From Terriglobia bacterium (GTDB lineage Bacteria; Acidobacteriota; Terriglobia; 20CM-2-55-15), in contig DASXLG010000288.1 in the NCBI GenBank assembly GCA_036496425.1, positions 1 through 47,105 of the forward strand: a stretch of 47,105 nt of DNA. Reading direction: 5' to 3'. The notes below the pieces were generated by a model. That model was not told where the DNA came from and searched no databases. It saw only the letters and a list, made by a program, of their open reading frames with translations. How positions within the stretch are numbered: the first letter of the stretch is position 1; the number at the start of each line of letters is the position of its first letter. Shown one piece after another: positions 1 through 47,105 of this stretch. Position numbers and translations under genes: made by a program.

Positions 1-129
1 GGTTGTCGAACTTCACGTCGTCGCAAAGCAGCCTAACAGCATTATCCCCCACCTGACGGAACAGATAGGCCTGACCATCCTCGGCGCGAAAGAGGTGGGC
101 CAGATATACCTCGGTTACCCGGCAAGGCG

Positions 130-299
130 CCTCGACCGGCGCCTACGTCTGGATGGGCAAGTTGAAGGAAGCCGGCGACATCCATCCGCCGGGCACGATC
201 CATTTCCGGCCCGATAATGGGGAGGAATGGTCGACGAACCTGCGGCCCGACTTCTCGTTTACGGACCCAAACGGCAATATCTGGCATCTGCGGACGTGA
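130..299 (+). pseudogene. 3' fragment of a VOC (glyoxalase/bleomycin-resistance) family gene
   Basis: The frame that stops at TGA 297-299 ends in a DPNGNIW motif, which is typical of the last strand of vicinal-oxygen-chelate proteins (FxDPxGNxW). No start or N-terminal half is visible in this frame. Upstream, from base 2 to about 220, a different frame is open and its residues look coding, so the gene may be frameshifted near 120-140 or joined to other material. The assignment rests on one short motif and is weak. A neighbouring copy of debris (TIGR03435 tails) supports a degraded region. Confidence 0.35.
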
Positions 300-390
300 T
301 GGGAACACGGGCTAAAGCCCAATGCTGCAAGGTTTTCTGGGAAGGACTCGGGGTGGTTTCTAGCTTGGAGATCAGCGGGGCAAGGACAGC

Positions 391-738
391 ATGCGGTTCG
401 GCATTGGTCGGATGACAGCGAAGCACGTCTCGCCATCCACGCTGATTGATGTCGTCTTGTCGCCGTTACTGGCGCGTCCCATCGAGGATCGTACGGGACT
501 CACGAAACATTACGACTTCACGCTTCAGTGGACGCCCAATGTCGGTGAGGGCAGAGTCGGCCCGTTTGGAATCACTGGTCCGACCACCGCTGCCGGTCCA
601 GTTGCGGCACCCGCAGCACAGCCTGGACCATCACTTTATACCGCCCTGGAAGAACAACTGGGGCTGAGGTTGGAGTCAACACGAGGCGCTGTGGATGTGA
701 TTGTGATCGACCACGCAGAGAAGCCGGACGCGAATTAA
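391..738 (+). pseudogene. C-terminal fragment of a TIGR03435 family protein
   Basis: The 115-residue product matches the end of the intact TIGR03435 protein encoded at 25406-26911. Shared features are the block VVDKTGL-like (here IEDRTGLTKHYDFTL), then LEEQLGLRLES and the terminal VIDHAEKPDAN, against VIDEAEKPSEN in the intact copy. The first two thirds are missing and the frame is closed by TAG about 30 bases upstream, so this is a remnant and not a complete gene. TIGR03435 proteins are a large paralogous family, mostly in Acidobacteriota, of unknown function. The palindrome GGGCTAAAGCCC lies just upstream at 309-320. Confidence 0.75.
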
Positions 739-775
739 CCTGCTGTGGCGATCCTTGCCGGCCCATGACGCTGAT
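708..775 (+). repeat. Direct repeat copy 1: tail of TIGR03435 gene
   Basis: This stretch covers the last codons of the TIGR03435 fragment and about 35 bases downstream. It recurs, diverged, at 1310-1376. Both copies encode HAEKP(D/S)-(A/E)N followed by a stop, then a similar CCTG..GCGATCCT.GCC.GCC.ATGA stretch. The two copies flank the membrane-protein gene at 809. Confidence 0.55.
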
Positions 776-808
776 GACGCAGTCACACGGTAGGATCTAT
801 AGTCTGTT

Positions 809-1369
809 GTGGTGGATGTCCTAGCACATGGCCTTTGGGGTGGCGCACTGCTCGGTAGCAAAAGCGCACGGCACTGGCGCTTGGCGTGCCTGCTCGGAGC
901 GGCACCGGATCTTATCGCATTAGGTCCTTTCACCGTTTGGCAGATACTCATCTCAGGTTCCGGAGATTTTCCGCCTTACGTGTACACGGCGTACAACGTC
1001 ACGCACAGTCTAGTGGTGTGGGCCGTTGTGGCCGCAACCATATGGTTGTTTAGAAGTGAATTCCCTTGGATCTGGTGCGCTTGGGGGCTGCATGTCCTGT
1101 GCGATATACCGCTGCATGAGACCAATTTATTGCCTACGCCTTATCTGTGGCCCTTCAAAACACACTTTATCAATGGTGTCCATTGGGGCCAATTCTGGCT
1201 GATGGTTCTGAACTGGGCGGCGCTCACTATCATCTACGCGACATATGTGGTGCGGAAGCATCAGTATGGATTATGGGATGAGTCAACCCGATCTGTTCAG
1301 ATCCTGGGGCATCAGCCATGCGGAGAAACCGAGCGAGAACTGACCTGTAGCGATCCTGCCAGCCAATGA
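809..1369 (+). CDS. Putative membrane-bound metal-dependent hydrolase-like protein (YdjM/DUF457-like)
   Basis: The 186-residue product is hydrophobic, with about four membrane segments. It shows the spaced His/Asp pattern of YdjM/DUF457-type inner-membrane proteins: AHGLWGGALLG near the N-terminus, GAAPDLI at about 30, NVTHSLVVW at about 70, and GLHVLCDIPLHE at about 95. These families are predicted metal-dependent hydrolases of unknown substrate. The start is GTG 809 or GTG 812. The last 25 or so residues are not credible, because that DNA is the tail of another TIGR03435 gene read in a different frame (stop at 1341-1343). The native C-terminus has probably been replaced by recombination. 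Confidence 0.6.
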   Translation: MVDVLAHGLWGGALLGSKSARHWRLACLLGAAPDLIALGPFTVWQILISGSGDFPPYVYTAYNVTHSLVVWAVVAATIWLFRSEFPWIWCAWGLHVLCDIPLHETNLLPTPYLWPFKTHFINGVHWGQFWLMVLNWAALTIIYATYVVRKHQYGLWDESTRSVQILGHQPCGETERELTCSDPASQ

Positions 1370-1432
1370 TTCATCACGCATCGTGTCTTCGTCCGTTCTT
1401 CGCGCCGGTGACTTGGTTTTAGCCTTCTTCAT
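1283..1432 (-). pseudogene. Truncated BrnA-like antitoxin
   Basis: The ATG at 1432 overlaps the end of the brnT reading frame, the usual toxin-antitoxin arrangement (brnT then brnA). The first 20 residues are basic and end in TMRDE, like antitoxins of this group whose N-termini run into MRDEYDFS. After that residue the frame enters the TIGR03435-tail repeat and ends after 49 codons. The DNA-binding domain is therefore lost. The identification depends on the position after brnT and on a short motif. Confidence 0.45.
1310..1376 (+). repeat. Direct repeat copy 2: TIGR03435 tail remnant
   Basis: In the frame ending TGA 1341-1343 this reads ISHAEKPSEN-stop, the signature C-terminus of TIGR03435 proteins. 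About 30 following bases resemble those after the first copy. Nothing else of this second gene remains. Its right edge coincides with the point where the BrnA-like antitoxin sequence on the other strand stops resembling an antitoxin. Confidence 0.55.
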
Positions 1433-1698
1433 AACTTTTTGTCTCGGAACGCGGCGGCTGGCGCGCGCTTATGATTCTTGTTCTTTCAGCAATTTCAGCA
1501 TAACAGACAACCAAGAAACGATATCGATCCGATAGGCCGAGGGCCACATAACGGCGTTCAGATGCCGGATGATCCAGATCGGGCATATTCATGGACAATG
1601 GATCGGCAAATATGGTCACGGCTTCTTCAAAAAGAGAAACCGTGCTTTTCGACATTTGATTTCGCTTTCTCGGCGTCCCCCTCAAAGTGGTAACCCAC
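1419..1698 (-). pseudogene. brnT: Frameshifted BrnT family toxin gene
   Basis: BrnT is a small ribonuclease toxin of type II toxin-antitoxin systems. Read from GTG 1698, the N-terminal frame gives a typical start (GYHFEGDAEKAKSNVEKHG) and then meets a stop in a run of five T. Removing one T joins it to the downstream frame, FEEAVTIFADPLS, then GLSDRYRFLVVCYAE and RIISARQPPRSETKSYEEG. Together they make a normal-length BrnT of about 92 residues with the conserved RIISAR motif. The single-base homopolymer shift, near 1640, could be genuine inactivation or a sequencing error. The partner antitoxin is also damaged, which favours real decay. Confidence 0.75.
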
Positions 1699-1789
1699 TT
1701 GCTCATTCCACTCGGAAGACTTTCATCACCCCATCGCCCAAATGGTTCATGTCAAGACAGTTGTTTTTCCGGATACTCGTACGGGCCTC

Positions 1790-4700
1790 TCATTCGATAG
1801 CCCAGGTCTCGGACAGCACCTCCGCCTGCTCGAGCACAGTTTGTGTCGCTTTCTCCTGCTTGTCCGGTGGATAACCGTATTTGCGCAAGATGCGTTTTAC
1901 CAGGACACGGAGTTGGGCCCGCACGTTGTCTCGGATCGTCCAGTCGATCGTGACGTTCTTCCGAACCATGGCGACCAGTTCTCTGGCGATCGTTTTGAGC
2001 GTGTCATCCCCGAGGATTTTGACAGCGCTGTCGTTCGTTTCGAGCGCGTCGTAGAAAGCGAGTTCCTCGTCGGAGAGTCCGAGTTTTTCGCCTCTTGAAT
2101 TGGCGGCGCGCATGTCTTTGGCGAGGTCGATCAGCATTTCCAGAACCTGCGCAGTCTCGATCGCGCGATTCTGGTATTTCCGAATGGCGGTTTCCAAAAG
2201 CTCCGCGAAAGACCGAGCTTGAACGACGTTGCGCTTCACTCGTGATTTGATCTCGCCCTTAATCAATTTCTGGAGTAGTTCCACGGCCAGGTTGCGCTGG
2301 GGCATGCCACGCACTTCCGCCAGAAACTCCTCCGAGAGAATGGATATATCGGGCTTCTTGAGACCGGCTGCAGCGAAGATATCCACGACCTCATCGGACG
2401 CAACCGCTTTCGAAATGATCTGCCGGATGGCGAGATCCAGCGCCTCGTCCGTCTTGCGTTCGCCAGGTGCGTTTTTGGCAAGAACGGCGCGCACGGCTTG
2501 GAAGAAACCGACATCGTCGCGGATCCGCAGCGCTTCTTCATGCGGGACGGCGAGCGCGAATGCCTGGGACAAGTCGGTCACCGCCCGCAGCAACCGCGCC
2601 TTGCCGTCCTCCTGAGCGAGGATATGCTCCTGGGCTGCAGGCAAGAGTGAGAGCCGGGCTTGCGGAGTGCCCGTAATCCATGCACTCCAATCGAAACCGT
2701 GGAACAGGCCCTGGCAAACTTCATACTTCTCGAGCATCAAGGCGACGGCTTCGGACTGGTCCAGCGCTGTCTTTCCCTTGCCGCCGGCTTCTGTATACGT
2801 CGCGAGGGCCTTCTTCAGTTCGTCTGCCAGGCCGAGGTAATCCACCACGAGCCCGCCTGGTTTGTCTTTGAAGACTCGATTGACTCGTGCGATCGCCTGC
2901 ATCAGCCCATGTCCGCGCATCGGCTTGTCCAGATACATGGTGTGGAGGCTTGGCGCATCGAAGCCGGTGAGCCACATGTCGCGCACGATCACGATCTGGA
3001 AATGATCGTTGGGATCACGGAACCGGTTCGCAAGGTCTTCGCGGCGCGATTTATTGCGAATGTGCGGCTGCCATTCCAGGGGATCCGACGCGGAACCTGT
3101 CATCACGACCTTGAGCATACCGTGCTCGTCATTCTCGCCGTGCCAACTGGGCCGCAGAGCGACCAGTTCCCGATACAACTCGACCGCGATTCGACGGCTC
3201 ATGACCACGATCATGGCTTTGCCTTGCATCGCCGCAAGCCGGTTCTCGAAATGCTCCACAAGATCGCGCGCTATTAGTTTGATGCGGTTCTCGGAGCCGA
3301 CGACGGCTTCGATTTGAGCCCATTTGCTTTTGAGTTTTTCTTTGCGTTCGACTTCTTCGCCTTCGGTGGCCTCTTCGAACTGCGGATCGATCTTGGGGCG
3401 TTCCGATTCCTTCAACTCCAGCTTGGCGAGCCGGCTCTCATAATAGATCGGCACCGTCGCGCCATCGGCAACGGCTCGCTGGATGTCATAGACACTGATG
3501 TAGTCTCCAAAGACCGCGCGGGTATTGGCGTCGGCTTTCTCGATCGGGGTCCCGGTGAATCCGACGAACGATGCGTGCGGCAAGGCGTCGCGCATGTGCC
3601 GCGCGAACCCGTCGATGAAGTCATATTGGCTGCGATGGGCTTCATCGGCAATCACGACAATATTCCGCCGGTCCGAGAGTATGGGGTGGCGGTCCCCTTT
3701 CTCCTCCGGAAAGAACTTCTGGATGGTCGTGAAGATAACGCCACCGGAGGCAACGGCCAGCTTGGATCGAAGATCGGCGCGGTCCGCGGCCTGAACCGGC
3801 GGTTGACGCAGCAAATCGCGGCAGCGAGCGAACGTACCGAACAGCTGGTCGTCCAGATCGTTGCGATCCGTAATGACAACGATGGTCGGGTTCTCCATCG
3901 CCGGATGCAAAATGATCCGCCCGGCATAGAAGACCATGGTCAGGCTCTTGCCCGAGCCCTGGGTGTGCCACACCACGCCGACGCGCCGATCGCCGGGACG
4001 GCCCTCGCTCGTCGTCGATGTATGCGTGATCTCCAGGGACGGCAAAACCTCAACAAATTCAGCAATGACTTTCAGCCGGTCTTCGTCCTCGCTGGCGAGT
4101 TCGATAGGCTTGAATTCCGCATTGAGCGGCCGCAGCGTGATACGCTCATGACGCCAGAGCTGGCCATCACGGATCTTGGTGCTCTCATAACGCTTGACCG
4201 TGTAACGATGCCCGGTTTCGGGATCGAGGGCATCGCGTAATTCGACAAGCACAATCCTACCCTGCCGCGAACCTTCGACTGGAGCACGGAACAGGCACCA
4301 TGAACCATCCGGAATCTGCGGTTCCATCGAGCGGCCGGCAACCTGCGCGACAAACATTCCAGGCTGCAACCGGCGTGTCCCGACAGCCACCCACTCGAAA
4401 TCTTCAGGACGAAAACTGTGCGGATCGCCGAACGCGCCCGCAGCCGCGCGGAGTGGAACGAGGGGCACGGTAGTACGGAATCGCTCCGCCGGATCGTTAA
4501 CGAGACGGAGCGAACGAGCCGGTTCTGCCGCCCGCAGGGTCTGCTCGACGGCAACATTCACAGCATGAAACTGGTGATAGCCCGCCATCTTCTTAGTGAG
4601 CTTGCCTCTGCCTCCATCGGCGGCAGTGTCCTCGAACACGATGAAGTATCGAAGCAAGTCGAGAAAACGCCGTTTCTCGAAAACGCCTTCCAGAACCACC

Positions 4701-5407
4701 TGAAGCTCGGAAAGTTTCGCCGAAGCATCCTCGTTTCCAGTGATTGTGCGCCAGGGTTTAAACCACTCTTTGCCGGCACCTAACGATCCGATCCGCGCCT
4801 GAACGCCATCCGAGGCGACCAGCGCAGCGTTGGTTGCGAACAGTTCCGGGATCTGCGCCTGGTATGTCTGAAGCTGCTGGAATGCCGACCAGACGGTGGC
4901 GTTCTCGCCGGCCGCGTTCTTCAACTCGAGTACGGCCAGCGGCAATCCATTGATGAACAAGACGACGTCCGGACGGCGCGTATGCCGGCCATCCGACACG
5001 GTGAACTGATTGACTGCAAGCCAGTCGTTGTTATCCGGAGTGTCGAAATCGATGACGCGCGCCTGCGCCCCGGCAATCGAGCCGCCTTTGCGGCGGTATT
5101 CCACATTGATGCCATCGACAAGCATTCGGTGCACGGCGCGGTTGCGCTCGACGAGAGACGGCGCATCGCTTCGCGTGAGCTTCCGGTAAGCATCTTCGAC
5201 CGCTTCCGGCGGAAGATCCGGATTCAGCCGCGCGAGCGCGCGTCGAAGGCGGCCATCGAGGAGAACATCGCGATACGCCGGATCGGCGCGCTCAGCGCTA
5301 GGCTCACCTGCCGCAATGAGCGGCCCATGGAGCACGGTGTAACCGAGCGATTCCAGCCAGGCAAGGGCGGCCTCTTCGACGACGGATTCCGTAAAGCCGG
5401 CGTTCAC
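1790..5407 (-). CDS. hsdR: Type I restriction enzyme R subunit with an inserted S24 (LexA-like) peptidase domain
   Basis: HsdR is the ATP-driven translocase and nuclease of type I restriction complexes. The 1205 residues run as follows. The N-terminal PD-(D/E)xK nuclease has D147 and E161-x-K163. The Q-tip region (GYHQFHAV) lies at about 276. An inserted domain occupies about 296-460. The helicase motor has Walker A TQGSGKS (K487), DEAH box 588-591, GFTGTP at about 616 and motif [10 protein letters not shown] at 837-844, followed by the C-terminal coupling helices. Usual HsdR length is about 1000-1050, and the excess is the insert. The insert carries an S24 signature [12 protein letters not shown] with Ser360, YTVKRY with Lys405, and an Ala323-Gly324 pair 36 residues before the serine. 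That spacing is close to that of the LexA and UmuD cleavage sites. The start is GTG, overlapping the upstream stop as GTGA. Confidence 0.95.
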
Positions 5408-6561
5408 GCGCCGGCTCCTTCTGCCGAAGCTGTGGAGGCTTCGGTCCCCGCTTCGGCATCAGGCAGTTGCACGCGCAACCACGCCACCAAGCGCTCAGCC
5501 ACGGAGTCCGCTCTTCCAGACACAATTCCAAACTGCACGAGCACACGCTTACAAGCGACCTTCAGTCTTGCTTGGATCGGTTCTCGATCCTTCCAATCCA
5601 ATCCGATGTTTTGTTCTGCGGTTGCCAGAAGCGAATCAATAAGCTGCTTTCCACCTCCATCGCGAAGCGTCGGATCCAGGCCTTCGGCAGTCAAGAACGC
5701 CTCGACGCCGACGCGGACGATCTTGAGTTCGCCCTCATACTGCGGTACCAATTCCGTCACCGGGCCGACTGCAACCGGAATCGCAGGAATCTCAACAGCC
5801 GCTCGAACAGCCGCTTCTTCAGCCTCTTCGTCGGTCTCTACGACTTCTTCAACGGCGCGTTCAGCCGTCTTGAGCAATTCGACGTAAATCGTTCGATCAA
5901 CTCCATAGAGGAGTCTGCTCGGCTCGACACGGATCTCAATGGCTTCTGTCCTCTTCTTTGTGTACACCGAGAAGACCACTACGGGGCGATCGCCATCTTC
6001 GTCAATCCGTACGTCAACGTTCACAGCGCTGTCGATGCGGTCATTGAGATGGGGAAAGTTTTCGTATGGTTCACGCGTCGCAATCAGATCGGGCTGCTTT
6101 CCTTCAAACGCATTCAGGAGTACGCCGACGATCGCATCGCCCGTGTGCAGAAAAGCCCGTGCATGATCGGCCGTCACTGCATCGAGGAAGCCATCCTTAC
6201 CGTGTGCCAGAGGCCCTGTCTCGTTGCGCATATCCGACAGAGCGTCGGCTAATTTGTTAAATCCCGAAAGTATCTTATCTAGTTTGTTAGCTCCCCTGCT
6301 GTTTCGTAAACCCAACGGACTGAGCGCAGAAACGAGCAACTCCGTTGTGGAGGGTGTCGAAGAAGACATCGGCTCTCGAAACTCGCCCATGATCGTCAGG
6401 CAAACGCTCTCAATGAACGATTTGACATGTTCGACCATGCCGTGTCCGTTCCCATCGAAGCACGCCTTCAGCGCCTCGTGACACTTTGCAAGTGTGGGCG
6501 CATCCGGCCATCGTTGCTGCGCCCGCAAGTAGTTTGGCGCGAGCGCGTCGAGATCAGCCAT
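5404..6561 (-). CDS. Abi_C / HEPN-like accessory protein inside the type I RM operon
   Basis: This 385-residue soluble protein sits between hsdS and hsdR, with overlapping stop/start codons on both sides (TGATG and GTGA), so it is co-translated with the RM subunits. Residues 92-125 ([11 protein letters not shown], then [18 protein letters not shown]) resemble the abortive-infection C-terminal (Abi_C) domain, a HEPN-like fold. The R112...H120 pair recalls the HEPN ribonuclease motif, but the gap is 7 residues and not the usual 4-6. Residues 240-255 are very acidic. The C-terminal third is not recognised. A role as an abortive-infection back-up or an accessory RM subunit is inferred from context only. 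Confidence 0.7.
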
Positions 6562-7907
6562 CAGTTACCACCCCCGATGAACCGCTCCGCATTCTCGATC
6601 CGCAACTCGCCTGAAATCAGTTTCGGCAGCAGGGTATCACGTAAGGCTTCCAAGTCGCGGTTCTCAAGCAGGTTTCGAAATCCTCTGTCGAATAGAGGAC
6701 CGGCAATCTGATTCCAAGCCTGAATCAATCGATCGTCTGGTCGTGCAACGAGCAATCGTTTAAGATCGTCAACCGTTACATGGCCGAGCCCAGTGGTTTG
6801 TTTGTTCCGTGCGATCTCTGCGAAGATTGGTTTGAGGAACTTGAGCGTTGAAAGAATAAATGGCCCTTCATTGGGACCGCGTGGCAATACTCGAAAGATG
6901 TGTTGATTGAGCCATGCTGGGCCGTGGGGCCAAACGAACGTGTCAATCGAAGTGTCTGGATTTCCAGACCATGAGAATAGAATATCGCCGGTGCCTATTC
7001 GGAACTTCTCAGGCATGTCCACGTTAGAAAACCTAGTTTGCGATGTTACGCCGGCTTTCAGTTCAGCAATCTTGATGATCGGGAGCCCTTTCCGGTCACT
7101 TTTGGGCTGGAATGTTGCATATGCAGCGCCATTTACATAGGTCGCAATGTCATAGACCGGAGTGTGTTGCCAACCCTTAGGAATCTCTCCAAGCGCAGAC
7201 TGTTCAAAGGAATCCGGGAAGAGCTCCGCGAGATGCTGAGGCAATTCGGGGTCGCGGCCTTCAGCCTTAGTGCGGACGGGCGCGAAGTCCACGAACCACG
7301 ACTTGAAGAGGACCCGCACCATCGCCTCCAGCGTTTCGTTCATCTGCTGGTTCAGTTGGATCTTGTCGTCAAGCGTGCCGAGGATGTGGGCGATAGCGCC
7401 CTGTTCTTCCATTGGCGGCAGGAGAATCGGAAGTTCGAGTTGTGCCGTGATCCCCAGGTAGGCGCGAGTTGAGCCTTTCTGCCCCCACGTCTCGAAAAGG
7501 CTCTGAAAGTCGTGGCTGTCGAAGTACAGCTTCAGGTATCGATTCGACAATCGCTTGCTGTCCTTCACCCTGTAGTACGTTACTTGAGGGGTAAGGATCA
7601 GGAACGGAACATCCAACTCGCCAACTATCGCCGTTCGCCCCATAGTGGCCTTGTGCGAGATAAGGACGTCACCCCGTAATGCAAATCCCTTTCTCAGTGA
7701 TCGAGCTTGTTGCTCGTCGATGAATGTGCAGTTCTTCGTGTCAACTCGCCCATTCGCTAGATCCGACGCCATGATAAATGGTATGCCGCGGTCGACGAAG
7801 TCAGAGGTCTTCGGATGAATCTCGCCGTGATTCCCGTCCATCGGGCGCTCCAGCACGCCCTCGTCCACAAGCTGCTTGACCGTTGCTGTTCGCCACTCAA
7901 CCGCCAT
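6561..7907 (-). CDS. hsdS: Type I restriction-modification specificity subunit S
   Basis: HsdS recognises the bipartite DNA target through two target-recognition domains joined by conserved helices. Both halves are present: TRD1 at about 1-170, a central conserved stretch around [19 protein letters not shown] and [16 protein letters not shown]2 from about 240, and the C-terminal conserved [13 protein letters not shown]. Its 448 residues are the normal length. I chose ATG 7907 over the in-frame TTG 7913; it lies within the 3' end of hsdM. The stop TGA shares its A with the start of the following Abi-like gene. The TRDs cannot be matched to a target site by eye. Confidence 0.93.
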
Positions 7908-9450
7908 ATCCAAGTTCCTTCAGGTTGGTGGTAATGACCTGATCCAGCTTTGCCCCCTCGGCCTGTTGTTTACGCAGACTCGCACTGAGACGCGTCATCT
8001 TGTCTTCGAACGGCTCGCCATCGTCCTCGGCGGCTTCGGCGCCGATGAAGCGACCGGGGGTGAGTACGTGGCCCTGCTTGCGAATATCCTCGAGCGTCGC
8101 GCGGATGCAGAAGCCGGGTACATCGGCGTACTCGCTGGCGTCCTTGTCGTCACGCCAGGCGTGGTAGGTTCCTGCAATCTTCGCGATGTCGCCGTCGCTC
8201 AGCTCACGGTGAACGCGGTCGACCATCGAGCCCAGTTTGCGTGCGTCGATGAAAAGCGTCTCGCCGCGCCGGTCGCGGAAGCGTCCGTTCTTCTTGTTGC
8301 GCGCGATGAACCACAGGCAAACCGGGATCTGTGTCGAGTAGAAGAGCTGGCCCGGCAGAGCGACCATGCAGTCCACAAGATCCGCCTCGATGATCGCCTT
8401 GCGGATCTCGCCCTCGCCCGATTGGTTAGATGACATCGAGCCGTTGGCGAGCACGAACCCGGCGAGTCCGGCCGGGGCCAGGTGATAAATGAAGTGCTGT
8501 ACCCACGCGTAGTTGGCATTTCCCGCGGGCGGCACACCATAGACCCAGCGTTTATCGTCTTTTAAAAGCTCCCCGCGCCAGTCGCTATCGTTGAACGGCG
8601 GATTCGCGAGGACGTAGTCGGCTTTGAGGTCGGCGTGTTTGTCGTTATGAAAGGTATCGCCATGGGCAATCTGTGCATCGATGCCGCGAATGGCGAGATT
8701 CATCTTGGCTAGCCGCCAGGTGGTGTAGTTAGACTCCTGACCGTAGATGGAAATGTCGCCAAGTTTGCCGCTATGCGCTTCGATAAACTTCTCGCTGCTG
8801 ACAAACATCCCTCCCGAACCGCAGCAGGGATCATAAACACGTCCTTTATAGGGCGCGAGCACCTCGACCAGCACGCGCACCACCCGCGACGGTGTATAGA
8901 ATTGTCCGCCACTCTTCCCTTCGGCGCTGGCGAAGCGGGCAAGAAAGTACTCGTAAACGCGGCCGAGCGTGTCCTTCGCCCGATCGGCGGTGCTGCCGAG
9001 CGCGATGTCACTTACCAGATTGATGATCTGACCGAGGCGCTGCTTGTCGAGACCGGTTCGGCCGAAATCCTTGGGCAGCACACCCTTGAGCGACGGGTTA
9101 TCCCGCTCGATTGCAGTCATGGCGTCATCGACCGTAGTGCCGATCGTCGGCTGCGGCGCGTTCGCCTTCAAATGCTCCCAGCGCGCTTCTTTCGGCACCC
9201 AAAAGATGCTGGACGCGCGATATTCGTCACGATCTTCAGGATCGGCGCCTTCGGCTTTCTGCGCTTCAAGCTCGGCGTGTTTCGACTCAAACGCATCGGA
9301 TATGTACTTCAGGAAGATCAGCCCAAGCACGACGTGTTTGTATTCCGCCGCATCCATATTGTTGCGGAGTGCGTCGGCCGCCGCCCAGAGTTTGGCCTCA
9401 AAACCCAGGTTCGCGGTTGTGTCGTTGTTCTTCGTCGGTGTTCGTGCCAT
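7897..9450 (-). CDS. hsdM: Type I restriction-modification DNA methyltransferase subunit M
   Basis: HsdM methylates adenine at the sites chosen by HsdS and is also part of the restriction complex. The 517-residue product has the HsdM N-terminal helical domain (residues 10-140, with [20 protein letters not shown]). The SAM motif I is [12 protein letters not shown] and the catalytic motif IV is [10 protein letters not shown] (NPPF, adenine-N6). It is the first gene of a four-gene minus-strand operon in which every junction overlaps. A good -10 sequence lies about 40 bases upstream. Confidence 0.95.
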
Positions 9451-9479
9451 TCCATTCCAGTCGTGAATTAATTATTAAC

Positions 9480-9502
9480 AGACTGGGCATTATACCCAGG
9501 AG
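9480..9502 (-). promoter_or_regulatory. Probable promoter -10 of the hsd operon within a small palindrome
   Basis: Read on the minus strand this contains a perfect TATAAT about 40 bases before the hsdM ATG. It sits inside the inverted repeat CTGGG-N7-CCCAG (plus strand 9485-9501). No convincing -35 is visible 17 bases further upstream. A short inverted repeat covering the -10 is a plausible operator, but no cognate regulator can be named. Confidence 0.45.
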
Positions 9503-9689
9503 CAGATCTTGATGTATTGCGATCGTAAAACGCGACATACGGTATACCTTGACAGGGGAGGTTGAAACATCGTCCAACTGTTGGGACGGCCGCCGATTTC
9601 GTAAGGAAGCCTACTGCCTGATCAGGGACCTGCTTTGACCGTCAGAAATGGAGCATAGATGTAAGACTCGACTTCAGGAGGGATGCAAT

Positions 9690-11384
9690 ATGAACGCAGG
9701 AGATTTGTTGGACCAAATCGTTTCGATCTGCACAACGCTTACTAATGAAGCAATGGATTTGGCAAAGCAGAAAGCGAAACAATCCGGATTCGACGTGGAT
9801 CGGGCGCTAGTCCCTCTGGACGAGAGTTTCATTAATCTTTCATCCGCTCGTGCCATTCTCGAGGACGCGATCGAAAAGCGGAAGCTGACTGAACTCCCCA
9901 TCACCGTACAGAAGGAGATCTCGGCAAACCTTGAGGGCATCGCTAAATCTTTGCAAGGTCTGGCTGGAGGAGTAGATGAAGTCGTAAATCTGACAAATGG
10001 TATCGAAGCGCTCAACACGGCCATCTGGAAGTACGGATTCCACAATTTGTCAGAAGAGGTTCTCGGCTACCAGCGAAAGCTCAACCAGCTGAAGACTCAG
10101 GAGGTCCGCATTTCCAAACTGGTTTCCGATCTTGCGGAAGCAACATCCTCATCCGACCGAGCGCGAGCCGCTTCGGACGCTGCTGAAAAGGAAAGTGAAG
10201 GTGCGCGCCTTGCTTTGGAAAATGCCCAAAAGAACGCTGCTTCCTGCGCGGTGCTTCTGGACCAAATAAAGCTCAGCGCGGACCAGATCAGTGCCGTATA
10301 TTCCACTATCAAGCAACAGGAGAAACAGAGTGGCGAGCTTAGCGCCAATATCAAAACCGCCAACAATGAACTTCTGTCGTTAGATACAAGCATTAAAGGC
10401 TTCTATGGTGACGTCGACGAGTACCGGAAGAAGATAACGCAGACGACTGATGATGCAAGTAAGCTGATCACGAACTCTGACGCGGCGGTCAAAAAGTTGA
10501 TCGAAGAAAGTGTGAGTAAAATCGATGCCGCATATGCGTCATTGCAGGAAGAGGCCCAAACGGTGGCGCGGGAATTAACCGCAAAGATCGATACCTCCGT
10601 CAAACTGAATAATGACAAAACAGAAGCGCTTTTAACTGATACAGTTACCGATCTTTCAGCATTCCAAAAGGCAGCCGATACCAGGCTAACTTCCATTCTG
10701 GATAACTTCACGATTGAATCGCAAAAGCTTACCAGTCGTACGGACGAACGCGTTCAAGCCGCCGAGGTACGGTTGGATGCTCGGTCGGCAGAGACTATTG
10801 AGGCCAATCAGCAGAGAACGGCGAACCTTCTGTCGGAACTTGAAAAGCTCAAAGACCAGGTGCGGGAGCAAATCCAGCAGGCGACAGGATTTACCCTGTT
10901 TGGAGCTTTTCAGGCCCGTCAGAACGAGGTCGTCAAGTCGAAAAAGTGGTGGGCCATTGCGATATTCGCCCTTGTCTTTGTTTCCGCCGGTGTCACATTC
11001 TGGATCGCGCATGAGGCCCAGTCGTACAGCGCGACGAATCTGGCCTTTTGGGTCAAGCTTTCCCTGACAATCCCGCTGGCGTTCGCTATCACGTTTTGTA
11101 CCGTCCAATACGGCCGAGAGCGACGGCTGGAAGAGGAGTATGCGTTTAAGGCGAGCATATCCGTTTCCCTTAATCCATACCGGGAGCTTATCCGATCGAT
11201 TCTCGAAAAAGACGGCACGGTGGATTTGGCGAAGTACACCGAGTTTGTTATCGATTCCGTGAAAAATGTATTCACGCCACCAACGGACAAAGTCTTCGAG
11301 GGTGAAAAAAAGCCGAGCTTTACTGCTAAAACCTTTGAACAGACCGCTAAAATTATCGGGGCAGCAGTGAAGGCCGCAAAATAA
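9690..11384 (+). CDS. Coiled-coil protein with two C-terminal membrane segments, unknown function
   Basis: The start ATG 9690 follows an AGGAGG ribosome-binding site (9675-9683); the longer in-frame start at 9648 lacks one. Residues 1-410 are charged, Ala/Lys/Glu/Gln-rich and predicted to be long coiled coil. Two hydrophobic helices follow, at about 420-442 (WWAIAIFALVFVSAGV) and about 450-473. The tail is cytoplasmic and begins RERRLEEEYAFKASISVSLNPY. The architecture resembles a membrane-anchored SMC-like or methyl-accepting-like rod without signalling motifs. It is divergently transcribed from hsdM with a 240-bp gap. I do not recognise the family, and a defence role is only suggested by position. 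Confidence 0.75.
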   Translation: MNAGDLLDQIVSICTTLTNEAMDLAKQKAKQSGFDVDRALVPLDESFINLSSARAILEDAIEKRKLTELPITVQKEISANLEGIAKSLQGLAGGVDEVVNLTNGIEALNTAIWKYGFHNLSEEVLGYQRKLNQLKTQEVRISKLVSDLAEATSSSDRARAASDAAEKESEGARLALENAQKNAASCAVLLDQIKLSADQISAVYSTIKQQEKQSGELSANIKTANNELLSLDTSIKGFYGDVDEYRKKITQTTDDASKLITNSDAAVKKLIEESVSKIDAAYASLQEEAQTVARELTAKIDTSVKLNNDKTEALLTDTVTDLSAFQKAADTRLTSILDNFTIESQKLTSRTDERVQAAEVRLDARSAETIEANQQRTANLLSELEKLKDQVREQIQQATGFTLFGAFQARQNEVVKSKKWWAIAIFALVFVSAGVTFWIAHEAQSYSATNLAFWVKLSLTIPLAFAITFCTVQYGRERRLEEEYAFKASISVSLNPYRELIRSILEKDGTVDLAKYTEFVIDSVKNVFTPPTDKVFEGEKKPSFTAKTFEQTAKIIGAAVKAAK

Positions 11385-11563
11385 AGGCTTTGTGTGAGGC
11401 ACGCTTTGGCGGTGGCCAATCGTCTCGCCGCCGATGAAATTCGCGGCTAAACATCCTGCCGATGGATTTCCCGTATCAAGCGGTCTGATCGCCGGCTCTG
11501 CACCTGGGATCGCGTTCTGGTCGATGACTTGTCAGTTTTCCAATACGAGCCCAGATACCTCGA

Positions 11564-11857
11564 TTAACGGCACTCCGGTAGCCGCAACAAGTTATCCGTG
11601 AGAACACGGTCGGCTATGGTCCGTACGTATTGGGTTCCGTGCTGGGATTCACGAGCGACGACCTGCGCGCGATTCCCCTGACCGTCCCGAACATACGCGT
11701 CCCCGCCCCGCTTCACCCAGTCATACATCTGCAACCGCGTCCACGTTTGGCTGTTACCGGTTCCATCCTCGACCCAACCTAGCATACTGATTGCATGATG
11801 CGGATCTTCGTGATACCCATTTTCTTTGTTGATGCACGTAACCCTGATTGCCACCAT
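11564..11857 (-). CDS. DUF3892 family protein
   Basis: The 97-residue product reads as a DUF3892 protein: VAIRVTCINKENGYHEDPHHAI near the N-terminus, LGWV, then MYDWVKRGGDAYVRD and the terminal DNLLRLPEC. The family is small, soluble and of unknown function. The start is set at ATG 11857, because GGAGG precedes it and the family begins at this point; the longer open frame up to 12007 overlaps the upstream HTH gene. It lies 14 bases after the HTH gene, so the two are probably one transcript. Confidence 0.8.
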   Translation of the reverse strand: MVAIRVTCINKENGYHEDPHHAISMLGWVEDGTGNSQTWTRLQMYDWVKRGGDAYVRDGQGNRAQVVARESQHGTQYVRTIADRVLTDNLLRLPECR

Positions 11858-11871
11858 TCCACCTCCGATAA

Positions 11872-12141
11872 CTACCTTCTTACCGGAGAATGCTTCGAAA
11901 CGCTCGCCGCGACTGCCGTTCCTGCCGCGATTGCCGACTCTTTTATGCCCAGATCGTTGCTGCGCTGCCTGATTAGATCGTCCAGGCTGGAACGGTAGAT
12001 GTGCCAACTTTTGCCCAATTTATAGGCCCGAAGCTGGCCAATCTCGCAATAGTACCGGACGGTGCGTTCGGAAATACCGAGAATCCGGGCTCCTGTTCCG
12101 CTTGAAACGATCTTCTCCTCAACAGAATTGACGGTTGTCAT
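11872..12141 (-). CDS. Small helix-turn-helix DNA-binding protein (excisionase/MerR-like)
   Basis: The 89-residue protein has an N-terminal winged HTH of the excisionase (HTH_17) type: GARILGISERTVRYYCEIGQL and then YKLGKSWHIYRSSLDDLI, about residues 17-60. The tail is Ala/Ser-rich. Start ATG 12141 is preceded by AGGAGG with good spacing. Proteins like this act as excisionases, antitoxins or local repressors. Here it is followed at once by the DUF3892 gene and faces the ImmA/IrrE gene across a 330-bp gap. The target is unknown. Confidence 0.8.
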   Translation of the reverse strand: MTTVNSVEEKIVSSGTGARILGISERTVRYYCEIGQLRAYKLGKSWHIYRSSLDDLIRQRSNDLGIKESAIAAGTAVAASVSKHSPVRR

Positions 12142-12469
12142 CAGACCTCCTCGTGCCATGCGCAGTTCGGCCTTCATTTTTGTGCATGGTCCAGTTGTCT
12201 TCGGACGGCTGCTGGAACTGCACCCATCCGTTGCTATCGAGGCAAGCTGACGTCGGCGAGCACTGCAGTGACAATCTCGAGGCTCTTCTGGCCTTCAGTA
12301 CCCTCAAAAGCTGAAACTGCCTGTTTCTCTTTACTGCCTCAAAAGATACTGACCTGGACGGACAGGTTAGGTCTCTGGACTTGCATGTCCCTGCCCTGAC
12401 CACGCGGTCGCGTTATATTTATAGGCAGCGCGGAACGCTGCGGTAGAATCGCGCACCGGTGGAATCCTC
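12142..12469. promoter_or_regulatory. Divergent intergenic region between HTH/DUF3892 and ImmA/DUF4411 pairs
   Basis: This 328-base gap must hold the promoters of two divergent gene pairs. The small inverted repeat ACCTG-N6-CAGGT at 12353-12368 and the AT-rich TTATATTTATAG at about 12412 (a possible -10 for the plus-strand gene) are the only notable signals. No open frame here looks real. Confidence 0.35.
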
Positions 12470-13651
12470 ATGGGCAATCCAGTCACAGGAATAAATCCCA
12501 GAATTCTGGAATGGGCGAGAAAGGGCTCAGGTCAATCGATCGAGGATGTTGCGGCAGCTTTCGGTAAAGAATCCTCGGTCATCCAGGAGTGGGAATCCGG
12601 GCAGTCGGCGCCGACTTATGTGCAGCTGGAAAAGCTCGCATACTCCGTCTATAAGCGGCCGATTGCGATTTTCTTTTTCCCCGATATCCCCGATGAAATA
12701 GACCCGAAGCAGTCGTTTCGGACCCTGCCCGGAACAGAGATCGAAGAACTGGGAGCGGATACACGCCACAAGGTTCGAGAAGCTCGAGCCATGCAACTGT
12801 CTTTATCAGAGCTGGCAAACGGAAGTAATCCATCGCCCAGGCAATTGCTCAAGGACATTTCTGCAAAAGCCTCGGAATCGGCATCTTCGATTGCGGAGAA
12901 GATCCGTGATTACCTGGAAATTCCACTATCCGTCCAGAAAGGCTGGAAAAGCATCGAGGATGGACTCAAAACCTGGCGAGCTGCCGTAGAAGATAACGGG
13001 ATTTTTGTCTTCAAGGATTCTTTCAAACAGAAAGATGTCTTCGGGCTGTCCTTGTATGACGAAGAGTTCCCTCTCATCCTTATCAACAACAGCAATGCCC
13101 AAACCCGGCAAATCTTCACGCTGTTTCATGAACTGGCTCACCTTATCGTTCACGAAAGCGGTGTCACGAAGCAGGACGACAGCTATATCGACAAATTGCA
13201 CGGTCATTCGCGGCAGGTTGAAGTCTTCTGCAATCGGCTGGCGGCGGAGCTTTTGCTTCCATCCTCAGACTTCAAGGCCACCCTTAGGACATACGAAAGG
13301 CCTGATGAGGAAGCCGTAAACGCCATTGCCTGGACATATAAGGTTAGCCGGGAAGTTGTGTTGCGGCGTCTGCTGGATATGGAGCTTGTCGGCAAGCAGC
13401 GCTACGAGCGCGACGTCAAGAAATGGCGGGAGGAATATGATGCGAGGGTAAAAGCCGACGCACAAGCAGGAAAGGGCGGTGGCAATTACTACGCCACGCA
13501 GGCCAGCTATCTGGGCGAGAAATACCTGAGCCTTGCGTTTTCCAGCTATTACAAAGGACGCATTTCCGTCGATCAGCTCGCGGACTACTTGAACGTGAGC
13601 GTTAAGAACATTCCAGGCCTGGAACAGTTTGTCCTCCAGAAGACAAGCTGA
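12470..13651 (+). CDS. XRE-family HTH plus ImmA/IrrE metallopeptidase (antitoxin-type regulator)
   Basis: The 393-residue protein has an N-terminal XRE helix-turn-helix at about residues 10-65 (SIEDVAAAFGKESSVIQEWESG) and a central ImmA/IrrE (DUF955) metallopeptidase domain with the zinc motif H220-E-L-A-H224. In this family the peptidase cleaves or derepresses a partner regulator; paired with DUF4411 it is regarded as the antitoxin half. It ends 8 bases before the DUF4411 gene on the same strand. The C-terminal 80 residues resemble the usual tail of such proteins (YLGEKYLSLAFSSYY). Confidence 0.9.
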   Translation: MGNPVTGINPRILEWARKGSGQSIEDVAAAFGKESSVIQEWESGQSAPTYVQLEKLAYSVYKRPIAIFFFPDIPDEIDPKQSFRTLPGTEIEELGADTRHKVREARAMQLSLSELANGSNPSPRQLLKDISAKASESASSIAEKIRDYLEIPLSVQKGWKSIEDGLKTWRAAVEDNGIFVFKDSFKQKDVFGLSLYDEEFPLILINNSNAQTRQIFTLFHELAHLIVHESGVTKQDDSYIDKLHGHSRQVEVFCNRLAAELLLPSSDFKATLRTYERPDEEAVNAIAWTYKVSREVVLRRLLDMELVGKQRYERDVKKWREEYDARVKADAQAGKGGGNYYATQASYLGEKYLSLAFSSYYKGRISVDQLADYLNVSVKNIPGLEQFVLQKTS

Positions 13652-13659
13652 AGGCCGTT

Positions 13660-14133
13660 ATGCCTTACATCTTCGATACCAACAGCATCGTTGCTCTTTC
13701 TCACTACTATCCGAAACGATTCCCCAGTTTCTGGACTCGGTTCGACGCGGCGGTGGAGGCCGAGGATGTCGTTTCTGTCCGGGAAGTTTCCCGGGAAATC
13801 GAAAATCACAGCCATATTCAACCGTGGCTGGCTGATTGGCTGACAGCGCACAAATCCGTATTCCGCGTACCGACGCCGGAAGAAATGCGGTTTGTTGTCG
13901 AGATCTTCAGAGTGAAGCCGTTCCAGGCTCTCGTCGGCGAGAAACAACGCCTGCGCGGGACTCCGGCCGCAGACCCGTTTGTCATTGGCTGTGCAAAAAT
14001 CAGCAACGGCGTGGTCATTACACAGGAGGTCAAAAAGGACGGCGGAGCGAAGATACCCAATGTCTGTGATCATTTCGGGATCCAGTGGACGAACCTGGAG
14101 GGATTCCTCGCCGCGAAAGGCTGGGAGTTTTAG
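13660..14133 (+). CDS. DUF4411 family PIN-like putative toxin
   Basis: The 157-residue protein begins with the PIN-type first acidic motif YIFDTNSI and later has DPFVIGCA and VITQEVKKDGG, the order seen in DUF4411 proteins. These are predicted ribonuclease toxins paired with an upstream XRE-ImmA/IrrE protein, exactly as here. It starts 8 bases after the ImmA stop, so translation is probably coupled. All expected motifs are intact. Confidence 0.88.
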   Translation: MPYIFDTNSIVALSHYYPKRFPSFWTRFDAAVEAEDVVSVREVSREIENHSHIQPWLADWLTAHKSVFRVPTPEEMRFVVEIFRVKPFQALVGEKQRLRGTPAADPFVIGCAKISNGVVITQEVKKDGGAKIPNVCDHFGIQWTNLEGFLAAKGWEF

Positions 14134-14292
14134 CGGCCGCCGATTTTGAGCAACTGAAGCGTTACGCGTTTCAAGCCCCATTAAACTCAGATACTTAACA
14201 CCATTTACTTGTATTTGCACGGGAACGACCTTACTCCCTGAACTGGGATGTTCCTAAACCTGGTTCAATTTGCGGCATTACACCTCAAGTGA

Positions 14293-17200
14293 TCATTGAC
14301 TCGTGAGCTGTCCCCGTGGGCGTTGACGCGGGAGAAGAGAGCCGAGGAAGACAGCGCCGGTTGCGGTAATGATGTCAGTTGCTCCATCGCTGTTCAGATC
14401 GCCAACAGCGATGGAGCGTAAACTCGACGAGCCAGGGGACAAGTTGACTGGCGCTTGCAATGTCCCATCGCCGTTACCTAAGAGCAGAATCACGTAGTCA
14501 GTACTATCGTTAACAACAGCCAGATCGGCGGCGCCGTCGCCGTTGAAGTCTCCAACCGCAAGAGAGAACGGCTGTGAACCCGCTGCAAAACTAAGAGCTG
14601 TCTGAAACGTGCCGTTGCCATTTCCCAAGAGCACGCTAACGCTAGGAATCGTGGAGCAACAGTACGTGGCATAATTCGCAACAGCCAGATCAACCTCGCC
14701 GTCGCCATTAAAGTCGCCAACTACAACAAAATAAGGATACGGCCCAACACCGAAGTCCACTGCCGACTGAAACGTGCCATCGCCGTTACCAAGCAGGACG
14801 CTAACATCGTGGCCGCCGCCGAAGAGACCGGAGTTTGCACTCACGATGTCGGCCCTACCGTCATCATTGAAATCACCGACACTAACAGACAATGGATACG
14901 AGCCAACGCCGAAATTCACTGCACTTTGAAACGTCCCATCGCCGTTACCCAAGAGCACGCTGACATCGTTGCTGGTCGCGTTGGCGACGACAATGTCGGC
15001 GTTGCCATCGCCATTCAAATCTGCCGCCGCAATCGCGTTTGAGCCGATATCCGCGCCAAAACTCATCGCAGGCTGAAACGTGCCGTCGCCGTTGCCCAGG
15101 AACACACCGACTGTTGTCCTACTCGGAATGAAATTTGCTAATACTGCCAAGTCCGTCTTGCCGTCTCCATTGAAATCCGCCACCACTGGTGACATAGGAT
15201 TAATGCCCGCACCGAAGTGTGCGGCAGTTTGGAACGTACCGTCGCCCTTGCCCAAAAACACGCTTATGGTGCCGGCAAACACATCATTCGTAACTGCTAA
15301 ATCCGCCTTGCCATCACTATTGAAGTCTCCGATGACCACCGAATTGGCGGTTGCCCCGAACATCAGCGTCGCACCAGCGTGGAACCCATTCGTTGGTACT
15401 GCGCGAACAGTTTCTTTCACCGTGGCGCTCATGCTCGGACGATAAGCGGCGCCCCCGCCGTAATAAGCCTTCAGTGATCGGGCACCACTGGCAAGCATGC
15501 TTGTATGAAGAGTTGCGATGCCGTTCGATATGGATGAGATTCCGAGCAGCGTTGTGCTGTCGTAAAAGGTCACCTTGCCGGTTGTTGGCGCCGGCGTAAT
15601 GGTGGCAGTCAGCGTGACCGGCTGTCCTAAACTCTGCGGGTTTGCTGAGCTGGTGAGCACTGTGCTCGTGGTCATTCCTGTTGCGACAGTGATTGTAAAT
15701 GTTTGCGGCGCCGCCATATTGCCCAGATTATCCTGTACTGTCACGCTAAAGCCATAGGGGCTACCGCTCGTCGTCGTCGGCGTACCTGCAACAATGCCGC
15801 TCGCGCCATCTAACACTAAGCCAGGAGGCAGCGCTCCCGCGCCTATGGCCCAGTTACTGTAGAGTGTTCCACCTCCAGTCGCCACAAGCGTTGCTGCATA
15901 TGGTGCGCCTGTATATCCATCGGGCAGTGCTGCTGAGGTAATGGTCAAGGTTGGTAAGCCAGTGAAATTCACAATCAGGTTGGCCATCGGAATGGGTACT
16001 GTTTTCGGTGAGGCCGCAAACGTGTAAATGGGATAGGTGACGGTGAGCGTTGCAGTTCCGGCAGCGGTAATTTGGTAAAACGAGTACCTGCCATCCGGTG
16101 CGGTCGTCGTCGTGCCAAGAACTGGATCTGAAACAGCCGCGTTTGCAATCGGCACATTGAGATTGTCGGTAATGGTGCCACTAATCGAACTCTGCGTGCG
16201 GTGGACTTGCAGAGATGCGACAGCACAATCAAGCGTGGGCAGCGCTCCATTCCCGACCTTGGGTGGTGTGCAACCGGCGGGGATCAAAAAGACCGCAATG
16301 TCAGTAGCCAGTTGATCGCTTCCTCCTGTGTCGATTGCTACTTGTACCGTTCCATCAGGATTGATCGGCACTGTCGGTTGGTCGAAGGTGGGCTTTGTCC
16401 ACCATCCGCCAAAGACTTGGATATAGGTGGCAAGGACATAATCTGCTGGATGGATGCCGGTGACCTTCACATCGAGCGGATCAGCGCTGCCATAGGGCGG
16501 AACATACGTAAATGTGAGGGCCGTTGGTCCGGAAATAAAGCCATCGCCGGTACAGTCCACGGGTGCCGTCTGACCGTTAAAAAACGCGTTCATGCCCGAC
16601 TTCATCGCGCCGTTCACATCCCACAGGCCCCAATGTGCCCCTACCGTTCCCTCATCGGTATTCGCCTTCCATGCTTCATCGAACGCCTCAAAATAAAATG
16701 ACTTGATGCCATTGGCATTTGCCCAGGAAAGGAACTGCAGTGCGTACAAATTCGCGTTCGCAACGGACGGAACCGCAAAACCTTTGACACCTCCCGCCGA
16801 CGGCCAACCCGTTTCACTCACATACACCGGCGTTGCACCCGCAGCAGTCTGGAGCTTCTGATATGAAGACTCGAGCGAGCAGAGCGCATTGTCTTGCGGT
16901 GTACTCTCCCAATAGGGATAGAGATTCGCGAACACAACATCGCTTGCTGCAATGAGACTGGGATTATCAATGAACGTTTGCCAAATATCGGCAGTAGTGA
17001 CCGGAATGTTTTGGGGGATTGCCGCTCGAACCTGCTGCATGTATGCAAGTAATTGACTAACGGTCACATCTTTTCGACGGATTGCTTCCGATCCAACAAT
17101 TGCGATGTCAACGAGCCCCGCGTTCGCGGCAGCAACGAGGCTGTTGATCTCAGCGGTGTTCTGCGCATCGTTGGGAGAAAGAGTGGGGTTAGAGATCCAC

Positions 17201-17526
17201 GCATTCGCCGCGACTTTCAGCCCCATTTGGTGGGCGACTAATGGAATATTTTCAAGTCCATTGGTGCTCCCAAAGGACCGGACCCACGTTGTATAAGGCG
17301 CAATGATCTGCAGGCGGGCCGCAATCTGTTCGGGGGTAATCTGACTGCCGATGTTGGGATCCTGCCCGTTGAGATACGGGCTAAAGTCGATGCCGTACAC
17401 CTTCTGAAGAGGATTTTGAGCCTCGACCTCGACTCCGCCCAGAATGACAGCAAGACAACAGAAAAAGCCGTACACGAACGCTTTGCCCACTGCGGGCAGC
17501 AGTCTCCCCGCGCATGTGCTGCACAT
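14293..17526 (-). CDS. Secreted GH17-like beta-1,3-glucanase with Ig-like and FG-GAP repeat domains
   Basis: The 1077-residue exported protein has a signal peptide at 1-36. A glycoside hydrolase family 17-like domain spans about 40-310, with putative acid/base E147 (VGSEAIRR) and nucleophile E238 (SETGWPS). A linker region with a CarboxypepD_reg-like stretch follows at about 440-520, then two Ig-like domains at about 525-710. Seven FG-GAP/VCBS-type repeats occupy about 715-1060, each with a D-x-N-x-D-G-x-x-D calcium-type motif such as GDFNSDGKADLAV. Family GH17 hydrolyses beta-1,3-glucans, and the FG-GAP repeats would form a beta-propeller for binding or adhesion. It stands alone on the minus strand between defence genes. 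Confidence 0.85.
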   Translation of the reverse strand: MCSTCAGRLLPAVGKAFVYGFFCCLAVILGGVEVEAQNPLQKVYGIDFSPYLNGQDPNIGSQITPEQIAARLQIIAPYTTWVRSFGSTNGLENIPLVAHQMGLKVAANAWISNPTLSPNDAQNTAEINSLVAAANAGLVDIAIVGSEAIRRKDVTVSQLLAYMQQVRAAIPQNIPVTTADIWQTFIDNPSLIAASDVVFANLYPYWESTPQDNALCSLESSYQKLQTAAGATPVYVSETGWPSAGGVKGFAVPSVANANLYALQFLSWANANGIKSFYFEAFDEAWKANTDEGTVGAHWGLWDVNGAMKSGMNAFFNGQTAPVDCTGDGFISGPTALTFTYVPPYGSADPLDVKVTGIHPADYVLATYIQVFGGWWTKPTFDQPTVPINPDGTVQVAIDTGGSDQLATDIAVFLIPAGCTPPKVGNGALPTLDCAVASLQVHRTQSSISGTITDNLNVPIANAAVSDPVLGTTTTAPDGRYSFYQITAAGTATLTVTYPIYTFAASPKTVPIPMANLIVNFTGLPTLTITSAALPDGYTGAPYAATLVATGGGTLYSNWAIGAGALPPGLVLDGASGIVAGTPTTTSGSPYGFSVTVQDNLGNMAAPQTFTITVATGMTTSTVLTSSANPQSLGQPVTLTATITPAPTTGKVTFYDSTTLLGISSISNGIATLHTSMLASGARSLKAYYGGGAAYRPSMSATVKETVRAVPTNGFHAGATLMFGATANSVVIGDFNSDGKADLAVTNDVFAGTISVFLGKGDGTFQTAAHFGAGINPMSPVVADFNGDGKTDLAVLANFIPSRTTVGVFLGNGDGTFQPAMSFGADIGSNAIAAADLNGDGNADIVVANATSNDVSVLLGNGDGTFQSAVNFGVGSYPLSVSVGDFNDDGRADIVSANSGLFGGGHDVSVLLGNGDGTFQSAVDFGVGPYPYFVVVGDFNGDGEVDLAVANYATYCCSTIPSVSVLLGNGNGTFQTALSFAAGSQPFSLAVGDFNGDGAADLAVVNDSTDYVILLLGNGDGTLQAPVNLSPGSSSLRSIAVGDLNSDGATDIITATGAVFLGSLLPRQRPRGQLTSQ

Positions 17527-17680
17527 GATTCACCGTCGCTTTCATAACCACTGACTGAAAAATAGTAGACGAAGGGAATGATATCAAAATTGGCCTCCCT
17601 TTTTGATTGCGTTGGGCTCGCGCTCCTGCGGATCTTGATGGTTGCACGCATGAGGATTTTGCGAGTCAGGCTGAAACTGA

Positions 17681-18246
17681 TCAGGTCGGTGAAAATGGGT
17701 TCGGGATCTTCAATCGCGATTTCGAACTGGTGAATGAAAGTTCCCTGCGGCGTCCGAGAAAGCCTTTGATTGGCTTGGTCGATGTTTCAATGAACTTCTC
17801 GATATCAAAAGCTTTGGCATTTTCACCCCATCTGCCCTTGTAAATGGGCCAGCCGGAAGCATGCGTAAGAACGAGCACGGGCCACGCACCAGTCGGGCCG
17901 AGAGTGGCGCTTTCCTGAAATTCGAGCGAGTATAGCGGGTGCTTGAATATGATTGTAACGTCAATATTTGTGACGCGAAAGACGCGGCCATCTTCTTTGA
18001 TGTGCTTGGAATGTGCCATACCGTTCCCTTCAGACGACAATCCAGGTTTGCCCTTCTGGCAAGCAGGATATTTCCGGTCGTGGATGTCGGAGCCGTTAAC
18101 TCCATACTCGTGTCCACACAGGCTGCAGCCGAGCTGATAAATCCGCTGCAAGTTGTGGTGCCCGGTAGGCCGGTATCGCGGACGACGATTTGGCCGTTTG
18201 GATTGACGAAGCCGGGTTTAGTGGTTCCCCTACTTTCTTTGGACAT
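17681..18246 (-). pseudogene. Frameshifted small zinc-ribbon protein, unknown function
   Basis: From ATG 18246 the first frame reads a recognisable start (TKPGFVNPNGQIVVRDTGLPG) and then loses sense. From about 18160 a second frame continues with HNLQRIYQLGCSLCGHEYG, then NGSDIHDRKYPACQ, a C-x2-C ... C zinc-ribbon-like block. It carries on to 17681. The two pieces belong to one protein of about 185 residues separated by a shift near 18150-18165. The gene begins 3 bases after the Mrr-like gene, so it was the second gene of that operon. The function of this family is unknown to me. The shift may be real or an assembly error. Confidence 0.6.
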
Positions 18247-18249
18247 CTC

Positions 18250-19029
18250 TTACGACTCTCCGCGAAAAATATTTCGCCCAAAGGCGGTATTGAACCCTTC
18301 GGTGGCAATTCTCACTATTTTCAAGAGTTCGCCCAGAAGCTCTCGATAAGTCTTCCCTCCCAGCTTATAGCCATTCGGCAAAGCCTTTTCCATGGCGTCC
18401 TTGAAGCGACCGACGTCGTCTATGGCCGGACAACCCAAATCAACGCCCGCTTGGGGTAAATCGCGCTTCAACTTCAGAAACATAATCACGGTTGCGAGCA
18501 TACTCCAATCGGTTCGTAGCGTCTCAAGGCGTTCAAGTATTGAAACTTCAAGTGAAAACTCATTTTTTATTCTGTAAGAATTAAACGGCTCCGTGTATCG
18601 CAGAAGATCGTCGGCGGCGTCCCCCAAGGTCGGACCGAAGTATCGTTCGAACCACACCTCCAAGTACCGTTGCTGAAATTCGGCATATGTATAGCCCCGA
18701 ATGTTCGTATTCTGCAAATATTGCTCCGCTCCCTGCTGTAACCCTTCTTTACAAACAATAAAACCGATGTTGGCACCTGTTTCGTACATGACGGTGGTAA
18801 AGGAATGAACTACTGATTGGCTGATCCTAGAAGTCCAGTTCTTGCACTCCACGACATAGGAGATTTGGTCAACACTCGCAGTGTCGACGGCATACACATC
18901 GACCTCCACCTTGCCGCGGGCCGTAGTTAGAGTTTTGGCTTCTTCGGCCGACAGGCCGATTTCCCGAAAGATCCTGCAGACTCCCGATTGCAATTGCCGC
19001 CAATCTGAAGGATGAGTTTCATCGATCAT
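18250..19029 (-). CDS. Mrr-like restriction endonuclease-fold protein
   Basis: The 259-residue protein has an N-terminal PD-(D/E)xK nuclease fold of the Mrr type: D44 in KVEVDVYA, then E61-C-K63 in YVVECKNW, followed by a conserved helix and IGFIVCKEG. Mrr-type enzymes cut modified or foreign DNA; the specificity domain is not obvious. The C-terminal 130 residues are helical and not recognised. ATG 19029 directly abuts the TGA of the upstream open frame. It appears to form a two-gene unit with the broken zinc-ribbon gene. Confidence 0.8.
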   Translation of the reverse strand: MIDETHPSDWRQLQSGVCRIFREIGLSAEEAKTLTTARGKVEVDVYAVDTASVDQISYVVECKNWTSRISQSVVHSFTTVMYETGANIGFIVCKEGLQQGAEQYLQNTNIRGYTYAEFQQRYLEVWFERYFGPTLGDAADDLLRYTEPFNSYRIKNEFSLEVSILERLETLRTDWSMLATVIMFLKLKRDLPQAGVDLGCPAIDDVGRFKDAMEKALPNGYKLGGKTYRELLGELLKIVRIATEGFNTAFGRNIFRGES

Positions 19030-19476
19030 TCAATTGCTTAAAGATACAGCATCCCGTGCGCTCGTTACCCAGACCCTATTTAATACGATTTCCGGCTTTT
19101 GTAGGAACAGCGATCCTGTCACCTTACCGGTCGGGTTTGGTTTTTCGGCGGTGAAAAGTTCGGAAGCGGTGAACCAGTACAGCCCACCCGAATAGACCTC
19201 GGCCGAGGCTTGGCGCAGTTCTTCGGCCCACTTCGTGTCCAGCATTTCGATGAGCACGGCGCGGTTGCGGCCTTCAGGGCCTCCGGGGGGAAGCGCAGGT
19301 AAAGAAAGCATCAGGGCGGTGCGGCAGGAGTTCGCCAGTATCCAGATCCGCAACGCTGTTGTGCAGCTGCGCGCCTTGCTTCCAGGTGTCAACACTTCGC
19401 CTGCGCCCTTACGGACGCCGACGCATGACTCGGGGCCATCGTGACTGGCTGGGCCTTCGATGTAAGACTCTTTCAT
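19030..19476 (-). pseudogene. Composite debris: group II intron 5'-region-like sequence joined to an unknown coding remnant
   Basis: The first 30 codons (MKESYIEGPASHDGPESC and on to about 19387) are the familiar translation of the 5' domain I region of bacterial group II introns, with GGATAAACCGGCATGGAG just upstream. No reverse transcriptase follows. From about 19385 to 19300 another frame looks coding (VADLDTGELLPHRPDAF), and from about 19290 to 19030 this frame looks coding again (RNRAVLIEMLDTKWAEEL). I read it as a mosaic of an intron end and a frameshifted gene rather than one 148-residue protein. The intron call rests on recall of similar translations. Confidence 0.4.
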
Positions 19477-19739
19477 TCTCTACTCCATGCCGGTTTATCC
19501 CGGCGCACTGTCCCTTCGGCAAGCGTGCCTGATTCTTATAGAGGATGGGACGTATGCCACTTCGACAAGGAGACGATCGATATCCAGGGGTGTCGCTGAA
19601 AAACCTGTTGAACGCCAAACCCCGACATGTTTATGTAACGCATTTTTATAGGAGAAAAACCTACCGCCTCAGGCGCGCAGTCCCGTTCGGAATTACATAT
19701 ACATAAGGATGCATGCATCAGGAGAAGGATGGCTTCTGA

Positions 19740-20108
19740 CGGGAAATCGCTTTCTCCTGTCAGCAAATGGCAAGTGCTGATGTGGGAACGCCTCCGCACA
19801 TCAGCTGACGACACTTTCCCGTCAGCAGTTGGCAAATGCTGATGTGCGGAGCCGATTTCCCGCCAGCAGTTGGCAACTGCTGATGGGAAATTGGCTTCAG
19901 CTGATGTGGGAACGCCTCCGCACATCAGCTGACGGCATTTTCCCGCCAGCAGTTGGCAAATGCTGATGTGCGGAGCCGATCTCCCGTCAGCAGTTGTCAA
20001 CTGCTGATGAGAAATTGGCTTCAGCTGATGTGGGAACGCCTCCGCACATCAGCTGACGGTAATTTCCCGCCAGCAGTTGGCAAATGCTGATGTGCGGAGC
20101 CGATCTCC
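19740..20108. repeat. Tandem array of about three 124-bp units built from hairpins
   Basis: The segment CTGATGTGGGAACGCCTCCG recurs at 19777, 19901 and 20025, exactly 124 bp apart. Each unit holds a perfect 12-bp-arm hairpin (TCAGCTGATGTG / CACATCAGCTGA, loop 12), a 9-bp-arm hairpin (CAGCAGTTG-G-CAACTGCTG) and a looser CAGCA...TGCTG pair. The heptamer GCTGATG/CATCAGC thus occurs many times in alternating orientation. No protein frame is convincing. It lies directly before the first sigma54 promoter module. It could be a protein-binding array, a structured RNA, or a mobile repeat family. Confidence 0.85.
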
Positions 20109-20134
20109 TGGATAGAGCCCTCCGTTTCCGTTTC

Positions 20135-20190
20135 GTCTACTCCGTCTACTGAAATCTACTCCAATCTACTGAAGTCTACGCAGAGTAGAC
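20135..20190 (+). promoter_or_regulatory. Upstream activator repeat, copy 1 (predicted enhancer-binding site)
   Basis: Five steps of about 10 bp, each beginning (G/A)TCTACT, end in the hairpin GTCTAC-N5-GTAGAC at 20174-20190. An almost identical block lies at 22931-22987. The last hairpin starts 49 bp before an IHF-like site and 92 bp before the -24 element, the distance expected for a sigma54 enhancer. Confidence 0.7.
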
Positions 20191-20222
20191 GGAACCCAGG
20201 CGCAACGCTGCTCCGAAAGGCC

Positions 20223-20235
20223 TAACTCGTTGATA
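20223..20235 (-). promoter_or_regulatory. IHF-like binding site, copy 1
   Basis: On the minus strand this reads TATCAACGAGTTA, a full match to the IHF consensus WATCAANNNNTTR. It sits between the upstream repeat and the -24/-12 promoter, where IHF bends DNA in sigma54 promoters. Confidence 0.6.
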
Positions 20236-20264
20236 AATCGTGTTTGGTATTCGGCCGCCGCCCG

Positions 20265-20280
20265 CGGCAGCGCGATTGCA
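20265..20280 (+). promoter_or_regulatory. Sigma54 (-24/-12) promoter of the FN3 gene
   Basis: CGGCAGCGCGATTGCA matches the consensus TGGCACG-N4-TTGCW with GG and GC separated by exactly 10 bases. Transcription would begin near 20291, leaving a 5' leader of about 90 nt that contains a small TTCCAGC/GCTGGAA hairpin. Confidence 0.6.
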
Positions 20281-20381
20281 CTTATAAGCGCGTTCGAAAG
20301 GCGGGTGTAGAAATCTTTCCAGCGAAGTGCTGGAAGGGGCTCTCCCCAAAACCGTTAACGAATCTAAGAAAGGAGGTACGT

Positions 20382-21035
20382 ATGTCAGTAAGTAAGGCGA
20401 AAGTGGTCACGATCCGGCCACTTGAAAGTTACAACAAAATGTCCGACGCGGATATTGTTCAGCGTGGGACAGCAGTTGTGACCGGTCTGACCGGGAATTC
20501 GAATTTTACGAGTTTGCCGGTCGATCTGGCGGCGCTGACGGCGGCTATCAGCAGTCTCTCGGCACTCATTGCGGAGGCTCTCGATGGCGGCAAGAAGGCG
20601 CTCGCTCAGAAAAACAAGCAACGGGAAACCGTCGTAAAAATGCTGAGGCTGTTGGGCCGTTATGTTGAAGTCAATTGCGATGGAGACATGGCGAAGTTCA
20701 CGTCCAGCGGATTTACGCCGGCTTCGACGACCAAAGTTCCAGCGGCGCCGTTGCCGTTACCGGTCATCCAAAGCGTCTACCAGGGCGCCATCAGTGGAGA
20801 ACTCGTAATTCAGATCCAGTCTATTTCGAAGGCTCTGAGCTATGAAATCCATTACGGTGTCCAGGTCAACGGCGGGCCGCCGGCCTCGGTGACGAGCAAG
20901 GTAGTCGCCAAGACCAGACCGCCCATTGGATTCCAGGGCCTGATGCCGGGCACTGTCTACGCGTTTCAAGTTCGCGCGCAAGGCAAGCTCGGTTTCACGG
21001 ACTGGACCGACTGGACGACGTGTATGGTCACATAA
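20382..21035 (+). CDS. Fibronectin type III domain protein of unknown function
   Basis: ATG 20382 follows a strong AAAGGAGG ribosome-binding site and defines a 217-residue protein; the longer open frame from 20244 would include the promoter. Residues 1-110 are helical (LTAAISSLSALIAEALDGGKKAL) and not recognised. Residues about 120-217 form a single FN3-like beta domain (SYEIHYGVQVNG, then LMPGTVYAFQVRAQGKLG). There is no signal peptide or membrane segment. It is the first target of a sigma54-type promoter module and is followed by a terminator, so it is transcribed alone. Its role may be structural or adhesive; this is not shown by the sequence. Confidence 0.7.
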   Translation: MSVSKAKVVTIRPLESYNKMSDADIVQRGTAVVTGLTGNSNFTSLPVDLAALTAAISSLSALIAEALDGGKKALAQKNKQRETVVKMLRLLGRYVEVNCDGDMAKFTSSGFTPASTTKVPAAPLPLPVIQSVYQGAISGELVIQIQSISKALSYEIHYGVQVNGGPPASVTSKVVAKTRPPIGFQGLMPGTVYAFQVRAQGKLGFTDWTDWTTCMVT

Positions 21036-21043
21036 CCGTCGAA

Positions 21044-21083
21044 GGGGCGCACTCCGCAATCCCGGGGGTGCGCCCCCTTTTTT
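21044..21083 (+). terminator. Rho-independent terminator after the FN3 gene
   Basis: A 9-bp stem (GGGGCGCAC / GTGCGCCCC) is followed by a run of six T, 9 bases after the FN3 stop codon. It separates the FN3 gene from the enhancer-binding-protein gene that starts at 21103. Confidence 0.8.
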
Positions 21084-21102
21084 GTGTTAGGATGCCCGGC
21101 CA

Positions 21103-22929
21103 ATGAAACCCCGGCTTATCGCGCTTTCCGGCCCGCACAAAGGGCTGGTGATCCCGCTTACTGAAATTCCCTTCAGTGTCGGCCGCGAGGCCGATAACTC
21201 GTTGGTTCTGGACGACGAACTGGTCTCGGGATATCACTTCAAAACATTCCTGAACGACGGTAGACCCTACCTCCGCGACGGCAATACGCGGAATGGCACG
21301 TGGATCAACGGGACCGCGCGGAGTGAGCGGGATCTCGAAGACGGCGACCGCATCAAATGCGGAAGCACGACCTTCCTCTATCTCGAATCCGAAAGAGACC
21401 CGAAGGCGATTCCTGTCCTTATCGATGACGAAGCCGACCGCAACCGCCAGCTCGAGACGCTGCGTGCCGACTACACGGTCCGCGACGAGGCGGCGATTCA
21501 TTACAGAGGACAATCCGAGGTCCTGATGTACATGGCCGGGTTGCTGAATGAGATCGAGGACCCGGCGCAACTTCAGGTGCAGCTGCTCGATCGTACGTTC
21601 GAGATTATTCCTGCATTACGGGGCGCCATCGTGGTCAATGGCAGGCGGGTCAGTCCGGATCCGGCAGACTGGGCTTCGCGCATTTTCCGTGAGCGCGGTT
21701 TCGACGGCGAGGTCGAGTTCAAGCTCAGCAGCAAAATTCTGCATCAGGTTTATGCCGAAAAATGCGCTGTCATCAGCAACGATATCAAGCCCGTGATCTG
21801 TGCTCCATTGCTCGTGGCCGGCGCCGTCCGCGGCGTGATCTATCTGGAAGGAGCGTCCACCCGCAATGGCTTCGAGCCGGAAGACCTGCGTGTGCTTAAG
21901 GGCGTGGCGGCATTCCTCATCACCTCGATCAGGCTGGCCGATAAAATCGAGTCGATTCGCGATGCCCGCGACCTTCTCCAGGAAAAAGAAGAACCGATCC
22001 CCGACCTGGTCGGCCGCAGCCCGTCAATGCTGGGCGTCCGCAAGAACATCAAGGAGGTCGCTGCCGTCGACGCCCCGGTTCTGATCCAGGGCGAGACCGG
22101 AACGGGAAAGGAAATCATTGCCCACAGCATCCACGACGCCAGTCCACGGAAGGGCCATCCTTTTATAGCCATCAACTGCGCAGCTATTCCGGAGTCGCTG
22201 CTGGAAAGCGAGCTTTTCGGCCATGCCAAGGGTTCCTTCACCGGAGCGGCAATGGCGCGAAAAGGAAAGTTCAGAATGGCTCATGAAGGGACCATATTCC
22301 TCGACGAGATCGGCGACATGAGCTCCGGCGCGCAAACGCGCCTGCTGCGAGTCCTCCAAGAGGGCCGCTTCTCGGCAATCGGTGAGGACAAGGAAACCGA
22401 GATCGACGTGCGCGTGATCGCTGCGACCCATGTGAATCTCAAGCAAGCCGTTCAGGAAAAAAGGTTCCGGGAGGATCTCTTCTACCGCCTGAACGTGCTG
22501 TCGATCGAAGTGCCACCGCTGCGCGAGCGGGCCGAAGACATCGCTCTGCTTTCGGGGCATTTTCTCACGAAGTATTCGCATTGGCGTGAAGTCGCGGATA
22601 TCTCGCCGCAAGCCATGGAAGTGCTCCAGACGCACAAATGGCCGGGAAACGTCCGGGAACTGGAAAATGTCATCCAGCATGCGATCGTCCGCGGAAAAGA
22701 GGATACGATCCAGCCGGCGGATCTTCCTCCATATCTCATTTCCGGAACAGCCTCCGTCAGGGCCGACGCCCCCGCGGTATTCAAATTCAAAGGCCGCGCA
22801 GCGGCGAAGAAGGTTCTCAAGGCGGATTTGCTCGCGTACATCGAAGCCAACAACGCCACGGTGGAACAAGCCGCCGCGCATTTCCACATCAGCCGCGCCT
22901 GGGCCTACCGGCTCCTCGCCGAGGGATAG
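21103..22929 (+). CDS. Sigma54-dependent enhancer-binding protein (FHA-GAF-AAA+-HTH)
   Basis: The 608-residue regulator begins with an FHA domain (about 20-95: [16 protein letters not shown], then NGTWING), followed by a GAF-like sensory domain at about 150-285. The sigma54 AAA+ domain spans about 300-535, with Walker A GETGTGKE (K336) and the sigma54-contacting loop GSFTGA at 377-382. A Fis-type HTH ends the protein. It can open -24/-12 promoters. The FHA domain suggests control by a phosphothreonine partner; a kinase/phosphatase/FHA operon lies at 27094-31364. Two matching sigma54 promoter modules flank the gene, and both are its likely targets. Confidence 0.95.
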
Positions 22930-22930
22930 A

Positions 22931-22987
22931 GTCTACTCCGATCTACTGAAATCTACTCCAGTCTACTGAAGTCTACGCAGAGTAGAC
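22931..22987 (+). promoter_or_regulatory. Upstream activator repeat, copy 2
   Basis: This near-identical copy of the 20135-20190 block begins right after the stop codon of the enhancer-binding-protein gene. It has five (G/A)TCTAC steps at 10-bp spacing and ends in the hairpin GTCTAC-N5-GTAGAC at 22971-22987, 49 bp before the second IHF-like site. Confidence 0.7.
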
Positions 22988-23019
22988 GAACCGCGGCTCT
23001 TCATCCCGCCTTGCTCTTC

Positions 23020-23032
23020 TAACTCGCTGATA
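23020..23032 (-). promoter_or_regulatory. IHF-like binding site, copy 2
   Basis: On the minus strand this reads TATCAGCGAGTTA, one mismatch from the IHF consensus. Its spacing to the upstream hairpin (49 bp) and to the -24 element (43 bp) equals that of copy 1. Confidence 0.5.
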
Positions 23033-23061
23033 AATCACGTTCGGTTATTGCGCGCCGGTTT

Positions 23062-23077
23062 GGGCCCCTGCCTGCCT
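23062..23077 (+). promoter_or_regulatory. Sigma54 (-24/-12) promoter of the small-protein operon
   Basis: TGGGCCCCTGCCTGCC has the GG-N10-GC core, weaker than copy 1 elsewhere. The identical 43-bp spacing from the IHF-like site supports it. Transcription would start near 23088, just before the AAAGGAG of the first small gene. Confidence 0.5.
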
Positions 23078-23106
23078 TATCAGACCGCATGAAAGGAGTA
23101 CGCAAC

Positions 23107-23289
23107 ATGACGATAGCGATGACAGTGACACAAGTGTCGGAATTGGCCGATGTCTCCAAGGCGCTGCTCGACCTGATGGAGGGCCTTGAAGACGCCGTCC
23201 AGCGATTGCTTCGAATCGTAGGCGATCTTGTCGGTCCGGCTTCACCGGATCCGAAAGACAACCTGAGAAAGGAGAAACCATGGACATAG
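23107..23289 (+). CDS. Small amphipathic protein, first gene of a sigma54-type operon
   Basis: This 60-residue protein begins at ATG 23107 after GAAAGGAG with good spacing. It is mostly one amphipathic helix (SKALLDLMEGLEDAVQRLL) with a charged tail and no cysteine or membrane segment. The stop lies 10 bases inside the next gene, so translation is coupled. I do not recognise the family. It depends on the predicted -24/-12 promoter and should be expressed with its partner. Confidence 0.65.
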   Translation: MTIAMTVTQVSELADVSKALLDLMEGLEDAVQRLLRIVGDLVGPASPDPKDNLRKEKPWT

Positions 23290-23459
23290 CAGAGCAACTC
23301 ATGGAGGTCCTCAGCAGGCTTGGCCGCATCGAAGGCCAGCTCATCGGCATCAACAAAGTGTCGGAGCGGGTCTCACGGCTGGAGATGTGGCAGGCCTGGC
23401 TGAAGGGCGGACTGTGCGCGGTTCTAGGCGCGTTCGGTTACCTGTTCAGAAAAGTGTAG
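23280..23459 (+). CDS. Holin/XhlA-like small membrane protein
   Basis: ATG 23280 follows AAAGGAG and overlaps the upstream gene by 10 bases. The 59-residue product has an N-terminal coiled coil (LMEVLSRLGRIEGQL, then VSERVSRLE), a WQAWLKGG turn and a C-terminal membrane helix ending GYLFRKV. This is the pattern of XhlA and related phage or bacteriocin holin accessory proteins. It could permeabilise or anchor to the membrane. Under sigma54 control with an unrelated small partner, it may be a release or signalling peptide and not a phage remnant. Confidence 0.65.
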   Translation: MDIAEQLMEVLSRLGRIEGQLIGINKVSERVSRLEMWQAWLKGGLCAVLGAFGYLFRKV

Positions 23460-23626
23460 AGGTTCAAAGAAAGGAGAACACGTTTATGTCGGGTTCCATG
23501 CGCGGATGACGCGAATGGTCGTCCGCGCGGTCCGTAGCTGGCTTCTCTTTGGCGCGATTCCGGCGATAGGGATGCCTGCGGCGATCGCGAAAGCCTGCCC
23601 GCTTCGCGCTGCCGGGCGCGACGAAT

Positions 23627-23759
23627 ATTCCCCGCCTTTCCAAGGCGGGGTGGCTGCGCCATTAATAAAATGGTCCCGTTCCTTAGCGGCGCAGACGGGG
23701 CGGTTCGTAACTAACCGCCCCGGCGCTTCGCGCCACCCCGCCTTGGAAAGGCGGGGAAT
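23627..23759. mobile_element. 133-bp MITE-like element with 28-bp perfect terminal inverted repeats
   Basis: The ends 23627-23654 and 23732-23759 are perfect inverted copies, and each is itself a palindrome (CCCCGCCTTTCCAAGGCGGGG type). The interior holds a further 9-bp hairpin (GGGGCGGTT / AACCGCCCC). There is no open frame. This is the architecture of non-autonomous MITE or REP-doublet elements. I see no clear target duplication. Confidence 0.75.
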
Positions 23760-23768
23760 GGGGGCGGC

Positions 23769-23839
23769 GCGGGCTTTTAGCCCGCGTTCAACCACCAAAA
23801 CAATTCTTGTTTGAATTTGAACGCGGGCTAAAAGCCCGC
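23769..23839. repeat. 71-bp REP-like inverted repeat
   Basis: Perfect 23-bp arms (23769-23791 and 23817-23839) each contain the palindrome GCGGGCTTTTAGCCCGC. A related GGGCTAAAGCCC lies at 309-320, so the motif is dispersed in this genome. It directly abuts the MITE-like element. Confidence 0.75.
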
Positions 23840-24161
23840 TATCCTTACGCAACTCTTATGAAGCGATTCATCCGGCGGATGGCGCAGAGTTACCGGCGCC
23901 GAAGCAGGCGCCGGCTGGCGCGAAATCGGCCCCCGCACCAGGCGCGAGTCTCTGGCCGCCGCTGAGCTTCCGCGTTCAAGATGGCCGGCTCTACGCCTTC
24001 ACCGGAGAAGGCCGCGCCTTCGCGATGAAATGCATGACCGCGAATTGCTGACTGCAGGCGCGGTCATAGGCTGGATGCCACGATCCGGCCGAAGCGCTCG
24101 AGATGCGTCAATCCTGTATTGCTCTATCGACGCGACTTCAAACGCAGGCTTCTGCGTTGTT

Positions 24162-24191
24162 CCACCGTGGGTTCGAATCCCGCCCTCTCCG
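24162..24191 (+). other. tRNA-Ser 3'-end fragment, probable attachment-site scar
   Basis: The 30 bases form the end of a serine tRNA: a T arm with stem GTGGG/CCCGC around TTCGAAT, then the acceptor strand CCTCTCC with G as discriminator. No 5' half (expected GGAGAGG) precedes it, so this is not a functional tRNA. Isolated tRNA 3' ends are the usual att footprint of integrases. It marks the right edge of the accessory region, 11 bases before the Uma2 gene end. Confidence 0.7.
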
Positions 24192-24201
24192 TTCTTCAAC
24201 G

Positions 24202-24765
24202 CTAACCGAACACTGCTTGGTAGACGTCCCGTAATGGGATCGTGAGGCGGATGGATTCCAATGGGGCAGCTGCGTCCAGATCATCATAGATCTGCGGCTG
24301 CCAGTTCTTGCCGGAACGCCTGAAAACCTCCACGAGCGGGGCGTCCTGTTCGACGAGAATGTATTCGCGAAGCGTGGGAATTTCTCTGTAAAGCGTGAAC
24401 TTTTGATTCCGGTCGTATTCGCGCGTGGCGTCGGACAAGACTTCGGCGAGCAAAATCGGATTGGTTAACGTATCTGGCCGGCCCGCGATAATCAACGGTT
24501 CCCCGCACACAACACTGAGGTCCGGATAGGTATACAAACCGCCGGGCGTCTGCACGCGAAGGCCGCTTCCGAAGGTCTGACAACCCTGCCCTAGAATAGC
24601 GGGACGCACGAAACTAAGGACATTGGCGGCAATGCCGTTGTGCCGCAGGGAGGCTCCGGCCATTGCGAATATCTGCCCATCGTAGTATTCGTTCCTGATA
24701 GGAGAGCTTTCTTCGACGGAAAAATACTCATCCAGGCTATAGCGTCTTTGGGAGTCGCGATTCAT
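24202..24765 (-). CDS. Uma2 family (DUF820) putative endonuclease
   Basis: The 187-residue protein is a full-length Uma2-family member, a PD-(D/E)xK-type fold common in cyanobacteria and Acidobacteriota, with unproven nuclease activity. Visible motifs in order are NEYYDGQIFAMAGAS, YPDLSVVCG (acidic residue), LLAEVLSDATREYDR and the helix KFTLYREIPTLREYILVE. ATG 24765 is preferred; a TTG at 24774 is also in frame. It is a single-gene unit at the edge of the island. Confidence 0.88.
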   Translation of the reverse strand: MNRDSQRRYSLDEYFSVEESSPIRNEYYDGQIFAMAGASLRHNGIAANVLSFVRPAILGQGCQTFGSGLRVQTPGGLYTYPDLSVVCGEPLIIAGRPDTLTNPILLAEVLSDATREYDRNQKFTLYREIPTLREYILVEQDAPLVEVFRRSGKNWQPQIYDDLDAAAPLESIRLTIPLRDVYQAVFG

Positions 24766-24831
24766 CGCCTGCAATCATAAGCGATTCTCACTTCGTAACG
24801 GCAACCCGGGCAGTGACGGCACCAGGGGAAT

Positions 24832-24853
24832 AAAAAAGGCCGGTAAACCGGCC
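24832..24853 (-). terminator. Short hairpin with T-run in minus orientation
   Basis: A perfect 7-bp stem GGCCGGT/ACCGGCC with a 2-base loop is followed, on the minus strand, by six T. It lies between two divergent genes and would stop transcription entering Uma2 from the right. It may simply insulate the region. Confidence 0.4.
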
Positions 24854-24903
24854 GGCTGGAGATTTTGCATCAGAATGCATCAACGTTCCGTATTAAGGGA
24901 AAG

Positions 24904-25434
24904 ATGGCCATCAAGGACGGCGATTTCGAATCGTTGGTGCGTGAGCATAAAGCGATGCTCTACCGGATTGCCTTCAATTTCTTCCTGAACGCCCGGATTG
25001 CCGAAGAGATCGTCCAGGATGTGTTCCTTCAGTGTTTCGAGAATCTGAAAAACATTCAGTCTCCCGAACACTTGAAAGCATGGTTGAGGCGGGCGGCGAC
25101 CCATCGGTGTATCGACCTCGTACGCAGCGGCAGGGCACGGAAGGAATTGCCGTTGGATGAACTGCCGGACGTTCCGGACCAGATACCCGAATCCGATCCG
25201 TTGCTTGCGGAGCGCCTGCGCCGCCTTGTCGCCTCACTCCCGGAGAAACAACGGATGATTTTGATCCTCCGATACGCCGAAGATATGGATTCGGACGAAA
25301 TCGGCGAGTTGCTCGATATGCCCGCACCGACGGTTCGGAGTCATTTGCAGCGCGCGCTTGCCATCCTTCGCGAAAAAGCGCCGCGCGCCCTTGGAGAAGA
25401 GATCTATGGACCCACTCGAAAACAACCTTCGTGA
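24904..25434 (+). CDS. ECF RNA polymerase sigma factor
   Basis: The 176-residue protein has sigma region 2 (FESLVREHKAMLYRIAFNF, then EEIVQDVFLQCFENL) and region 4 (LPEKQRMILILRYAEDMDS, then an HTH ending in VRSHLQRALAILREK). ATG 24904 follows AAGGGAAAG. The gene overlaps the next one by 29 bases, so it is co-translated with a FecR-type membrane protein that probably holds it inactive. This is a typical cell-surface signalling pair. Confidence 0.92.
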   Translation: MAIKDGDFESLVREHKAMLYRIAFNFFLNARIAEEIVQDVFLQCFENLKNIQSPEHLKAWLRRAATHRCIDLVRSGRARKELPLDELPDVPDQIPESDPLLAERLRRLVASLPEKQRMILILRYAEDMDSDEIGELLDMPAPTVRSHLQRALAILREKAPRALGEEIYGPTRKQPS

Positions 25435-26911
25435 CGCCCTCCGCGAGCCGGCACCACCGGCAGATCTCGCCGGAAAAGTGATGGCGCGTATCGAGAGTGC
25501 GAAGCGGAGACGCCGATATGCCTTCCTTGCCATTGCAGCCGCAGCCTTATTGCTTATTGTTGCTTCACTTGGCGTTTTCGAGAGGGCGGTGACCGGCACA
25601 CAAGCCGTGGTTCTCGAAACCGGAGAAAAGATCCAGGACGGTGAAACGGTTCGTTCTGCAGTCCGCGCCACATTGGCGCTCGCAGACGGCTCACGCATCG
25701 AAATGCGCTCAAATTCGGAGATGGCGCTCCGGACTGCCGCTGAAGGCAGGCTGATCCAGTTGAATGCCGGCAGCATCATCGTTACCGCCGCCAGACAGCA
25801 CAACGGACATTTGTATGTGCGGACCAAAGATGTCACCGTCTCGGTTGTCGGCACCGTCTTTCTGGTAAATGCTGAAGAGCAAGGCTCGCGCGTCGCGGTC
25901 ATTCAGGGCGAGGTTCAGATACTGCAAGGCGCCAAGGAGAAAACACTTCATTCCGGTGAGCAGGTAGCGACAAGTTCGTCGATGCCGAGCGTGCCGGTCT
26001 CGGAGGAAATATCATGGAGCCAAAACGCCAGCGCGCATCTGGCCTTGTTACAACAGAACACAACCCCGCCTTCCGAGGCGCCAAACGCTGTGCCGCCGCC
26101 GCTGCTGTATTTTGCCGCCGTCTCGATAAAACCAATGCCCTCCAATCCTCCCGGGCAAGGAGAGAAAGTGGGTTTTGCCTGTCATGGCGCCGACGGAACC
26201 CGACGGGCGCCTTTTGGGCTGGCAGATCCGATCAGCGCGCCACGAGGCCGATGTCTGGGCAATTACGTCACTTTGCCGAGCTTGATTGCATTCGCGTATA
26301 ACACTGTGCCGCAATTTGTCGCGGGCGGGCCCGACTGGATGAACAGTCTTTTTGGGCGCACCACGATACCCTCAAAACCTGCCGCAGTCTTTCAGGTCGA
26401 AGCAGAAGCCGAGGATTCTTCCACGGCAACAACCGGTCAATTGCGGCAGATGCTTCAGACGATGTTGGCGGATCGCTTCAAACTGAAGTTCCATCGAGAT
26501 ACTCATGAGGTCCCCGGATATGCGCTGCTTGTCGCTAAGGGTGGACCGAAGTTGAAAGAGATTGCGGACGAAGACTCACCGTTTGTGTGTTGCCTTGGGC
26601 GGCCGACATACAAAGGAAGATCTACGGTGGAACAACTTGCACAGTTTCTGACTCAATTGATCTTTATTCGCAATGGCCCCATTGTCGACAAAACAGGCCT
26701 CGCAGGAATCTATGATTACGAATTCACTCTGCGCTCGACCGGTGGAGGACAGCGGGGACCTGCCGGAGAGCCTCGCGGTGGCGGACCGCCAAGCGGTGTC
26801 GATGCATTATCCGACGCACTCGAAGACCAACTTGGCCTTCGCTTGCAAGCTCAGAAAGTCTCAGTCGATGTCCTGGTTATCGATGAAGCTGAAAAGCCAT
26901 CTGAGAATTAG
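25406..26911 (+). CDS. FecR-domain membrane protein fused to a TIGR03435 domain
   Basis: ATG 25406 follows GGAGAAGAG and gives 501 residues. Order: a short cytoplasmic anti-sigma-like segment (1-31), one membrane helix (about 34-55), a FecR domain (about 60-195: ETGEKIQDGETVRS, then VRTKDVTVSVVGTVFLV), a Pro-rich linker, and a TIGR03435 domain (about 240-501) ending VLVIDEAEKPSEN. FecR proteins relay periplasmic signals to ECF sigma factors; here the outer part is the Acidobacteriota-specific TIGR03435 domain, presumably the sensor. It is the intact relative of the fragments at 391-738 and 1310-1343. Confidence 0.9.
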   Translation: MDPLENNLRDALREPAPPADLAGKVMARIESAKRRRRYAFLAIAAAALLLIVASLGVFERAVTGTQAVVLETGEKIQDGETVRSAVRATLALADGSRIEMRSNSEMALRTAAEGRLIQLNAGSIIVTAARQHNGHLYVRTKDVTVSVVGTVFLVNAEEQGSRVAVIQGEVQILQGAKEKTLHSGEQVATSSSMPSVPVSEEISWSQNASAHLALLQQNTTPPSEAPNAVPPPLLYFAAVSIKPMPSNPPGQGEKVGFACHGADGTRRAPFGLADPISAPRGRCLGNYVTLPSLIAFAYNTVPQFVAGGPDWMNSLFGRTTIPSKPAAVFQVEAEAEDSSTATTGQLRQMLQTMLADRFKLKFHRDTHEVPGYALLVAKGGPKLKEIADEDSPFVCCLGRPTYKGRSTVEQLAQFLTQLIFIRNGPIVDKTGLAGIYDYEFTLRSTGGGQRGPAGEPRGGGPPSGVDALSDALEDQLGLRLQAQKVSVDVLVIDEAEKPSEN

Positions 26912-27093
26912 TGGATTCCCATTAATAACGCATGGCCTGGCTGTCATGGGTATTCCACTTTGGCTGTCATTTCGTTGGGCCGGCGAGGGCGGATCCGCTG
27001 CCCAGGCCAGCGTTACCGCCGGACCCGTCCAAACAATTTCCTTCAACAATTGCTTTACTATTTCCCGACGTTTTCATAGCCTGTCCCCGCGCT

Positions 27094-29802
27094 ATGAAGA
27101 AACTCTTCACTTCGGACCTATTTTTTGGAATTGTCCTGACCCTTTTCGTCGCCGGCTCGTACCTGATCGGAAGTACTTTCCTCGAATCAGTCGAGTTGAA
27201 GTTTTATGACGTGCGCGCGAAATTCCGGCAGGAATCCGGCCAACCCAATGATGTGGCAATCATCGCCATCGACGACAACAGCCTGACCCAACTGGGCCGT
27301 TGGCCGTGGCCGCGGTCGCGGATCGCAGCGATGCTGGACAAAGTGGGTTCGTACGGTCCCAAAGTCATTGGATTGAACATCCTGTTTTCGGAGCCGGACC
27401 ATAACCCGGGAATCGCAGCGCTGGATCAACTGGCTACACGGTACAAAGAACTTGCCGAGTCGAAGGTCGTCATCGAGAACGATCCGGCCAGCAAAAAGCC
27501 GCTGGCGCCGGGTGCGCCTTCCGCCATTCTGGAGGCGATCGATACGGCAAAGCAAAGCCTGGATGAGGACGCGAAGCTGGCTGCGTCTTTAAAGGGTAAG
27601 AAGGTCGTCCTTCCGATGTTTTTCGATCTCTCTGCCGGGCTTGGGGGCAAACCGGATCCCTTGCCGCCGGAAATCGCCCGCTCGGCGATGACAATTCTTC
27701 CGTCCGGCAGCCCGAACTATGTAGTCTCTGAAAAAGCGAGTTACCCTGTGGCGCTGTTTATGGCCGATGCGGTTGGGATCGGCCACATAAACGTCGTGCC
27801 CGACAGAGATGGAACAGTGCGCCGCGTCCCCGTGTCCGTCGCCTATGGCGATGCAATGTATCCGGCATATGCGCTGGAACTGCTGAGGGTTTACCTGGGC
27901 CTCGATTCGAAGGACCTGAAAATCGCGCAGGATGACAAAGTCATCCTGGGAGGGATCGAAGCGCCCCTCGATGAAACCGGCTTGATGAACATCACCTTCC
28001 GTGGGCCGGAAAGGACGTTTCCCTACTATTCGTTCTTCGATGTTCTCAACGATAAAGTGAATCCCGACCAGTTCAAGGATCGCATCGTCCTGCTGGGTTC
28101 GACGGCTATCGGACTGGATTCGCGCTGGGTGACGCCTACCGGGACGAATTTCAACAGCGTTGAGTTGACCGCGAATATTATCGACGACCTTCTCACCAAG
28201 AAGTTTCTGGTTCGTCCATCCTGGGCGCGGGCAGCGGAACTGCTTTTGATTCTGTTTGTAGGAATTTTTGTCAGCCTGCTCCTTCCACGCATGAAAGCCG
28301 CTATGGGCGCAATCGTCTCCCTGGTGTTTCTGGCGGCTCTGCTGGTGACCGGCACATGGATGTTTGTTTCGCAGAATTATTGGCTCAAGGTGACATATCC
28401 TTCGATTCTGCTTGCGGCCGGATACACTGTCATCGTTTCCAAACGTTTCCTCACAACCGAGAAACGCAAGGAACTGGTCGAAGCCTCACAAATCGAAACC
28501 AACAAAATGCTCGGACTTTCTTTTCAGGGCCAGGGCATGCTGGATCTCGCGTTCGAGAAGTTCAGAACCCTCCCGCTGGACGAAGCTGTTGCCGATCTGC
28601 TTTACAACCTGAGCCTCGATTTCGAAAGGAAGCGACAGTACAACAAGGCTGTCGCTGTCTATGATTACATCGCGACAAAATTCAAAGGCTACAAAGACAT
28701 CACGACACGGCTGGAGAATTTGAAGAAAGCTGCCGATGGCGCTGTTTTCGGCTCGTCGGTGGGCCGCGGTAAAGACTCGACGATCATGACCGAGAGCGGA
28801 GGCATGAAGCCGACACTCGGACGGTACGAGGTCGAAAAGGAACTGGGCCGAGGAGCGATGGGAATTGTTTATCTTGGAAGGGATCCCAAGATCAACCGGC
28901 AGGTGGCCATTAAAACGATGATGCTGGAGCTGGAAGGAACGGCCGAGCAGGTGAAGGAACTGAAGAGCCGGTTCTTCCGCGAGGCTGAATCCGCCGGAAA
29001 CCTGAATCATCCCAATATCGTCCGCATTTTCGATGCCGGCGAGGAGAACGAAATCGCCTACATCGCGATGGAGTTGCTCGAGGGACACGATCTCAAACGC
29101 TATTGCGACAAAGCTTCGTTGCTTCCGCTGGAAACAGTGCTCGACTTCTGCGCCAAGACCGCCGACGGTCTGGACTACGCGCATCAGGCCGGCGTGATTC
29201 ATCGCGACATCAAGCCCGCGAACATCATGCTGTTAAAAGATGGAACGCTGCGTACTACCGATTTCGGAATCGCACGAATGGCCGCTTCCTCGAAAACCGC
29301 CACCGGAACGGTTATGGGAACGCCCTCGTACATGAGCCCGGAACAGGTTTCCGGTAAGAAAGTGGACGGCCGGTCGGATCTGTGGTCGCTCGGCGTCATG
29401 TTGTACGAACTCAGCACCGGCGAGAAACCTTTCAAAGGTGGCGACGCCATCGGAACTCTGCTGTTCCAGATTGCGAATGATACGCCGACGCCACCAGCCA
29501 CTTACCGCCCGGATTTACCCGCTGATGTCATCGCTGTCATTGATAAATGCCTGCAAAAAGACCCGGATGCCCGGTATCAGAGGGGCGCCGACCTGGCCGC
29601 CGATCTGCGCCGTGTCATCGAACGGTTGAAATCAGGCACGCCGGCTCCGGTGGTCAACGCCGCACCAGCCGCAGCCGTGGCAGCTGCAGCTGCCACGGCT
29701 GCGGCCGACAAGACCGCAGTTCTGGGCAATCCGCTCAAACCAGACGGACCAGATGTGGCCGGTGATAGGACTATACATATTGATCAGAATGAGAAATCGT
29801 GA
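27094..29802 (+). CDS. CHASE2-domain serine/threonine protein kinase
   Basis: I place the start at ATG 27094 (MKKLFTSD), because a membrane helix follows directly; the open frame extends 54 codons further upstream. Order in the 902 residues: TM helix (about 8-28), extracytoplasmic CHASE2 sensor (about 35-365), three TM helices (about 370-460), a TPR-like linker (about 480-555), then a Hanks-type kinase from about 576. The kinase is intact: Lys607 in VAIK, catalytic HRDIKPAN (Asp705) and DFG (Asp723). The tail is Ala-rich. Such kinases sense envelope signals. The phosphatase gene downstream overlaps by 4 bases. Confidence 0.95.
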   Translation: MKKLFTSDLFFGIVLTLFVAGSYLIGSTFLESVELKFYDVRAKFRQESGQPNDVAIIAIDDNSLTQLGRWPWPRSRIAAMLDKVGSYGPKVIGLNILFSEPDHNPGIAALDQLATRYKELAESKVVIENDPASKKPLAPGAPSAILEAIDTAKQSLDEDAKLAASLKGKKVVLPMFFDLSAGLGGKPDPLPPEIARSAMTILPSGSPNYVVSEKASYPVALFMADAVGIGHINVVPDRDGTVRRVPVSVAYGDAMYPAYALELLRVYLGLDSKDLKIAQDDKVILGGIEAPLDETGLMNITFRGPERTFPYYSFFDVLNDKVNPDQFKDRIVLLGSTAIGLDSRWVTPTGTNFNSVELTANIIDDLLTKKFLVRPSWARAAELLLILFVGIFVSLLLPRMKAAMGAIVSLVFLAALLVTGTWMFVSQNYWLKVTYPSILLAAGYTVIVSKRFLTTEKRKELVEASQIETNKMLGLSFQGQGMLDLAFEKFRTLPLDEAVADLLYNLSLDFERKRQYNKAVAVYDYIATKFKGYKDITTRLENLKKAADGAVFGSSVGRGKDSTIMTESGGMKPTLGRYEVEKELGRGAMGIVYLGRDPKINRQVAIKTMMLELEGTAEQVKELKSRFFREAESAGNLNHPNIVRIFDAGEENEIAYIAMELLEGHDLKRYCDKASLLPLETVLDFCAKTADGLDYAHQAGVIHRDIKPANIMLLKDGTLRTTDFGIARMAASSKTATGTVMGTPSYMSPEQVSGKKVDGRSDLWSLGVMLYELSTGEKPFKGGDAIGTLLFQIANDTPTPPATYRPDLPADVIAVIDKCLQKDPDARYQRGADLAADLRRVIERLKSGTPAPVVNAAPAAAVAAAAATAAADKTAVLGNPLKPDGPDVAGDRTIHIDQNEKS

Positions 29803-30626
29803 ACAGGCTGGCAATAAAGATTGCGGGGCTGACCGATCCGGGAAAGTCCCGCTCAAACAATGAAGACGCCGTATGGATCGATCCGCAGGCTAACCTGCTG
29901 ATTGTGGCTGACGGAATGGGCGGCCATCAGGCAGGAGAAGTCGCCAGCGGATTGGCTATAAAAACGATCCCGGACCACCTTCAACAGCTGGTCCACAAAG
30001 GAACAGCAGGCGAGGTTGCGGATGAGCGGCTTTCCGGGGAAACCAATCGGTTGGGATTCTGTTTCAAAATCGCCAACCAGATGATTTTCGAGGCGGCCAA
30101 GCGCTATCCGGAGGACCACGGCATGGGTACGACCTGCACAGCGGCTCTGATCACCGGCGGCCGCCTCAGTCTTGCGCATGTCGGCGACAGCCGTTGTTAT
30201 CTGATTCGCCGCGGCGAGATCGAGCAACTGACGGAAGATCATTCGCTGGTTATGGAACAGGTACGACACGGCCTCCTCTCGAAAGACGATGAGGCCGTCA
30301 AAAGAGGACAGAATATTCTGACGCGTTCTCTCGGGACCAGCGCCGAAGTCAAAATCGACATGCAGGAATATCCGCTTTATCCTGGCGATTGCCTTCTGCT
30401 CTGCTCCGACGGACTCGAAAAAGAGCTGACGGACGATCAGATATTGGAAATTGTGATGAAAACATCAGGGCCTGAAGATTGCGCCAGGAATCTGATTGAA
30501 GCGGCGAACGCCGCTGGTGGACGAGACAACATTACGGTTGCGGTTGCTCAAATCGAAAAAGCAAGTTTGAGCGAGTCCATCCTGTCATTTATGAAAACCT
30601 CATTTGGTTGGAAGGCGCCGTCATGA
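29799..30626 (+). CDS. PP2C family serine/threonine phosphatase
   Basis: The 275-residue phosphatase starts at GTG 29799, overlapping the kinase stop (GTGA). PP2C motifs are present in order: SRSNNEDA, ADGMGGHQAGE, GDSRCYLIR, LLCSDGLEKELTDD and GGRDNITV, with the metal-binding aspartates intact. It should reverse the action of the adjacent kinase, including on FHA-bound partners. It is cytoplasmic, with no signal peptide. Confidence 0.95.
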   Translation: MNRLAIKIAGLTDPGKSRSNNEDAVWIDPQANLLIVADGMGGHQAGEVASGLAIKTIPDHLQQLVHKGTAGEVADERLSGETNRLGFCFKIANQMIFEAAKRYPEDHGMGTTCTAALITGGRLSLAHVGDSRCYLIRRGEIEQLTEDHSLVMEQVRHGLLSKDDEAVKRGQNILTRSLGTSAEVKIDMQEYPLYPGDCLLLCSDGLEKELTDDQILEIVMKTSGPEDCARNLIEAANAAGGRDNITVAVAQIEKASLSESILSFMKTSFGWKAPS

Positions 30627-30656
30627 GCATTCATTCACCCCTGGAGGTCCCTCGGA

Positions 30657-31364
30657 ATGGCTAAGTTCCTGCTCCAATTCGAAGGCGCAGTTCTTAAGGA
30701 AATCCCCGCCAAGGACGAAATCACTGTCGGCCGGAAGCCGGACAACGATGTCGTCATCGACAATCCTGCAGTAAGCAGCCACCATTGCCGGATAAAACTG
30801 GTCGGCGATACCTTCTTCGTCGAGGACCTCAATTCGACAAACGGCGTTTTCGTCAACGCAAAGAAAATCGTGAAGTCCGGACTCCAGAACAATGACGTCA
30901 TCGGTATCGCAAAGCACGCGCTGAAATTCCTCGATGACAAACAAGAGGAGAGCCCGACCGTCGCAATACCCCCGAAAAAGGCAGCTCAGGACGCCACCAT
31001 CATGATCGCTCCTGAGAGACAGCAGGAGCTTGCGGCAGCTTCCACTACCGCCGCTCAGAAAAAGCCGGCGATGGTTCGCGTTACAAAAGGAGTGGTCGAT
31101 CAACTCGACTACGAACTTAAAACGCGTTCAACTTACCTGGGCAAATCCGACCGCGTTCAGATCAAGATTAAAGGCAAAGGCCTGTTCGGATCGGCGCCGG
31201 AAAGCGCGGCGATGATCGTGAACCAGGATGGCTACTTTCTGGTGCCGATCGTGGCCGGTTACGTCAAGTTGAACGGGAAAGCACTACAGGAAAAACAGCC
31301 GCTCGCCGATGGCGACATCATCGAGGCCGGGGGCACGACTTTAAAATTCGAAGTCCAGAACTGA
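30657..31364 (+). CDS. FHA domain protein
   Basis: The 235-residue protein has an N-terminal FHA domain (about 18-92) with the phosphothreonine-binding residues in VGRKPDNDVVID, SSHHCRI and NSTNGVFVN. A second, degenerate FHA-like beta domain is at about 140-235 (LGKSDRVQIKIKG, then VKLNGKALQEKQPLADGD). FHA proteins read phosphothreonine marks made by kinases such as the one two genes upstream. The three genes form a kinase-phosphatase-reader operon. Confidence 0.92.
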   Translation: MAKFLLQFEGAVLKEIPAKDEITVGRKPDNDVVIDNPAVSSHHCRIKLVGDTFFVEDLNSTNGVFVNAKKIVKSGLQNNDVIGIAKHALKFLDDKQEESPTVAIPPKKAAQDATIMIAPERQQELAAASTTAAQKKPAMVRVTKGVVDQLDYELKTRSTYLGKSDRVQIKIKGKGLFGSAPESAAMIVNQDGYFLVPIVAGYVKLNGKALQEKQPLADGDIIEAGGTTLKFEVQN

Positions 31365-31388
31365 TCGGGCGAGACGCCTTGGAGTCAA

Positions 31389-32324
31389 TCACAAGTCTCG
31401 AAAGCGATACAGCTTCCGCGGATTGACCGTCAGAATCTCCTTCAAAACCTTCGGGTCTTTGTGCGCCGAGGGCCAGATCCAGAAATTTGCGATATCGCCG
31501 TCGTTCGGCATCTTGTTCGGCGGGTTTCCTCTGCCCGTGACAATGACCGTGTTCATATTCGGCCGGGGCCGATCCGTTCCACTGATCACATTCCCGGGGA
31601 AATGACGGATCAATTCGTGAGCAAACGGCAAGACGATGCTCCAATCCTCCGGCCGCGCCGACCGCGTATAGCGATCGGGCGAGGTGATTTTCCAGAAGAT
31701 GTCCCGGCGGGAGGCTCCAAGCTCGAGCAGGCGCTGAAAATACTCGTTCTTTTCGACGGGTACATTCACATCCGGACGGCCCATGTGGTCGATCAGAACC
31801 GGTGTCGGCAGCGACTGGATCAAAGGCCGCATGACTTCAAATGCGTCGGGTAAGAAATAAAGATCCACATGCCAGCCCAAAGGCTGGATCTTTGCCGCAA
31901 TCCGCTGAATCACGTCCGCCGGCGTCGTTTCGCTGGCAATGTGAGGAAGAAAGGCAAAGCGGACTCCGCGAACCCCGGCGGCGTCCAGCCGGCGGAGCTC
32001 GTCCATGGTGACGCTCTCATCGACGCTCGCGACGCCGGCAGCCCGTCCCTCCATGTGCTCCAGCGCATCGACGACCACGGAGTTGTCCGTGCCGTGACAG
32101 GTGGCCTGAACAACCACAAAACCCCAGAATCCCATTTTTTGGATGAGAATCTCTTTTTGTTCCTGCCAGGCCGCCGGAAACGGCTGGTATTTGGATTTCG
32201 GCGACAGCGGAAAGCGGTCGAACGGGCCGATCACGTGCATATGCGAATCGATCGCGCCCTCAGGCATTTTAAAGACAAGCGGAGCAGGATTCGGATCCTG
32301 CCTGACGTATGGTTCAGTACTCAT
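31389..32324 (-). CDS. Amidohydrolase family protein (TIM barrel, PDC-hydrolase-like)
   Basis: The 311-residue protein shows the amidohydrolase_2 pattern: the first metal site DSHMHVIGP, the middle strand PVLIDHMGRPD and the late SGTDRPRP. These lactonase/decarboxylase-type enzymes act on cyclic dicarboxylates; the substrate cannot be told here. ATG 32324 is 12 bases downstream of the ETF-QO stop, so it belongs to the same minus-strand run. Confidence 0.85.
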   Translation of the reverse strand: MSTEPYVRQDPNPAPLVFKMPEGAIDSHMHVIGPFDRFPLSPKSKYQPFPAAWQEQKEILIQKMGFWGFVVVQATCHGTDNSVVVDALEHMEGRAAGVASVDESVTMDELRRLDAAGVRGVRFAFLPHIASETTPADVIQRIAAKIQPLGWHVDLYFLPDAFEVMRPLIQSLPTPVLIDHMGRPDVNVPVEKNEYFQRLLELGASRRDIFWKITSPDRYTRSARPEDWSIVLPFAHELIRHFPGNVISGTDRPRPNMNTVIVTGRGNPPNKMPNDGDIANFWIWPSAHKDPKVLKEILTVNPRKLYRFRDL

Positions 32325-32336
32325 AGGTCTGAAATT

Positions 32337-33974
32337 CTACAGCAACTCGTACGACGGGCCGTCGCCACCTTCCGGCGTGACCCAGTTGATCACCTCATAG
32401 GGATCCATGATGTCGCAGGTCTTGCAGTGAACGCAGTTGGAGAAATTGATCTGCAGATGGCGCCCGCTGCCATTCTCGACCATCTCATAGACGGCGGCTG
32501 GACAGAAGGACCGGCACGGATTGCCGAATTCCTGCGTACATCGCGGATGGCAGATGTCGGGCTGGAGAATGTGCAGGTGGCACGGCTGATCTTCATTGTG
32601 CGCAGTGCCGGAATTGTAGACGTCGGTCAGCTTGTCGAAGGTGAGTTTGCGGTCATAAGTGGGTTCGGAATCCATCGGGACATTGCCGTCGTAATACTGC
32701 TTCAAATGCTCCATCCGGGCATAGCCCGGCACGTTGCGATACCGATTGTGCAGCCCGCGGCCGCCGGTCGCCATCTGTAATCCCGTGTGAAGCAGGCCCG
32801 CAATCAGCCCATGCTCGAAGGCCTGATGGAAGTTCCGGACCTTCCACAGCTCTTTCTTCACCCAGCTGTCCTCCACGAGTTCGTGAAATCGCTTCAGCTT
32901 GTCCCGGGAAAAATCGTTGGCCTGGAGAGCCTCGTGGGCGGCTTCCGCCGCGAGTTGTCCGGTCTTGAAAGCGAGATGGATGCCCTTGAGCCGCATGGCA
33001 TTCAGGAAACCGGCGGAATCTCCAATGATCATGCCGCCGTTAAAGTAGTACTGCGGCTGGGCCCAATAACCGCCCTCCGGAATCGTCTTGGCTCCATAGG
33101 AGTGGAGCGTGCCGCCGTCAAGAATCGCCTTTACGTGAGGGTGCGTTTTGAATTCCTGGAACCGTTCATGCGGATCCAGCCGCGGGTCGAGATAATCGAG
33201 TCCCACGACCAGCCCGATGGAAACTCTACCCTCGGACATGTTGTAAATGAATCCGCCGCCGAACTCCTGGTTCCGCAGCGGCCAGCCCATCGTATGGATA
33301 ACGCGGCCGCCGGTATTTCTCTCCTTCGGCACATCCCAGACTTCTTTGACGCCGACGGTGTAGACCTGTGGATTACGGCCTTCGTCCAGATTGAATCTCC
33401 GGATCAGCTGCTTGGTCAGCGATCCCCGCGATCCCTCGGCCAGGATCGTGATTTTGGCGCGGATATCGATCCCCGGTTCGAAATTCGCTTTTGGCTTTCC
33501 GCTTTTGTCCGTGCCTTTGTCGCCGGTCCGGACTCCGGCGACGGCATCGTTCTCGATGAGCAGATCCGCACCCGAAAATCCCGCAAAAATATCGACGCCG
33601 CTTTTTTCAACCTGCTCTCCAAACCAGCGGGTGAACCGGTTCAGCGAAATAATGTAATTGCCGTGATTCTGGAGCGGGGCAGGAATGAGAGGCAGCGCGA
33701 ACTTACGATTTCTGGTCAGGAAGAGGACATGATCCTCGTCAACGGAATTCTCGATCGGAGCGCCGCGTTCCTTCCAGTCCGGCATCAGTTCATTGATGCC
33801 GCGCGGATCCATGACGGCCCCGGAAATAATGTGGGCGCCGATCTCTTTGCCCTTTTCGAGCAGGGCGATGGAGAGATCTTTATTCAGTTTGCGGAGTTGG
33901 TAGGCAGCAGCCAATCCTGCGGGTCCGCCGCCGACGATGACGACGTCGACTTCCAGAACATCGCGTTCGGGCAT
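32337..33974 (-). CDS. Electron transfer flavoprotein-ubiquinone oxidoreductase
   Basis: The 545-residue protein passes electrons from ETF to the quinone pool during fatty- and amino-acid oxidation. It has the FAD-binding GGGPAGLAAAYQL at about 15, the long flavoprotein core, and the C-terminal [4Fe-4S] domain with clustered cysteines (PRCTQEFGNPCRSFCPAAVYE, read from two short stretches, and NCVHCKTC). Length is normal for the family. Its position directly behind fabF, with a REP-like repeat between, links fatty-acid synthesis and oxidation genes. Confidence 0.95.
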   Translation of the reverse strand: MPERDVLEVDVVIVGGGPAGLAAAYQLRKLNKDLSIALLEKGKEIGAHIISGAVMDPRGINELMPDWKERGAPIENSVDEDHVLFLTRNRKFALPLIPAPLQNHGNYIISLNRFTRWFGEQVEKSGVDIFAGFSGADLLIENDAVAGVRTGDKGTDKSGKPKANFEPGIDIRAKITILAEGSRGSLTKQLIRRFNLDEGRNPQVYTVGVKEVWDVPKERNTGGRVIHTMGWPLRNQEFGGGFIYNMSEGRVSIGLVVGLDYLDPRLDPHERFQEFKTHPHVKAILDGGTLHSYGAKTIPEGGYWAQPQYYFNGGMIIGDSAGFLNAMRLKGIHLAFKTGQLAAEAAHEALQANDFSRDKLKRFHELVEDSWVKKELWKVRNFHQAFEHGLIAGLLHTGLQMATGGRGLHNRYRNVPGYARMEHLKQYYDGNVPMDSEPTYDRKLTFDKLTDVYNSGTAHNEDQPCHLHILQPDICHPRCTQEFGNPCRSFCPAAVYEMVENGSGRHLQINFSNCVHCKTCDIMDPYEVINWVTPEGGDGPSYELL

Positions 33975-33992
33975 ATATAAAGATTAGCAAGA

Positions 33993-34051
33993 TTAGCCGC
34001 AGATTACGCGGATTACGCAGATCTGCGTCATCCGCCTCATGAGCGGCTTAA
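33993..34051. repeat. REP-like inverted repeat of the TTAGCCGCAGAT family
   Basis: TTAGCCGCAGATTACGCGG and following bases pair imperfectly with ATCTGCGTCATCCGCC...GCGGCTTAA. The right end overlaps the fabF stop codon (34048-34050). A longer member of the same family lies at 45250-45350. Confidence 0.65.
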
Positions 34052-35292
34052 CCTTCGTATCTTTTGAACAGGAGAGATGCGTTGGTCCCCCCGAATCCGA
34101 AGGAATTCGACAACGCGTAACGGACTTCGAGCTTGCGGGCTTTGTTGGGAGTGTAATCCAGATCGCAATCCGGATCCGGGGTGTCGTAGTTGATCGTCGG
34201 AGGAACCACACCGCGCTCGACAACGAGCGAGGTGATACCGGCTTCCACGGCCCCGGCGGCGCCAAGCAGATGTCCGATCATCGACTTTGTGGAGCTGATT
34301 GCAACTTTGTATGCGTAATCGCCGAACAGCCGTTTGATGGCCATGGTCTCGATCCGGTCGTTGGGAGGCGTCGAGGTGCCGTGGGCGTTGATATAGTCCA
34401 CCTGCTCGGGCTTGATGCCGGCGTCGGTGATGGCGTTCAGCATGACGCGATGCGCGCCTCTCCCATCGTCCGGAGGCAGCGTGATGTGGTAGGCGTCGCC
34501 GCTCATGCCGTAGCCGACCAGCTCGGCGATGATCTGAGCTCCGCGCTTCTTGGCGAGCTCCAGTTCTTCCAGAATAATCACGCCCGCGCCCTCGCCGACG
34601 ACAAATCCGTCGCGGTCCTTGTCGAAGGGACGTGAAGCGCGTTGGGGCTCTTCGTTGCGTGTCGAAAGAGCGCGCATGGCGGCAAACCCTCCGACGCCCA
34701 TCGGCGTGACGGCAGCTTCCGAACCGCCCGCAACCATGATATCCGCGTCGCCGCGCGAAATGACGCGAAAGGCGTCACCCACCGCGTGAGCGCCCGACGA
34801 GCATGCCGTGCACGGGGCCGAGTTCGGCCCGCGAGCGCCGAGACGTATGGAGACCTGACCGGCGGCGAGGTTGATGATGCTCGACGGAATAAAGAACGGA
34901 GAAATTTTGCGCGGACCGCCTTCGAGAAAATTGGTGTGCTCGCGCTCGATAATCGTAAACCCGCCGATTCCGGATCCGATGAAAACGCCGGCACGTTCGG
35001 ACAATTCGGGAGTGATCGTCAATCCGGCATTTTTCATCGCGCCTTCCGCCGCGGCAACGGCGTAGTGGATGAAGGAATCCATCTTCTTGACGTCTTTCTT
35101 CTCGAACCAGTTGAGCGGATCGAATCCCTTGACCTCGGCGGCAATCCTGGTGGAAAACTGAGTGGTATCGAAACGGGAAATCGCTGTCACCCCACTGCGT
35201 CCCTCGCAGAGGCCTTTCCATGTGTCTTCCGTGCCGGTCCCCAGCGCGGTAACCAACCCAACGCCGGTGACCACAACTCTTCTTTTCTGCAA
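34048..35292 (-). CDS. fabF: Beta-ketoacyl-ACP synthase II
   Basis: FabF condenses malonyl-ACP with growing acyl-ACP. The 414-residue protein has the active-site Cys in PCTACSSGAHA and the two histidines in NAHGTSTPPND and MIGHLLGAAGA. It begins 24 bases after acpP in the usual acpP-fabF order. All catalytic residues are intact and the length is typical. Confidence 0.97.
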   Translation of the reverse strand: MQKRRVVVTGVGLVTALGTGTEDTWKGLCEGRSGVTAISRFDTTQFSTRIAAEVKGFDPLNWFEKKDVKKMDSFIHYAVAAAEGAMKNAGLTITPELSERAGVFIGSGIGGFTIIEREHTNFLEGGPRKISPFFIPSSIINLAAGQVSIRLGARGPNSAPCTACSSGAHAVGDAFRVISRGDADIMVAGGSEAAVTPMGVGGFAAMRALSTRNEEPQRASRPFDKDRDGFVVGEGAGVIILEELELAKKRGAQIIAELVGYGMSGDAYHITLPPDDGRGAHRVMLNAITDAGIKPEQVDYINAHGTSTPPNDRIETMAIKRLFGDYAYKVAISSTKSMIGHLLGAAGAVEAGITSLVVERGVVPPTINYDTPDPDCDLDYTPNKARKLEVRYALSNSFGFGGTNASLLFKRYEG

Positions 35293-35316
35293 AATTAAAC
35301 CTCGGAATCCTGATAT

Positions 35317-35562
35317 CTACGACTTCGGAAGGTGGCTTTCAATGTAATTGATGGCGTCCTTCACTGTCGTGATCTTCTCGGCGTCCTCGTCCGGAATCTC
35401 CATGCCGAATCCCTCTTCCAGCGCCATCACCAATTCCACCGTATCGAGAGAGTCCGCGCCGAGATCGTCGATAAAAGAGGCGGTAGGCGTCACTTCGGAT
35501 TCATCGACGCCCAGTTGTTCCACAATAATCTGTTTGACCTTATCTTCCACTGACGAAGCCAT
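35317..35562 (-). CDS. acpP: Acyl carrier protein
   Basis: This 81-residue acidic protein carries the phosphopantetheine serine in [15 protein letters not shown] (Ser38). ATG 35562 follows a perfect AGGAGG; the upstream TTG at 35568 is less likely. It lies 45 bases after fabD. Confidence 0.97.
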
Positions 35563-35607
35563 TCTCAAACCCTCCTGTTAAACCATCATCGATTCGCAAA
35601 CCTGCAA

Positions 35608-36537
35608 TTATAGGAGTGCGTTTAAAACATTTTCCATCGATTTCTCATCCTCGGCGTTCAGCATTGTAACCGACTTATCGATGGATCGAATCAATCCCAA
35701 CAACACTTTTCCGGGTCCTACTTCGACGAACGTGCGTACGCCTTCATCGAGCAGGCGCTGCACGCTCTCCTGCCAGCGCACCGGCCGCGAGACCTGGCGC
35801 CTGACGCCGCTGCGCGCTTCGGCACCGCCGCGTATCGGCTCGGCATCGACATTCGTGATCAGCGGAAAACGCAGATCTCCGAATGAACAGGCAGCGAGAT
35901 CGACGGACAGCTTTTCCTCCGCCGGCAACATCAACGCGCAATGAAACGGCGCACTCACCTGCAGGAGAATGGCGCGCTTCGCGCCCGCATCCTTTGCGAT
36001 CGGAAGCGCGCGCTCGACCGCTTCGCGATTTCCCGCAATCACAATTTGTCCGGGTGAGTTCAAATTGGCCGGCGAGACGACCTGTCCCTGCGCGGCTTTT
36101 TCGCACACCGCTTGAACCGCCGGAAGATCCAGACCGAGCAACGCCGCCATCGCACCCACGCCGACCGGCACGGCCTCCTGCATGTAGCGGCCGCGGCGGC
36201 GGACCAGGGATGCGGCTTCGCTCAACTTCAGCGAGCCGGCCGCCACCAGCGCCGAGTATTCGCCAAGGCTGTGACCGGCGACAAAATCGGGGCGGATACC
36301 CTTCTGTTCCAGAATCCGGTAGAGCGCAATCGAGGTCGTCAGAATGGCGGGCTGCGTATTCTCGGTGAGTTTCAGATCCTCTTCCGGCCCGCTGAAGCAG
36401 AGCTGCGAAATCGGAGAATCCAGCGCGGCATCGGCCTCATCGAATGCGGCGCGCGCGCCGCTAAATTTCTCACAAATCTCGCGGCCCATTCCGGCATACT
36501 GCGAGCCCTGCCCGGGAAAAACAAATGCGATTTTCAA
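35608..36537 (-). CDS. fabD: Malonyl-CoA:ACP transacylase
   Basis: FabD loads malonyl groups onto ACP. The open frame reaches 36594, but homology begins at residue LKIAFVFPGQGSQYAGMG, so I place the start at TTG 36537, one base after the plsX stop and downstream of a CAGGG. The catalytic serine lies in GHSLGEYSAL and the oxyanion glutamine in FPGQGSQ. About 309 residues is normal. A TTG start directly behind plsX implies translation by re-initiation. Confidence 0.95.
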   Translation of the reverse strand: MKIAFVFPGQGSQYAGMGREICEKFSGARAAFDEADAALDSPISQLCFSGPEEDLKLTENTQPAILTTSIALYRILEQKGIRPDFVAGHSLGEYSALVAAGSLKLSEAASLVRRRGRYMQEAVPVGVGAMAALLGLDLPAVQAVCEKAAQGQVVSPANLNSPGQIVIAGNREAVERALPIAKDAGAKRAILLQVSAPFHCALMLPAEEKLSVDLAACSFGDLRFPLITNVDAEPIRGGAEARSGVRRQVSRPVRWQESVQRLLDEGVRTFVEVGPGKVLLGLIRSIDKSVTMLNAEDEKSMENVLNALL

Positions 36538-36538
36538 T

Positions 36539-37558
36539 TCAGCCCTGCAATCTCTGGGGTCCCGAGTTCGGTAAATCCCGCTCAATAACGTCATTCACGC
36601 CGTGCCGGCAGAATTCGTCCGCAATGCGGATCGCATTCTTGATGGCGTTGGCATTCGAACGGCCGTGGCAAACGATCGTGATTCCCTTGATGCCCAGCAG
36701 CGGCGCCCCTCCGTATTCCGAATAATCGAGGCGGTGCTTGAATTGCCGGAATGCGTTCTGCGCGAAGATCGCGCCGACTTTCGCCGAAAGCGTCTTCTGG
36801 AGTTCCTGCTTCAGCATGGAGGCGAATGCTTCGTACAGACCTTCGCTCAATTTCAACGCAACGTTGCCGGTAAATCCGTCGCAGACGATCACGTCAACAT
36901 CGCCGGTAAAGATATCGCGGCCTTCGACGTTACCGATGAAATTGATCGGCGCGCGCTTCAGGGATTTGAAGGCCTCTTTGGTCAGTTCGTTCCCTTTCGA
37001 ATCCTCTTCTCCGATCGACAACAACCCGACGCGCGGCCGGCGAATTCCAAAAATCGCGCGTGAGTAAATGTCGCCCATGATGGCGAACTGCTCGAGGTGA
37101 TGCGGTTTGCAATCCACGTTGGCGCCGACGTCGAGCAGGATCGCGGGCTTGCCTTTCTGTGTCGGAAGAACCGTGGAAAGGGCCGGCCGGTCCACCACGG
37201 CGAGCGTTCCCATGATCATCTTCACCGTCGCCATCACGGCGCCGGTGTTTCCGGCGCTGACAAAGCCGGAGACTGCGGAATCACGCATCAGCCGGGCCGC
37301 CACGTGAATGGACGAATCCTTCTTCCGCCGTGCGGCGGTCGCGGCCGCGTCCTCCATCGTGATGACTTCGCTGGCGTGGACAACTTCGATCGGAAGATTG
37401 CCCGCATCGCGCTCGCGCAGGAGTTCGCGCACACGTTCCTCCTGCCCGACCAGGACGATGGGCGTGCCGTATTGCGCAGCAGCCTGGACCGCGCCGTCGA
37501 TCTCGACCGACGGCCCGCCGTCGCTGCCCATCGCATCGACTGCGATCTTGAAAGCCAT
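36539..37558 (-). CDS. plsX: Phosphate acyltransferase PlsX
   Basis: PlsX makes acyl-phosphate from acyl-ACP for phospholipid synthesis. The 339-residue protein begins with AVDAMGSDGGPSVEIDGA and has SAGNTGAVMA, VDCKPHHLEQFA and GFTGNVALKLSEG, all family landmarks. It lies between rpmF and fabD in the usual order rpmF-plsX-fab. Confidence 0.97.
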   Translation of the reverse strand: MAFKIAVDAMGSDGGPSVEIDGAVQAAAQYGTPIVLVGQEERVRELLRERDAGNLPIEVVHASEVITMEDAAATAARRKKDSSIHVAARLMRDSAVSGFVSAGNTGAVMATVKMIMGTLAVVDRPALSTVLPTQKGKPAILLDVGANVDCKPHHLEQFAIMGDIYSRAIFGIRRPRVGLLSIGEEDSKGNELTKEAFKSLKRAPINFIGNVEGRDIFTGDVDVIVCDGFTGNVALKLSEGLYEAFASMLKQELQKTLSAKVGAIFAQNAFRQFKHRLDYSEYGGAPLLGIKGITIVCHGRSNANAIKNAIRIADEFCRHGVNDVIERDLPNSGPQRLQG

Positions 37559-37574
37559 GAGGATTTAACTCCCG

Positions 37575-37757
37575 CTATTCCTCGGCTGTCTCGATAACTT
37601 CCCGTTCTTTGTAAAAGCCGCAGTGAGGGCAGGCGCGGTGCGGCATGCGCAATTCGTGGCAGTTGGAGCACTCGGAAAACGAGCGCGTTGTCAGGTGATC
37701 GTGGGCCCGGCGGCGATCCCGCCGCGCTTTGGAATGTCGTCGTTTTGGATTCGGCAT
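37575..37757 (-). CDS. rpmF: Ribosomal protein bL32
   Basis: The 60-residue protein begins MPNPKRRHSKARRDRRRAHD and has the zinc-binding CSNC and CPHC pairs of the four-cysteine form of bL32. ATG 37757 follows GGGAG; the longer upstream frame is not homologous. It is adjacent to yceD, as in most bacteria. Confidence 0.96.
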   Translation of the reverse strand: MPNPKRRHSKARRDRRRAHDHLTTRSFSECSNCHELRMPHRACPHCGFYKEREVIETAEE

Positions 37758-37776
37758 ATTCTGATTACTCCCGCGC

Positions 37777-38319
37777 CTACAGTTTTTCCATCCGCTTTTT
37801 GATTTCCGCCAGCACATCCATGTGAGGACTGAAATCCTCCCCCGGACAAGTGCAGGCGGCGGTATTCGAATTGATCCCGCACACGGGACACAAACCTTTG
37901 CAGTCTACCCTGCAAAGGACTTTCATCGGAAGCGCCAACAGCACCTGTTCCCGCAGAACATCCGCAATGGCCAGCTTCGTTCCCGTGAAGAACGCGGTTC
38001 GCGTTTCGTCTTCCTCCAGTTCGATCTCTTCGTCTTCGTCGAACAGCTCCTCATCCCGTTGGCGGAAGAAGAGGTCGAATGGCTTCTGGATCTCGACCCG
38101 AGTCGCCTCCAGGCACCTCGAACACAGGCACTCGAGCAGCGTGCTCAGGCTCCCGTTGATCCGGATCTCGGCGCCCGCGCGTTCCGCCGTTGCCGACCAA
38201 TCGAGCGGACCTGCCTGGCGCATCTCGCCGCCAAAATCGACAATGCCCGGCTCGAACGACGCCGCAAACGAAACCTTGTCCCGGGCTAAATCCTTGAGAT
38301 CGACAAAATACTCGCTCAT
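37777..38319 (-). CDS. yceD: YceD/DUF177 family protein (23S rRNA accumulation protein)
   Basis: The 180-residue protein has the conserved C-terminal cysteine set LCRVDCKGLCPVCGIN of the DUF177/YceD family. It starts at ATG 38319 after AGAGGGGG, and an acidic stretch (LFDEDEEIELEEDE) precedes the cysteine motif. The family affects 23S rRNA levels in some bacteria and lies next to rpmF across phyla, as here. Confidence 0.9.
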   Translation of the reverse strand: MSEYFVDLKDLARDKVSFAASFEPGIVDFGGEMRQAGPLDWSATAERAGAEIRINGSLSTLLECLCSRCLEATRVEIQKPFDLFFRQRDEELFDEDEEIELEEDETRTAFFTGTKLAIADVLREQVLLALPMKVLCRVDCKGLCPVCGINSNTAACTCPGEDFSPHMDVLAEIKKRMEKL

Positions 38320-38345
38320 GGTTATGCCCCCTCTTTTCAATTATC

Positions 38346-39050
38346 TTACGAGGGTTTCGGCGGCGGTGTCACGACGCCCAGCCGTTTCAGAGCGTCATCA
38401 GCATTTTGCCGGAACGGGGAATCCGGAAAGTCCGTAACGACTTTCTGATAAAACTGCTTCGCCTGATCGGCCTGATTGTTGGCTTCATATAGCATCGCCA
38501 ACTCATAAGCCACGGCCGACCTGGAATAGCCGCCGCTGTCGAACAAGGCTTTGTCCGTGTCGATCGCCTTCTGCGTATCCCCGTGTTTCTTATACACTTC
38601 GCCTAAAGCAAATTGCGCGACACCCTTGATGCTGGCATCGCCGCGCTGCGCCACGTCCTGCAGATTCTGGACCGCTTTCGGGGTGTCGCCCAGCCCTTCC
38701 TGGCTCAATGCGACGTAGTACAGCGCAATCTTGCCCGCGTTCAGCGAACCGTAATTGTCAGCAACCTTCTGAGCCTGGTCCATCGTCCGTTGATATCGCT
38801 CTTTGTCGGACTTGATGGTCGTATCACCATAAGTATTGATGGCCTGCGACAATTCCGTCTGGGCCCTGGCGTTCCGGCTCGAGGAATAATAGCTCCATCC
38901 GAAGTAGATGATGACAAGCGCCGCAATAACGGATACGCCGGTGATCGCTTCCTTTTTCCTTGCAACCAGAAGCTCTGAAAACGTTTGTAACGAAGTTGTG
39001 ATCTCGTCCTGCTCCTTGAGCTGATGACGAGTCATTTTGGTGCGCGGCAC
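38346..39050 (-). CDS. Tetratricopeptide-repeat single-pass membrane protein (YfgM-like)
   Basis: This 234-residue protein has a cytoplasmic N-terminus (about 1-35), one TM helix at about 37-55 (VSVIAALVIIYFGWSYY) and an exported TPR domain with repeats at about 60-220 (ALYYVALSQEGLGDTPKAV, then QFALGEVYKKHGDTQKAI). This is the architecture of YfgM/tetratricopeptide assembly factors. Start GTG 39050 follows GGGAGG. It is the first gene of the lipid operon, and its own role there is unclear. Confidence 0.8.
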   Translation of the reverse strand: MPRTKMTRHQLKEQDEITTSLQTFSELLVARKKEAITGVSVIAALVIIYFGWSYYSSSRNARAQTELSQAINTYGDTTIKSDKERYQRTMDQAQKVADNYGSLNAGKIALYYVALSQEGLGDTPKAVQNLQDVAQRGDASIKGVAQFALGEVYKKHGDTQKAIDTDKALFDSGGYSRSAVAYELAMLYEANNQADQAKQFYQKVVTDFPDSPFRQNADDALKRLGVVTPPPKPS

Positions 39051-39158
39051 TGGTACCTCCCGGATACGCTCTAGAAACTCCTCAGTTTACCACATTTTCA
39101 CTAGTATCTTTTCCCTTTGCTGTGTCCTGATGTTAATGGGAAGGAGTCCCGTAAGTAA

Positions 39159-39686
39159 GTGAGCACGGTGCAACCGCGAGTCGACAACGAACTGATCGAA
39201 CGGTGCCTCAAGGGCGACCAGGCCGCATGGAGAGATCTGGTTGTGCGATACCAGCGGCTCGTATATTCCATCGCGCATGTTTTTTGCTCGAATCCCGAAG
39301 ACGTATCTGACGTGTTTCAGCAGGTCTGGCTGGAATTGTATCAACAGCTTGCCGACCTTCGAAGTATTGAAGCCCTGCCGGCCTGGCTGATGACCGTCAC
39401 CCGCCGGCGCTCATATGCGGTGCTTCAGACGCGATACGGGCCCGAGCCGCTCAAGGAAGACATACCCTACATCTCGGGGCACCTGGCGCAGGTGGAGCGG
39501 GAGCACTCGGTGGAGCGGGCGCTGGATCAACTGCCGGATCGCTGCCGGCGCCTCATCGGGCTTCTCTATTTCGATGCCAGCGAGCCGAGTTACGCGCAGA
39601 TCGCTGAGACCCTGGGAATGCCGGAAGCGAGCATCGGCCCCACGCGCGCGCGCTGCCTGGAAAAACTGCGGAAGCTCCTGACCTGA
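39159..39686 (+). CDS. ECF RNA polymerase sigma factor
   Basis: The 175-residue protein has sigma region 2 (LVVRYQRLVYSIAHVF, then VSDVFQQVWLELYQQL) and region 4 (ALDQLPDRCRRLIGLLYF, then QIAETLGMPEASIGPTRARCLEKL). GTG 39159 follows AAGGAG. Its stop is 2 bases before the CHAT gene, so the two are co-translated. The zf-HC2 protein three genes on is the likely anti-sigma factor, separated by the protease gene. Confidence 0.92.
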   Translation: MSTVQPRVDNELIERCLKGDQAAWRDLVVRYQRLVYSIAHVFCSNPEDVSDVFQQVWLELYQQLADLRSIEALPAWLMTVTRRRSYAVLQTRYGPEPLKEDIPYISGHLAQVEREHSVERALDQLPDRCRRLIGLLYFDASEPSYAQIAETLGMPEASIGPTRARCLEKLRKLLT

Positions 39687-39688
39687 CC

Positions 39689-42538
39689 ATGGCTGGAAAT
39701 GATATGTCGCCAGACGATCTTCTGAAATGTTCTGATGCCGAGCTGGATGCGTTCGCTGCGCCGGCGCCTCACCAGGAAATCGAGGATCTCTTCAAACGGA
39801 TCTGGGCGGAAATCCTACCGGTCTCCGCCGGCAGTTATGCGGGCCAGCCCAAAACCCTAAAAACCGCGCAAAGCGTTTCTCTCGCGCAAGCGGCCGTGCG
39901 TATTGCATCCGCCTCGGGCGACAACAGCTTCCTCATCGAGGCGCGCCACATGATGGGCCGCTGTCTCGGCGCCAATGAAGAATTCGAACGCGCCATTCCC
40001 TTTTACCGCGACGTCGTTTCCAGCCTCGAAAATATCGGCGACATCCGCCAGGCCGCCAGGCTCCGGCTTGCCCTCATTGGTGTCCTCCTGAATGCAGATC
40101 ATTATGCGGAAGCCTTCGAAGTTGCCGCAGCAGCTGAAAAAGTCTTCAAGGATCTGAGCGACGAGACCGGGCTCGCCCGGCTCTACAACAACATCGCCAA
40201 CATCCACCACCGGACGGACGATCACGCCCGCGCGTACGAATATTACGCCAGATGCTACGACGCATTTCGACGGCTCGACGACGAGCAGGGCATCGCTTTA
40301 TCGAGTTTCAATCTTGCGAATGCGCTGGCGGACATCGACGAGTTCGAAAAGTCCGATCAGATGTATGCCGCGTCCATCAAACTCTGCCACAAACTGGGCT
40401 GGGCGGATCTCTCGATCCAGGCGGAGTACAACCGCGCCTATCTCCAGTATCTGCGCGGCCGGTACAGCGACGCACTGGACGCCTTTTCCCGGCTGCGCGC
40501 CGAATTCGAGAAGGCGGGCAGCCTGCGCCATTACGCGCTCTGCGACCTCGACGAAGCCGAAATCTATCTTCAGCTCAATCTGTCCAGAGACGCCGCGGCG
40601 CTTGCCATCCGCTCAGCCGGACTTTTCGAGAAGCTGGGGCTCAAATACGAACAGGCTAAAGCGACAAGTCTTTACGGTATCGCTTTCATACAATTGCGGC
40701 GCTTCTCCGAAGCTCTGGAAATATTCAGAACGTCGCAAAAGATCTTCGAGCTCGAAAACAATCATTACTGGATCGGACTGCTCGACCTCTACCGGGCGGA
40801 GGTCCACCTGTCGCTGCAGCGGTTCTGGGAAGCGCAGGCGCTCGCAGCGCAGGCAAAGGCCGTCTTTGACCGGCTCGGCATCCCTTCGAAACGGATCTTC
40901 AGTCTTGTGTTGCTTGGCCGCGTCGCTCTGGCATTAAACGACCTCGAAGCCGCAAGCCGCTACACGGGCGAAATCGCCTCGATCGTCAAGGACATCAAAA
41001 TCCCGCTCGTTCTGTTCCCGTATCACCTGTTGTGCGGGGAAATTGCGGAGCGCGAGCGAAAATGGGAACAGGCCCGGATGCACTTCGAATCCGCCGCTCA
41101 GGAACTCGAAAAACATCAGGCCCGGCTTCATCATGATGAATTGCGCGTGACGTTTTTCAAGGGAAGGCAGAAGGCTTACGATGCTCTGGTCCGCCTGTCG
41201 CTCGACAAAGACGATTCGGCCGCCCAGCTTTCAATCGCATACGCATGGTGCGAGCGGGCGCGGTCCCGCGGACTGATCGAATTGCTTTCGCATTACGCTC
41301 CTTCGAGCCAGGGCCATACCGATCAATCCCTGCTGGCAAAAATCAATCGCCTGCGGGAGGAATTGAATATTCAATACGCGCGGGCCCGGCCGGAAACACG
41401 GCCGCTTTCGCGATCTTCTGATTTCGAAACGATCGGCCTCAAGGAACAGGAACTGGCGCGAACGCTGCGTGAAGTATCGAATGACGATCCGGAGTATGCG
41501 TCGCTGCAGCAGGTATCGATCGTCACTCTCGAATCCCTTCGGGCCTCGCTTCCAAAGCGGACGACGGTGATCGAATACTTCACTGCCGGTGAAGAAGTTC
41601 TGGCGTTCGTTGTCTCGCCGGCCGGCGCCCGCGTCGTGCGGCGGCTGTGCCCCGCAACGCGCGTTTTGAGCCAGCAGGAGCGCCTGGGGTTCCAGCTCGA
41701 AAAATTCATGCTGGGAAAAGATTACGCCCTGTCACACGCAAAGCAGATTCTCGAGGCCACGAAGCGGCACCTTCACGAGCTGCACAAATATTTGATCGCG
41801 CCGTTCATTAAAGAACTCGAAACTCCCCACCTCGCCATCGTCCCGCACGGCTCTCTGCACTTCCTGCCTTTCCACGCATTCTTCGACGGCGAAAAGTACC
41901 TGATCGACGATTTCGAGATCACCTACGCGCCCAGCGCCTCGGTTCTGAAGTACTGCCTGGAAAAACCGGTGGTCGAAAACGCATCGCCTCTGCTGATCGG
42001 GGTGGCGGATGAAAGTGTTCCCCTGGTGAAGGAGGAACTCACGCGGCTGAAGCGTCTTTTCCCGGACGCCCGCCTTTTGCAGGACGACTCCGCCATCCGC
42101 GAAGCCTTCGTCGAAAACAGCAGGACATCCGAATTCCTCCACATCGCGACTCACGCCGTATTCCGCCAGGATAATCCGATGTTCTCCAGCTTCAAACTGG
42201 CGGACGGCTGGTTCACCGCCTTCGACCTGTTCTCAATGGTGTGCCAAACCAATCTCGTTACCTTGAGCGGCTGCCAGTCCGGAATGAGCGAAGTGGCCGG
42301 CGCGGACGATCTTCTCGGCCTGATGCGGGGATTTTTGTATGCTGGAGCCCGGTCCCTGCTCCTTAGTTTATGGAATGTTAATGACGAGTCGACCACCGAA
42401 TTGATGACGCGGTTTTACCAGGAATGGCGAAAAGGAGCTGCAAAATCAACAGCTTTGAGGATCGCCATGCTCGCGGTCCGCGACCGGTATCCAAATCCGT
42501 TCTATTGGGCACCATTCTTGCTGGCAGGAAACCCATAA
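39689..42538 (+). CDS. TPR-CHAT caspase-like protease
   Basis: The 949-residue cytoplasmic protein has at least eight TPR-like units (about 60-470), a helical linker and a C-terminal CHAT peptidase domain (about 640-949). The dyad is intact: His822 in HIATHAVF and Cys862 in LSGCQSG, and the domain ends with GARSLLLSLWNVND. CHAT enzymes are caspase-relatives (separase, gasdermin-activating and Craspase types). Here the TPR would sense a partner. It sits between an ECF sigma gene and a zf-HC2 plus secreted subtilase, suggesting regulated proteolysis. Confidence 0.93.
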   Translation: MAGNDMSPDDLLKCSDAELDAFAAPAPHQEIEDLFKRIWAEILPVSAGSYAGQPKTLKTAQSVSLAQAAVRIASASGDNSFLIEARHMMGRCLGANEEFERAIPFYRDVVSSLENIGDIRQAARLRLALIGVLLNADHYAEAFEVAAAAEKVFKDLSDETGLARLYNNIANIHHRTDDHARAYEYYARCYDAFRRLDDEQGIALSSFNLANALADIDEFEKSDQMYAASIKLCHKLGWADLSIQAEYNRAYLQYLRGRYSDALDAFSRLRAEFEKAGSLRHYALCDLDEAEIYLQLNLSRDAAALAIRSAGLFEKLGLKYEQAKATSLYGIAFIQLRRFSEALEIFRTSQKIFELENNHYWIGLLDLYRAEVHLSLQRFWEAQALAAQAKAVFDRLGIPSKRIFSLVLLGRVALALNDLEAASRYTGEIASIVKDIKIPLVLFPYHLLCGEIAERERKWEQARMHFESAAQELEKHQARLHHDELRVTFFKGRQKAYDALVRLSLDKDDSAAQLSIAYAWCERARSRGLIELLSHYAPSSQGHTDQSLLAKINRLREELNIQYARARPETRPLSRSSDFETIGLKEQELARTLREVSNDDPEYASLQQVSIVTLESLRASLPKRTTVIEYFTAGEEVLAFVVSPAGARVVRRLCPATRVLSQQERLGFQLEKFMLGKDYALSHAKQILEATKRHLHELHKYLIAPFIKELETPHLAIVPHGSLHFLPFHAFFDGEKYLIDDFEITYAPSASVLKYCLEKPVVENASPLLIGVADESVPLVKEELTRLKRLFPDARLLQDDSAIREAFVENSRTSEFLHIATHAVFRQDNPMFSSFKLADGWFTAFDLFSMVCQTNLVTLSGCQSGMSEVAGADDLLGLMRGFLYAGARSLLLSLWNVNDESTTELMTRFYQEWRKGAAKSTALRIAMLAVRDRYPNPFYWAPFLLAGNP

Positions 42539-42620
42539 CGGAGTTGAAGTTTTTTTGCTCTCTTCGTATTTTTGAGGGCCTTGCTGGCCACTTTTAGCCA
42601 GGAGGAGCAATTCGGACAAT

Positions 42621-43223
42621 ATGCATTTAAGTTCAGAGATCGCTCTTGATTTCGCAGAAGAGCGATTGGATCAATCCCAAAAACAGTTCTGGCAGCAACA
42701 CCTGGCGGTTTGCAATGACTGCACGCAGGAAGTTGGCCGATGGCGGCAATTGGGGATCGACCTGGAAAGGTCGCATCTGAAAAGCGCATCCGATCAGGAA
42801 TTGCAGAACGCAATGCACATCTACCCGAAACGGCCGGACGGTGGCGGCTCAAAAGTCCGCTCCGTCCTGGCCACGCTGATATTCGATAGTTTCATGCAGC
42901 CTGCAATGGCCGGCGCCCGCGGCTCAGCCGCACCGGCACGGCAGCTGGTGATGCGCGCCGAAGAGTTCGATATTCATGTGAAGATCTGGGGAGAGCAGGA
43001 GCACATGCAAATGCTCGGCCAGCTGCTTCCCCGGCACGGAGAGGACTTCGTCCAATCCGCGCGGTTCCATTTACTGAAAAACGGTGAGCGCATCGAAAGC
43101 ACAGCCGTCGACGACTTGGGGGAATTCCATTTCAGCGATGTGCCGGAAGGCGACCTCAGCTTGCAGATCGACCTTCCCAATCTGACCGTGATCGGCGCGT
43201 TGACCGCGAAGGAATACATTTAG
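42621..43223 (+). CDS. zf-HC2-type (anti-sigma-like) protein
   Basis: The 200-residue protein carries the H-x3-C-x2-C zinc motif in QHLAVCNDCTQEVGRW, as in anti-sigma factors of the ZAS class. A weakly hydrophobic VRSVLATLIFDSF follows at about 75 but no clear TM helix. The C-terminal half (about 110-200) is a beta domain ending with GEFHFSDVPEGDLSLQIDLP, resembling a CarboxypepD-regulatory fold. It most likely binds the sigma factor at 39159. It shares an operon with the protease genes. Confidence 0.75.
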   Translation: MHLSSEIALDFAEERLDQSQKQFWQQHLAVCNDCTQEVGRWRQLGIDLERSHLKSASDQELQNAMHIYPKRPDGGGSKVRSVLATLIFDSFMQPAMAGARGSAAPARQLVMRAEEFDIHVKIWGEQEHMQMLGQLLPRHGEDFVQSARFHLLKNGERIESTAVDDLGEFHFSDVPEGDLSLQIDLPNLTVIGALTAKEYI

Positions 43224-43263
43224 GCGTAGTAGACGCCTATATAGCCGGCTCCAGGAGGATAAA

Positions 43264-44532
43264 ATGACAGGACGTCGATTCTTTCTGACACTGATTTTGA
43301 TGTTGTGGCTCAGCGTTTACGCGCAGGCGCAAACGCCCGTTATCGTCCAGCTCGCGCCTCTGGGCAATATCACCTCGCTCGTCAACATCCTCGGCGCAAG
43401 CATCCTGGACAACATCCCGGGCACCGGTATCTATCTGCTCAAACTGCCGATCTCTGTACCGTCCCTGGTGCCGGCGCTGCTTTCGCGGGTTACGGGATTG
43501 CTCGGTATTCAATGGTCCGAGGTCAACACCGGTCTGGCGCTTCCGAACGTCGGACAACTTGGAGTCCTGCAGGTGGTCGGCAGCGTCGATCCCGGCTGGT
43601 ATGCCGCCCAGCCGGCATGGCAGATCATGCACAGCCAGAACGCGCTGGCCTATTCGCGCGGGGCCGGCGTGATTATCGCCGATCTCAATTCCCAGGTCGA
43701 TTCGACGCATCCGGCAATCGCCGGCCATCTCACGGGGGGCTACGATTTCATCACGGGAAAGCCGACCGGATATGCGTCTTTGAACCAGTCCTCCGCGAGC
43801 TTCATGGACCAGTCGTCCGCAAGCTTCATGGATCAGTCATCCGCGAGTTTCATGGATCAATCTTCGGCGAGCTTCATGGACAACACAGGACTGCCGCAGG
43901 CCAGCGCGAATCCCGCATATGGCCACGGCACCGAGTGCGCGGGCGTCCTGGCGGCAATTGCGCCGAACAGCCTGATCATGCCGCTGCGTATATTCGACAG
44001 CAATGGAAACTCGGATCTGTTTACGATCGCGAAAGCCATCCGTTATGCGGCTAATCACGGAGCTCAGGTGATCAACATGAGCTTCGGCACGTTAACGGAC
44101 TCGAACGCCGTCAGGAGCAGCATCTCCTACGCTCAGAGCCTGAGCCTGACGCTGGTCGCTTCAGCGGGAAACAACAATACGACCAGTCCTCAATATCCAG
44201 CGGCTTATAGCGGCGTGATCACGACGGCGGCAACAAACATTAGCGATCAAAAGGCGTCGTTCTCGAACTACGGCAGGGCCGTGGTGGTGGATGCCCCCGG
44301 TGTGAACATCATTCTTCCCTACCCGGGAGGAATGTACAGCGTCGTTTCCGGCACTTCCTTCAGTGCGCCCGCTGTTGCGGGGACGGCAGCGCTCATCCGC
44401 TCGCTGCGGGTCAATGGTGCGACGCCATCCATTACCGGAGCCGCCGTCAACATCAACTCCGAGAACCCCAGTTATGTGAATGAGCTGGGATACGGCCGTA
44501 TCGACGTCCTCCACGCTGTCAAGCCGAACTGA
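43264..44532 (+). CDS. Secreted S8 (subtilisin-like) serine protease
   Basis: ATG 43264 follows AGGAGG; a signal peptide (about 1-22, ends AQAQ) leads a pro-region and an S8 domain. The triad is present: Asp140 in ADLNSQVD, His221 in GHGTECAG and Ser365 in GTSFSAPAVAG. Between Asp and His lie four copies of QSSASFMD (residues 175-206). Length is normal. It is co-transcribed with sigma, CHAT and zf-HC2 genes, and may be the effector that the system releases. Confidence 0.93.
   Translation: MTGRRFFLTLILMLWLSVYAQAQTPVIVQLAPLGNITSLVNILGASILDNIPGTGIYLLKLPISVPSLVPALLSRVTGLLGIQWSEVNTGLALPNVGQLGVLQVVGSVDPGWYAAQPAWQIMHSQNALAYSRGAGVIIADLNSQVDSTHPAIAGHLTGGYDFITGKPTGYASLNQSSASFMDQSSASFMDQSSASFMDQSSASFMDNTGLPQASANPAYGHGTECAGVLAAIAPNSLIMPLRIFDSNGNSDLFTIAKAIRYAANHGAQVINMSFGTLTDSNAVRSSISYAQSLSLTLVASAGNNNTTSPQYPAAYSGVITTAATNISDQKASFSNYGRAVVVDAPGVNIILPYPGGMYSVVSGTSFSAPAVAGTAALIRSLRVNGATPSITGAAVNINSENPSYVNELGYGRIDVLHAVKPN
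43786..43881 (+). repeat. Four 24-bp tandem repeats inside the subtilase gene
   Basis: Four copies of a 24-bp unit encode QSSASFMD four times. The DNA copies differ at silent positions only while the protein repeat stays exact, so the amino-acid repeat is under selection. They form an insertion just before the catalytic histidine of the S8 domain. Confidence 0.95.
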
Positions 44533-44539
44533 GTCAAAT

Positions 44540-45193
44540 ATGGACGCTTCAAGTGGGTACAACTCCGGCCGCGAAACAGAATACCGTCTCGCCCAGTTGG
44601 AGGAAGAGTTTCAACAGCAGACCCTCGCAATGGCAACGTCGCTCGTGTCCCTCATCGATCTCCGCGACCGTTACACCGGCGGCCACAGCCAGCGGGTGGC
44701 GAAATATGTCCGCAGCATCGCTGTCCAGATGTGTCTGCCGGACGATGAAACGGAGAGGACCGTTTTCGCTGCGTCACTGCACGACATCGGAAAGATCGGG
44801 GTTCCGGATCACATCCTTCTGAAGCCCGGCAGACTCGACGAAGAAGAGTTCGGCTGGATCCGCAAACATCCGGAATGGGGCTGGATGGCCAGCCGCAACG
44901 TCAACGGATTCCAGCAAGCCGCTCTGCTCGTTCTGCATCACCACGAACGCCTCGACGGAGACGGTTATCCCAGCCGGCTGCGCGGAACCGAAATCCCTCT
45001 CGGCTCCAGGCTCATCGCCGTCGCCGACTCTTATGACGCCCTGACCACGAATCGTCCCTACCGTTCCGCGCGATCTCAAGCGGAAGCGGTCGCTGAATTA
45101 CAGCGCAACGCCGGTACACAGCTGGATCCTCAGGTCGTGAATGCGTTCTGCCGGGCCATCAGCGGTAGCAAGGAAATGAAGCAGTCGGCATGA
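44540..45193 (+). CDS. HD-GYP domain phosphodiesterase-like protein
   Basis: The 217-residue protein starts at ATG 44540, 7 bases after the subtilase stop; the longer open frame overlaps it. It has the HD motif HDIGKIG and the GYP motif HHERLDGDGYPSRLRG, with a short N-terminal coiled coil (EYRLAQLEEEFQQ). HD-GYP enzymes hydrolyse cyclic-di-GMP. No receiver domain is attached. It may be the last gene of the CHAT/subtilase run or an independent unit. Confidence 0.92.
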   Translation: MDASSGYNSGRETEYRLAQLEEEFQQQTLAMATSLVSLIDLRDRYTGGHSQRVAKYVRSIAVQMCLPDDETERTVFAASLHDIGKIGVPDHILLKPGRLDEEEFGWIRKHPEWGWMASRNVNGFQQAALLVLHHHERLDGDGYPSRLRGTEIPLGSRLIAVADSYDALTTNRPYRSARSQAEAVAELQRNAGTQLDPQVVNAFCRAISGSKEMKQSA

Positions 45194-45249
45194 TCAATGC
45201 GGCCCCCTCCTTGTGTAACAAGGTCGTCAGTTTTAGTTTTTTTGACAAG

Positions 45250-45350
45250 GTTTTTAGCCGCAGATGACGCAGATGACGCGGATGGGGGCGCCTCTAAAGT
45301 TCGTTTTTGCGCCCCATCTGCGTCATCTGCGTCATCTGCGGCTAAAAACG
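45250..45350. repeat. 101-bp inverted repeat (MITE/REP-like)
   Basis: The ends are near-perfect inverted copies of about 42 bases (GTTTTTAGCCGCAGATGACG ...), each carrying two GATGACGC steps. It belongs to the same family as the element at 33993-34051. Both lie between genes or at gene ends, and neither has an open frame. Confidence 0.85.
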
Positions 45351-45379
45351 TTTGGTTAGCAGTGTGCTACTCTGCCCGC

Positions 45380-45856
45380 ATGGAACTCTTTCAAGTCGAT
45401 GATGCCGGGCAGCTGTTCATCTCGCCCGCGATCAGCGATTGGGATCTATTGCTTCAGCACCAGCTCGACACGATCATCGACCTGGATGCCGATATCGACG
45501 ACGGCGTTCCGACCGTGCCGAATCAGTGCCTCTATATCTACTTTCCGATTTTCGATGAGGACCTGCCGAACCTCGCAAAGCTCGACGCGGTCGGACATCT
45601 CGGGGCCCGGATTGTGCAGGCCGGACACCGCGTGCTCTCTCATTGCGGCATGGGCTTCAATCGGTCCGCGCTTGTCGCCGGAGTCATTCTCCACAAACTC
45701 GGCATGCCCGGCCCCGAAGTCGTTCAACGCCTGCGCGAACGCCGCCCCGGCGCGCTCTTCAACGATTGCTTCGCCGACTACCTGAATTCGCTGCCCGCTA
45801 GCCCGGCGCTAGATCGACGCCTTGCGGAAGTATTCAAAAACTGCCGTGTCGAGTGA
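45380..45856 (+). CDS. Dual-specificity protein phosphatase-like protein
   Basis: The 158-residue protein has the phosphocysteine loop HCGMGFNRSALV (HCx5RS) and the fold-typical DTIIDLDADID and YFPIFDED strands before it. It probably removes phosphate from Tyr or Ser/Thr. ATG 45380 is preferred; the open frame extends upstream only through the 45250 repeat. It stands alone. Confidence 0.85.
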   Translation: MELFQVDDAGQLFISPAISDWDLLLQHQLDTIIDLDADIDDGVPTVPNQCLYIYFPIFDEDLPNLAKLDAVGHLGARIVQAGHRVLSHCGMGFNRSALVAGVILHKLGMPGPEVVQRLRERRPGALFNDCFADYLNSLPASPALDRRLAEVFKNCRVE

Positions 45857-45954
45857 TTGCTGTGCCGCGAATTTCGACATATATAAAGGTTGGGGATGGT
45901 CGTGGATAACTTTTCGATGTTCGACACTTTTGGACAGAAAGTCGAATAATTAAA

Positions 45955-46635
45955 AGAATGTTTTCAAGATTGGACTAATAATTTGAAGGTGAGTCCCAAA
46001 ATCAGAATATTTAAACGCATCTTTAAACATTGGGTTAATCTTTCCGATCATCAATCCCGTCTTTGCGTCTTTGGATTGATATTTGACTTCTGGGTTTCAA
46101 GTCCCAAAACATTGAATTCATATTTCGAAAATAAGGCTAAAGATTCAGATCTTTAATTACATTCTGCAGGGAATTTTTAAAGATCGCGATCATTGACGCC
46201 TTTTTGAAAAGATGGATTTAAAGTTTCCGATCTTTGACCCAGTGATTCAAAGATTGAATTGATGTTCCTACCTTCACATCCATTCTTTCAAAATCGGGTT
46301 AATGTTGGCGATCTTGGATCGCATCTTTTTAAGATCGGTTTAAAGATGCCCGTTTTTAAAGCCATTTTTGAATTTTGGGCTTAAAGATCGAGATCTTTAA
46401 GCCAGTTTTGAAAAGAGTCGCTTCAAGATTGCAGGTTTGAATTCATGTTTTAAACATGGGGCTAATGATTCGGACTCCTGGTCCCATCTTTTTAAAATGC
46501 GAATGAAGATACCGATCTTTAATCGCATTTTGAAATTTCGCTGCTAAAGATTCTGAGTTCGGATTCATCTTTGAATTTTGTGTTTAAATACTCGAATTTT
46601 GGTTTCCAACTTGCTGTTTTTGAACCGCCAGTGCA
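45955..46635. repeat. Degenerate tandem array of about sixteen ~41-bp units
   Basis: Units start near 46005, 46046, 46108, 46148, 46188, 46229, 46269, 46310, 46351, 46392, 46434, 46473, 46514, 46555 and 46594, spaced 39-42 bp where regular; the left part is less even. The consensus is roughly GATCTTTAA, then CCCATTTTTGAAAAT, then GGGTTTAAAGATTCC. The unit ends are partly self-complementary (GATCTTTAA ... TTAAAGATC). The array is visibly AT-rich against its GC-rich surroundings. The period is not a multiple of three and no open frame looks real. Nothing else is seen in this stretch. Confidence 0.8.
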
Positions 46636-46799
46636 CAATCCGGCCGCATTTCATCCCGTCTCAAAAGCTAACCCATTGATAAATCATGTTTTCGCGAATG
46701 CTTCGAAGCGGCGTACGGAACGAAGCCAACAGCCAAACCTGGTGGCAATTCCGGTGACGACGGACCGTTTTGGCTCCTTGAAAAGCCTGTAAATGTGAA

Positions 46800-46873
46800 T
46801 AGCCCCGAGCAGATTCGAACTGCTGACCTCCGGTTTAGGAAACCGCTGCTCTATCCAGCTGAGCTACGGGGCC
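46800..46873 (-). tRNA. tRNA-Arg (anticodon CCU)
   Basis: On the minus strand the cloverleaf reads acceptor GGCCCCG, D arm GCTC..GAGC, an anticodon loop TTCCTAA with anticodon CCT, T arm AGCAG-TTCGAAT-CTGCT and 3' strand CGGGGCT. The discriminator A is at 46800. The first base pair is a G-U wobble and the base of the anticodon stem has one G-G mismatch. No CCA is encoded. tRNA-Arg(CCU) genes are frequent integration sites. Confidence 0.93.
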
Positions 46874-47037
46874 AAACTATTTAGATACTGTAACTTGAAC
46901 TAAATACCTGATTCCTCAATATGCAAAAAATGCAACAAATATGCAACAGCGTACCGGATAGCGCACTTTTCCCGGCATTGCTCGTTGCATCGTGTTGCAT
47001 GTGCGCCGAGCAAAACCCAGATTTGCGGAACATCGCT

Positions 47038-47105
47038 CTATAAAGCGTTGAAATAAGCATCAGCCGCCTTCGTAACCTCGGCACCGCGGTCTGTAACTGG
47101 ATGGC
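47038..47105 (-). CDS. Possible 3' end of a gene entering from the right (integrase-like position)
   Basis: On the minus strand the frame HPVTDRGAEVTKAADAYF continues to a TAG at 47038-47040. Only 22 codons are in the window. It may be the tail of an integrase next to the tRNA-Arg gene, but the homology is not recognisable. The gap 46874-47037 holds several ATGCAACA/TGTTGCAT repeats and no other feature. Confidence 0.3.
   Translation of the reverse strand, partial: HPVTDRGAEVTKAADAYFNAL

What the first reader, a model, noticed from the sequence alone, without database searches (positions are those of the whole stretch)
19740..20108. 124-bp-period array of nested hairpins upstream of the sigma54 cassette
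Three units at exact 124-bp spacing contain a 12-bp-arm perfect hairpin, a 9-bp-arm hairpin and repeated GCTGATG/CATCAGC heptamers. The sequence between the repeats is conserved too, so this is not a CRISPR. It abuts the first promoter module. It may be a binding array for the activator or a structured RNA, or a repeat element related to the MITE-like units nearby.
Basis: seen in the sequence. Interest (0 to 1): 0.62.

Follow-up and report, generated by a model that had tools for sequence, protein, structure and literature searches.

The report
Period-locked private DNA arrays near promoters
In a group of uncultured soil Acidobacteria, dozens of copies of one small-protein gene have just upstream of their promoter a repeated DNA block whose letters differ at nearly every copy but whose rhythm is almost always about 20 letters (two turns of the double helix), which points to an undescribed protein-on-DNA control element; the block in the finding is one of them.

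Summary
The array is real: 2.7 copies of a 124-bp unit at 19765-20108, far beyond chance, unique in its genome and not found in 60 relatives as DNA. It is not an isolated oddity. The gene it precedes (Fn3-domain protein, 20382-21035) has about 50 paralogs in this gp5-acidobacterial genome and more in sister species. Of about 53 such loci with enough upstream DNA, 26 carry an upstream array, against 0.7 expected; 12 of 17 further loci in three sister species, fetched afterwards, do too. The arrays share no sequence, yet nearly all are quantised at 20.33 +/- 0.29 bp (20.0-21.0), built as 1x, 2x, 4x or 6x; the window's 124 bp is 6 x 20.67. Close paralogs keep their promoter module while their arrays share no detectable DNA. 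Between array and gene lies a textbook sigma54 promoter: 10-bp-phased TCTAC operators, IHF-like site, -24/-12. Changes in opposed arms are independent (54 double changes, 54.3 expected), and several arrays have no hairpin, so a structured RNA is unlikely. Best reading: a double-stranded-DNA lattice of protein-binding sites two helical turns apart, beyond the activator's own operators. The bound protein and the effect are unknown.

The parts
19733..19764 (.). degenerate leading part of the array
   Evidence: inverted and direct similarity to the units
19765..19888 (.). array unit 1 (124 bp = 6 x 20.67 bp)
19889..20012 (.). array unit 2, 90% identical to unit 1
20013..20108 (.). array unit 3, incomplete; array ends here
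19855..20057 (.). dyad axes at 19873, 19914.5, 19997 and 20038.5, spaced 41.5, 82.5 and 41.5 bp
20136..20195 (.). proximal operator block: TCTAC at 20136, 20145, 20155, 20165, 20175 and GTAGA at 20185 (about 10-bp phasing), likely enhancer-binding-protein site
   Evidence: recurs at 22932-22992
20223..20235 (-). exact IHF-consensus site (TATCAACGAGTTA on the minus strand)
20265..20280 (+). sigma54 -24/-12 element CGGCAGCGCGATTGCA
   Evidence: score 18.0 of 20.5
20382..21035 (+). gene of the expanded family: N-terminal helices plus Fn3 domain, 217 aa
21103..22929 (+). FHA-GAF-AAA+-HTH sigma54 enhancer-binding protein, 608 aa
   Evidence: PF00498, PF00158
22932..22992 (.). second copy of the TCTAC operator block, without any array upstream
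23019..23036 (.). second IHF-like box (CTAACTCGCTGATAAATC)

Best explanation
The array is a cis-acting double-stranded-DNA element: a lattice of binding sites for dimeric protein(s), one site about every 20.3 bp (two helical turns) on one face of the helix, often in alternating orientation so that the true repeat is about 41 bp. It lies upstream of the normal promoter parts (operators, IHF site, -24/-12) and probably forms a wrapped or looped nucleoprotein that sets access to or output of the promoter. Each locus grows its own lattice by tandem duplication of whole quanta from a local seed, so the words are private while the spacing is kept. Shown: existence, the common quantum, position, private sequence, faster turnover than the promoter, lack of pairing compensation. 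Inferred: that protein is bound, that it is dimeric, that transcription is affected. Unknown: which protein, and whether it activates or silences.
For: Repeated-word score over 61 loci peaks at -600 to -200 from the gene start: 40% of loci at or above 20 there, mostly 0-8% elsewhere. Autocorrelation of 24 arrays of unrelated sequence: nearly all share the ladder 20/21, 40/41, 60/62, 80/82, 120/124 (two weak ones, L071 and L088, do not). Fitted quantum 20.33 +/- 0.29 bp in 22 arrays, with no consistent excess at about 10 or 31 bp. 26 loci against 0.7 expected. Replication in other species: 12 of 17 new loci. Dyad symmetry in excess of shuffled units, mean z 2.9, axes often spaced 20.5 or 10.25 bp; loop-less palindromes enriched. 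Gap openings per mismatch 0.083 in arrays against 0.295 in promoter regions of paralog pairs. Paralogs 63-85% identical in protein keep the proximal module while their distal DNA has no match, except three recent copies. The array of one ortholog pair is conserved between species at about 82%.
Against: No binding or expression data exist. No adjacent gene encodes a constant candidate binder; the enhancer-binding protein lies next to only 7 of 61 loci. If sequence-specific proteins read the arrays, many different ones would be needed, or one that reads shape. Some arrays precede genes of other kinds. The second promoter module in the window has no array, so the element is not essential for that kind of promoter. 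About half of the Fn3 loci show no detectable array. The indel comparison is biased because array limits were set by rigid periodicity.
Confidence: 0.5

Rival explanations
1. Mutational by-product: a tandem-duplication process in this genus that copies in steps of about 20 bp, with no function, tolerated in the long intergenic stretches of this gene family, comparable to the rapidly forming tandem repeats of Borgs.
For: Sequences are private and turn over fast; a Borg intergenic repeat with 20- and 21-nt units is described (PMC9879509); some arrays precede unrelated genes.
Against: Off-ladder repeats found in 462 kb of random contigs were few, and the arrays concentrate upstream of one gene family's promoters; spacing is kept where unit sequence has diverged to 50-60% identity (L049, L053); one array is conserved across species.
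Confidence: 0.22
2. Long upstream enhancer made of many extra sites for the sigma54 enhancer-binding proteins themselves.
For: Position upstream of sigma54 promoters in about 14 loci; an enhancer-binding protein gene is next to 7 loci.
Against: The array words differ from the proximal operators, which are kept between paralogs while the array is replaced (L070 and L078 share operators but not arrays); many array loci have a different, ECF-like promoter.
Confidence: 0.13
3. Structured non-coding RNA or cruciform: the hairpins are the functional parts.
For: Perfect 9- to 12-bp hairpins in the window; dyads in many arrays.
Against: Double changes 54 observed against 54.3 expected if independent, and 261 single changes break pairing against 117 kept; L070, L078, L064 and L080 have no dyad excess; palindromes are largely loop-less; Rfam matches in the array are below gathering scores and to unrelated microRNA models; the array lies upstream of the predicted promoter.
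Confidence: 0.08
4. Substrate for recombination or duplication of the gene cassettes, as with repeats upstream of antigen genes.
For: The gene family is hugely expanded; a truncated cassette copy kept its array (L142 against L080).
Against: Arrays are private, so they cannot pair between loci.
Confidence: 0.05

Closest known systems
parC centromeres of ParMRC plasmid partition systems (20-bp repeats in pSK41, 10-11 bp in pB171 and R1)
   Same: Short tandem repeats in helical register, next to a promoter, sequence differing between systems, bound by a dimeric protein so that the DNA wraps into a solenoid (PMC9426499).
   Different: Dozens on a chromosome, no ParM/ParR gene seen beside the window's array, upstream of an Fn3 gene family, longer and often with alternating orientation.
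Plasmid iterons
   Same: Roughly 20-bp sites spaced by about two turns (own knowledge).
   Different: One replicon uses one iteron set and one Rep protein; here words differ at nearly every locus.
Sigma54 upstream activator sequences
   Same: Operators upstream of a sigma54 promoter with an IHF site; the window's TCTAC block fits this fully.
   Different: The array is an additional, more distal block with different words, and also occurs at non-sigma54 promoters.
Borg tandem repeats
   Same: Many arrays, nearly all unique within a genome, recent and fast evolving, partly intergenic (PMC9879509).
   Different: Borg repeats are described as perfect and about half lie in genes with lengths divisible by three; a common ~20-bp quantum or promoter link was not found in the passages read.
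REP/BIME palindromes
   Same: Extragenic palindromes of 20-40 bp (PMC3733652).
   Different: REPs are one sequence family scattered genome-wide; these arrays are private to each locus.

Membership tests
CRISPR array | unique spacers between repeats | tested here: not met
   the whole 124-bp unit is conserved, 90% between units 1 and 2
REP/BIME | one palindrome family scattered in many intergenic sites of the genome | tested here: not met
   no second copy in the genome
REP/BIME | linked RAYT transposase | tested here: not met
   single Y1_Tnp match in the genome, on another contig
MITE | dispersed copies with terminal inverted repeats | tested here: not met
   unique in genome
Structured RNA | compensatory base changes | tested here: not met
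   54 doubles against 54.3 expected
Structured RNA | match to a described family | tested here: not met
   no gathering-level Rfam match in the array
ParMRC parC | tandem repeats in helical register near a promoter | tested here: met
ParMRC parC | adjacent parM and parR genes | tested here: not met
   neighbouring genes of the window scanned against Pfam show none; ORFs below about 145 aa were not scanned
Plasmid iterons | Rep initiator and plasmid origin | not tested
   no Rep gene was sought
Sigma54 upstream activator sequence | upstream of -24/-12 with IHF site between | tested here: met
   met by the TCTAC block at 20136-20195; the array lies beyond it
Sigma54 upstream activator sequence | bound by the enhancer-binding protein | not testable with these tools
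   needs gel shift
Borg-type tandem repeats | perfect head-to-tail units | tested here: not met
   unit-to-unit identity mostly 50-95%

The most novel reading that the evidence does not exclude
A new class of bacterial cis-element in which the spacing, not the sequence, is what is inherited and selected: period-locked (about 20.3 bp), sequence-private lattices that are regrown at each copy of an exploding gene family and read by shape or by a matching set of proteins.
Probability: 0.35. Interest if true: 0.88.

Novelty: new variant of a known kind. Interest (0 to 1): 0.74.

Why it matters
If it holds, promoters can carry a long regulatory block defined by helical rhythm with free sequence, which motif searches would miss. 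It also offers a natural experiment: dozens of independent solutions to the same geometric demand in one genome, beside promoters whose other parts are textbook.

Tried and rejected
DNA search for the unit in own genome, 60 relatives and plasmids: nothing beyond the window; three weak hits were chance. Rfam 'evalue' hits to microRNA models: low-specificity pairing, rejected. RNA hairpin or cruciform: rejected on covariation and on arrays without dyads. Phased A-tract curvature: no significant 10.25-bp A/T periodicity (combined p 0.07); a 6.8-bp signal (p 2e-6) was not followed. Constant partner gene beside the arrays: none except the enhancer-binding protein at 7 loci. First indel count was invalid because the array aligned to itself; redone. 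Profile search with the 37-member alignment failed for lack of a conserved stretch; a six-member alignment worked. No phage or plasmid record in the collections encodes the Fn3 protein. Random sampling of about 250 kb from G004-G008, G011 and G047 found no ladder arrays, so outside the cassettes they are rare there. Literature searches on acidobacterial sigma54, Fn3 and palindromic repeats found no description of this element; open-access papers only.

Full report
The window has three copies of a 124-bp unit at 19765, 19889 and 20013, the last incomplete, scored 603 by Tandem Repeats Finder. The hairpins and heptamers are as described, with small corrections given under the observation check. 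The DNA occurs nowhere else in its genome and was not found in 60 relatives.

Surroundings. Between the array and the next gene lies a textbook sigma54 promoter: TCTAC repeats at 20136, 20145, 20155, 20165 and 20175 followed by GTAGA at 20185; an exact IHF-consensus site at 20223-20235; and CGGCAGCGCGATTGCA at 20265-20280. The gene (20382-21035) encodes a 217-aa protein with N-terminal helices and a fibronectin type III domain. The next gene encodes an FHA-AAA+ sigma54 enhancer-binding protein, followed by a second TCTAC block and IHF-like box at 22932-23036 with no array. The IHF and sigma54 consensus sequences used are from general knowledge.

Family. The Fn3 protein has 51 matches in its own genome, 25 in G004, 7 in G002, 7 in G003 and 2 in G001, all of one genus, with only one weak match outside the genus in the relatives tested. 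Named relatives are Acidobacteria gp5 soil metagenome-assembled genomes. I fetched 60 further loci and read upstream of each gene.

The arrays. Many loci have a long block of repeated words upstream, and the words differ from locus to locus. A score for repeated 8-mers peaks between -600 and -200 from the gene start. The direct-repeat lags of 24 such blocks fall, with two weak exceptions (L071, L088), on one ladder of multiples of 20 to 21 bp. The fitted quantum is 20.33 +/- 0.29 bp in 22 arrays. The largest period is 1, 2, 4 or 6 quanta; the window's 124 bp is six. In 462 kb of random contigs, six regions passed the same threshold; of these L130, L134 and L142 are parts or remnants of the same kind of cassette, and at least one other appears to be coding sequence. 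The excess at cassette loci is 26 against 0.7 expected, about 53 loci having at least 400 bp upstream. The threshold was chosen before the sister-species loci were fetched; 12 of those 17 new loci carry ladder arrays, some with a quantum of 21 (L190-L192 repeat earlier loci and are not counted).

Evolution. Paralog pairs with 63-85% protein identity mostly share the promoter-proximal DNA where both flanks are available, but not the distal array; only L056, L061 and L068 share distal words. One ortholog pair between two species (L101, L187; proteins 91% identical) keeps its array at about 82% identity and an 80-bp period. So arrays persist for a time and are then replaced.

RNA or DNA. In arrays with dyads, changes in opposed arms are independent (54 doubles, 54.3 expected) and 261 single changes break pairing against 117 that keep it. 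Four arrays have no dyad excess at all. Palindromes are largely without loops, and the array is upstream of the sigma54 promoter. These speak for double-stranded DNA. The two-turn quantum without a one-turn signal fits a protein dimer's footprint better than phased A-tract bending. Spacing is kept better than sequence: 0.083 gap openings per mismatch against 0.295 in promoter regions of paralogs, with the caveat that array limits were set by rigid periodicity.

Mechanism. The most likely reading is a lattice of protein-binding sites on one face of the helix that shapes the upstream DNA, distinct from the activator's operators. What binds and what it does are not shown. Arrays also precede ECF sigma-factor genes (L073, L105; named from their sequence by eye) and other genes (L055, L060), so the element is not tied to sigma54 alone. 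The main rival is a neutral duplication process with a 20-bp step.

Comparison. parC centromeres (20-bp repeats in pSK41; repeats that differ between plasmid systems; DNA wrapped into a solenoid; PMC9426499) are the closest working analogue; membership fails because no parM or parR gene was seen beside the array. Borg repeats (PMC9879509) are the closest analogue for many private arrays in one genome. I file the element as a new variant of phased operator or tandem-repeat arrays and state the stronger reading separately.

Noticed in passing
window 19357-19471 (-): Fragment of a group II intron (Rfam RF02005, 63.6 bits, aligned mostly to the first part of the model) inside a dubious 148-aa ORF.
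   Followed up: no
genome G000, 51 places: Genus-restricted explosion of Fn3-domain small proteins (51 matches in a 6.2-Mb genome), function unknown.
   Followed up: partly
L048, L051, L059, L060, L064, L066, L073, L074, L085, L099, L105: Loci without sigma54 elements have other promoter-like motifs: GGGGGTC plus GTTGTA/GTTATATAAG (ECF-like), or GATTTACAnAGTATGGGG.
   Followed up: partly
L105 and L073, about 1-2 kb upstream of the Fn3 gene: Ladder arrays directly upstream of ECF sigma-factor genes, suggesting that the regulators of some cassettes carry the same element.
   Followed up: no
L142 14700-15500: Internally deleted copy of the L080 cassette: array and gene end kept, most of the gene lost.
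   Followed up: no
window 23280-23459 (+): 59-aa ORF after the second promoter module with a coiled-coil-like start and hydrophobic end; resembles XhlA-type holins by eye, not tested.
   Followed up: no
   Followed up: no
L050, L067, L069, L079, L091: Several Fn3 genes lie within 160 bp of a contig end on their upstream side, so arrays may break assemblies and be undercounted.
   Followed up: no
arrays: A/T content shows a 6.8-bp periodicity in several arrays (combined p about 2e-6), unexplained.
   Followed up: no

Follow-up and report, generated by a model that had tools for sequence, protein, structure and literature searches.

The window, i. e. the whole stretch of 47,105 nucleotides that was analysed, carries on its forward strand a gene for an FN3-family protein, a gene for an enhancer-binding protein (EBP) and two small overlapping genes, ORF1 and ORF2, the second of which belongs to a family that we call D (Table 1). 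Two overlapping genes of 60 and 59 codons with good ribosome-binding sites had originally been predicted, and both are present as described: they share 10 bases, each has the sequence AAAGGAG 5-8 bases ahead of it, and both show in-frame codon usage, with log-odds per codon of 0.25 for ORF1 and 0.31 for ORF2 as judged by the codon usage of this genome's genes (60-codon reference windows have a mean of 0.25, sd 0.11, in the right frame and of -0.41, sd 0.18, in the wrong frame). The list of open reading frames also offers an upstream ATG at 23089 for ORF1; the start was set at 23107 because the ribosome-binding site favours this position. ORF2 is 41-50% identical at the protein level to 11 relatives and is thus kept as a protein and no chance reading frame. 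For ORF1, no relatives were found in the databases, and none beyond itself in 12 genomes. In a second cassette of the same genome, L031, its place is taken by a 132-aa gene with a C-terminal end that resembles ORF1: the ungapped score of 44 was reached by 0 of 1000 shuffles, a test that leaves helical periodicity uncontrolled, and since BLASTP gave no match between the two proteins, it is only this test that shows the likeness. As had been predicted, ORF1 is an amphipathic helix, with a moment of up to 2.3, and it has no transmembrane segment.

Table 1. Features of the window around ORF1 and ORF2, in order of position.
Feature	Position	Strand	Remarks
UAS array 1	20135..20190	+	10/20-bp TCTACT... 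repeats; palindrome GTCTACGCAGAGTAGAC at 20174-20190
IHF-like site 1	20223..20235	+	TAACTCGTTGATA; 42 bases from its start to the -24 box
-24/-12 box, FN3 promoter	20265..20279	+	CGGCAGCGCGATTGC
FN3-family protein	20382..21035	+	217 aa; helical N-terminal domain and one FN3 domain
Enhancer-binding protein (EBP)	21103..22929	+	FHA - GAF-like - sigma54 AAA+ - HTH
UAS array 2	22931..22987	+	palindrome GTCTACGCAGAGTAGAC again at 22971-22987
IHF-like site 2	23020..23032	+	TAACTCGCTGATA
-24/-12 box, ORF1-ORF2 promoter	23061..23075	+	TGGGCCCCTGCCTGC; weaker -12
ORF1	23107..23289	+	60 aa, amphipathic helix; AAAGGAG at 23092-23098
ORF2 (family D)	23280..23459	+	59 aa; AAAGGAG at 23268-23274
Next-gene stub	23470..23509	+	AAAGGAG at 23470-23476, ATG at 23486, 7 codons, stop at 23507-23509
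Inverted repeat 1	23627-23759		perfect, 28-nt arms; REPIN-like
Inverted repeat 2	23769-23839		perfect, 23-nt arms; REPIN-like

The pair had been proposed to be under sigma54 control and tied to an FHA-type regulator. Indeed, the gene between FN3 and ORF1 encodes an EBP with matches to FHA (6.9e-14) and Sigma54_activat (1.9e-71); by eye, it shows the motif GSFTGA and the characteristic FHA residues GR, SxxH and NG. FN3 and ORF1 are both preceded by the same promoter layout, in which a UAS array is followed by an IHF-like site and then by a -24/-12 box, and the reverse complement of TAACTCGTTGATA matches the IHF consensus WATCAANNNNTTR. The UAS repeat has seven matches in the window, all of them at the two arrays, as compared to 0.04 expected, and RpoN is encoded in the genome (PF04552, E=1.9e-54). 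Moreover, the L031 cassette has an FHA regulator that is 39.5% identical to the window EBP, and it repeats the layout twice, with a different palindrome (TTGAACTGGCAGTTCAA). The spacing between the IHF-like site and the -24 box is 42 and 41 bases in the window and 41 and 41 bases at L031, and the composite of an IHF-like core and spaced -24/-12 elements occurs six times in the 6.16-Mb genome, four of these matches being the promoters of the window and of L031. The composite scan alone is not significant (4 matches on the + strand vs 1.85 expected), and the argument is therefore carried by the shared UAS and the spacing. The boxes alone are not rare, as scores of at least 15 were found for 21 of 128 control genes; scores of at least 16 before 5 of 31 FN3 genes vs 5 of 128 controls are suggestive only. 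Judged by this promoter architecture, the predicted sigma54 control of the window pair is well supported.

Related elements were observed at other places. At L103 (G002:C23, positions ~1500-1560), the same IHF-like site and the same spacing to the -24/-12 box (40 by eye) are found together with a third type of UAS palindrome, and the gene that follows belongs to another family and starts with MNPNRVSATLS. In the window, positions 45900-46690 hold a 41-bp degenerate array and then a decayed promoter of the L031 type, which has kept an IHF-like site at 46669 but not the -12 element; a minus-strand tRNA-Arg(CCT) lies nearby at 46799-46874, and no family gene follows. A cluster at 24865-31364 looks by eye like an ECF sigma factor, a CHASE2-kinase, a PP2C phosphatase and an FHA protein, and could supply a phosphorylation input, and four large minus-strand open reading frames at 1790-9450 look by eye like a type I restriction-modification set. 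The cassettes L035 and L040/L092 are adjoined on the other strand by a PspF-like EBP and a polytopic membrane protein; with two of the 13 other cassettes concerned, this may be chance. A link of the window EBP to defence was rejected, as the PADLOC matches are RtcR-type AAA+ proteins recognised via the AAA+ part. The literature searched on FHA-type EBPs, on lysis cassettes outside prophages and on FN3 multicopy families held nothing to the point.

Family D is narrowly distributed. With the single ORF2 sequence, tblastn detected five further copies in the window's own genome (G000) at E<0.01 and nine places at E<1e-4 in two other genomes, seven in G004 and two in G001; of the 61 genomes searched, the remaining 58 gave no convincing copy (best E=0.009). 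A profile search over a sample of 396 genomes of the phylum was positive in one, again the window's own. The three genomes belong to one genus of Acidobacteria gp5, and 15 copies were read: the window, L028-L032 in G000, seven in G004 (L033, L036, L037, two at L038 including L038b, L039 and L040) and two in G001 (L034 and L035). It had been envisaged that the pair might not be conserved outside phages; the ORF2 family is kept in bacterial chromosomes.

ORF2 had further been described as XhlA-type, with a coiled coil followed by one transmembrane helix. XhlA proteins (PF10779) are short, with a coiled-coil-like N-terminus and a hydrophobic C-terminus, and D is broadly similar in architecture, its N-terminal half being heptad-like as judged by eye. 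The membership itself did not hold, because PF10779 was matched by none of 12 D members in Pfam at E<=5; a search of G000 with PF10779 gave three weak matches, none at D loci, and the control was positive in B. subtilis among others. A match to a PHROG holin family is too weak to identify D as a holin (phrog_689, E=0.0073, one of 12 D members, N-terminal half only). The transmembrane part of the description is only weakly reflected in the sequence: the C-terminal hydrophobic stretch of ORF2 is short, its best 19-residue Kyte-Doolittle mean is 1.14, and the corresponding maxima over 12 D members range from 0.63 to 1.39, below the line of 1.6, with 15-residue maxima of up to 2.07. Family D is probably membrane-associated; so short and weak a hydrophobic stretch fits a membrane-thinning short helix or no membrane action at all. 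A short helix that thins the membrane has been argued for BhlA-type holins in the available part of one report (PMC9527704).

In the related loci, D is part of a recurrent cassette. An FN3 gene related to that of the window lies upstream of D in 13 of 14 testable copies (the L030 contig begins inside D, and L036 has no FN3 gene in the 747 bases available), and the predicted tie of the pair to an FN3 protein thus recurs in other genomes. D is followed by two genes, E and then G, in 12 of the 15 copies, the exceptions being the window, L038b and L039. Gene E, which is frame-broken in L028 and L038, encodes about 120-205 aa: a membrane segment comes first, followed by a lipobox-like hydrophobic stretch with an invariant cysteine at its end and by a helical domain; its structure model has a pLDDT of 65.9. 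Short forms of E without the first membrane segment (L031, L033) read as plain lipoproteins, and the same was seen in a phage, L082. Gene G encodes 60-65 aa. The family databases name none of D, E and G. The gene after G varies: it encodes an M15_3 peptidase in L036, L037, L038 and L040 (Pfam, 1e-17 to 1e-19), and three of these four hydrolases were scanned and also match the endolysin family phrog_894 (3e-32 to 3e-36). The proteins at L033 (weak endolysin match, 1e-4) and L034 (phrog_30036, a family of unknown function, 5e-17; PG-binding, 0.0046) are unrelated to M15_3 and have weak endolysin features, and L028 has a short broken protein without any match. Reading of the loci revealed no hydrolase directly after G in L030, L031 and L032, the FHA-regulated L031 cassette thus being among those that lack it; L029 and L035 run out at a contig border after G. 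Phage lysis regions are known to switch the family of their terminal hydrolase while the neighbours stay. The lysis-type context that had been suggested for the pair is therefore found in the other copies, where E, G and endolysin-type hydrolases stand beside D. E has no holin family match.

The window copy breaks off after ORF2. The stub of the next gene stands where the other copies carry E, no match to E or G was found in the window, and the window copy therefore consists of just FN3, the regulator and the two small genes. The two inverted repeats follow the break. Farther on, a fragment at 24165-24191 resembles a tRNA 3' end; a tRNA attachment site was rejected here, as an exact second copy is lacking and the nearest copies in the genome differ at two bases. 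The window copy is probably incomplete, having lost E, G and the hydrolase, and it could thus carry out no more than the first step, unless other copies supplied what is missing. The absence of a lysis gene from the window, where FN3, EBP, ORF1 and ORF2 are kept, would also be expected if the two small proteins were non-membrane coiled-coil or amphipathic adaptors of FN3 or of the regulator that stand beside lysis genes by history, and the marginal hydrophobicity of D as well as the strong amphipathicity of ORF1 without a transmembrane segment would agree with such a role. However, E and G follow D in most copies, and the distances of D and E correlate (r=0.49, reached in 40 of 2000 permutations, n=9), so that we regard the adaptor role as improbable.

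The genes E and G have relatives in phages. They are adjacent in three soil phage contigs of IMG/VR (L081/L176, L082/L177 and L178; IMGVR_UViG_3300047322_000637, _3300010403_000025 and _3300044801_000258), and in all three an endolysin gene is nearby, encoding a phage lysozyme, an M15_4 peptidase or a glucosaminidase. In genome G026, E and G come after head-tail adaptor and tail-like genes and are therefore part of a prophage. The soil phage lysis regions resemble the cassette in that E and G are neighbours and an endolysin gene is close to them, but differ from it in that no relative of D or FN3 was found in IMG/VR (28 pattern matches for D and 89 for FN3, none confirmed); INPHARED contained neither D (E<=1) nor E. 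The bacterial cassettes sit among ordinary chromosomal genes outside prophages, and no phage structural genes were recognised around them, as judged by eye from the gene calls of 11 cassette contigs. The original prediction had favoured a membrane or release event over a phage remnant. This was half wrong, since the cassette derives from a phage and its copy in the window is truncated. We conclude that the cassette most likely represents a phage lysis module that has moved into host use and been joined to FN3 and D. The main rival explanation is that the cassettes are degraded prophage leftovers without host function, the window being the most decayed one. The phage nature of E and G, the frame-broken or truncated copies (L028, L038, L038b and the window) and the REPIN-like repeats after the break would all be in agreement with decay. 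Leftovers of prophages would not be expected to show the conserved upstream position of FN3, the dedicated EBPs with matching UAS pairs to which two cassettes are wired, or a D gene that occurs in neither phage collection searched, and they should have structural genes beside them. We therefore consider decay unlikely.

Host use raises the question of the cargo. An N-terminal hydrophobic helix is absent from the 10 FN3 proteins and the five hydrolases tested, and they therefore need another way out; in the window FN3 protein, no N-terminal signal helix was seen, and one hydrophobic helix is internal (residues 49-67). Its structure model has a pLDDT of 86.7, with PDB matches covering residues 121-217. 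The family is large, with HMM matches, fragments included, numbering 51 in G000, 26 in G004, 8 in G002, 7 in G003 and 4 in G001, and relatives also occur in Verrucomicrobiota and in one Eremiobacterota record. Most FN3 genes lack a cassette. When 31 FN3 proteins were placed in a tree, with the window protein labelled as solo through its short flank, those with a cassette were scattered over it (8 changes as compared to a shuffled mean of 8.6), and cassettes have therefore often been gained or lost. The FN3-D distances correlate (r=0.47, 21 of 2000 permutations, n=9), the FN3-E distances do not (r=-0.03, n=8). Since FN3 genes are mostly solo and scattered in the tree and FN3 and E are uncorrelated, it is only their position that points to the FN3 proteins as cargo.

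The approximately 700 bases upstream of FN3 genes often hold degenerate repeat arrays, the period of which is 20-21 or 40-42 bases; the repeat sequence differs gene by gene, and the unit often contains a palindrome, as GGAGAAGATCTTCTCC in L040. Autocorrelation exceeded 0.38 at 16 of the 30 FN3 loci with enough upstream sequence as compared to 2 of 130 control genes, both of which are FN3 genes themselves. The loci with upstream arrays are L031, L035, L040, L054, L062, L066-L068, L071, L072, L124, L128, L132, L140, L142 and L149; the window FN3 gene (L125) has a value of 0.347 (z 9.4). They resemble operator arrays with helical phasing, and our literature search found no paper on them. Directly before UAS array 1, the window has a 62/124-bp tandem array at 19755-20108 (TRF score 603) with an internal 21/41-bp period.

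Gene order, gene families, the phage kinship of E and G and the promoter layout are read from the sequences; from these we infer how the cassette might act on the membrane, release FN3 and be switched on. The inner membrane would probably be disturbed or opened by D together with the membrane part at the N-terminus of E. The wall would then be cut by the endolysin, which has no signal, and the E lipoprotein would act on the envelope. The FN3 protein encoded next to these genes, likewise without a signal, could thereby leave the cell, as in a type 10 secretion system (T10SS). In the window and at L031, the FHA-type EBP would drive two sigma54 promoters from upstream sites of its own and would be activated through its FHA domain. 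Of the window's features, it is only this FHA domain that speaks for the phosphorylation trigger that had been suggested. For this reading, i. e. a domesticated phage lysis module organised as an FN3-D-E-G-endolysin cassette for a type 10-like release of the signal-less FN3 protein, we see about an even chance. The same genes would also serve programmed lysis rather than secretion: a fraction of the cells would be killed upon a phosphorylation or stress signal, with FN3 release as a consequence. The FHA domain of the regulator would suit such a signal, and the T10SS of Yersinia entomophaga is lytic according to the part of the report available (PMC10847048), whereas the accessible parts of two reports on the Salmonella T10SS describe a non-lytic system (PMC13284979, PMC10109510). 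Lysis and secretion look alike at the level of sequence, and we deem programmed lysis quite unlikely. Beyond the single locus, it is tempting to speculate that phage lysis modules have become a multi-copy, privately regulated release system for the large FN3 family in the gp5 Acidobacteria: many FN3 genes would have their own helically phased operator array, at some loci an FHA-type EBP would read its private UAS and fire paired sigma54 promoters for the cargo and the release genes, and the window would be a minimal or cut-down version with the switch and the first membrane gene. This wider idea is possible but on the whole doubtful. If it were true, uncultivated soil bacteria would carry many such cassettes under a textbook sigma54 circuit, the inputs of the circuit (FHA, phosphothreonine) could be tested, and the cargo would be an FN3 family of very large size.

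In the accessible parts of the literature, T10SS-like release is described for a few pathogens and clostridia, and the one paper found to mention both type 10 secretion and Acidobacteria, as far as available, describes no such system for that phylum. The clostridial UviA/UviB bacteriocin module resembles the cassette in combining a small holin-like protein, its own transcription factor and an endolysin, as judged from the accessible part of the source (PMC9527704). The module, with its BhlA-family holin, differs in being Gram-positive and in that UviA is a sigma factor; the hydrophobic stretch of D is C-terminal, and a search for sequence kinship was negative. Another related system is the T10SS, exemplified by ChiWXYZ of Serratia, YenLC of Yersinia entomophaga and STM0015-16/ChiA of Salmonella. 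In these systems, a holin, a hydrolase and spanins encoded outside prophages export proteins that lack an N-terminal hydrophobic helix, with lysis in Yersinia (PMC10847048) and with export without lysis claimed for Salmonella (PMC10109510, PMC13284979), according to the available parts of these reports. Phage-type lysis genes outside prophages, a peptidoglycan hydrolase (in part of the cassette copies), a nearby cytoplasmically made cargo (putative for FN3) and a dedicated regulator are features that the T10SS, as covered by the accessible text (PMC10847048, PMC10109510), shares with the acidobacterial cassette. The latter differs in having no recognisable holin family or two-part spanin, an FN3 protein in the place of a chitinase or toxin, two copies under sigma54/EBP control, and many copies per genome with different hydrolases. 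The cassette would thus be of a known, T10SS-like kind, i. e. a phage lysis module re-used for release.
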